Shown here in pieces: positions 1-64,000 of a stretch of 64,000 nt of DNA. The stretch covers positions 6,202,501 through 6,266,500 of the forward strand of contig OZ017801.1 in assembly GCA_963969395.1 (NCBI GenBank), in the 5' to 3' direction. Position 1 is the first letter of the stretch; every line of letters starts with the position of its first letter. This stretch comes from Pseudoscleropodium purum (lineage: Eukaryota; Streptophyta; Bryopsida; Hypnales; Brachytheciaceae). A program made the position numbers and the translations under genes. Under the pieces are notes generated by a model. The model did no database searches. It was given only the letters and a program-made list of their open reading frames with translations, and was not told the origin of the DNA.

Positions 1-3000
1 TGAGTACCTTTTTTGAAGAGTTACATTGTAAGATTTGGTAGGCTAGCTCTTCTAATAGAAATATACCTTTTCAAAAGAGGGATTTCCAAAACCATATTCC
101 ATCTGTGTTTTATACTTGCCTAAAAAGTGTTGTATTTAAGCTACATTTTGAAATATATAAATAATTGTTTTAGTGGGTTTCTTGGTGAACAACCATCTCC
201 ATAAAGTTTTTACAAATGGAATTTTTATATTTTTTATATTTACTTTTTTTTACTATTTTAAACTAATTTTAACATCAAAACACCTGTTTTCTTGCAATTT
301 GGTGCTTTTTGAGTTCTTATAGTTAGAGAATTTTTTTGTAAATTTCCTTTGGTGGTTACCTTCATCTTAAACGTGTATACATTATCTATATTTTTTTAAA
401 ATATTAAAAATTGGTTTTCTAATTTTAAAGTACTCCAAAAAAAACTCATGAGTATTAGAACACAACACAACAAATAGTACAAGTGTTTCTTTCAATCACC
501 CTCATCTATATTTTCCTATGACATTTTTACTGAATAGATTACTTTGAAATCCCATTTGCAATACACTCAAATGGTGTGACATATGCATTTGCAATTCTTT
601 TTTGGCACTACAAGCCAATTTGCCTCATTGGGACAATAAGACAATGTTGTGGACAACCATGAATTGATAGATCATTCTAACTATAACATAAGGTTTTTTA
701 GTAACCAACCTCTTATCTTCAGAATCCCTAGATTGAATTGTATAAATAGATTTTGGGTTTAGCAAGATTGAAAGAACAAGTTCAAATTATCAATTTAGAT
801 AAAAATTACACACCAACCTTTTGAACCACTCAAATGCATCAAGGAGTTTATAATAAAGCTACAATACCCACTCCAAATGTTTATGACCATGTGCACAACT
901 AGAAGCGGCCGTGATTTGCATTCTTTTTTTTTTTCCAAGTTAAGACAACTCTTGCTTCAAGGAAATATTATGGGAAAGTTTGCCTTTCCAACTTTGTTGC
1001 AAAATTTGTCTTGTAGCTTCCACTAACACCTTTATAATAGTTGCATTCTTTGGGTTCCAAAAATGCTTAGTAAAAGCCAAAATTGTGCAACTCTAAAGCC
1101 CCCTAATGCCATTGATGGCTCATCTTGAACCATTCTAATCATCACTAACGTGCATGGTGCAATAGTTGAAACTTGTTGCAAGTGACAAAGGATGGGATTG
1201 ACAATTTGACATTAGGACCAAAGCTAAGGAGTGGAGGTCATACAAAAACTATTATCATGCAAACTAAGGTAAGGTATGAATGATTACAAATGAGTACAAA
1301 TGAATGGGGATTTGTGACTTGCGTATATGTGGGAATTATATCCCCATAAGGTACATAATTTCTATATGTAAGTAAAAACTAAATGACAATGATTCGTAAG
1401 TGGAAACTAGAAGCTGAATTTAGAAACTAAATCAAGAGTTGAAAAATCTAAGTTCAAACGAGAAACTAAATGTTGAGTTGTGAGCCTAGATGGCCAAAAA
1501 ATACTAGAGTAGCAATAGAGTGAGGAAACTAATTGTCAATTAATTAGTATTTAGTGAATTAGTGAGATAGTAGAGTAACTATACTATTGGTGACATAACA
1601 CTAAATATCATTATTAGTATACCAATCCATATTCCTTACCTAAAAAGATAAATAATAGTATAAGATGTACATTGGCTTTCTATACATCTTTGTTATCATG
1701 TACAATAGAACTATCTATTACCACCATTTACTTAATTTTACTACCTACTAAATCCTTCTATTTTCATTATTGGCCCATTCATTACTTCAATTTTAGAAAC
1801 CCATATCATGATGGCAATGCATTAGAAAAGTAGACACATCAACCTACGCCTTAACAAGGATCTAATTAGGGTGGACAAATTGGTATGTCCAAGGGAAATT
1901 TACGTCAAAAATTGGACTTAATGGACGCATTGTCTGAAAAGCTGACAAAAGGTAGATGACAAATAGACACTCAATTGTCCACCACATTCAAGCCGCTTGA
2001 TCAAGTGGACACAGTCCAATCATCAAATGCAGCTCATTGGATTTGGTAGATGGCATGGCAAACGTTCTCATGTAGGCACTAGAAGATGGTGTTGCGTTGG
2101 ATGGAGTGGTTGGACGAGGTGGACGATATCATGACATTAGCGGATGGAAAATTTTAATTTTTTTGAATGTCACTAGACATTTGCAAACCTCATTGTCCCA
2201 CGTCCTGGCAATTCTAGATCTATCGTCACTTCAAGAAGGGTCTATTGATACTCTAACATTTTAACTTTGAAAAATCATATAAAATTCAGTTTTTATCAAA
2301 ATGTCTTCATTCTTTTTCAAATAACTTCTTTTAAACTTTGAAAAATATGAGACCTTCTCTAAAGTACCTAGATAACAAATTTTTGTGATGATGGGGAGTT
2401 CTACTTTATTTGTAGGTAGACTTTTCATAGTATACAAGTAATAAGTCAATTTGTAATAATTCATAGGGTCTAGACACTGAAATTAGTATAGACTTTGATA
2501 TCTTATGATTGCTTGGAAAGTACAATTGACATAGTTTGAAAGTATGACAAGTGTACATTTTATATGGAAACTACACCATACATTGTTTGAAAAAAATTTA
2601 AGTGTGGTTTTAATTAATTCATAGTCTAAATTTTGGGTTCTTGTTAATTGTTGAAACAAGTTTTTTTTAATCCCTTAGCATGCCTCTTTAAGACATCATA
2701 TGAATGGATTACATATTTTTCAAATGCTGAAAATAGTGGTGTCCAAAATTGATCCAAGGCTCATAAGAATACAAGGCATTTCAGACAATAATTTCATTTA
2801 GGGGTTGGTTTTAGAAAAGAGTGAAAATTTTCGTAATCAATTTTGATAATGACAAGTTTGTGACATACTCTAGAATTATTTTGTATTAGAGCTACTATAT
2901 ATTACACTACATTGATTTGTCCTACTAGTACATATGACATTGATTCATTACTGCATGTTGAATTATTTTGATATATTGTACTAATTTCCTCATGGTGATT

Positions 3001-4200
3001 GTGAAAAACTTTTGTCCAAAACTCCTTTAGAAGAAAGTGTTTTTTCAAAATAATACTTATGTAAATAAAATCAACAATAAATTAAAACAAATTGTATTGA
3101 AGGTTGCTTTACATTTGAAGGTTGGGCCAATTTATTGTATGACTGTATCAAAGGCCAAGAATCCTCATTTGTGATTGGACAAAATGCTAAAATTGGTCCC
3201 AACTTCTTTATACCTAGAGGTTGGGCTAATTTGGTGTAATGAATTTTTAATTCAAAAAGGTCATGATCTAACTTGGCTTGAGCTTGTTGAATTGGGTGCA
3301 CCAAAAATAGGAGGCCAATTCTTGGCCTAGGGGTGAATGTTAGATTTCAATTAAAAAAATTGTTTTATAAATATTGTTTTTTTCAACAAATCAAATCCAT
3401 TGGATTTTGGGCAATTGGCCTTGAAAATTTCAACCCCTTCTCTCTTTCCCTTCTAATTTTTTCAAAATTGGCTTGGCTTCTTGGCCTCAAGGCCTTTACA
3501 CTTGGAAGAATTAGCTTCCATTATAATCTCATTATAGTGAGTAGTTGAGGCCAACCTTTAGCCTAGAAGGGGTTGAAATTTGGTGCAATTAGCCTTAAGG
3601 AAAATTGGCCCAGCTTCTAAGGTAGGTACACCCAAACGTGCCACTAACTTTAAACCGCCATCTACATAGTGTGTACATTTCCAAAGTCTTTTCTATACCA
3701 ATGTGGAAGAAATGCTTTTAGAACCAAACTCTGTTCCACTTAATAACCTTTGCATACAATATCCAAATGTTTTCTAGTGTGTTGGACCCTCCTTTCATTT
3801 GCCAACAAGAACATATGAAAATCTGACCAATATAAGAATAGCAAATATTCTCAGTAGCAAAAAGTGGTGGTTTTGGGAGTAAGGTAGGAGGTTCAAACTG
3901 CAAGTGGGAATTTTGAACCGAACATGACGCAGAGGTACATTTTGATTTTTTCAATGTACCAAAATGTACAAATGGTGTACATTCTAGGGGGTGGTCGCTT
4001 TTACAACCCTATGCCACTTCAGCTTCAAAATTTCATAACTAATTCCATAAAGCTCCAAAAAATAAGAAACAACTTTGGCCACATGCCATTTCTTCTTGTC
4101 TTTCAAGGAAAATTTATTGAAAAATATTTCAAAATGTTTTACCTCCCCAAAATTCAATTCCAGTGCTTAGATGATCGCTTTATGGACCTCCTACCTTACC
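1..4200. other. AT-rich intergenic DNA, no gene recognised
   Basis: I see no recognisable coding sequence, splice-bounded exon or RNA gene here. The open frames are short, low in complexity and typical of chance in AT-rich DNA. Between about 3070 and 3620 the words TTGGCC and GGCCAA recur in both orientations around short AT-rich stretches. This looks like an old scrambled repeat, but I cannot define its ends. Confidence 0.6.
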
Positions 4201-5335
4201 CACTTTTAGGTGTAAAGCGGCCCTGAGTTTGCCTACACGATCATATCCTACGGTCCGTCCTTTCAGGATTACACAGGTCAGTCAGTCCCAGTCCAGCTCT
4301 CCCACGACAGTCCAAGGGGACGCTCCAGTTGCTGTTGTGTCACCACCGTTGGTGTCCGTCACTGTTGGCCCCCGATCAGTAGCTGCAGAGTCCACTCTCC
4401 TCCAACAGAATTTAATTTGGTAAAGGACCGCCGTCCAGGGAAGAATTAGAGTCATTCCTTCATCGATCGAGGGACCTCTCTTACTAGCTTCAATAAATAC
4501 GATGGAACGGATTTTACTGCAAGTTTGATGCACCTCGTCTGTAGAGAAATATGAATTGTGTTCAATTCTTCAACAGCTCAAGTTCTGGACTCAAGATCTC
4601 CAGCTACCTAGGTTACTACGTACAGGTCTGCAGCCTAACTTTTGAAAACTCTACATGTCATTGACTCGATGGAGAGGATGAGTGAATTTGCATTGCAATT
4701 GTTGGGGTGCTACTAGCTAGCTACTAGCTAATAATACGGCGCCGACCTGTCCAATATCTATCGTTTGGAACTTACAGTTGACGCATTGCATTGCTTATGG
4801 ATCGGATCTGCCATTATTGTTCATGGCTTGCGATGAATTGAAAACTTACTGCACATGGCGAGTTTGAGATTATCGATCCTTGGCACGGGTTTGGAACTTG
4901 GAGTGGTTGCTTTGTGAACTCATTTGTCGAGGAATATGATTTGTGCTCGCCTTTCATTGATTGATGACTCCTGTTTTGTAAACTTGTCCGTGTCATAGAG
5001 CGAGTCTATTAGCTTGTGTGAAGCCATACATCAGCTAGGGTAGCACTCTATATATCGATCTCTGCCGTGGTCTCTTGTGGTTTAGTTGGAAGAATTAATT
5101 TCCAACAGCTAGAAAGCTTAAGACTCTTTCTTGATTGTATAGAGAACCAAAGATTTTCTTCTGCTGCATGTGCATGCAGCTAGCTGCTTAGTGGTCGGAC
5201 ATGTGAAGCGCGCATTTGTTGACATTCGTTTGAAGGGGTTAAGAAGGCCTTGCATTGTACAAAAGCTACTGATCTACAGTGCATGATTGAGATCGAGGAG
5301 GTTTGAATTACGTTTGAAATTATTTATAATTTTCA

Positions 5336-5497
5336 CAGGAAACTCATATCGCGTTCCCGGTGTTGATTCCCGGGGAGTCTCATATATTTCCGTGTGTATG
5401 TAATTAGTAAAGTTTTACGGGTGTCAAATTTTAAAGTTCAGTGGGAAAAGTGAGCCTCACCGGGAATCAACACCGGGAACGCGATATGAGTTTCCTG
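5336..5497. repeat. MITE-like inverted repeat, 38-bp perfect arms
   Basis: The left arm is 5336-5373 and the right arm 5460-5497. By eye the two 38-bp arms are perfect reverse complements, beginning CAGGAAACTC and ending GAGTTTCCTG. They enclose an 86-bp AT-rich core. The size and architecture fit a short non-autonomous DNA transposon. I could not see a convincing target-site duplication in the immediate flanks, so it may be older, or the true ends may lie slightly inside or outside. The RNA would fold into a long hairpin if transcribed. Confidence 0.65.
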
Positions 5498-5696
5498 TAT
5501 ACTAGCTAGATCGCTACTCGAAAAGCATTCAGTCAAGGACAGAGCTTCTCCTCTCATTGCTGCTTGTTTTTGGAATTGAAGCTCTGATCTACCAGGGTTA
5601 CTGCAAACTGGAGCTCAAGAGCATTCAAGAGCTGAGGGACTACAACAGTGAATTCCAGGCGGAAGCCAGGCGCACGAGGAAATTCATCGAAGCAAG

Positions 5697-5828
5697 ATGT
5701 TGGATCAAGTGTCTGTGTCGTTGTTCCTGTTCCTCCTGCTGCTGGTGCTCTTCTCCTTCTTTCTGGGTGCTGCAGTGCACCACTGGTACTCCGCCAGAAA
5801 AGAATACAAAGCTTCTCCAGGTGCATGA
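5697..5828 (+). CDS. possible 43-aa single-pass membrane peptide
   Basis: This short frame starts at ATG 5697 and stops at TGA 5826-5828. It encodes about 8 mostly polar residues, a strongly hydrophobic leucine- and phenylalanine-rich helix at about residues 9-27, then a basic and aromatic tail (HHWYSARKEYK). That is the form of a small single-pass membrane protein. I do not recognise a family. Overlapping frames on both strands are also open, so coding status is uncertain. It could be the C-terminal exon of a larger gene in the surrounding GC-richer island, or chance. Confidence 0.2.
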   Translation: MLDQVSVSLFLFLLLLVLFSFFLGAAVHHWYSARKEYKASPGA

Positions 5829-6330
5829 CACAGTAGTAGTTGAGGATCCAGATGCTACCTGCAAAGAGTATATATATTCCTAAAAGGAGCTGGCAAATGC
5901 CACAGACTGAGACTGGGCTTAACTAATTAACCATGATTGGAAGAATGCAGCTTAGCTAGCTTAGTCACCAAGGTAGTCAGTCCAAAATGATCAGATTCTT
6001 AGATCATTTCGCTCATCTCTTATTTCTACTATTTCCCAAGATTGAAAGACAGTTATTCATCACACACTTTTAGTCTTCGGTGTCTTTCCTTGGTGAACCA
6101 TTTATAGACACTGGTAGAGCCTCGGCAATACTAAGAACTTGGCAGGAGGGGAAACGTACTCTACATTGGATTCTTTTGAGGCAAAATAAATTACTGTGTA
6201 TTTACATTTTTGCAAGCTTAGTTTCTATTGCCATCTTTACATATCAATGAATTGATGTAGAACATTGCACACAAACTCATCATTTACGATGTGTTGACAT
6301 TTGGGACAAAGCGTTTATATTTAGACACAA

Positions 6331-6353
6331 ATACATACATACATACATACATA
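6331..6353. repeat. (ATAC)n microsatellite
   Basis: A pure tetranucleotide run of about six units can be read directly. Confidence 0.9.
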
Positions 6354-7479
6354 AATTTAATAACAGGGTTGAAACGAGACAAACCTACCTTGTTGTCATG
6401 GATGTGAACATGACTTTATCACATTTATCACACTTGAGTTGTATATGATTGTAAATTTGGTTAGAAGGATTTTGAAGGCTGGTTGTACTAACTTGATGTT
6501 TCTTACAATAAAATTTCAACCTCATTGATTATTTTTACTCCAAAATAGGTTAAGCTACATATGCAATCAATTATTGTATACTCATATCTATTGGCAAGTT
6601 GTCCATTGGACATATACATAGAACTTAAGAGAACCTACAATTTAGAATTTACTCTAACTGCCTATGAGGTCTTAGGGATAAAAATAGATAAAATATTATG
6701 GAATTTTCATTCATTGAAATAGATGATATATTAAGTTTTCCTTAACCCTTGAAGGATGGAACCTATAATTGTGTAGTCAAACTTGAAAATTCCTCATGTA
6801 TTTTATATCTTCTATTTCTTTGCTACTTATAAGTGAATTTTTTGTTTTTATTTTTCATAGATGAAATCACATTTCTAATATTTATTATAAAATTTTCAAT
6901 TTTTTTGGAAAATTTCCAAATTACCATGAATTTTTGAAGAAAAAATGAAGAAAACTTGTATAAAATACAAATCATGCTCGAAACATCTAAAATTTCTCAA
7001 AATATAAATAAATTATAGTATAGAATATTCTAGAATAAAAAAAATTTCTATATCACTTCATGTTTAGAAATGTGTTTATAGATCCTCAACTTCAAATTTC
7101 ACTAAAATGTTCATTGTGAGAAATTCTTTAAAATTTCTAAATAGAGTAGAAACCATACTTTAGAAGCTTCATTTGATTAGTTTTTCTCAAAAGCAAATTG
7201 AAACCCTAATGAATGTTAAAAGCAAAGTTTAAGGAAAAAGAACTCAAAATGTTGAAATACACTAGATAGTGTATCATTTTTTTGATAAAAACAGCCTCAA
7301 ATAAATAAATGAACTAAACTCTCTTAAATGGAACTCTATAATGCCAATATATAAGCATCAATAAACTTGCATTAAAAAAATGGGATGAAAATCATCCATT
7401 CGTTAATATGTACAAAGTCTAGTTGACTTTTCAAAGGACACAAAATATCCTCAATATCCTTCCAAAGTTGACCTCTAAA

Positions 7480-7600
7480 TGCCCAAGCCTTTTTAAGTGT
7501 GTTTTGACTATGAAAAAAGAATATGGACTTATAGTTATCTCCATTGAAGCAATTTTTTTTTTCAAAATCTAAATGTACAAATGTTTGAAGAGCTTGTTTA
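7480..7600. repeat. dispersed repeat, copy A
   Basis: This stretch matches 42065-42185 closely, including the shared run ATGGACTTATAGTTATC and the following TCAAAATCTAA segment. The second copy lies inside the AT-rich spacer of the 9.9-kb hAT element. No coding sense is apparent. It is probably a fragment of an old interspersed repeat. Confidence 0.6.
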
Positions 7601-10236
7601 TTAGTAAACACACCAATTTTGAGTGCAAAGTTGCATAAGAGTTGTGAAATTATAACAAGGAAAATATACATTTTTTATTTTTAGTATGTTGCCCTTCCCT
7701 ATGATGTTTTAGAAATTTTCATATAAAAGTTTTTTGGGATCAGAAGTGACATGTATGAACAACTACAAATTGTGTTAGCACACTAAAATACACTTAAAAC
7801 TTAATTTCACATGAAAAGTTATTAAACTCTTTACACAATCCACCTTGCAATTGATGAGATGCAATTTATTTTATAAGTACGTATAAATCACATATAACTC
7901 CAAATCAACACTTGTTTGTTTAAATTTTCGATGGTGAAAATCATAAAAACACTTTACTTCTTTCCATTCGGATTACAAAATCAAGTAAAATTGCTCAAAG
8001 TTGGGTAATGAAGTAAAATTAGCAAATTGTACTCTTCCTCTAATGAACATATATGGTTTTGGAGACCTTTCAACAATCAAATAAGTACTTTTTTCCAATG
8101 AAAACGAAAGTTTTCAATAGTTAACCCTAAAAATTGCTTGACATTTTTTTTTAAACAATCAAACAAATTTAATTGCCCATACCAAAATGAGCCATATATT
8201 TGACCATATATGGCCAATTGGGTTAAAGCACTCTCCTTCAAATCCACAAGACTTCTTGAAGTTCTCTTTTCCAACCACTCAAGCCTAAGTTGTATCTTTA
8301 GCTCTACCACAATTTTCATCTTTCATCCTCTGTTCTTTTTAAAGGATCATAGCAAATAGTATATACAAACTTAGACTTTGTTCATTATGAACACTTGTGA
8401 AGCCTTTCCAAGAATCTAGTAAGCTATTCAAGAAGGCATTTGTCTTATCTCCTTCAAAAACAACTTCACATTTTTTCTAACTTCTTATATAATTGCGTAT
8501 TTAATTTGGTATCACAACAAAATTATTGTAATTAAATGGAGTCTATTTGAGATCACAATTGAGATTGGGCAAGCTCCTCTACAACACCAAATTGCTTCCT
8601 TTCTTTCAAATCCCTTCATCAACATCCTACAACAAACTCATTCACCTGCCTTATACTTCTCATGAAGCCTAAAAATCTATTGCAATTGTAGACTGCATAT
8701 TGGCGCTCAAACATTTGTTTCTATTGGAAAAGAGACCCGACATTGTCTACTTTGTCTACAAGGAATACAATTGAACAGTCTTGACTTTCTCATGTTTGTA
8801 TCCAGTTTTCCACTAGGGGAGGCGACCTATTTCCACCACCAATTTAAGCAATTACAGGTATATGGAGTGCACATATCTAGACATATATAGAGATAGAGTT
8901 TGGAAGGATATAGAATTTTTCTAGAATTTGTTCACTCAAAATATAATTATTATGAATTTTTTAGGTGACCTGTACCATATGACCTCTTTTAGTCCTACAA
9001 CTTGTTCTAGTCATATAGACCTTTGTATTTCCAACCATGGATTGGTTGCAAAGTCAACTAAGGCTAATTACAATATTGAGAGCTTTGCAACCAAGCGTAT
9101 CGATTTATTTAAAGGTGAGCAATTAATTTACAAAAGTGGTAAACCTAGATAAATCAATATAACTTGAGAAGGATTGCAAATCTATTTACAAGTTAGAGTG
9201 ATGGACACCAAACCCTAAACTCTAAACCCTCAGTCACTTTTTGTAGTTCATAAGTATTTCTCAACAAAGATTTGGGTGGATAGATACCCCTTTATTGGAC
9301 GAATGTTCCATTTAAATATCTAAAAGCAATTTCATAGCCTATTGGTATTTTTCTTGGGCTATTTATACTTGCAAAAATTTGGTGGGTTTGACTTATGCAA
9401 TCACCATTTCTTAATAGTTTGGTTTTTTAAAAGGACTTTATGAATTTAAGATCTTAAAAATAGGCAAGTTTAACACTCACCATTAAGGGTCTATTAGTCC
9501 CTCCCTCCCGTCCTAATACATGTCTCTCCTTAGTTAAAAGAATATCAATATGTTTCTTTTCCAATTATTAGAAGATAATGGTACTAATTTTTGTAATTTA
9601 AACATCATTAAGTACCATAGCCATTTTTTAACCTTGGATGTGTGAAATCAAGAAGATGTACTATGGTTATATGGAATTCTCCTAATTTAATCATACCATG
9701 TGAAGTATAAATTAATTGTAACCATGTGGATGACAAGCTAGGTCTAGAAGCTTCGATTTGACTAGCCCTGCATGAATTCTCAACTTTGACATGTTTGAGT
9801 CTTTACATATTTGTACCATCCCATGTTGATGGGTGGTGATTATTATTGAAAAATTTATGGGTTATATTTGACCATGGGGATGTGAATCCATTAATTAAAA
9901 TGGCATTTTAGAACATGAGGATTTGACTTGATTATTTCCTTGAAATCCTAGGATTTAACTTGGTTCCCAAGGCATTCTTACTTGGTTGCCAAGGCAAAGA
10001 AAAACTATAAATACTTAGAGGAAACTTGTCTCCAACATCTTGCACCAACACTTAGTGAATGGTGATCTATGAGTTACAAAGGAGCTTTAGAAGTGACCTC
10101 AAGTATGAGGAGAAAGTTGGTGTCTCCAAGTTCATGACTATTTCTTTTGGGGTTACTAAACCATGTTGTTAGTAGGTTTTAGTAGATGGCATGAGCAATG
10201 ATTAGAAAGAAGTATTAAAAAGAATTTGGTGGCTCT

Positions 10237-10645
10237 ATTGATTTGATGGCTTGACTTAAAGTATACCCATCTTATCAAATTAAGAAATTTTAGAAATTAT
10301 TGGTACTATAAATCTATAATTTCTTTGGAAATTTTTAGAACCTTGATGATTTAATGGCTTAACATGTAGAGAGCCTATCATATCAATTCAAGTTTGGAAA
10401 TTATTAGTCTACAATTTCTTTGAGATTTTAAGAACCTAGTTGGTTTGATGGGTTTACTTTAGAATTACCTTTCTTATCAAATTTAAGTTTGAAAATTATT
10501 AGTAATAGGTTGTCCATAATTTCCTTGTGATATTTTATAGCTCTTTTGATTTGATGGTTAACTTGTAAAGTGCCTAGCTTATCAATTTAAGGTTGGAAGT
10601 TATTAATCTTGGGAAGTCTATGATTTTTCTAAAACTTTATAGGAA
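10237..10645. repeat. degenerate tandem repeat, about 4 units of 95-108 bp
   Basis: Four successive blocks begin with variants of GATTTGATGGCTTGACTT, continue with a ...CTTATCAA...TTTGGAAATTATTAG segment, and end near AATTTC..TTTAGAACC. Starts are near 10239, 10347, 10443 and 10547. Units differ by substitutions and small indels, so the array is old. No open frame runs through it. Confidence 0.65.
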
Positions 10646-10760
10646 AGGCCTTGTATAGGGGTATCCCTCCACCCACCCAGGTTTACCTAACCTTTAACAT
10701 ATGGAATATGGAAATGGTTTGTGTGTTGAGGTTGTTTACAATATTGAGAGATTTGCAACC

Positions 10761-10932
10761 ACTCATAATATGCCACAACTACTCTAGGAACTGTGCCACA
10801 ACTTTGGAAACTGCATCACAACTTCACACAAAGAGAACAGCCTATAACTCATAATATGCCACAATTACTCTAGGAACTGTGCCACAACTTTGGAAACTGC
10901 ATCACAACTTCACACAAAGAGAACAGCCTATA
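10761..10932. repeat. tandem duplication, 2 x 86 bp
   Basis: The unit beginning ACTCATAATATGCCACAA at 10761 is repeated at 10847 with only about one base difference, ending in GAACAGCCTATA. Near identity implies a recent duplication. Confidence 0.9.
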
Positions 10933-10970
10933 GATTGGAAATTGGGGGGGGGAGGGGTTTGATCAGAAAT

Positions 10971-11047
10971 GGGTTGGCTCCTATACTCCGCCAGAGCATT
11001 CGACACTGCAATTCACTAATGTGAGGCCCCCGGTTCAGTCCGACTGT
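10971..11047 (+). pseudogene. tRNA-Cys-like relic
   Basis: The order and wording resemble a plant tRNA-Cys(GCA). The acceptor-like start is GGGTTGG, and a D-stem pair GCTC/GAGC can be seen. Then AGAGCATTCGAC, an anticodon-region TGCA, and the T-arm-like CCCCGGTTCAGTCC follow. The anticodon arm carries extra bases, the T-loop has AGTCC in place of GATCC, and the 3' acceptor strand does not pair, so it is not a working tRNA. It could be a pseudogene or a tRNA-derived SINE fragment. Confidence 0.45.
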
Positions 11048-11049
11048 GA

Positions 11050-11540
11050 TGTAGAAAATCAGGCGCCAGCATGAAGAAACAATCGCCCAAATAGAAGACA
11101 AGTAATGGGAACAAACGCATCAATGCATCTGAACTAGCAAGCGCACTGATAGTCTTTCAAGTCACATCAGAAAATCAATTCAAGACATGGTTGTAGTCTT
11201 CTTCAACGACCATCGTAGTATCGACGATTCTCCCCAGTAAAGCATGATTCCAAAACACACCTGCGAGAGTCGCAACAGCTCGGCCACGACGGAGCGCAAA
11301 ATACACGCGACCCGCTCCGATCCTTCAAATTCGTACACCGTAAAACATCTGCAGACTGCGTAACAAGTCACAAACTTCACAGAAGCAACAGTCACGAGAT
11401 GAAACTATCGACCATGACCGTCAGCCAGAGCCATGAGTCAGTGCCCACCACAAGGTCTCCAAACTGAATCAATACCTGCCAATACTAAAACAAGAACACA
11501 CGGGATCTCTCACAAAGCCAAGCTGGAAAACTTTAGACGA
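11050..11540. other. unassigned sequence between tRNA relic and inverted duplication
   Basis: This stretch is less AT-rich than the region to the left. No gene is recognised, and no match to the right-hand PP2A arm is evident. It may be old 3' flank of the leftward PP2A gene. Confidence 0.4.
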
Positions 11541-11957
11541 TGAAATCATTAGTCACGGCGACCACGGGGTCATCAAAGAAAATGGAATAAATAACGTCAA
11601 AGGTCGTACAGATCATCCCAACTAAATCTACAATGTTGCCCAAAGCTAATGGAACTATCAGCATATTATCTCAAAGTCAAGAGCCCGCCAAACCTAAATC
11701 TGGTCAATGGCATCTCATCTCGCTGCCCTACCGCACAAAAAATTAAAATAGTACTTGTATACATCAACATGAATCATCGAACTGCCTTGAACCTTTATAC
11801 CTCAACGTCACCAACTTATGTCCAGGTATCAGTTCGGTAGCAGTCCTCACATCACTTCAAAGGTACCTACTTCATAACCATCACAAAGGACCCTTCACCG
11901 TCACAAGTGCAGGGTGCACTTAGATAATAGACCAATCACTATGTCTTAAAAAATTCG

Positions 11958-16539
<4,582 letters not shown>

Positions 16540-16910
16540 GGTGTCCCCCACTCGACGTACAGATTTTCTCGATGTCACCGGCCCTGCTGTCGGAACAGAA
16601 CGAAACGGAAAACACCTGCGATTGATTTGTCTTCTGGCGCCGGACGCAGAGGAAGAAACAGATGGAGAAGGCGAAGCATGGAAACGAAGCAAGCAAGCGC
16701 GCGAGGGAAAGGGAGAGAGCAAGCAACGGAGCTCCGCAGCAGAGGCGCAGCGAAAATGCAACCAAAGAACCCCAGGAGGTCTTGGAAGACGAAGATACTC
16801 AACCCTGTCCTATCCTAGACAAGGGCAGGCAAGCTGGGTCGCCAGTCAGACTAATTCCATGTTTTTCGTGAAAAAGAGGGGTGCCACTAGTCGGTCGGCT
16901 ATTGGTTGTT

Positions 16911-16915
16911 ACATA
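16911..16915 (-). promoter_or_regulatory. CCAAT box of PP2A copy 1
   Basis: CCAAT on the minus strand lies 376 bp upstream of the start codon, inside a block (AACCAATAGCC) conserved with copy 2. The spot aligned with the copy 2 TATA box reads ACGAAAAACA, so the TATA motif is missing. An ACGT-core TGACGTGG at 16926-16933 is present here but altered in copy 2. Confidence 0.5.
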
Positions 16916-16959
16916 AACTATAATCTGACGTGGACAATCAAAGTGTTTACCTGTACTGG

Positions 16960-19850
16960 TATCCTACAGGGCAGGGTGAATTGACCCCCTCATTTTTTAT
17001 GTGCAACACATGATCAAATTCAGAAATTTAGAATTCATAATTGCAACCAAAGGCTTTTCAATAGAAGTGAAAAAATACAAAAAATTGTGGCACAAAATAG
17101 GAGGCAATTTTTTACAATTATCCTTGGCCAAGACAATGAAGGGATCAATCTTCCCTAGCATTGTAAAAGAAGTTTCAAGAACTAAGGTAAGATGTTAAAG
17201 TGGTCATACAAAGTAGGTCCTACAAGTTGAATTATATGTTTTCTAGAATAATTGTTAAAAAGAAGACTCCTATTTTGTGTCATATTAATTCTATGTTCTT
17301 CACCTCTATCTTAGCTCATTTGGAGCTTGTAATTGCAAATATGAATTCCAAATTTCCAAATTTTATCATGTGTAGCAAACAAAAAATTCTTGTGTTTATT
17401 TCAAGGGTAAATTTATCTTACACAGACAACTTCGTATGACCATTTTAATATCCTTCAAAATTGAGTAAATCAATTCACAACATTGATTTATTCTATAAGG
17501 ATTGTGTATCAATGTATGATACTAATGTAACAAAGTCACTCTATTTGCAAAATAATTAAAATCAATGTAGGTTGAAATTCTAATAGGCAACTCATTGAAT
17601 AACACAATGAATCAGGCATTCCTCAATTTGCATCATTTTCATTCTTGAGTTCATTTACTCTATCTTCAAGATGCTTACAAGCTTCTACAAGTTCACCTAG
17701 CAATTGGCCTCTATCATGACTCCCCCCCGTTATATATTACTTTCAAAAGTATTAAGAAACTATTATGCAATTATTGGAGCTACCCAAACACAAATAGGTC
17801 TTGAAGTGCATATTTCTTTGCCTTTTGCAAATATTAGCTTAAAATTTCCTAATCTAACTATTTGGCTAAAGTATTGTGAAAAATACAAAATTATAAATTG
17901 ATTCTTTAGAAAAAAAAAAAAAAATTGGTTATTTTTTAAAATAAAATAAAAATGTTGTAAATAAAAAATTTGAAAAAATATTTATTTCTGTTCAAAAACA
18001 TTGTCCAAAGTTGGTGAATGCTTATAAAATGGTGAATTGGACATTTGACTATTGGAGTGAATTGGAAAAAGAAATGACAAATGTGCATATTGCTTATAAC
18101 TAAAGCACCCTTTTGTTTGTGCTACATATGGGTAAAGCACCCCTTTATGTGTCTCACTTATACATTAAATGAGATTCACCAACTCAACAAGACCTCGAGT
18201 TCCCTTGAATTTGTGATTTGTGGGAACTCAACCACAACAGTAGTTTGACATGACAAAATGACTATCATGTAAGATAATAAAAAATAAATAATTCTTTATT
18301 ATTCATTATTGTGGGCAACAGTGTGTAGTTCATAGCATAGGAAATGAGCTTGAAATGGCCTTGCAATCGTAAAGCAACCTTTGGTCATATCATATATATC
18401 TTGGTGAGTTTCCGCTTGCCATTCATACATATAGCTAGATAACCTATGTACATGCAACTCTTAAATATATAATGTATAGTGATCCTTCATACCTATCATT
18501 TATGAATAATGTGACCCTTAGGTAGTTTTACTTGATGAAATGAATTCTACATTTAAATATTACTACTATTTATCATTCAAGTGACACCAATATTTGTCTT
18601 GTTGAATCCCCCCAAATGCTACATTTGCCATCAAAGCACAATAAATGTGTCTAAATATTTACAATAAATGTCCATATAACATCATATGTTCCTCTTCATT
18701 TGTGTAAGATGAATCAATTCATTTTTCTAAATTGTTGATTCAAAATCAAAGCTTCATGCAAATTAGTGGTCTATATTTATTAAGAAAAATTATTTAAAGT
18801 AGAAATACGATGATGCAAACTTATAATCATTTGATGCAACATTTCATCATAAAATAAATCAAATGTATCATAAAAATTATATTTCAAATTATAACTTGAT
18901 CCATTTAAACTTTTATTTTTTATATATATTAGGTTTACAAATCCTACTTTGCATGAGAATTAGTAAGGATGTTTAGGATCTAAGTGTGTTGATTGTTGGA
19001 ATTATTAGAAATTTGATGAAATATGCAAGTTCCCATTCTCCTAGTTGAAGCAAGAATTATCATTTTCATCTACAACTCAAACTCTTGGTATTATAAAGAG
19101 TGGAAAAAAATAATCATTTTTTGTCACAAAAAATGGAGAAAAAAAATTATTTCTTGCAACATTTTTTGGAAAAATGGTACAACTACCTAATGTGGTAGAA
19201 TTTTATTATGGTATAAGATGAAATTTTTAGTAATTATTTTATTACCAAAGTCAAAATTTGAAATATTATTAATTATTTGGCAATTACTACTGAATAAGGG
19301 ACTACAACAAGGTGAAAACACCTATAATCATCCTCATACCCATTCCTGTATCCTAGCTAGACATTGATTAAAATGTCCTTTTAAAGCATCATTAAATTGT
19401 CTCCTTATTCAATGATGATTTGTTGACTATTGATTTCATTGAATTTCAATTGCAAATCCAACTATATGATAGTTTCAGTGGTCTAGTGAGATATCACTTT
19501 GAAAATTTATAGAAAATACATGTTATATTTGAATTTTTTTTGCAATTCATGATTTGCAATTCATAAATACTACAAAAATATTATTTTTATGAAATGGTGA
19601 CTTCAACTATGTAGAATTACTTACATTGACAGTTTTAGATGTTTCTACTATATGCCACTTCATGGCATGGACTTGGCAAGTGGAATCACCAATTGAAAGA
19701 GATTTGAAGGCCCTTCATGAGACATTGGGTGAATCATATTTGGTGAGTATTGGTGTGGATGCTCTTACCTTACAAGTCAATTTTTAAGTTATACCCAAAG
19801 CCGACTGTTGGTTGTGACTAAGTGTACACATGACACCTTCCTAGCTTGTT
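16960..19850. other. unique AT-rich spacer between the two PP2A genes
   Basis: This is the non-duplicated centre of the inverted pair. I see no recognisable coding sequence. Both flanking promoters fire away from it. It is strongly AT-rich with several poly-A and poly-T runs (for example 17909-17924). Confidence 0.6.
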
Positions 19851-19906
19851 TCCCAACCCTTTGATTGTCCAAGTCAAATCAAGGTTGACCGTCACAAACT
19901 TTCCAA

Positions 19907-19949
19907 CCAATAGCCTTCCGCCACATGATCCCTTCTTGCACTTATAAAA
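19907..19949 (+). promoter_or_regulatory. CCAAT and TATA boxes of PP2A copy 2
   Basis: CCAAT lies at 19907-19911 and TATAAAA at 19943-19949, giving an expected transcription start near 19975-19980 and a 5' UTR of roughly 300 bp. That leader contains a pyrimidine run of CTC triplets around 20116-20141 and the block AACACCTGCGAT (reverse strand) shared with copy 1. Confidence 0.5.
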
Positions 19950-20274
19950 ATGGAATTACTCTCATGGAGTCCACTGCACATGGCACTTTATTATTGAGTA
20001 TCATCGTCTTCAGAGACCTTTCTAGGGTTCATTGTTTGCGTTTTCGGTGAGAGTCTGTTTGCTGAGTCTTCGTCGCGCGCTCTCTCGCGTATCGCGCTTG
20101 CTTCGTTTCCATGCTTTGCCTCCTCCTCCTCCTCCTCCTTCTTCCACTTCATTCCCCGCGTCCGGTGCCAGAAGATAATCCATCGCAGGTGTTTTCCGTT
20201 TCTTTTTTTTTCGACAGGGCGAGCGACTTCGACAGATCCGTGCGTCCCTTGTGCGGGGAGGACTGGGAGACACC

Positions 20275-25117
<4,843 letters not shown>

Positions 25118-25559
25118 TGGACTTTGTAAGACGTAGTGGTTGGAGCATGCTCGGCCTTTGTGTTATTATCTAAGTGCACCCTGCACTTGTGACGGTGAAG
25201 GGTCCTTTGTGATGGTTATGAAGTAGGTACCTTTGAAGTGATGTGAGGACTGCTACCGAGCTGGTACCTGGACATGAGTTGGTGACGTTGAGGTATAAAG
25301 GTTCAAGGCAGTTCGATGATTCATGTTGATGTATACAAATGCTATTCTAATCCTATGCGCGGTAGGGCAGCGAGATGAGATGCCGTTGACCAGATTTAGT
25401 TGTGGCGGGGACTAGACTTTGAGATACCTTGTAGACAGTTCCATTAGCTTTGGGCAACATTTGTAGATCTAGTTGGGATGATCTGTACTACTTTTGAGTC
25501 GATTTATTCCATTATCTTTGATGACCTTGTCGCCATGACTGAGGTTTTGATTGCGCAGA

Positions 25560-28500
25560 ATGTCCCAGGCAGTGATTCTTTTTTGTTTTGGGGTTGGTAG
25601 AGCCGCATGCACTCTGGAAAGCAGGCATTCCTAACTATGATCCATTTCGCACATTCATCTCTCATCTTGATCGTCACATTGACTATAATTTGTAAACTTC
25701 ATCCAAAGTTTGGGGAGTTGTATTTCTCTGAGGGTTTTTTTCTGATTTCGTCCACTTTTTTTCTAATTTTTGTAATGTAAAGGGAGCTTGTACCCCAAAC
25801 AAGTTAGAAACTAAGGTAATTTGAGCTTGTACCCCAAGTTACAAAATTCAAATTCTTGTTCTAGCTTTACTTTTGTTGTTATTTAATTTGTAGTATTGGT
25901 TTGTAAGTAGTTGAAGTAGTTAATAAAGTCCTGAGGGCTACAAAGAGTCAATAAAGATGAAATAGCTTGGTTTTGATTTGGCTTCTTTTCATTACATTCT
26001 TGAATTTCATGACAAAGGACCTTTGCTTTCCATGAATTAAGGTTCATCTGCTTTTAGTGTAGGATATCTTCAAATGAATGCAAGCATGCCTATATATTGT
26101 GGACTATGGTAAAACAAATATATTCTTATGACAATGAAATTGTACCTCATTGTAGAACTTTTTAGCCTTCTCATTCAAGAATGATATGTTTGTTTTTCAA
26201 AGAATTTATTTGAAATATATTTTGAAGGGTTGTACAAAGAATACAAATCATTGGTGAAAGAAATGTTGCATAGGTACATCATTTCATGTAAGTTACAAAA
26301 AAGTCTAGAAGTAATTACATGTATATATTGCAAGACATTAAGAATTTTTTTTGAATAGCTTGTCGATTTGAATCTTTGTCTCTCTCCCTCTCCGTCTCTC
26401 TCCCTCTCTCTCCCTTTGGTATTAGAATAGATGGTTTCTTAAAACAATGAGCAAAAAGTAACTAAGGTAACATGCATGATTTGTTTTTTGTGATTGAATA
26501 CAAGTATAGTGGCCATGGCACTTACAATTGGTATTGGAAGCACAATAGATGTACAACGCCAATCACATGATGCTAAAACATTAGGGGAATGACAATACCA
26601 TAGGTATAAACATACCCTAGGAAATGGTTGAAACCCGGACTAGGTAGAACCACAACACAAGACTTGTTGGCAAATTGGCCACTCCATCTTAAACAAGATC
26701 ATATGGGCAAATTGAGTATGCCTATATGGACATGCTAAAAAGCTATTGATGTCTTCTTGAATTGTTGTATGTCCTAGCAATTGGTACTATTTGCAAAGCT
26801 TCTAAACTTGCAAAGCTTCTTACTGCCAAGAATCATAAGTGTAATGCATCAGAGTAGGACTTCCGTACTCTATGGATACAAAAATGGTTATAGAGATGCA
26901 GTTACTGCAGTCTCTGAAGAGTGGAGGCATGTTTGCATGGATACTTATGTGTCGCATAAATTGTTATTAGAATCTCTTTCTGGTTAGATGCTTTGTACGT
27001 TTAAATATGAGATTTGGATAACAACGTGTAGTCAAGCTTAAAACACCTCATGTACATTCACTGACACAAATTTTGTTTGTTTGGTAGGCATAGGCATAGA
27101 TGAGGTGTGACTACATCATATTCAACTATATATAGATGTATACACTTAGCAGATTCGATTTCCTAAACTCATTGTGTATCACCATGTCTTAGATTACGGT
27201 ACATTTGATGGATGGAGTCCCACATGAGAATATATGAATATTAGGAGTATATAGCTTGTTATAAAGTAGAAAATAGTAGAAGTTACCTTCTTGCTGCCAT
27301 TGTTGAAGCCTTTCTTTTTGTACTAGAGCAAATATACACTTTGTTTTGTAGATGGATGTAATTTAGCATGCTCAATCGACGAAAAATTAAGTTTAACAAA
27401 GGTTGTCGAAGTAATAGACAATAAGTAGAATACAATAGTTGGGTTGACAGAAAATCCCACCTTCCCTCCTAATTAGGCTTGAATTGTAGCTAGATAATCT
27501 ATGAAGAATAGATGCAATGGATATTGTTTTTAAATAAACATAGTTGTAATTTGCTTGAATGGTACAATGTTTCTTGAATGACTAATTTGTGCATACCAAG
27601 GACTGTAGCAAAGATGCACCTTGATTTATAAAGGGATGTAAGCAGCTCAATCAAAGAAAACTTAATGTAACCAAGACTATTGAACTATTGGACAAATGAT
27701 AAGGATGATTTTAGGGTCAATAAAGAATCTTGCCCCCCCTCTCAATTTGATCAAGACAGCAATGTTACGATCAGGTTTGGATTGTAGTTTCTTGATCAAG
27801 GAAAATGTGAACGATGGATCTTGTGGGTTCGAAATGTAGCCACTTACTTTTCTAATTGAATCAATGGACCTTGAGTGACGAATTTGGGTACATCAAGGAC
27901 TAGAGTAAAGGGACAAGAATGAATAAAATAATACAAGACTTGACTTGTAGAAATTGCTCAAAAATGAGGTGACAAGATAAACATCTTCTCTCTCTTTTAT
28001 TTTTTTTACGGACATTAGGGTTGAATCTTGATGTTTTGACAATCCTAACGTTCCAAGATGACATGACGCTAAAGACTCTAGTGACAATAATTTTAGCATC
28101 CCTCAATGTTGTCGTTTAGACATTGGATATTGATGAGCATTTGTGGACGTCCTACAAGGGATCAAAATTCGTCCCTTTTTCTTCTTTTTTTAGCTTTTAA
28201 TTGGTGATTTATTTATTAGAAACCTGTACTTAGTGTTTGTAGTTGCCACTTGTGCTTTGTTGCTGACATTTGTCACTAGTAGAATCTCTTTATTTGTGTG
28301 CCTTTGTTTTTTTAGTTGACAGGTTTTTTTGACACTTGAATTTGTTTCATTTGGCTTAGTGGTGGTGATTCTTCATAAACTACATGCTTTTTTTTTGTTC
28401 TGCTACTCTATTTTTGCATTTGGTTTCTTCTAAATCCTTTTAGGAATTTTGTGATAATGATTGAAGATTTTCTTCTCAAAGTTGCTTTTAGTGTAGTACC

Positions 28501-29790
28501 TCATTGTCCTTTACTGTGATTGTAGTGATGGCAAGACTTCAAATTATTAAGTGTTGGTTTGATTTAGTAGATGCAATTGCATAGATGTCTTCCTACCATG
28601 GCTCATATAACATGCTAGAAGTGTCAAATGTGGGTGGAATTTTGGGTGCATCAATTATGGATGCATGATAGAGCACACGAGCTACTAGTTTTGGTGAAAT
28701 TGATGATTGTCAAGGAGTTGCAAGATGCAATAGCTATGCATGTTGACTACTTGACAATGAGATTGTCCCAATTTAGACTCATTTGGAAGTAGTGAGCACC
28801 AAGGACATCTTGTTCTTGCTATGTCGTGGACTTGAGTTTTTAGCATCACATCATGTCAAGATGTCAGAATGTTTGTTGAAACGTCAACCTTCAACCCTAG
28901 CGTCTATCATGATAAGAATCTAGATGAAAATGATTGTGAACTCGATGAAGAGAATCATTTGGCCAAATAGCTCAATAGTTTCTATGGCAGTCTAGATTGA
29001 CAAATTGGCCATCCAACATTTTAATTCAATAAACTAGCCGTCACCTTAGACAAGTTGATTTGGTCAAAATCAACAAAATTTTGCTAAACCCTAAACCTAA
29101 ACCATGCCACATTTAACTACTTTTGGACTTTTGAAAGTTCAAAATTAATAGTGGTCACTAGGAGGAAAAAAAATGGTCATCAAAAGATAATACAAAACAT
29201 CGGAGATCAATACAAAACATCCAAAGATCTAGACAAACATTAGGAAATCTATAAAAAAAAACATTGGGAGATCTTCTGATGTTTTTTTCAAGAGATCTAT
29301 TGATGTATAGTACATAATTCATTGAATAGTCTAAGAGTAGTTAAATATGGCATAACCCTTCTAACCCCATTAAACTATCATCATTGCATCAAAAAGTCCC
29401 TACCACTAATTCAGTGTTCATTCATTAATTTCAATTGTTTTTAATATGTCAATCACAATTAATTGATAGATACATACTAAAAAGTCATTGTAATATTTCC
29501 AAAACCAAATTGAATTACCAACGTAATTACATAATTTTTATTTAAATATATGTTTAAAGCATTTTAGTACTACAAAAATCTTCATTTTGGATTTTCTTAG
29601 TGCTAAAATTGTAAGAATGTAACTACAATATTCCTTTCAGTGCTATTTTAGCATTGATATGATGACACTTTAACTTTCAATGTACCACTATGTTGTTAGT
29701 TATTATGTCACTTTATACTTTTGACTACATTAGAATAAAAGCAAGTGCAATTGGAAAGCCCACTAGATTCCAATTGGGAGGGTGACCACA
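25560..29790. other. AT-rich intergenic DNA, no gene recognised
   Basis: The first few hundred bases may be the distal 3' region of PP2A copy 2; they contain the phrase GAGCTTGTACCCCAA twice near 25785-25845. A CT-rich microsatellite lies at 26377-26416. The rest shows no coding or RNA feature I can support. Confidence 0.55.
26377..26416. repeat. (CT)n-rich microsatellite
   Basis: Imperfect CTCTCCCTCTC run, read directly. Confidence 0.85.
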
Positions 29791-29799
29791 ACGGATAGA

Positions 29800-32330
29800 T
29801 CTTGTACCTTATACATGTTCCCAAAGGCTTGATGAGAGAACGGACCCAGTTATACCGTGTTAGAGGATGTGATATTAAAAAGGGCCGAGTGCAACAACAC
29901 CCGCACAATAACCTGTTTCGATTGATGTTCGGGACCCAGATAAGCCGAGCAGCGTCAAGGGTATCAGGGTATCTATCAGGCATTCGCGAGGAGAAGAACT
30001 TCCGTTTCCGCAATGGAGGGAGACCAGAGCAAGCGTCGAGCAGGAATGGACATGGTGAGAGAGGTTGGGGACTCCTTGATCCCAAGCTCGCGAGCTTTTG
30101 CAGAGCAAGGGTGCTGCATGCATGCTGCAGTCTGTTGCGTGCAATCTGTTGCGGGTGCACGTATGTCTGTTGTGGTGAATTGAGGGCTCAAGGAGGGAGA
30201 TTTCTCGTACTGTTGTGTTAGGATGACTGAATGTGGGAAGTAGTACTGCAATGCCAGCTTGTGCAGGATTTGTAGTGGTTTGGAGCCATTTTAATTTGAG
30301 CTCGTGGGAGTGTGATGGAAATTGTAGGACGGAGGTGAGATGCCAGCTGTTGTAGGAGAGACGTTGTATCGACCTTTCCTGCTCTTACTACAGGAGACTA
30401 CAGGAGAGTAGAGTAGCGCTTGTTCCTTCGGAGCTTGAGGAGCACGAGTAATTAATTTGTGCACAATTAATGATATCTTGCTGCACAATTAGTGCAGTGC
30501 AATTCAAATAGCAGGTCCTCTAATTCATCCTGATTTTTTTTACTTAAGAGCAGATATGGGAGTTTCACAGACTGAGCAAGAAGAAATGAGCCGTTTCGCG
30601 AACTAGGGTTTAGGATTTTCAGTTGAGAAAATTTATTCAACTTGGAATTGGGAACTCGTGATACATTGCGGTCCGTGGCAGTCAGCATAGCTATAAGTTA
30701 TTCAATGCTGATGACTGCGTGATTCCCAGTCTTCGGACCTTGAAAGAAGCTTGGGCCTGCACGAGAAGAACACTGATTCATGTCTTTCCGGATTAGTACT
30801 TATTCCCGACAAAAGCTAGAAAGAACTGCTCAAAGTGTGTACTATAGATGTGGTGTGAGCTGCAACAGAGTTCAGTGGCAGCAGCCTGGACTTAGGGCCG
30901 GTAAGATGTACCGAACCGATTGAGAACTCACGATTGTGTTGCAGAGTCGAAAGCGACTTTTATATCACCTTTGTTTGCTTCACATTTGAACGATGTGCTG
31001 GAAATGGCCAAATCGGTGCTACATGCTGATTCCTGTCATATTCACCCAATACGAGGTATCGTCATATGTCAGAGTAGGGGTGTGCACGTGTGCATCGTGG
31101 GGGCAGGAGATTGGGCAGCGCGAACAGCAAGGAGGAAGTCAAAGTTGTGTCGGACTGGTAGGGAACGAGACAAGTCGAAAACACATTCCGGGGACTGGAT
31201 TGAGTGATCTGGCTGGGTTGGGGATTGGGTTCTGACCCCTGTTGCGGTTCATGGATGTGTTGTGATCAATTCTGATAGGTTTTCATTCATATTTCTATAT
31301 ATGTCATTCAAACGATGTAAATTTAATTAGTCTTCATTTTAAGTTTTTGATGACCCTCTTGAAGCGATGGTAATTTTCTATAGTCCAGCCAGTTGACTGG
31401 GGTTGTATGCTAATCAATGGGTGTATGTTGGATTCTTGCCTCAGCAAGTGATTGATCGCGTAGACGGAGCTGCCCCTTGTGAAGCTGCAGTGGAGGTTTG
31501 CCGTCCTCGGGCAGCTTGTCTTGCTTCACTTGGCCGCCGGAGGCGTCAGGTATGCGGTTTTGTTTGTGGACTTTATTTAATGTGTTCGGGTTTTCTGAAT
31601 TGGAGGTAGTAGGAGATTTTTCGCACATGTAGTTTCTTTTCAACTTTGATGTGTTTCTGTCCACAGGTTCAATTTTGAGGTCCGTTCCGGCGTTGTTCTT
31701 TGTGATGTTCTTCTCAGTAACAGTTAATGTGAATTGGTTTCTGTGATGCAGGCAGATAGTGATGGGACTGCCACCTCAATTGGTGTCGTGGGATTTAGAT
31801 TGTAGACAACAATTGCAGTGCAGGAGAGAACAGAGAAGCTTTTTGTCGGTGCGTGGATTAGGTGGTGCACAGGTGAGTGAAGTAAGCGGTTGGATGACTT
31901 GTGACATGGGTTGGACTACTGTGGTCATGCTGACAACAAATGTGTCGAAATATGAGGTCTCCTTTACAGCAATGTTTGATAAAGAGGTTGTCACATTTTT
32001 CCAAACGTAACCGGATATGAACATGGTTGACCGAACCCTAAACCCCGGTATTGATGGGAAGAGCGCTTTGAATGGTACGAAGTTGCTTATTGATAGAGTG
32101 TTGACGTTTGTGTACCCAGGATATCTGTGCAATTTCAGTCTTCAGGTCTCCATGGCCTATCTACCCTTCTTTATCCCTGCCCTTGTCCTCTCACATACGA
32201 GGCAGTGGACCAATCCGGTGTTCACCATTTCCATCAGTTTGGAAGAGATCACCTTCGAATTCCAATGCTTCAGGTATGTAGCATATGCCCATCGTCACAA
32301 AAAGAGTTTGCCTCTCCTGGTGAGAATGTG
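29800..32330 (+). other. probable 5' portion of the OSB-like gene, exons unresolved
   Basis: Composition becomes markedly less AT-rich from about 29800, and several good splice-like junctions occur (for example CGTCAG/GTATGC near 31550, GATGCAG near 31746-31752, GCACAG/GTGAGT near 31865-31875). An ATG at 30015 opens a 57-codon frame. I could not assemble a single-stranded-DNA-binding fold from the pieces, and tempting frames contain stops. It may be a decayed or heavily split gene, or a leader region. Confidence 0.35.
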
Positions 32331-32365
32331 ACTGACATGGGTAAAGCATGTTGCGGTGGATTCAG

Positions 32366-32886
32366 GTGAACTACAGTCGGTTGAAGAACTTTGGAAAGAG
32401 TACTTCGCGGATCCTACGCAGTGGTGGGACAACAGAACTGACAAGGTATGAATAGATAATAGGAAGCGGATACAATACTCGGCTCAACAAGTGACGGGAC
32501 GTTTCTTGCTTGTACAAGGCCATGAGCATTGTGGGCACTGCGCAAAGCAACAAGTATGAAATTGCGTTGTTTGCTGTCATTGAGTGGAGTGAAAACTGCT
32601 CAGATCATTGCAGTGTCATCAACAAATATTCCTGGAATTTTGATTGTTAGATGCAAAATGAATATGAGACAGTTTTGTAGGATCTGATCATGGGTTGTGG
32701 TGCCTACAGAGGAATCCTAGATCACCTGACTTTAGGCACAAGGTGGCAAGGAAAGCACTTTGGATATATGGCTGGTCAACTCCACCATGGGTAAAGGCAA
32801 TGCTCAGCTTGACATCTGAAGGGAGAATGCAACCTCCTGTTGATTATCGCTCCAAAGATTCTCAAGACACAACACGAGACAGGTAA
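32366..32886 (+). CDS. OSB-like organellar ssDNA-binding protein, C-terminal exons
   Basis: Two exons encode a PDF motif, the plant-specific module of organellar single-stranded-DNA-binding (OSB) proteins that limit illegitimate recombination in organelle genomes. Exon A, with a start near 32366 that is uncertain, ends at 32445 and reads ELWKEYFADPTQWWDNRTDK. After a 264-bp GT-AG intron, exon B (32710-32886) continues RNPRSPDFRHK, KALWIYG and PPWVK, then a stop TAA at 32884-32886. The W-W-D-x-R, PDF and ALW landmarks are all present and the phase is kept across the intron. In this frame a stop lies just upstream at 32329-32331, so the true exon must begin after it. The N-terminal SSB-like domain was not resolved, so this may be a partial or decaying gene. 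Confidence 0.6.
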
Positions 32887-33294
32887 CTTTAGGAATTGAG
32901 TTGGCTACCTTGTCTAGTGACTAGAGTAGGTGCATCTAGAAATATGTGATTTTGGGTGAGTTCAAGGATTTTTGTGTGTGCAATATACTCTGCTCTTCCT
33001 TTTGGTTATTGGGTGCACTTAAAGTGGAATGATTTGCAACGAATTGCTATGTATGTGAGAGATATTAAGAATTCAAATGGATGGATGCAAATTTGTGGAT
33101 GTTGAAATATGTGAGCACTGGGCATTAGTGGTCTTGCACCCTTTCACTATGTATCAGTGTTCTTCTTTCGAAGGGATTTCTATTGAAGAATCTATTGATG
33201 AATCAGGCTATCTAAGGGCTACAACGGAAGAGGATGCGTTGTGCCTAGTCCTGCAAGAGAGTCGAGGCATATTTTACCGGGTGGTGGCGGTAGT

Positions 33295-36200
33295 ATGTCC
33301 TTGAAAACTGCAAGAAGCACGACTGAAGCAATTGGTAATTTGAAGAACGGACTAGAACAAGGCATGGCCATTGACTCGTTTATGTATGTTGAAGTTTTGA
33401 GACGGTGCTTGAAGGAGGAAAACCTTAATGTTAATGTCGCGAAGCAGGTTCACGACTACATCAACCAGAGTGGAATGGAGCAGAATACATATGTGGCAAA
33501 CAACCTAGTGAGCGTGTATATCATGTGTGGAGAATTGGAGGATGCACGTGGAGTGTTTGATAAACTTGTGAACAAGAACGTGTTCAGTTGGACCATTATG
33601 ATTGGAGGTTATGCAAAGCACAATCATGCTGACAAAGCAATGGAACTTTTCAATCAAATGTGCCAAAAAGGGGTCCAGCCAAATGCATTTACTTTCTTGA
33701 GCATCCTGAAGGCATGTGCCGATCCATCAGCTTTGCAGTGGGGCAAAGAAGTTCATGCGTATGTAAGACATGCTGGGCTTGAATCAGATGTGCGTATGGG
33801 CAGTGCGCTTGTTCACATGTATGCAAATTGTGGCAGTATCGACGATGCCCGAGTAGTTTTTTGGCGAATGGAGGAACACGACGTGATCTCATGGAACATA
33901 ATGATCGGTGGACTTGCAAAGCATGGATTTGGGCAGGAGGCATATGGACTCCTTCTCCAAATGCAAAGAGAGGGCTGTGTACCAAACGTAACTACCTATG
34001 TGAGCATTCTGAATCCATGTTCAAGCGCAGGTGCTTTGGAGTGGGTAAAGGAGGTTCACAGGCATGTCCTCAAAGCGGGACTTGAGTCGGATTTACGTGT
34101 GGGCAATGCGCTTGTCCACATGTATGGAAAGTGTGGCAGTTTGGTTGATGCTCGGCTAGTTTTTGACCGGATGGAGGATCGTGACGTAAACACATGGACC
34201 GTGATGATTGGTGGACTTGCACAACATGGGTGTGGGAGTGAAGCATGTGAACTGCTTGTCCAAATGAAACAGGAAGGTCTCGAACCGAATGCATTCACTT
34301 ATACGAGCATTCTGAATCCATGTTCAAGCGCAGGTGCTTTGGAGTGGGTGAAGGAGGTTCACAGGCATGTCCTCAAAGCGGGACTTGAGTCGGATTTGCG
34401 TGTGGGCACCGCGCTTGTCCATATGTATGGAAGGTGTGGCAGTTTGGTTGATGCTCGGCTAGTTTTTGACCGGATGGAGGATCGTGATGTGATCACGTGG
34501 ACCGTGATGATTGGTGGACTTGCCGAAGACGGATGTGGGCAAGAAGCATATGAACTGTTTATGCAAATGCAAAGGGAAGGCTTGAAGCCCGATGCATTCA
34601 CGTTTACGAGCATTCTGAATCCATGTTCAAGCGCAGGTGCTTTGGAGTGGGTGAAGGAGGTTCACAGGCATATCCTCAAAGCGGGACTTGAGTCGGATTT
34701 GCGTGTGGGCACCGCGCTTGTCCACATGTATGGAAAGTGTGGCCGTTTGGTTGATGCTCGGCTAGTTTTTGACCGGATGGAGGATCGTGACGTAAACACA
34801 TGGACCGTGATGATTGGTGGACTTGCACAACATGGGTGTGGGAGTGAAGCATGTGAACTGCTTGTCCAAATGAAACAGGAAGGCCTCGAACCGAATGCAT
34901 TCACTTATACGAGCATTCTGAATCCATGTTCAAGCGCAGGTGCTTTGGAGTGGGTGAAGGAGGTTCACAGGCATATCCTCAAAGCGGGATTTGAGTCGGA
35001 TTTGCGTGTGGGCAATGCGCTTGTCCACATGTATGGAAAGTGTGGCCGTTTGGTTGATGCTCGGCTAGTTTTTGACCGGATGGAGGATCGTGATGTGATC
35101 ACGTGGACCGTGATGATTGGTGGACTTGCCGAAGACGGATGTGGGCAAGAAGCATATGAACTGTTTATGCAAATGCAAAGGGAAGGCTTGAAACCCGATG
35201 CACTCACTTATACGAGCATTCTGAATCCACGTTCAAGCGCAGGTGCTTTGGAGTGGGTGAAGGAGGTTCACAGGCATGTCCTCAAAGCGGGACTTGAGTC
35301 GGATTTGCGTGTGGGCACTGCGCTTGTCCACATGTATGGAAAGTGTGGCCGTTTGGTTGATGCTCGGCTAGTTTTTGACCGGATGGAGGATCGTGACGTA
35401 ATCACATGGACCGGGATGATTGGTGGACTTGCAGAGCATGGATGTGGGCACGAAGCCCTGGAAGTGTTCAGAAATATGATTGCAGACGGTGTGAAGCCTG
35501 ATGTGATGTCCTTCGCTGCAGTGTTGTCGGCCTGTAGTCATGCTGGCCTTGTGGATGAGGGCCGCAGACTATTTTTGGCGATGACACAAGATTATGGCAT
35601 CGAATCTACTTTACTGCTTTGTACCTGCATGGTGGATGTTCTTGGCCGAGCAGGACACTTGGAGGAAGCAAAGCTCTTGATTGGCAACATGCCAGTGGAA
35701 CCAGATGGGGCAACTTGGGGAGCCTTGCTTGGTGCTTGTAGAACGTACGGTAATGTGGATTTGGGCAAACTTGCCGCTAATGAGCGTCTCAAGTTGGAAC
35801 CGATGGATGCTTCTGCATACGTGCTTCTCTCGAATATCTATGCTGCAGCTGGCAAGTGGGAGGAGGTGTTGTGGGTGCGCACTATAATGCAGGAGAGAGG
35901 TATACGCAAGGAGCCAGGGCGTAGCTGGATTGAAGTTGATAACAAGGTCCATGACTTCGTCGTAGGGGATACCTCTCACTCAGAAGCGAAGGAGATCTAT
36001 GCTGAGCTGAGGAGATTGAGTGAGAAAATTAAGGCCGAAGGGTACATTCCTGATACCCGGCTAGTGTTGCGGAACATTGAGGAGGAGGAGAAAGAACTTG
36101 CGCTTTGCTCCCATAGTGAGAAACTGGCTATTGCTTACGGACTCATGCGGACACCCCTTGGAGAGCCAATTCGAGTGTTCAAGAACCTTCGAGTGTGTTC

Positions 36201-36321
36201 AGACTGCCATACAGCAACCAAGTTTATCTCAAAAGTGAGTGAACGAGAGATTGTTGTGAGGGATGCTAATCGCTTTCACCACTTCCAAAATGGTGTGTGT
36301 TCTTGTGGTGATTATTGGTGA
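33295..36321 (+). CDS. PPR protein, PLS-E-DYW class (RNA editing factor)
   Basis: A single uninterrupted 1008-aa frame. The first in-frame ATG is at 33295; upstream codons reach a stop at 33199 without another ATG. It holds about 22 pentatricopeptide motifs in P-L-S order, then E and E+ motifs, a PG box (PGRSWIEV) and a DYW deaminase domain. The zinc and catalytic landmarks are intact: HSE at about residues 940-942, CSDCH at 968-972, and the terminal CGDYW. Such proteins bind organelle transcripts one base per motif and deaminate a specific cytidine to uridine. No organelle-targeting prediction could be run; the first 30 residues are hydroxyl- and basic-rich (MSLKTARSTTEAIG). The P-L-S repeats in the middle are nearly identical in DNA, showing recent internal expansion. 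The lack of introns is common for plant PPR genes. Confidence 0.93.
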   Translation: MSLKTARSTTEAIGNLKNGLEQGMAIDSFMYVEVLRRCLKEENLNVNVAKQVHDYINQSGMEQNTYVANNLVSVYIMCGELEDARGVFDKLVNKNVFSWTIMIGGYAKHNHADKAMELFNQMCQKGVQPNAFTFLSILKACADPSALQWGKEVHAYVRHAGLESDVRMGSALVHMYANCGSIDDARVVFWRMEEHDVISWNIMIGGLAKHGFGQEAYGLLLQMQREGCVPNVTTYVSILNPCSSAGALEWVKEVHRHVLKAGLESDLRVGNALVHMYGKCGSLVDARLVFDRMEDRDVNTWTVMIGGLAQHGCGSEACELLVQMKQEGLEPNAFTYTSILNPCSSAGALEWVKEVHRHVLKAGLESDLRVGTALVHMYGRCGSLVDARLVFDRMEDRDVITWTVMIGGLAEDGCGQEAYELFMQMQREGLKPDAFTFTSILNPCSSAGALEWVKEVHRHILKAGLESDLRVGTALVHMYGKCGRLVDARLVFDRMEDRDVNTWTVMIGGLAQHGCGSEACELLVQMKQEGLEPNAFTYTSILNPCSSAGALEWVKEVHRHILKAGFESDLRVGNALVHMYGKCGRLVDARLVFDRMEDRDVITWTVMIGGLAEDGCGQEAYELFMQMQREGLKPDALTYTSILNPRSSAGALEWVKEVHRHVLKAGLESDLRVGTALVHMYGKCGRLVDARLVFDRMEDRDVITWTGMIGGLAEHGCGHEALEVFRNMIADGVKPDVMSFAAVLSACSHAGLVDEGRRLFLAMTQDYGIESTLLLCTCMVDVLGRAGHLEEAKLLIGNMPVEPDGATWGALLGACRTYGNVDLGKLAANERLKLEPMDASAYVLLSNIYAAAGKWEEVLWVRTIMQERGIRKEPGRSWIEVDNKVHDFVVGDTSHSEAKEIYAELRRLSEKIKAEGYIPDTRLVLRNIEEEEKELALCSHSEKLAIAYGLMRTPLGEPIRVFKNLRVCSDCHTATKFISKVSEREIVVRDANRFHHFQNGVCSCGDYW
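34002..35440 (+). repeat. internal 303-bp PLS repeats in the PPR gene
   Basis: The phrase GAGCATTCTGAATCCA recurs at 34002, 34305, 34608, 34911 and 35214, an exact 303-bp (101-codon) period with almost no drift. Units alternate between two P-motif versions, LAQHGCGSEACELLVQMKQ and LAEDGCGQEAYELFMQMQR, giving a 606-bp super-unit present twice (34002-34607 and 34608-35213). Confidence 0.93.
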
Positions 36322-36329
36322 TGAGGTTG

Positions 36330-38948
36330 GCAATCTTGGCCAATTGTAGCCTATGTTGTTGTCTGGAGCTATTTGTTGGAATTTGTCATCATCTATGAAT
36401 GTGTTATGGTGTTGATCATTGATTGAAAACTATTGCATTGGTTGAAAATGACTCCAAGAACATGTTTATAGAGGTTGTCACCTCTTGCATTTTCTTCACC
36501 TATAGTTTTTGTATAAAATACAAAATCAAAGGTTGTCAAATTTAGCTATAGAAGTGATTGTAGCACTATCACTCATCTTACATCCTTTTGTTGGCAACAT
36601 CAAAATTTAAGGATTCTTTATTGAAAAGACTATTCACAAGGAAATACCAATTCATTACTTTGAAGCTCTTCCTTCAAGAGAAGACTATGCAAGCTTTTAT
36701 TTTTTTCCAATAGTGAGTTTACTTTGGTTGCTTTAGATATTGTGCTTATAATTAGGTAACTTGATTTTCAATCCTTACTATGGTGTCAATTTTGGAAGTT
36801 TATCCCTACAAGACGAAGAGTATATTTAACAAGTTGTTAAAAATTGTCATGTTTAAGTGCATTGAGAGAAAATACAATAGAGAAAGTTTCTTTTTTGAAA
36901 TTTATTGGTATGAAAGTGTATTAGATAGCTACTACAGAAATGTGGAAGATTTTAGTCCATTTGATTGTTTGGATTGCAAGTGTTTAGTAGAAAAGGATTT
37001 TCTTGGACCTTGTTTGATAGGGTCATAAATCTTTAACTTCATATGAAATGAGATTTTTGCACTATGTATAGTTTGTTTTTTACCATTGCTTATTATAGAA
37101 TAGTAGTTATGTACATGCCAAATTTTAGAAACAAATGAGTTTTTTTCCACCAATTATTCAATGTTGCCTTTTTTTTTAAGAAACTTCAAGCAACCTAACT
37201 TTTAATTTGGGGACCTAATAAAATTATATGTATATAATATAATATTATTATTTTTTTGATGAAGTTCATATAAGTCCACATCCTATTTCAAAATTTCACA
37301 AACATCCATTCTAGAATAATGACTTCTATGAAACCAATCTAAACTTCCCATTGTCCCTTCGAGGAACAATAGACCTTTAGTGATTAATATTGAAGCTAGT
37401 TGATCCAAATGTGTACGATGTATATTGGTGTCACTATAAATTCAAGAATAATAAACAATTTTTGTTTTAGAATATATTTTTATTGTAATTTAGGATTGTT
37501 TACATGGTACTTTTTTTTCCTCCATTTCTTGTCCTTCTATATATTTATTCGTTGAATGGTCTTTATTGCCATAGGTGTTCCATTTATACTTTAGTTTTGA
37601 AGCCATTTGTTGAGTGATTTTGTATGGGTTATAGGCTTTTCAATTATGATAAGTCATCTTCTTTTACGAATTATAATTAGTTTATTACATCATTAATTTA
37701 TCCTATTAGCCTATGACACTAATTTACAAATGACACACTATTTGTAATATATTTAAATTAGGTTAGATTGAAATCTTTATTGTGTCCTATTAATTTTCAA
37801 ATAGTAAAATTAGTGCTTAGCAAATCTATAACCTCTTAAATCTATCGTTGTTAGAATAGTATCTACCAAATTTATAACCTTCAATATTTTTGTTCTAAAT
37901 AATAAAAATAATAAATTGGCAAATCTATAACCTATTCTATTTTTGAAAAGACACTAATATTATGCCTTTTCTAATAGGATAAATTTATGTAGTTTAAACT
38001 AGAACTAACAATACACTTGATCCTCTCAAATGACATTGTTTTTGAGGATAAATGGGCTTTTAAATGAAGTCATATGTATTTACAACTTTACATGTGGAAC
38101 TTGTTAAATTAATGTATATACAACATGTCAAATTCTTAAGATACATTGGGAATGTCCAATTACAAAATGTGTCAATAGAGAGGGTTGAAATCACTGATTA
38201 CTACTAAAGTTAGAATTTGCCAAGCAAGAAATATTTATAGATTTTTAGAACTTCAAATGACAAGAGTGTGTCATTAGAGAATGTGTGGGAACATTGCTTA
38301 CCACTAAATTGAGAATTTACTAGGTGACAAAGAAATAATTCTAAGTTCTTGGTAATTTAAATGATTGTATCATTGTTTGTGTAGTAAAGAATCGTTTTGC
38401 TTGTGATATACATTGTAGGGCTAATTTATATTCTAAAATGTTTCCAATTTCTAATATCTCTATAAGGTCTCAAAATTGCCTACAACCAAGTTTGTTGTTA
38501 GTCTATGCCAAGCTCTAATGCCAGCCCTCCTCTAAGGGTGGATACTCTTAACTAAGTGACTTAGAGCATCCTCAGTTCAACTTGTAATATGTGCCCAACA
38601 AATTACACTTTCATCAATTCTTTAGTTTCAAAGAAGCCAATCACAATCTCTATATGTAGCCAAAAAATTGTCATTGCACCAATCATAAGTCATTATATTT
38701 AAAATGTTTGATGAGATCCCTTTTCAAGTGTAATCATGTAAAAGAATCCACCTAAATTTAATCTTAAAAAATGCTTTGAGGGATTGGATACATTTAGGGT
38801 TGTCAAAATCCTACCTTCTAAGCAAAATCACATCCAAAAATAGGATGTCTGGACGTCCAAACACAAAAGGCAAAAGTGGCTATTAGAAGGTGAATGGATG
38901 GGTAGATGGGGCTGACAGGCAAACATGTGGTTGAGCACATCAAAAGAA
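36330..38948. other. AT-rich intergenic DNA, no gene recognised
   Basis: This follows the PPR stop codon. I see no coding or RNA feature. It runs up to the target-site duplication of the 9.9-kb hAT element. Confidence 0.6.
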
Positions 38949-38956
38949 GTAGTGAA
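38949..38956. repeat. left 8-bp target-site duplication (gtagtgaa)
   Basis: Identical to 48887-48894 on the other side of the element. Eight base pairs is the TSD length of hAT transposons. Confidence 0.9.
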
Positions 38957-39130
38957 CAGGGTTGACACGACGTCCGGACGCGGACGCTGTGTCCACAGCG
39001 TCCGCTGACATTCGCGGTCCCCGCGGACGCAGCGTCTGCCGGGACTGCCCCGTCCGCCTGTCACCCCGTCCGCCCCGTCCACTTTGACGGCCCTATTTCC
39101 CCCGACCGCCCTACCCAAACTGCCCCGCGG
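38957..39130. repeat. left subterminal CGTCCGC array with hairpin
   Basis: A GC-rich block in AT-rich surroundings, full of CGTCCGC and GCGGACG words. It includes a perfect 11-bp stem GCGGACGCTGT (38980-38990) and ACAGCGTCCGC (38995-39005) with a 4-base loop. Subterminal repeats of this kind are usual transposase-binding sites in hAT elements. The block is closely matched by the left end of the 57201 element. Confidence 0.8.
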
Positions 39131-39468
39131 TCACTCCCTTAATCTTTAAACAATTTAAAAGATTATAAAGTTTGACCATGAGTCCATGATAGTCTTGAAA
39201 CTATGAAAAAATTCCAATTCATTTTCAGAAGGCAAACTAAAAAAGTTTGTGACTTCAAATATATATATATACTATTTAAAAAATCGAGATCAACACAAAT
39301 ACAAACATAATCAATATGGACAAAATGTATTCAATTTAATGTAGAATACCATACATTGTGCACATTTGGCTAATTGCACATATAATTTTTTTCATTCCAA
39401 CTCTATATTTCTAAACTAATTTTTAATGCCTATATAACCTATTCAACTACTACTTCTGCACTACCAAT

Positions 39469-40961
39469 CTAATATAAATGGCGGAAATGTTCATCTGGCA
39501 TCGGCCAACGATATGTATTAGAAAATCGCGTAATCACATGGGCCAAACTAGTATTTTCATCATCAGTCTTCGAAGAAATGCGCTTCAAGTAAGCATAAAA
39601 CACTTTTGCAAAGTCATGAAAGGCAAATTGTGTCGCACTAGGTGTTTTAAGTAGCACGTTGAAATACGCCTCTGACATGTTGTTTCCATTCATCCGCCGA
39701 GTAATTTTTCGAATGGCATACTCTTTCGACTTACGTGAATACATCGGAATGACTTCCACATCTGCACCTGCTTTATGCAAATATGCAATACGTGGATCCA
39801 CCCACCATCTCCTCTGCAAAGTTTGTTTCATCTCATTTACTGATGTAAATGTATACAAAGACTTCATTGGCTGAGAAGCTAAGGTGGTTATGCCCCAATC
39901 GCAAACTCCAATGTACACACGTGACTCATCCTCTGGAAAATGCAACAAGATGTTGTCCGGAGAAAGATCATTGTGCAAATGTCCAACAAGATGCACTGCA
40001 TACATTATATGCATAAACGCCCATATCAACTCCGTGCGCTTTTTCCGATATCGTCCTAAATGGTGAGCTTTTACAACCTCCTCTTCGGTTGGATTTGTAT
40101 ACATCAAACGGATTTGAATGTTGTCTGGAAAGTCCTTATCCATATTCAACATTTATCGAAGAGTTCCACCATTCCACCAATACGCATAACCTTCACACGT
40201 CGTTCCGTGCACCGCAGCAAACCGTATCACACCCGCGTGTGGAATTCGAATAGCCATTGATTTGTTTTGATGTTCTAACTTTGCAAGATCAGGTCAAGTT
40301 TGGTGGTGAATGGATTTCTTTGCCGCAAACTCCCAGTGAGGAAGTATTCCTGGACATCCTTCAATACGAACCTTTCGAATGTTGCATATCCACCTCTCAT
40401 CGTTCTATCATCAACAGCAATCACGTGTGCTATATTTGGAAGTGCTATGAGGTGCCGTCTGGTCCTTTCCGCTTCAGCAACTCCATCATTGTTTTTCCAC
40501 CAACCAATTGAACCAACTCGATTGTGCGTTTTGGCGAATGGAGCACATCGCCCCTTAAATAAGTCCGCTTTTAGAATCACTTCTTCAAACTGGGTGTCAT
40601 TGGGTCGATATTCCTTGCCATATTTAACCAAAATGACTTTGGAATTCCACAAAGCGTCATGAACCTTGTTCTCCAAACATTTGGTGAAGTACGTTTTATG
40701 CATTTTGTCATGCCACTTCGCCACATTCAATGCATCCAACAACATCTGTGTCATGTCTACCTTGAATTTAGACACGCACTCCTCTTGATATCTGATGTAC
40801 TTATTGTTTAAAGACAATGTTGTTTCCGATTCATAAAATTGAACGATGCGCTCAATCATGAATTTCTTGCATTCTTCCGAAGGACTTTGGCGAGCTACTT
40901 CCAAGTTCGATGGTCCCTCTCCATGTTTAAGCTTCGCAACCTTCTTCTTCCCCTTCGTCAT
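39469..40961 (-). pseudogene. protein-kinase-like cargo gene, broken
   Basis: Two frames together read as one protein of about 490 aa. The N-terminal frame (40961 to 40277) begins with a basic stretch MTKGKKKVAKLKHG and lacks a recognised domain. A one-base shift near 40290 leads into the second frame, which has an in-frame TAA at 40153-40155 and then runs to 39469. The second part has the catalytic-loop motif GHLHNDLSPDNILL, where HND replaces HRD, and CDWG, where DWG replaces DFG. These are atypical-kinase or Funk1-like wordings. Metal-binding N and D are kept, so the ancestor may have been active. It lies inside the hAT element, transcribed toward its left end, with a GC array about 190 bp upstream of its ATG. 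Substrate unknown. Confidence 0.7.
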
Positions 40962-41149
40962 CGTGACAAATGAAATTGATATAGATCAAATTTTTTAATT
41001 TGAAATTGAATTCACGCGCAAGTGTCCAAAAAATTGGCAACAAGAGGGCCCCAATAAACCACTCTTGCCTTGCCTCGGAAAGGAGCCAATGGAGGATGAA
41101 CCACCAAGCTCTCCGCTTCACCTTGCATTCACAAGGGGCAAAACAAAAG

Positions 41150-41727
41150 TGACAATGCGGACGGCCCGTCCGCCCCCATTGGACGGCCCTAAACCGTCCG
41201 CCCGATCGGACGGGCCGGGGGTGGCGGACGGATCGGCCGTCCGCCTCCCCGAAACCCTCGAGCCCCGTCTGCCCGATCGGACGGCCACGGGCGGACAAAT
41301 TTGGCGTCCGCCCGATCGGACGGTCCGGGGGGGCGGACGCATTGCCGTAACAGGGCGGTCAGGGCGGATGCTGAATCCGATGGACAGGGTGGACGGCGGA
41401 CATGTATCGGGGCGGACGGCGGATCCGACGGACAAGGCGGACGGGGGTCGGGGCGGACAGGGCGGACGGCGGACAGGTATTGGGGCAAACGGGGTCGGGG
41501 CGGACGAGGGTCTAGGCGGATGGGACGGACGAGTATGAGGGCGGACGGCGGATCCGACGGACAAGGCGGACGGGGGGCGGGGCGGACAGGGCGGACGGCG
41601 GACAGGTATTGGGGCAAACGGGGTCGGGGCGGACGAGGGTCTAGGCGGATGGGACGGACGAGTATGAGGGCGGACGGAGTCTGGGCGGATGGGGTGGACA
41701 AGTACGAGGGCGGACGGGGCGGTTTGA
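41150..41727. repeat. central CGTCCGC array with 129-bp tandem repeat
   Basis: Extremely GC-rich block of GGCGGACGG-type words. A 129-bp unit beginning GGATCCGACGGACAAGG at 41421 is repeated almost perfectly at 41550. It lies just upstream of the kinase-like gene and shares word content with the terminal arrays. The long open frames through it on both strands are compositional artefacts. Confidence 0.85.
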
Positions 41728-42064
41728 CCCTAAAGCGACCCTAAACCCATATTTTGCACGATAAACAGAGGTCTTCATGGCACTGTATAGTTCAACTAAC
41801 TTTTCATTCATTCAATGTAAAATTTGAAATTAAAAAAGGTAGCCTTCCTTTATGACCAAATTTATGAATTCTTGATAAATGATATTTTTGTACAAAGATA
41901 TGAGCTAAAATGTGCAAAAATTCACGAAAGGATTGCGACGTTTAATATATGTACCCAAATATTCACGTTGCATTGTGTATAAAGCAATTGTAAGAAGGTA
42001 GTTGAATAAAAATTCTACTATTAAATTGAATTAGTTGACGTCTAATCACTTAGTAAACCGCTAA

Positions 42065-42185
42065 ATGTCCAAGTCCTTGCAAGTGTGTTTTGGCTATCAA
42101 AAAAGAGCATGGACTTATAGTTATCCCCAATGAAGCAAATTGTTCTTTTTTCAAAATCTAATGGTGTAGATGTTTAGCCCCTAAA
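42065..42185. repeat. dispersed repeat, copy B
   Basis: Same orientation as, and clearly related to, 7480-7600. Its presence shows the spacer contains host-type repeated DNA. Confidence 0.6.
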
Positions 42186-42582
42186 GTTCTTTTCACTAAA
42201 AACACTTCAAAACTGCCAGTAGTAGTGCAAATACCAAGTCTTGGAAGAAAAATACTTTTGGGCATATGTAACCATAGGATCTTGTAGTAAATTAGTTGGA
42301 AAAGATGTGGAAAAAATTTTAGACAAATCCACCATTTGGATTGTAAGATATTAGATATTGAGTGTTTCATTTAAAGGGGCTATTCAATTATGTCTATTAA
42401 TGAACAATTGGTAGGCTAACAAACCTAACTTAGCATGTATTTTAATATTTGTTGCAATTGTTTTAGGAATATTATAACATAATACTATTATAATATTCTT
42501 ATAAATGATATAACACTAAATCATTTCAAAATCAACAACATTTGAATACAATCTATCAATCTTGTCTTCCATACTCCTTTAA

Positions 42583-42584
<2 letters not shown>

Positions 42585-42617
<33 letters not shown>
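42585..42617. repeat. (AT)n microsatellite
   Basis: Pure AT dinucleotide run of about 16 units. Confidence 0.95.
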
Positions 42618-42624
<7 letters not shown>

Positions 42625-44529
42625 TTAGATAAATCAACATAAACAAATCAATGATTATATATTTCATAGATCTATTCTTCATCAATCAAATAAGAGTGCA
42701 TGTTCATATATAGACAAAGATGGTTTCTCCATTTGTTCCCAAAAATTAAATAAACAAATAGAGAAAGATATGAAGTGAATGTTACTTGGAGAATTGAAAG
42801 AAAAGAAATTGAAGTACTCAATTGCATTTTATTAAATTGGAAAATTGCATGTGGATGGCATGAATTAATCTTCATAGATGCTAAACTCATACGAGTTGCA
42901 TTTCAACATTTATGATTTATGCAATTGATTGAATTGAAAGCTCTTGTAATTACATTTTCAAATTTTCGATTCAATCATTCAAATTTGCAAGAGTGATTTA
43001 TGATAGATTTATAACTTTAAATGTGAAAGGATTCAATGCCTTTATGCGTTTGTTCATCAATATATTAATTTTAAATAAATAATATATATTTTTTATAACA
43101 TATGCATAAACCATTGCATTAAAAAAAACAAAAACTAAGAGCCAAGCCAAATAGGCTGGTCAAATGAAGAGAACAAGAGAACAAGAGCCCTACGAGAAAG
43201 CAAAGGAAAAAAAAAAATATCAAAAGGATTCAAAGGAAGGAGCAAGATGCATTCTTGCAAGACCGTAGAATACATAATGTGATAATGATTTCAAAATCCA
43301 AACACAAATATATTTTCTATTTCAATGAGAGTCAAAAATGAACTCCCCTGCTCTCAAAGATTGTACAATGTACACGTTATACAAAACGAACATATAACAG
43401 AAAGAGTAGAAGACATTGTTTATCATGATTGAAAACTAAAATGATTTTTTCTTTCTATGTAGAATATTTTATGAAATGTAACAATGTATTTAATTATCAT
43501 AGTAATTGGTAGAAATCTTTGTGCAATACATAGAAACATTTCATTCATGTGGAATTTTTTCATTTATTTAGGATTAAAATTGAAGTATTATACTCTATAA
43601 AGTACAAACCGAAAACAATATCATATACCTAAGTTCAAAAGTTTGCAATTGTTTCGTGAATTCATTTTGAAAACTCAAACAAAGAAATATTTTATAATCA
43701 ATATCTTGTTCATTTGAATCATTTCAAAATTCGAATTCCGAATTCAATTCCTATTTATAATAGAAATTATGTTTGTCAATTTTTTAGATCTTTAAACAAT
43801 GAACCCTCTTTTTTTTTAAATTAATATTTAAAAACATCTAAAATAAGAATATTGGAATTACCCTTCAAAATAAATATAGCACATGTATAAGTGTATAATA
43901 TATTCTACTCAATCAACTCAAGTAACGAATTTTTCTATGTTTTGAAAGAAAAATATAGCCATATATGATTTGAAAGTTAAAACATTGATTATTTTTCTTT
44001 GTTTTCAAATCTAATCAAAATTTCATTAAAAAATATGAAAGACTCGATGTTCATTTGAAGATCGTGATGCACTTCTAAATAGAAAACACAACCTTTCATT
44101 AAATATCATGAGGTTGAAATCCATTAAACTGTTATTCTAATTATGTATTGGGGCCTTTTTTTAAAATTTCATTTGCTTATGATGAAAAAGGAATTGATTA
44201 TTTCTGCAAAACATTTGATTTCCTAATGAACTTTAAAAAAATTCCCACCATCTTCAGATCTTCTCAAAACCTATTTAGAAGGATAATATGAGTAAATAAT
44301 CCAAACATATTCAACTTAACCACATTCCCCTCATTCGTAAAACAATTTAGGGGAGAAAAGAAAAGGTTTAGGGTAATTAGGGTATAGGATTTAGGGTTTA
44401 CATTTTTTTTTTTAAAAATGATAAATCAATTACATGGATCCTCATTTAGCAATGATTATTAGGCTGTTTTTTTTGGAAATGTTACCACTCTTTTTGAGTA
44501 ATATTGACCTTTTAGGATGCTCCAATGGA

Positions 44530-44745
44530 CAGCTAGGCGGACGCCGTCGGCGGTCAGTGTTTAAGTGGGGCGGTTGGCGTGTCCAAAGCGCGGACGGCGT
44601 TGGAAGGCGGACAGTGCGGACAGTCCCGTCTGACCGCCCCGTCCGACTGCCGCGTCCGACAGCCCGTCCGACCCGTCTGGCCTGTCCGCTCGACCGCCCC
44701 GTCTGTCCACCCTGTCCGCTTCAGTCCCGTCCGGGCCGTTTCTTG
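44530..44745. repeat. second internal CGTCCGC array
   Basis: GC-rich block with CGGACGGCG, CCGTCCGAC and GTCCGCC words, about 300 bp upstream of the transposase start. It shares word content with the other three arrays. It may be a promoter with transposase-binding sites, or a former element end. Confidence 0.75.
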
Positions 44746-45048
44746 TTTTTGAATGGAAACCCTAAAAATGAACTTTTAATTTTCTGGAGGGGACTATAAA
44801 TGTTAGAAGAGAAGCTTTGGTATTCACTCTCGAAAAACCGAACGCTAAGATTTCCAAGGGCTATGAGCTTCAATTTATTGAGTCTCTTGTTTGGTAATGC
44901 ATAATTCGGTGGACGGGGGGGCTTTGATTTTCAAAGCTTTGTGTGACTAATTTCATTGATATTGTATACATTGTCACGTTGTGGGTTTCAAATTGAAAAC
45001 ATTTTATTGGTTTCTTTTGAAATTGAGGTAAAACATACACTTGTCAGT

Positions 45049-48000
45049 ATGGTGGCTAAACCGACGGGGGATTTTTCTCCTTGGTTTAGTGTGCAAGAGG
45101 GTGGTAAAGTAAAATATAGGCTTTGCAAAGCGAGCATGTCAAGGAAGCTCAGCTGTATGTTCAGCCACTTAGGCTATTCTGGGCCTGAAGGTGTACGTGA
45201 TAAAGGGGTGAGCTTTTGTCCACGATTATCAATGGCAGTTCGAGATTTATTTCGGCATTGCGAAGGAGTTTTTCCAAAACGCGTTGTAATGGACAATGTG
45301 GATGGCAACCCTGGCCCTTCAGATGTTCAAGAGTTTTCGGCCAGAAAGGCTGTATCGCATTCTGACTACAAAGATTCTTGTCCAGCGTCCAAAGAATTGG
45401 TATCAATGGTATGTGCCACAACTGAAATGACTTTGAGTACGAAAGCTTCTGGTGAACGTGAAACCCCGAGGGCATCAAGTTCTAGGCCTCAGAGGCAAGG
45501 CAGCTTAGTGAGTGGGTTTGAAGAAGGTCATAGACGCAAATTACATTCAGTGTAGGCAAATTTTTTTTATTCGGCGAACATACCATTTTTCGTGGCTCGA
45601 AATCTAGCTTTTAAAGAAGCAGCGAAGAAAACGGCTACGTTTGGTAGGCCATACATTCCTCCCTCATACCACGACCTTCGGTACAAATTGTTGAATGAGG
45701 CGAAGACCAACATTCAGACACAGTTGAATGCACGAACTGAAGATAGCATTCGAAAATTTGGACCAACATTGTCCATTGATGGATGGAGCTTCGTGACTAA
45801 TCGACCTCTCATCAATGCTATGCTTGTATCATCCGCAGGTGAAGAATTTCTTGGATCTGTGGATACAAGTGGTTGTGAAAAAAATGCGGAGTACTTGGGA
45901 GCTGTGTTGGAAAAGTTCATTGAACAAGTGGGGTCCAAGAACGTCATGTTAATAACTACGGATAATGCTCCCATAAATCCGTCCGCATGGGATGTAATAT
46001 CTACAAAATATCCTCATATTTTTTACCAAGGGTGCGTGGTACATGCATTGAATTTGTTGTTGAAGGATTGGGCTGCACAGAAATGAATTGCTTCCAAATT
46101 GGATAAAGGAGTTCTTGTAGCTAAATTTATCAGGAAGAGACATATGCCGCTAGTTCTATTGCGAAAGTATTCGCCAAATCTTGGTCTCTTAATGCCTGGG
46201 GATACAAGGTTCGCCTCTAAATTTATCATGATGGAGCGTTTGACAAAATTGAGAGGAGCATTGGAACAAACGGTGGTAGATCCACAATGGGTTGAACATG
46301 TACATGCTCTCAAGAAGAAACGTAGAGCTAAATCCAACCAAAAGACTTAGCCATAGCGGTGAAGAAAATTGTTCTTGATGACCATTTTTGGAATCGGTCC
46401 ATCAATTATGTGGAGATGGTTGAACCAATCATATGTGCACTCCGCGATTTGGATTCAAAATCACCATGCATGGGGAAGGTGTTGCATATCATGAGGAAAT
46501 TAGAGAAGCACGTAAACGGATTACAAAGTCCACCATTTTGTTTACTAGAAGAATTTGCAACTCCATTGGTACAGTCTTTTTATGCCCGAAGAAGAATGGT
46601 GGACAACGATCTCCAATCAGCCGCAGCTCTTTTGAATCCATACCTTCTTCATGACAAAGAGCTAGCGGATGACGCAGATGCAATGTCAGGATGTAAAAAA
46701 GTTTTGGAGAGAATATGTAAACCGGATGAATATGCAACAGTGGTGAAGGAATTTGTAGCTTTTCGACACAAGGAACCTCCATTCCACAATATGTTGAATC
46801 CGGGAGATCAAATGTTGTCCGCACATGCTTGGTGGGATTTTGAAGGTGCATGTGGCAAGTTTATAGCTCCATTAGCGAAGAGGATATTGGCTCAACTAGT
46901 GTCATCATCTTCATGTGAACGAAAGTGGAGCAACTATTCTTTTGTTCACAACAAATCTCGAAATGAATTGAAGCCGGAGAGAGGAGTGGATTTGGTGTAC
47001 GTGTATACCAATTCCAAAGTATTAAACGCATCAAAGGAAAAAGATGAAAAAAAATGGTATAATGATAATGTGGATCCGATAGAATCAGAGGATTCAGATA
47101 GGCCAACGTTAGAAGACGATGATGACGATGATGACGAGGATTTGGAAAGGGCCCTTTCAGCTGTAGATGGGTGAGATGACTTCAATCGTACGACAGCATG
47201 GGGAGATGAAGACGTTATGCAAGACTTTCCCGATTTGGTGAATGATACGCATGATTATCATCTAAACCGCAAGGATGTCGTTCCCGACAATGCAAACGAT
47301 GCATATACCTTTTGTGAAGACGAGGACAATGTAGGAGGAGAGGAGAATCTACCTTCTTTAGCTGCATATTGCAATGGAATGGGATTCTTGAATAGTGAAA
47401 ACATTCTATCGGAAAAGGCAAACGCTATTGCCAAAGAGGTGAAAATCAATGAGAATGCTATTGGTGATGATGGGAGAAATGAAGAAGTTTTAATTTCTCA
47501 ATCTCCATCTGTGGCATTAAATGTAGTGCAAGGAAACGACAAAAGAGAAGATGCGGTCATGGAGGTGGACATTTCAAAAGATGTGGGCAACAATAGTAGT
47601 GATGAGAGGGAACCAAATATTGCGGTACAAAAAAATAATGATTCACTTGGGATGGCAGTTACAAATTCGGCAATTATGAAGAGTGATAAAGGAAAGGAGC
47701 CAATGAAGTCAATTTTTGAAGTACCAAGATCTAGTGCTCTTCCACCAATACCGTTGAAGTCTGTTAGCACACGATTGAATGATTCTCAGAGCTTTGGATA
47801 TGGAAAACGCCTAATGAACATTTCCAAAGAAATTTCTACAGGCGGTAATCTACGGAAAGTAGCGTCATCACCTACAAGCCTAAGTGATACGGATAGTGAT
47901 CGGATGCCATTGGCATCTTTGCGTGCTCGCATTTTAGCAAAAGGAATGGCGCAAGAACCCATCAAATCAACAAACGGCACTCTATTACTTCAAAAGAAAG

Positions 48001-48413
48001 CCAAAGTGGAGATAACCATTCATAGACATGTCGACTCTACATTGAGATTGATGGTTCAAGAATCGAGTAACGTGAAAGCGAAAAGAGAAATGCAACCTTT
48101 TGCTATCTCTCCAGTGAAGAATAGGACCCCTCTTGATGAAAATGTTGCTACTTTGTCAAATAGAAAGAAAAGAAAGGTTCCTATTCAAAAAACCTTTAAT
48201 CGTTCTGTCAAAGTAAAAAAAGAAAAATTAAATTCGAAAGAAGGGAGTAAACCTACTTCGAGAGAAGACTTGAAGGAGACAACGATACTTGATTTCAACA
48301 ATGAAGATGACTCCGACAATGAAGATGACTCCGATAATGAAGATTTTGAACGGAGAGTTGCAGGAGAGAGTAGTAGGGCTGAGGTTAGAGGAGATGTGGA
48401 TTGGCGTCCATAA
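45049..48413 (+). pseudogene. hAT transposase, interrupted
   Basis: Starts at ATG 45049 (MVAKPTGDFSPWF). Domains in order: a degenerate BED-like N-terminus; a DUF659-type RNase-H core with FGPTLSIDGWSF, the catalytic-Asp motif ITTDNA, and GCVVHALNLLLKD containing the CxxH signature; the C-terminal insertion region; then the hATC dimerisation block HAWWDFEG and SSSSCERKWSNYSFVHNKSRN. An acidic, Lys-rich tail of about 400 aa follows (47175-48413), unusual for hAT transposases. Breaks: in-frame TAG at 45553-45555, TGA at 46084-46086, a one-base frameshift near 46340, and TGA at 47172-47174. Protein similarity continues across each break, so the copy was inactivated fairly recently. Introns are an alternative explanation but are not needed. 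Confidence 0.85.
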
Positions 48414-48764
48414 GAATTGTGGAGATGTGAATTTAGATGTTTGATTGTTTAGTTGCTCATGATATATGGAGCTCATGTTGACAAATGACAATGGTTTCTT
48501 CAATCATTTTATTATAAAATTGTTTGTTTATTGATGATATACATCTCGCTAGATTTTAAAGTGATTTTGTTTCTAAATCAAAATGAAATTCAACAAAAAA
48601 AATTAAAAATATATTTCATATTTTAGCTTTTACATAAATAGTGATATAGAACTCTATTGAATCGCAATTGCAATATAAGAAAAATCAAAATCAAAATGAC
48701 TTCACTCTCAATCTCTCATTGGTGAAAACAATCAAAACAAAAAACCCAAAACGGGTTTTCTAAG

Positions 48765-48886
48765 CCGCCCCGTCCGGCCACCCGGCCCCGCGCGTCCGCC
48801 TTCCGACGGTGGGAGGGACGCTACGTCCGCTAGTGTCCGGAAAACGGACGCTATTTTGGGGCGGACGTAGAGATTCGTCAACCCTG
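48765..48886. repeat. right subterminal CGTCCGC array and terminus
   Basis: GC-rich block ending GACGCTATTTTGGGGCGGACG, then ATTCGTCAACCCTG. The last 50 bp are nearly identical to the right end of the 57201-57495 element. Confidence 0.85.
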
Positions 48887-48894
48887 GTAGTGAA
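48887..48894. repeat. right 8-bp target-site duplication (gtagtgaa)
   Basis: Perfect copy of 38949-38956. Confidence 0.9.
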
Positions 48895-48930
48895 GTAGAA
48901 AAAATTTATATGATGATAAATTAGAAGTCA

Positions 48931-50000
48931 TCAATTGATGTCGTTTATAGCCTCCAATAGAATGTATATGCACCCTTTTGACACCAAAAGCATACAATCA
49001 ACAAGCACATGCCACTTGTGATTATGACGATGCATCTTGTGAATGTAAGCATACGAAGCCGCCAATCTATGATTGCTATCCCATACAAAGAACATATGGT
49101 TTGATAAATGGGAGATGGATAGCTGAGACTTCAACCAACCCTCAAAGTTTCTCATTCTCTTGTATCCAATGCTCATCCCATGTCTCTACAATCTCGGAGG
49201 TCACTAATTTACAAAGTCCCTTGTCATTTGTTGTGGATACATAAAGTACACAATCACCTTGTCAATATCCATGCACAAACTCTGCCTCCAATCATTTCAC
49301 TTGACTTTGAAGGAGAGGACGCACCAACAAAAGCTCAATCATCCTACACAAAGGAATATTAATTTGGGATCCTTCTCCACCATTGTTGAATAGCATACTG
49401 TTGATGACAACATTGGAATCGAGCTTTTGACCATGTCGCACATTATGTTCCACTTCCTATATTGTTCACCCCTCAAAAGCCTAATCATCACTTTGACCTT
49501 CAACGATGCATGTTATATACCGTTGGAATTGTCTTCTTCAATTACATAATATGAGCTTTGGTGTCAAATTCATGTCTAACAAATTAAAACATGTGTATAT
49601 AAATTCAACTCCTCAATCCTCACTATCTAATGACTCCAATTGTAGCAATAAATATATAAGCTTACCAACTCGGCAACTCTGCACTTCTTAGTGATGCATT
49701 ATTCTTTGTTGGACTTAATTGACCTAAGTCCTCTCTAATCTCATTCACACTATCAAGCTTGGCAATATCTGTTCCTTCACTATTTTGTATCAAACTAGCC
49801 CCATATTGAACATGTTCAACTTCAGCTCCATGATCTTCATAGGACAAAGTCCGAACAATGCTACTAATCTTGGCACTTTTAGCCTTCTGCAAGTTTCTAA
49901 CCATCTTCACTTTCTCTAACTGTTTCTTACTAGAAAATAGAAGACCTGTCTTACGTCTCTTCCTATGAGAACCGAATGGCATCCCTCCAATCCAAAACAC
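48931..50000 (-). pseudogene. decayed coding remnant, minus strand
   Basis: Two minus-strand frames with protein-like composition: 50000-49662 (Lys/Arg-rich start, MPFGSHRKRRKTG) and 49176-48931 containing HMFFVWDSNHRLAASYAYI and WHVLVDC. The second reminds me of repetitive hypothetical plant proteins with an MFFVWDGNHRLQAW-like segment, a recollection I cannot check. Frames are separated by stops. Function unknown, likely a transposon-associated gene. Confidence 0.4.
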
Positions 50001-51499
50001 TACAAGAAAACTAATTCTACTTTTTCAGAGACAACTTTGCACTCTCTCCAATATATAGCACTCTTGGAATCTAATAAACATATTTTCATCTAATTAATTA
50101 TACTTTCTATAGATAGAACGACATCTATTTACCTGGGCATGAATGGTCTTTTAGGTCATCCCTTCTTTACTCAACTACCTCATAATCACTTACTTTTGAA
50201 GATATGATCCTTATAATAAAAGAATCCTTCATTTGGTGCCTTCTAATGTGCCTTTATCTCTCAATACAACGCTATCTACAATTAATAATTTCAAGGATTG
50301 TCTTCTAGTATTTGAAATAAAATAACTCAATTGCAAGCCATGCATAAAATCCTTAAATGCAAGCCTTCCAATTCAAATTTCAAGTCACTACAACCCAATA
50401 TATGAAACTATTGAAATCTATATCCACTACTTTATAGTCATTTACCTACTCTTATAAATAAGTTTTCAAATGCTTTTACACAAGTAATGACATTGAGCAT
50501 GAGTTTATAAATTGTATGCACAAGGCACTTGTTCATAGTGATGGGTCTAGCATTCCAATTTCATTTCCTTGTAGGGATGATGGTATGACATGGGTATCTA
50601 TATTGATTCTCAGTGTAGGATTTAACCTAGAGTTCTCAACCTTGTGGATTTATTTGATTGTAAGGGAGTGCAAGTCATATCTACAGTCATGCTAACGAAG
50701 ATCAAAGGTGACTCTAGAGATGGCTGGAATCTTTCTCTGGGCAAGTACTACACTTTTGGTACTCCAAGGGTCATTAGGTTAGAGTCAACAAAAATTCTCA
50801 CACCTAAGTCTACAACTTCTACTGTTCAAATGTCATAGGAAACTTTTGTGAAGGTAGAGTCTTCAAGTCATATCCATATTGATCTTACAAATTCTTTTGA
50901 TGATGATGTTGTTGTTGTCATTGATACAAGTTGCAAGCTATCTACTATATCTGAAAACTATAAAAGCATTATTCCAAGTATAGACCACATTGAACATGAT
51001 AGTATATTGCATTCTTCAATTCATCAAAGGGCATCTAGGTTGTTAGCATTTTATAGTGCTTTAGAGATATGCAAAGTCATCCACATGCACAAAATGAATT
51101 GAAGTTCATAAACCTCAATACACTTTGTTGTGAATCTATCCGACATCTTCTTCAATCATTTAATGGGGATGTGTTTTTTGAATTACCTACTCTTCTTTCT
51201 CAACATCTCCTTCCGGAAGTAGACCCAGTTCTACTTCCTCATCTTTTGTAGGTTGACAGCTAGAGGGCATGGACTGTAAGTTTGATGGCTACAATTGGAC
51301 ACACACACATACCACAAACATTGCAAACGACTTTGGCCTAAAGTTCTGCTACTCATTGTGTATGGATCATCTAATTTGCGAAAACCAAGCATGCCCTAGA
51401 CTACAACAAAGTGGTAACAAAAATGAGACAAAGTGGGAGGATTCATCACTTGTTGTGTTTATTATAGGAGAGTAGTCTCCAACAAAGTCTAATCTTGTA

Positions 51500-53060
51500 T
51501 GCCGGATCTATAAAGAAGTTCTTTTTTGCAAAGCTTCATACCCTTGTCACATGTATAGGGTCTTGAACTCGTTAGGTCTTCCGAGAGTTTATATCCATTT
51601 GAATAAAAGCATCTATCATGATTTGGTTGATTGAACAACATCTCCGATTAGTCAAGAGGTGTCAAAGACACCAATTGCAACAAATTCGGCCATTCAACTA
51701 GTTGCTAGTAAGGAATTTTTTATATTTGAATTGTTTGGAGAAGGACTACAAAGTGGCCGAAAGCCCCTCCATGGAGAAGCTCTTCAGGCTGTCATGGAGA
51801 AATTTAGGATACTCAATTCACCAAGTATTCAAAATACTATCTCTAGTTTTTGTCATAACACCAACGAGGGACCTATTAACAATATCATTTCATTGAAAAT
51901 GAAAAGTACATATTCCTTTATTCAAAATAGCATATTTTTAGGCTAAAGTAAGGATAAAGTTTACCTTTCCAAGATGTCTAAGGAAGGTCCAAGAAGCGGG
52001 ATAGATTTGGTGAGGCAAATGCAACTTGGTAGAGACTTGCAAAACTCTTGGTGCATGTTTAATCATGTAAAGAGGGTCAAGGGATGGACATCAATGGCTA
52101 CCCACGTCTATGACCCTGAGTTTTGTTGAGTCCTGACTATTTGTGTCTATGACATGATGAGTGAGGATGCTCAATCACAAGAACAAATGTGGAGATCCCT
52201 TAACTCTATCATGACACGACATGAGATTTCTTTTCCAAATTTCAAGGGATTCATGGTTGATAATGCAATGGCCAATTGGCATGCTATTCGTGTGGTATAT
52301 GGAAGTGGCAACAAAAAAGAGCGAATGCAAGATTGTGAACGCTCTTGTCTACTTCATTGGACAACTTCGTTGAACACACATATAGAGAAGCTTATTCAAC
52401 TGGAGTTCCAAGAAACTCACAAGAAACTTTGCAAACAATACAAGGATGCAAAGTCCATGGCAAAAGTAGAAGAGAGATACCTTGGAATCAAAGGTTGGTG
52501 GCTTTTTTCAAGGGTTATATCAGAGGATTCTCTTTGAGAATTAGATGATTGGTTAGGTTCTTGGCACTTTCGATACCGATAGTAGGGCGGATTTCTAGAA
52601 TTGGTAACTCATATGCTTCCTTGAATTTGAATTTTTGACTGTTCAACTTCTATTCATGAATAATTTGTTTTAGTGTCCAAAATGTATGTGGTTTCTATTT
52701 AACATCTATAGTTCTCAATATTGACACACGATTTTCAGACCAAAAGAAGCCTTACCACGTCACTTGAAATTATTGTTGGTGGTGTAGGACTTAAACTTGG
52801 AAGAACTAGCCAAAATGCCTTCATACAATTTAGCAGAGATAGTTCACAACAAGTGGTTGCAAATGCCTAGGAAGAGGGGAACTTGCTTATACGTTGCTAT
52901 TATAGATGACATAATGCGATTTATTCAACAATCAACTAATTACTGGGCATACCTCCAAGGGTATGCATCTAGCATTAGTCCCCATTTAGATGAACTTCGC
53001 CTTTGAGTTGCAAGACGAACCAAAAATCCAGCAAAGTTTATTGAGGCTGTCTCCAAACTA
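51500..53060 (+). pseudogene. decayed transposase-like gene
   Basis: A string of frames on the plus strand interrupted by stops. Segments include MATHVYDPEFC, NFKGFMVDNAMANWHAIRVVYGSG, and DCERSCLLHWTTSLNTH. These match my recollection of a family of repetitive plant proteins related to MULE or FAR1-type transposases (GFMADNAQANWNAVRIVYG... ERTCLFHWTQSL). Stops occur after EFC, after SEDSL and after DELRL. Flanking frames at 50640-51250 and 53142-53890 may be further pieces of it. Not functional as read. Confidence 0.5.
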
Positions 53061-55000
53061 CCAAATGCTCATCTATTTACTACAAGGATTCTCCACTTAG
53101 AAGGTAAAGAAGTATTTGGCTCCTCTAAGCATAAACTAAATTTGCCACTTGGATCAAAAAATGATTCTCACCACCATGATACTATAAACTTCTTTACACC
53201 TAGAGTTCAAATTTGGTCAACAAAAGCACGCACAAAAGCAGGAATATCAACACCAACACCAACACCAATATTGACACAAGAAGGAGAACTAAGCACAATG
53301 CATCTTCATGCTATGAAAGTACTTGAAACGAACTGCAACCTTTCTCTGTGGCACATTACTAGGTGTAAGAAGAAAAAAAAGACTTGTTATGGAATTCAAG
53401 TCAAGATGAAGAAGAAATGTGGAGCCAAGATAAATAAGTCGAGTAAGAATGGAATAGCAGCACCTACCTACAATGGTCGCATGACAAAATATGGAACCAA
53501 GATCATCATCAACTTTGATTTTTGGTTTTGTGCAATTGATCTTACGCATTGTACAAGAGGCTCCAAGATGAAGTGGGTTCACAATTAGCCTCTTCTTCCA
53601 AATGTGTGGCCTATTACTTGTGGAACACATCTCACTAAATCAGGGATCCTTTCTTTAGAGGAAGCAAGGTTTCAAATGCAAACTAAAGAGGTAGGCAAAC
53701 CAACACTCCACCTTTTTAATGAAGAAAGCATAGATAGAGAGGTGTCTTTCCTTCAACCAAAGCAACCAAACAACAATATGCAACCATCTAACAGTGATAT
53801 GCATCCCACAAAGCAATTGGGGAAGACCATCTTGCAGATCTCTAATATACCTACCGTTGACTACCGCAACAAATGGCAGACAACATGAAATTTAAAAGCT
53901 ATTATTGAATATGTGGTCATTATCCCATTCCCTAGCTATAGTAGAGTGATAACTCTAATGTCTAGTATCTTTCCCAACCAAAAGGTTTATTGAATCACAA
54001 TTTCAGACTTCCTTGCTTTTACTTGCGAAGACTTCATTACTATAAGTATAGCTACACTTGGTAGTAGAAAATCATGGGTGAATTGCAAGCATTTGTATTA
54101 TGTCTTTAGATTTATTTGCAAGGAAAACTTTGAAGATGACAAGTATATCTATGCACCACGTTTGAGCTTTGATGAAGTGAAGCTACTTCTTGTAGGTAGC
54201 AATCTATGAGATATTGTATATCCATTTTATAGTAGATAGTAAAACCACTTATATTTAGAAGTGGATACATATAGAATGGTCCATTGGAATGGTTGCCACA
54301 TTGATACCTTAAACTCTAATTACTTTAAGGTGGTCCAAATAGTTCATGGTCCCCTATAGACCACTCAAATCATTTGTAAAATTGTAAACATTAAATAAAT
54401 ACATATGAAATAATTGAATTTAGCCAAACAATAATGTAGGATGAAATGTTACAATTCTATGAATTGAAAGGACTCCACAATTTAGGGAAGCACTTAACTA
54501 CAAGCAAAGAACATTGTTCAGTGCAATTCATTATTACATATATCTACAAATGAACATTCAAGAAGCTCTTCAATTCAAAGGAGCATTAAACCAACCTCAA
54601 AATAGTTAACAAAGTTTTGAGGTCAACCATGAAAATTTTTATAATTTTTATAAATTATAATTTTTAAAAAAATTAAAAATTAAAAATCACTCTTTTGTTT
54701 AGGACATATTTAGCAATGTGCAATGAAAGTCTTTTTTGAATGGATGATGGATGGATGATGGATGGATGTAGTTCATTCCTACATCAAATCTATGGTTGTA
54801 AAATAAAAAAATTTTAAATAATAATCATTCATTAATACCCATTTATATAACATTTGATTCTAAAATTGATTATTTTTAATAAAACTTTTGTAAGTTTTTC
54901 TGTAAGTTTTTTTTAAAATTTTTGACATTATTATATTTAGGTCTGAAAACCCTATTTATTACTTTGATATGTCTATTTTTAATAAAAATCCTTGCAATGA
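53060..55000. other. decayed and AT-rich DNA, no intact gene
   Basis: The first 800 bp may be the 3' part of the preceding decayed gene. The rest has no recognisable content except a (GATG)n-type run at 54741-54769. Confidence 0.45.
54741..54769. repeat. (GATGGATG)n microsatellite
   Basis: Imperfect ATGGATG run read directly. Confidence 0.85.
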
Positions 55001-55099
55001 GTGCTCAAATCTAATTGCTCATTGATCAATGCTTATTGCTCCCCGCTCATATTCTAGTGTCATTGGTCTTGCAATGGTAACTACGCTCCCTTGTAAAGT

Positions 55100-57660
55100 G
55101 CTTCAATACTTCTTAGAAGTATCTCCGAACTTCTTTGATGCCGATCGTCTCGAAGTTTGTGTCAACAGTCCCTTCGATCATCTCGTTCAAAAAAGACACC
55201 GCATCATGGACATTTTGCATTCTTCTCCATGTGTTGTGTAGTTGGGAGTGCCATAGAACGTGCTTCACAACAACACCAACTCCGTCCCACTCTCCCTTCC
55301 CTTGACTAGTTCCAAAAAAATTCCAATTCATAGTACAACCATTTGTCAAGGTGGGATATCTGGCCACAAAATAAAATGGTCAAGAACCCTTGAATTGACC
55401 CACACAACCATCAAACCACACTTAGTGGTGCTTTGGTCAAATCCTTATACAACAATATATGTACAAAAATAAATACACTTTGTATCATTTTTCAATTCAG
55501 TATAGAATCAATACATTTACAAAATCAATACATTTGGAGCAATGTCAATTTATACCTTCAAAATCTAGCCATTGCCAATGTTGCATCAAGCAATGCTGTA
55601 CAAAAAAAGAATAGTGGACTGTGTCATCAATAATGTAGAAATGAGACTCTTTCACCATCATTCCATCTAGTTTAAACTGATACGTAATGTAGACAAGAAT
55701 ACTAATTTGTGTAGAGCACCAATACATGCTCTAGATCTGGTTTTGAATCTCAAAAGTATAGTTCTTGGCAAAATCAATATGTAATAAAATCACATCTTTG
55801 CCCAAGAACTATATGGAACGCTTGCATTGGTCATCCTACCACCTAGCAACGAAGTTGTACTTTACAAACTAGGGTAGTTAGACTTGAAATATTCAAAAAA
55901 CACTTTTGGAAAAGTCTCTTTGTATGCCTTGATGATCCTCTTTCGAGGCTTCCCTTCTCATATGGTACCAATTATTTCATTCTCAAAGCATTTCCAAGTG
56001 ACAGTTGAAGTCATTGATAACTCAAAAGGGCGAATCTTAAGCTTTGAAATACCACAATTAGAGCACAGATCCACGATGCACTATAGTGCATGCCATTTTT
56101 CATTCTCCAACTCAGGGCAAACAATTTCTTGCTACAAAGTTGTTGTATCCGCAAACATCTACAAATGTGCCTTACACTTTGCCTCTTCTTCTTCTAGTCG
56201 AAAGAGACACATATCACACAAGCATTGGCAATTCTCTGAAAAACATATGCCCTTTGCGCCATCCTGAATCCGATTGAACCCCTCCCTCAACATGTCAATC
56301 TCCACGTGGTATCTACAATAACAAATGTTCTGCTTGTTGCACGCTTTAACAAAGTAAGGCTTCAGTTTCTTAAACGCTCTCTGTTTGATTGTCACATCTG
56401 GATGCACCTCTATAAACTGATGGTAGAATGCAACCTACATGAATGCAAAAATTAATAAGAATGTACTCCACGCGTAGTTTTTGTACATAATGTATAGAAA
56501 GTAGTACCAAGACTATTGTAATGAGCATATTGCAATACACAACAAGAGCATTTCTATCTACAATCAGAGTCATACCTGACTTTTTAGTAAGTAGTGGGTG
56601 AAGTGTTTGTCATATGTATTTGGACTCGTCCATTTCTATACAATTTCTTTTTTGTTCAAGCTGACACGAGTCTCTTCCGTCCACCACTTTGTAACAAGGT
56701 CCTTCGTTTCGACAAGCAACCCTGGCCTCTTTTTTCATTTTGCAAGTACAAAAGGTTTTGCAAGCAAACGCACAGTATTGTGGAGTATTATAGCCACCTT
56801 CAAATTGGTTGGGTGAACTTTAAAAACCCGTAACAAAGCTACGGTGTTAGTCACACTAGTAGAGATAGCAATGTCTAAAAGTACAACCTTTCTAGCTAAC
56901 ATGTTTGTTAATTGAACACCCTTCACATAGTCCAACTCTAATCAATAATTTCTGAGAAATTCAAATTGAACTTTGACAATGTCTCCACTAGGATAATATT
57001 CGGGAAGAAATGGAGAAATGCGTTCATCCTCCAAGAAACACTCTATAATCTTCAGCCTAGAAGATGCTCGCGCACAACCTTGCATCTTTAAAATGAAGAA
57101 ATCTACAATTTTAGACAAAATAAACGATTGCTCCTGTAGAGACATCTCCCTTCCTACCTCCAATTCGTCATCATGCACAAAAAACAAGCAAGTTGCTACT
57201 CAAGGTTGACATGACGTCCGAACGCGGACGCTGTGTCCGCAGTGTCCGTTGACATTCGCGTCCCGGCGGACGCAGCGTCCGCCTGTCTCCCGTCCGCCTA
57301 TCCGCCCGTCCGCCCGATTACGGCCGTCCAATCGACGCGCGGACTAATCTAGTCCGCACGATCTAGGTGTCCGCCCCGCCCCGCCCGTCCGCTTTCCGAC
57401 GGCGGTCGGGACGCTGCGTTCGCTAGCATCCGTGCGTCCGGACGTCCGGAAAACGGACGCTATTTTGGGGCGGACGTTGACATTCGTCAACCCTGCTGCT
57501 ACTTCTCTCTCCCTCACCAATTGATAGCATCGACATTGCCTCTCTACCTCTCCATCTCTCAAATACTCCCTCACCACATCATAATCCTCCGCCAAGGTTC
57601 CTTCTCTTGAATCTAGCACATCTATCTATAAATCTCTTCTTTGCCATTACAAACCATCAC
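55100..57660 (-). pseudogene. decayed transposon-type gene, minus strand, split by a MITE
   Basis: Minus-strand fragments in order: a basic start MAKKRFIDRCARFKRR near 57650, then LAEDYDVVREYLRDGEVERQ (frameshifted), the 57201-57495 MITE, then FVHDDELEVGREMSLQEQSF, a block with many Cys (NICYCRYHVEIDM, CQCLCDMC) near 56159-56407, and GTSQGKGEWDGVGVVVKH near 55280. The last resembles the HGKGE-x-DG-x-G segment of a widespread family of repetitive transposon-like proteins. Several stops break it. Removing the MITE and one TSD copy rejoins the frame across 57496/57200. Confidence 0.5.
57201..57495 (+). mobile_element. 295-bp non-autonomous hAT element (MITE)
   Basis: Ends are CAAGGTTGAC and GTCAACCCTG. 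The flanks ttgctact (57193-57200) and ctgctact (57496-57503) form an 8-bp TSD with one mismatch. The left 100 bp matches the left end of the 9.9-kb element (GACGTCCGAACGCGGACGCTG... against GACGTCCGGACGCGGACGCTG...), and the right 100 bp matches its right end. It contains only CGTCCGC-rich sequence, so it is a deletion derivative or parallel short member that depends on a transposase in trans. Confidence 0.88.
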
Positions 57661-58169
57661 AAAATCAAAGCAACAAAACCAGGACAACTAAAGAAGCCCA
57701 ATTGCCAAAGGTTTGCGGCACCTACCAAAGCTGCGGAAACCAAAAAAGTCTGTTGCCGGCACCGGATGCCAGGAATTCACAATGGCTACCGTGCCTCAAA
57801 CTAATGGACGCTTTTGTCAAAAGTCTAGATAAACTACTAGAATACACAGCATACCCAAATTGTACAAAATGTACATTTTGCATTGGATTGTACATCAGGC
57901 CAAGAGGACAATCATAGTGTACTTTCACCCTCAGAAGATATTTCTCCAAACGGTCAATTGTCAAAATCCAGTATGGAAAATTTGTAGAAACTACCTTGAG
58001 TGCGGGAAAATCTCACTAAAAATTGGCATAGTTTCTTTTATGCTAATAAAGTGCTCTGATAAGTTTAGTGACATTTTGATAGCAGAAAGTGCCAAAGCTG
58101 GCAAATATTTTTCAAAATCAACAAAATTGAAGAACATTTGTAGAATTGACCAGCATATCGGGAACACAC

Positions 58170-61060
58170 AATGTTAGAATAAATTAAATATAGGGTCTTT
58201 TTTAATCCTATTGGACCTACTTAAGAGCCTAGGCTAGTTAATTTTAGTAGGAAAGGTAAACTCCAAAATTTGGGTTTTTATCCTTTGAGGGATTTCTAAT
58301 CGCCGCTAGGATTCTTTGAGATTTTGGAGTAGGAGAAGAGAAAAGGAATTTTCCTAGACTAAAAATGGCCTTCTAAAGCCATTGGTGCAATTTGTTTGTG
58401 ATTTGGAGCTTTTCTCCAAAAGTTAAAGTTTGGAATCAGTTGAAAAAGTGAAAACAAACGATTTTTGAATGAAAAATTTTAAAATGATAAGATTACCAAC
58501 ATTAAAGAGAGAGGAGTGAGGGTCCTTGGAAAAATATACAAGGACCCTCCTTTCTCCAAAACACCCTTCTAGGTTCATTTTTGAACGACCTTGTTTCATT
58601 TTGAGTCCATTTAGTTGGATTTTGGCCATTGTGAGCCATGTTGCCAAAATTGTGTTTTAGGAGCAATTTTTGCTTCATTGTTGTTTTTGAAGCTCTTTTG
58701 AAGGATATTGGGGTCCCTTCAAAATTGTCTTCCTATCACATGTGTTTTGAGCTTATACAACTTGTGTTGAGTTGTTTTTGGTGATTTTTAGGCTTTTGCA
58801 CTAATCCTAGAAACAATCCTCCATCATACCTTAACAATGCCACTTTGGGGGACTTCTAATTTCTAAATTTTGTAAGTTCTAACTCTTTAATTCAAAATTC
58901 TTTAATTGAAGTTTGTGTATGAAGTACTAACTTGTTGTAAATTGTTTTGTACTAAAAGTGGTTTTACTAACATTTTTACTCTAACTTATCTCCCTTGTGC
59001 CCTTGGTGAAATCCTTGTCTTTATTTTTGTGTTTTTATGTGGAATGGCAAAGCTTTGACTTTGTGAGTCTACATTCCTAGAGTATTTAAACCAAAACTGA
59101 AAGCAAAACAAAGCTTTGGACCCTCTTGTTTCTAAATTGGTAGAATTATAGCCATATTATAAAACACAACAAAGGTTTGAACCCCCTTCTTGTACTATTT
59201 TTACATTGTTAAGCCGTTTGACTTTGTTAATAGAAGTTTATTTATGTTGGCCATTTCTTTATTTTAGTGTTTATTCAAAGCTGAAGCCAAAAGTAAAGAG
59301 ATGAGGTACTAGTATGTGATTGAATTCAGAATCATAAAGTAAAGGCTGAGAAGTTTTCCAAAATATAAGGTATGAAAAAATTCATTTGAAATGAGTGAGT
59401 TATAAACAAATTAAATTTAACACTCAAGCTGGATGAAGAAGTATTAAACTCATTCAAATAGAACGAAAAAGTAGAATTCGGTAGTAAAAAATTAGAATTT
59501 AGATTTGTAATCAAAAATGGGTTTCAGATTACCATTTAAAAATAGTGAGCAAATGAAGTTCTTAAGTACCAATTAGTGGTTAAATTTTATCCATGCATAA
59601 CTTCTACTAAGAAGGTCCAATTTGCAAGTGCTTTATAAATTTGAAAATTCAAAAAATTTGAAAATAATAATTTGTCAAAAGTCAAGCAAGAGCTAGAATA
59701 TATAGAAGTAGAATTAGGGAGAAGAAATTTAGCAATTAATAGAAAAAAATAAAAAAAACAAAACCATCAATTGGCATCAAAAAGTGTAAAAAGTACCAAC
59801 TTCTAAACTCACTAATCTTTCTCTCAATTACAATAGGAAAAAGTAAAGCTCAAATACTCAAAGCTTGAATGGTAGAATGAAGAAGGAAACAAAGTTTGGA
59901 ATTGTTATACAAAGTAGTGAATAGAGAATTAGAAATAGATAGGATAAAAAGAAATCTTTAAAACACACTTAGAACCATTAGAAGTTGAATAGGATAATAA
60001 TTGACTCATAGGAAATCGAAGGTCAATTATTGTTTGAGGACTTCAGTCAATTATTGTACAAAATTTTCAAGGTCAACCTTTGAATACAATAATGGAGGTA
60101 GTATAGTGTAGAAAGAAAAGAAAAGGAAAAGAAAAGAAGGGAGAAAAAAGAAATATAGAAATTCCCTCAATTTGTATTAAAACCTTAAGTTTAAGGGGTG
60201 AGCATAATTTGTCTCAGACTCTTATGATGACAAACAAAGAGGGATTCAATAATCTCTACAACAGAGTTCAAGAAAAACCAAATCATGATGTAAATACTCA
60301 ATTTTCTTAACTTCCATGGATTTTCAAAGTTAGTCATTTGAAACCATCAAGCCGAATTGCAAATCAAAGCCAAAGCATTGAAAAGAGTTTATTTTCAAGT
60401 TTTAAATCCAAAAGCTTGTAGATCTACTCTAAAGGTTTCCAAAAACATATTACACTTAGAATTTGGAGCTAAATTGAGTGAGATATTAACAAATGAAGTT
60501 TAAAGGTGGTAGTGGATGAAAGTTAGAATCATCCAATAGAGATGAAATCTGAAACTTGAAGAGTGTTATAAATAAGAAAGACAAAAGTGAAAACCAAAGT
60601 TGATTTCAAATTGCAGTCTAGTAGAAAAGCGTGGATGAAGTTTTAGACACCTCTTCAAGGTGGAACTTCATTCATTTATAACTTCCACTAGAAAAGTCAG
60701 ATGAAGGTGAGTTTTACATTTTGAGAAATGGGATAAATTCTTCATTCACTTCAAGAGTTTAAATTTAGATTGTCTTCACTTTTACTCTAAAACCATCATG
60801 GCATAGTTCAGTGTAGAGGTTAGGAATAATTACTGTAAATTGTGGTTATGTTCTTGGTTAATTTGCAAAGTAAACATGTTTAAGAGTTAGGAAAAGATTC
60901 ATTGCTTAAAAAGCACAGTAAACCAACATTAAACACCCCAAAGATAAATTTAACTAAAACTTATAGAACCTCATTGGACTCATTTATTAGCAAAAGTGGA
61001 TAAATAAGCACTCACATTTGATTGAAAATAACTACACCCTACAAGTTGGGTATAAGTCTC
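58170..61060. other. AT-rich intergenic DNA, purine-biased, no gene recognised
   Basis: From about 59270 the plus strand is strongly A/G-biased, with a polypurine run at about 60108-60150. No open frame of note and no RNA gene is evident. Confidence 0.55.
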
Positions 61061-61067
61061 TAATCAA

Positions 61068-61273
61068 GAATGGGTGGTCCTACCTTAGTGTTTCCAAACA
61101 TTTTGAGGATTTATTTGGTTCTCAATAGCCTTCATGGTTTAAGTTACCTTCCGTATTGGTTCTCAGTCATGAATGGGTGGTCCTACCTTAGTGTTTCCAA
61201 ACATTTTGAGGATTTATTTGGTTCTCAATAGCCTTCATGGTTCAAGTTACCTTCCGTATTGGTTCTCAGTTAT
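61068..61273. repeat. tandem duplication, 2 x 103 bp
   Basis: GAATGGGTGGTCCTACC begins at 61068 and again at 61171, and the two 103-bp units differ by only one or two bases (GGTTTAAG against GGTTCAAG). Confidence 0.92.
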
Positions 61274-62133
61274 GTGGTTCCCGAAGAAAGACACTGAGTT
61301 CAGTTCTGGAGGAAAGAAACAGCAGCAAATTACACTCTTGAACCAGAACTGTGCTGGGAGGGAAAATTCTCGAGTCAGAACTCATTGTTTTGATGTCATT
61401 TTATACTCACTATTAGTATAAAAATTATTACATCAACACAGAGCAACTTAACATTCCTAATACGGTAGCAGCAGAGGCTCAGGAATAATAAGTGTGACGA
61501 ATCAGATTCCAATTCCTTATCACCAGTTAGAACCTCGTAATCCACAAGCAGTGCAAGGCTCAGAACTGGGAAAAAAAATTAAGTTCCATAAATGGTGAAT
61601 CCAGGCTCCGGCTATCATTGCTAGGGTTGATGATGTGTCTAATGAAGCATCTGTCAACACCAGCATCTGTAAGCAAATCCATGCCAGCTTCCCAACAAAA
61701 CAAGGTGGAGCTGAACTGAACAACTAGATGCCAAGTACACAACAAAACCTTAATTCAATCAACAGAATTAGGAAATGAAAAAGTCGTATTTTAACAGTAA
61801 CATATCAGGAAGTCAAACGCTGATTTAGCTGTCAAGTAACTGTATGTGAGGGCCACAATTGCGTAGCCTTACAATTAATAATGTGCAGACATGAATGTTG
61901 TCAACCACCTGATTTGTACACCTTACAACTTGGAGCATGCTTTGCAAGACATCAACACCTTCATAGTATCCAAAGTTACACCTCTACAATTACGAACACC
62001 CTGAATTGACCTGCTGAATTCTAAGCTTAGCACAGATTATTTGAGCACTTGGAAATGTATCCAAAACGCAGAGCACACTTGTACAACCTAACGATGAACC
62101 CACATATGTACAAACTTTCAGAACATACTTTTC

Positions 62134-62361
62134 TCACCAGTCCTCTTTCATGACTTTGGCCTTCTCAAGAATGTATTTCCCTTCCTTGTACTTCTGGGAT
62201 TCTTCATAAGCCTTTTCATATTTCCAACCCAGAACCTCTTGGCATTGGAAGCAACAGATGTCGGCCACCGTGTGTAGGCCTGTGATCAGTTGTCGATCTT
62301 CTTTGACCCCAACTGTCACATTCACCACATTTGTGAACAAATATGCCCTCCCATTCCTTCC
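62134..62361 (-). CDS. Yippee-family protein, last exon
   Basis: The final exon encodes [18 protein letters not shown], a [18 protein letters not shown] block and [21 protein letters not shown], ending KVMKEDW and a TGA at 62134-62136. This is the C-terminal two-thirds of a Yippee zinc-binding domain; the CCFQC cysteines supply one of the two metal-binding CxxC pairs. Yippee proteins share the cereblon/MIS18 fold and are implicated in protein-protein contacts at centrosomes or in ubiquitin-ligase complexes. Plant members of this type commonly split after the glutamine before GRNGRA, which fits the TTTTGCAG acceptor at 62362-62369. The first exon with the other CxxC was not found in 62400-64000 and may lie beyond the window. 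Confidence 0.85.
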
Positions 62362-62369
62362 CTGCAAAA

Positions 62370-64000
62370 TACAAAGCTCCCATTTATCAGTCAGAGGTCA
62401 GCACTGCTCTAAGGCATCTGCTCCTAGAATCTCGAGTTGAAACGAATGCCCTGTGCGCATTTTAGGTGGCGGGGCACATTTTAGAAGATGAACCTTAAAA
62501 ATGCCATGACAGTACCCCAATTTCTGACACTTATTAGAGTGAGTTTTCAAACTTCACTCATTCAGTTTCCACCATTGGTCACAAAAGTTCATTTTGCAGG
62601 TCACTGCTAATGATGACTTTATGGTATTGACCCCTATGACCACTCAGGGCCTGCAATACGACATTCCCACGTCAGAAGCATTTAATTATTCAATAATTCA
62701 ATACATAACTCATAGAATTCAACGAACAAAGCCACCGGCACACGCCAAGACAGTTCTTCCATTTTCTAGAACCAGTTTGTCTCATACAAATCTTTTAAAT
62801 ATATTCAAACATGTTTGTTATGCTTCCATTATTGTCATTCATACTCTGCAAAAAGTGTCTAGTAACAGAGATTTTAAACTAGACTATCAAGAATTCTAAA
62901 CAAAATCAAACAACATCTTCCTTGCAATTCACAAGAATTCTTCCCTGGGTCACGAGTGATCATAGCACCAAGACATCAACAAACCTCTCCATAAATCACA
63001 GAGAAAACTCTTTACATGATGTTCACAAGTTATTAGTTTCCTGTAATAGTCAAATTTGACTGAAAACTTTGTTTAGACCTTCCAGGATCACTCCATCATT
63101 ACTTGCAAAAATACAAATGTTTAAAAATGTCTTCTCTAGTTATCACGTTAACAAAAATTATCAAATTTTCTAATCACTATCAACGTCTTTGTTTCCAATT
63201 GCAGCAAAGGGTCTGTTTGAATATATTACTATAGTTTTAAAATGACCTCAGCTATTCCTCTGTAAGCATTCTCTACTTAATGGACTGACACAGCGCTCGC
63301 TGAAAGCACAAATTACGGTAAACCTAGCTATCGAATCACAAATAGAATCTCGACTGCTACAGACGCTAAGTCCAAGGACTTCATTGAGTGCCTGCATGTA
63401 AATTCTAGAAGCCTAAAGGATCAACGATTCAAGGCTCTAAAACGACCTATCCAATGCAACAGGTGCTGCAATAATATAGGTAAGATGGGCTAAATCTTAT
63501 ACCACCAGAACCACCGAAAAAACATTGCATGTATTGGTCCAAACATATATGAAATAGAAAAATAGAAAGCCTCCATGTGACCATTTCAAACTGCTAAAAA
63601 AACCATGACGACCAATATGGGTCATTTGGTCCTTCCAAGACGAACTGATTCTATCAACAATAGATGCACAGAGACAAACTGAAATACGTGCTGGAAAACC
63701 CGCGCGGTTAAGCGAAAACTGCAAAGGTTTGAAAAAAGCAAACCACCCTCGTTTCATCTCCATCTGCCGAATTGTGTTGAGCACGCCGAAACCAAGCAGC
63801 CACGAGAACCTTGAAACTCGCGAAAATTTGCGATTGCAGTAGAAGAATTGCAGTTGAACCACGCAACGGACGATCACTTGGCCCTAACGGCTTCTACCGC
63901 AACTGCTACTCGGGACACCCACACCCTTGGAGCTCATGAAAACCAATTGGCCGCATGGCAGCCCCCAACCTCCCAGAATTCAGCACCACCGAGATTCCCC
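62370..64000. other. probable intron and 5' region of the Yippee gene
   Basis: Transcription of the Yippee gene would pass through here. I found no CxxC-containing exon. Composition becomes less AT-rich from about 63640, as expected near a first exon or promoter. The long minus-strand frame at 63497-63877 does not resemble a known protein and is probably leader or chance. Confidence 0.4.

Follow-up and report, generated by a model that had tools for sequence, protein, structure and literature searches.

Cut-and-paste transposons usually need only a transposase, and a plant DNA transposon in which a protein-kinase-like gene lies opposite to the transposase gene raises the question of whether the kinase belongs to the mobile unit or only travels with it. 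Such an element is found in a 64,000-nucleotide stretch of the genome of the moss Pseudoscleropodium purum, hereafter the window, where it spans 9930 bp (38957–48886) and represents the kinase + transposase form of its family (type A; Table 1). A preliminary description had delimited a 9.93-kb span with CAGGGTTGAC/GTCAACCCTG termini and a perfect 8-bp target-site duplication, and this was borne out, GTAGTGAA being found on both sides. It had also placed two resident genes in the element, a transposase gene on the forward strand and a kinase-like gene on the reverse strand, pointing outward. Their positions and orientations stand, although their intactness does not, since both genes are broken in the window copy. 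By its domains, ends and duplication the element is a hAT transposon. CAGGG-type terminal inverted repeats are usual for hAT, and the transposase gene matched the Pfam domains Dimer_Tnp_hAT with 31.7 bits (cut-off 21.4) and DUF659 with 102.5 bits (cut-off 34.7). In the window this gene is interrupted by TAG at 45553, by TGA at 46084 and 47172 and by a frameshift near 46340, and its product has a long, acidic tail. For a BED-type zinc finger, the N-terminal frame of this broken transposase gave no Pfam match. Conserved acidic residues, candidates for the catalytic triad, are visible in the transposase alignment A2.

Table 1. Features of the hAT element and of a short family copy in the window (positions are those of the window).
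Feature	Position	Strand	Remarks
Left target-site duplication GTAGTGAA	38949–38956	.	Read in window
Left terminal inverted repeat CAGGGTTGAC, 10 bp	38957–38966	+	
Left subterminal GTCCG-rich array	38957–39106	.	Matched in genome at 40/40 scored places
Protein-kinase gene, about 497 codons, broken	39469–40961	-	
Internal GTCCG-rich array, upstream of kinase	41140–41740	.	Coverage differs among copies
AT-rich non-coding spacer	41745–44500	.	86–100% covered in other copies
Second internal GTCCG-rich array, upstream of transposase	44520–44745	.	
hAT transposase gene, broken	45049–48413	+	DUF659, Dimer_Tnp_hAT, about 400-aa tail
Right subterminal GTCCG-rich region	48760–48886	.	
Right terminal inverted repeat GTCAACCCTG, 10 bp	48877–48886	-	
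Right target-site duplication GTAGTGAA	48887–48894	.	Exact 8-bp match to the left one
295-bp non-autonomous copy, both family ends	57201–57495	.	Flanks TTGCTACT/CTGCTACT, 7/8 alike

The sequence GTAGTGAA occurs three times in the window, at the two flanks of the element and once at 59914. A speculative role for the GTCCG-rich arrays, which lie at both ends and ahead of each gene, would be to bind the transposase and also to control the genes. The AT-rich spacer was considered as a private insertion of the window copy and rejected, since other copies contain it. The 295-bp copy, which resembles the window element by 86% over 119 bp at the left end and by 96% over 52 bp at the right end, combines these two different ends just as the 9930-bp element does. 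This short copy, together with the genomic copies bounded by their own exact duplications (11 of 18, see below), places the pairing of the ends beyond chance. Elsewhere in the window, an open 1039-aa gene similar to PPR-DYW editing factors, with nearly identical internal repeats, lies at 33202–36318, and degenerate reading frames occupy 52130–53885; three of these frames were tested, with no Pfam match above the cut-off.

The family was surveyed in the genome assembly (313 Mb, 52 contigs) from its left end, its kinase, its transposase and the RING-finger gene described below, and the numbers of first-look candidates given for these searches differ from copy counts. The left end yielded 2241 first-look candidates; scoring of 40, among them the window copy, gave a match in every case. 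Setting the window copy aside, we followed the 20 best of the remaining 39 left ends for 10 kb into the element; as the best-scoring ones were chosen, this sample represents the copies most like the window element. The kinase was present in all 20, at 510–590 bp from the end, while the right half contained transposase sequence in 15 and a different sequence in five. Among the 18 copies in which the right end was also read (L024 and L027 were left out), 11 are flanked by exact 8-bp target duplications, one (L015) by a duplication with 7/8 letters alike, and six (L010, L013, L016 with 5/8 letters alike, L017, L020 and L028) lack matching flanks, for which recombination between copies is a possible cause. 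An empty site, to which the preliminary description had looked for fixing the boundaries, was available in paralogous form: L021 is inserted within a copy of the kinase + RING form, and its two flanks, once one duplication is taken away, correspond to the uninterrupted L020 except for a single mismatch within the duplication, which confirms the insertion of L021. The earlier proposal that the whole 9.9 kb moved as a unit with its kinase agrees with both the constant presence of the gene next to the left ends and the exact duplications. This is a multicopy hAT family whose unit includes a kinase gene divergent to the transposase and inserts whole with 8-bp duplications. Within L024, short stretches with both family ends lie at about 1971–2540 and 8472–8774, one of them interrupting the kinase gene, and the left flank of L027 is transposase sequence from another element.

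Approached from the kinase itself, the protein search of the genome gave 2273 first-look candidates; the best 86 were scored, 86 matched, and 33 of them had no in-frame stop. In a sample of 20 (every fourth row up to row 77 of the 86), left-end sequence was found within 600 bp of every copy, the left end lying 481–594 bp past the kinase stop. The left-end match starts at base 1 in 13 copies, at base 2 in one, and at base 13, 47 or 110 in six, and in these six the end distances are extrapolated because the match begins further inside. A kinase outside elements was seen in none of the 20. Throughout these samples, every kinase copy lay next to the left end of an element, contrary to what a gene residing mainly outside them would give. 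The search with a 280-aa piece of the transposase returned 882 first-look candidates, the best 138 of which were scored and matched without exception. Every seventh row of these, from row 2, formed a sample of 20 places, 16 of which had the kinase at the expected place (1.1 kb checked), and four of which (L064, L066, L072, L076) lacked it there. One marker used to recognise transposase in copies, TPN, had been translated out of frame; with copies about 95% alike it still picks out transposase DNA, but its percentages do not represent protein identities. The presence of transposase in copies rests also on the TPC marker and on DNA matches. Since only the best places were scored (86 of 2273 and 138 of 882), the scored samples are biased towards intact copies, and a host gene that had diverged would escape them. 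For 28 of the 86 kinase places, one of the 138 scored transposase places lies within 12 kb; all 28 pairs are divergent, with a spacing of 5.0–5.6 kb in 26. Among the RING and transposase matches, there are also several paired places on opposite strands with identical scores, about 8–70 kb apart (G000:C49:701705 and 732720; C1:12223568 and 12240768; C40:20618363 and 20641072), which look as if elements lay in large inverted duplications or the assembly folded back.

The kinase gene of the window contains one frameshift and one TAA, and encodes the motifs HNDLSPDN and DWG. The Pfam Pkinase match was sub-threshold for the window piece (21.2 bits) and for P0001 (24 bits) against a cut-off of 31.7; 25 of 26 relatives matched Pkinase at E <= 0.01, the best at 1.2e-10. 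The protein collection contains 70 kinase relatives, the best being 499 aa long at 67% identity. Near full-length relatives at 39–67% identity come from other sources; they include two Ceratodon purpureus entries, of which one is a cluster comprising 126 sequences. Across the 26 aligned relatives, Gly192, Lys217, Glu236, Asp334, Asn339 and Asp357 are unchanged, His332 is kept in 25 and Gly359 in 24, and HND and DWG replace HRD and DFG. In the AlphaFold model of P0001, a helical N-terminal part is followed by a protein-kinase fold from about residue 171, so that the enzyme, as modelled, is a kinase of the classical protein-kinase fold; no closer family was assigned, because many kinases tie in score in the Foldseek and VIA results. 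A 2919-bp contig assigned to a Bacilli metagenome-assembled genome carries P0002, a 66%-identical kinase, and is probably misbinned plant DNA. No relatives were confirmed among the 20, 17 and 19 pattern stretches checked in viral and prokaryote contigs.

Within the genome, all 21 kinase copies compared retain the catalytic Asp, the Asn and the Asp of DWG. Substitutions affect the Lys of L013, the His of L016 and L026, and the Glu of helix C in three copies, namely L010, L023 and that of the window, where Lys takes its place. The copies are about 94–97% alike to one of them, and those of the transposase about 95% alike. Among the 21 kinase copies, the three codon positions vary to nearly the same extent (0.055/0.041/0.051), and no clear excess of synonymous changes sets shared variants apart from private ones (Fisher p 0.35); the same comparison in the transposase, with four of 17 copies excluded from the codon counts for coverage below 90%, gave a Fisher p of 0.79. 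These near-equal codon positions and unenriched shared synonymous variants, which are no direct test of selection, indicate that the copies have mostly drifted since insertion. The case for kinase function comes from the long open relatives from other sources with unchanged catalytic residues, and an active kinase is quite likely. Taken together, the kinase next to 20/20 left ends, the left end next to 20/20 kinase copies, the kinase at 16/20 transposase copies, and the open relatives that keep the catalytic residues, along with the modelled fold, make the kinase almost certainly a resident core gene of the family. The word cargo, applied to it in the preliminary description, was the wrong one.

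Kinase-side ends do occur with another partner, an outcome that the preliminary description had named as speaking against its reading and that was seen in part. Five of the 20 left-end copies (L015, L020, L024, L027 and L028) have no transposase in the right half and combine the kinase with a RING-finger gene, the assignment of L027 resting on only about 130 bp, and the right terminus is the same as in type A in the three read (L020, L015, L028). These type-B copies depart from the type-A sequence at about 44627, in the second internal array. Their alternative right half contains a gene of about 1130 codons, encoding a RING-finger/coiled-coil protein with a RING-H2-like finger, whose Pfam matches lie around the cut-offs and which has six relatives in the protein collection, one of them 71% identical over the full length and another 95% over 71%. 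The genome search with the RING protein gave 842 first-look candidates, of which 85 were scored and all 85 matched. Ten kinase places are divergent to RING places at 7.5–11 kb, and one further pair within 15 kb is non-divergent.

Two loci bring the three genes together. At L077/L078 (C40:40400200–40416500), kinase, RING (a 1137-aa open frame) and transposase stand in a row, the outer ends being outside the reading, and the interval between RING and transposase contains array C for a second time, together with an internal sequence resembling a right end. The other unit (G000:C44:11292095–11309074, 16980 bp, read in stretches) contains portions of each of the three genes, bounded by one left and one right end, and its flanks GCAAGCAC and ACAAGCAC are 7/8 alike. 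Moreover, two RING relatives and two transposase relatives sit on contigs of equal size (17649 and 7321), which suggests, from equal sizes only, that both genes are neighbours elsewhere; none of the 70 kinase relatives sits on a contig equal in size to one with transposase or RING relatives. A three-gene element could be the parent, the kinase + transposase form deriving from it by recombination between the two internal arrays and the kinase + RING form by use of the internal right end. The doubled array C and the internal right-end-like sequence of L077/L078, the 17-kb unit and the equal-sized contigs speak for such a parent, but such loci numbered only two, a fusion between a kinase + RING and a kinase + transposase element would account for the internal right end equally well, and the shared contigs are inferred from size alone. 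We regard this origin, which would supplement the best explanation given below and not compete with it, as possible at somewhat less than even chances. Rather unlikely is the broader proposal of a hAT lineage with its own phosphorylation and ubiquitination module, carried with the transposase in a 17-kb unit and split here into complementary, end-sharing kinase + transposase and kinase + RING elements, the module serving to control the transposase or to disable silencing by the host.

That the window harbours two separate hAT elements side by side, one with the kinase and another with the transposase, or a chance composite, might be read from the GTCCG-rich arrays, which occur internally and not only at the ends, and from the other right half of some copies. 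We consider it extremely improbable, since the short copy at 57201 joins the kinase-side with the transposase-side end, exact duplications enclose 11 of 18 copies, and all 28 kinase–transposase pairs share the divergent arrangement; side-by-side or nested elements are contradicted by these paired ends and whole-unit duplications. The kinase could also be a captured host gene, a passive Pack-hAT-like passenger amplified only because its captor copy became active. The close similarity of the kinase copies, drifting without clear codon constraint, would be expected from such a capture, and ToxhAT, a hAT-named element, moves a foreign gene (PMC12506042). Nevertheless, near full-length relatives at 39–67% identity with unchanged catalytic residues, including the two of Ceratodon purpureus, are hard to explain without selection, and the Ceratodon cluster of 126 members and the 33 of 86 scored copies without a stop also stand against passive capture, which appears distinctly unlikely to us.

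A unit with a resident kinase that is kept by selection as an accessory enzyme is the explanation we consider probable overall. Against it stand the drift among the 21 kinase copies, the six of 18 copies with unmatched flanks, the four of 20 transposase places with no kinase where it would be expected, the absence of a shared contig size among the kinase relatives, and the broken window kinase with its altered helix-C residue. The kinase would be encoded by the element and selected for raising transposition. Both divergent genes would be expressed, and the kinase would act in trans, most likely by phosphorylating either the transposase of its own element, with the acidic tail as a candidate substrate, or a host factor for silencing or repair. 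Judged from the sequences, action on the transposase is a tentative proposal, and action on a host factor a possibility that we hold a little short of even. The RING protein may direct ubiquitination, either of these targets or of others, and, since both ends are common to the two forms, the kinase + RING elements would be mobilised by the transposase of their sister elements. A catalytically complete-looking kinase kept copy after copy, along with the RING sister form, points to an element that bears the cost of enzymes acting on its own machinery or on the host. The family offers a direct route to how a plant DNA transposon controls silencing or its own activity, and an element-borne kinase multiplied to many copies could mislead counts of plant kinases.

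With hAT transposons of the Ac/Ds type the moss family shares the DUF659 and hAT dimerisation domains, 8-bp duplications, short CAGGG-type ends and small non-autonomous copies, whereas its elements have two to three genes, measure 9.5–17 kb and carry the kinase at a fixed divergent position. The preliminary description had seen a candidate for an undescribed element type, which stands in part: no hAT or plant element with a kinase gene was found in the open-licence literature searched, but a kinase-bearing DNA transposon has a precedent, the sole one found, in IS3EU. The fungal IS3EU DNA transposons carry alpha-kinase and TET/JBP genes and likewise have a transposase and a kinase gene in opposite orientations within one DNA transposon (PMC12730594). 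However, they belong to another superfamily, occur in fungi and have a 6-bp duplication and an alpha-kinase (PMC12730594), whereas here a plant hAT has 8-bp duplications and a kinase of the classical protein-kinase fold. The window element was considered as an IS3EU and rejected, given its 8-bp duplications and hAT domains in place of a 6-bp duplication and an IS3EU transposase. The TET/JBP-bearing hAT7 of Puccinia is also a hAT with an added enzyme gene, but has 7-bp duplications and a dioxygenase instead of a kinase (PMC12730594). Similarly, ToxhAT is a large hAT-named element that moves a non-transposase gene, differing in that it moves an effector gene between fungi, and the available text on it makes no mention of a kinase (PMC12506042). 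Sola1 of Ectocarpus has an accessory enzyme gene on the strand opposite to the transposase, as the moss element does, but belongs to the Sola superfamily, encodes a methyltransferase and resides in a brown alga (PMC12477816).
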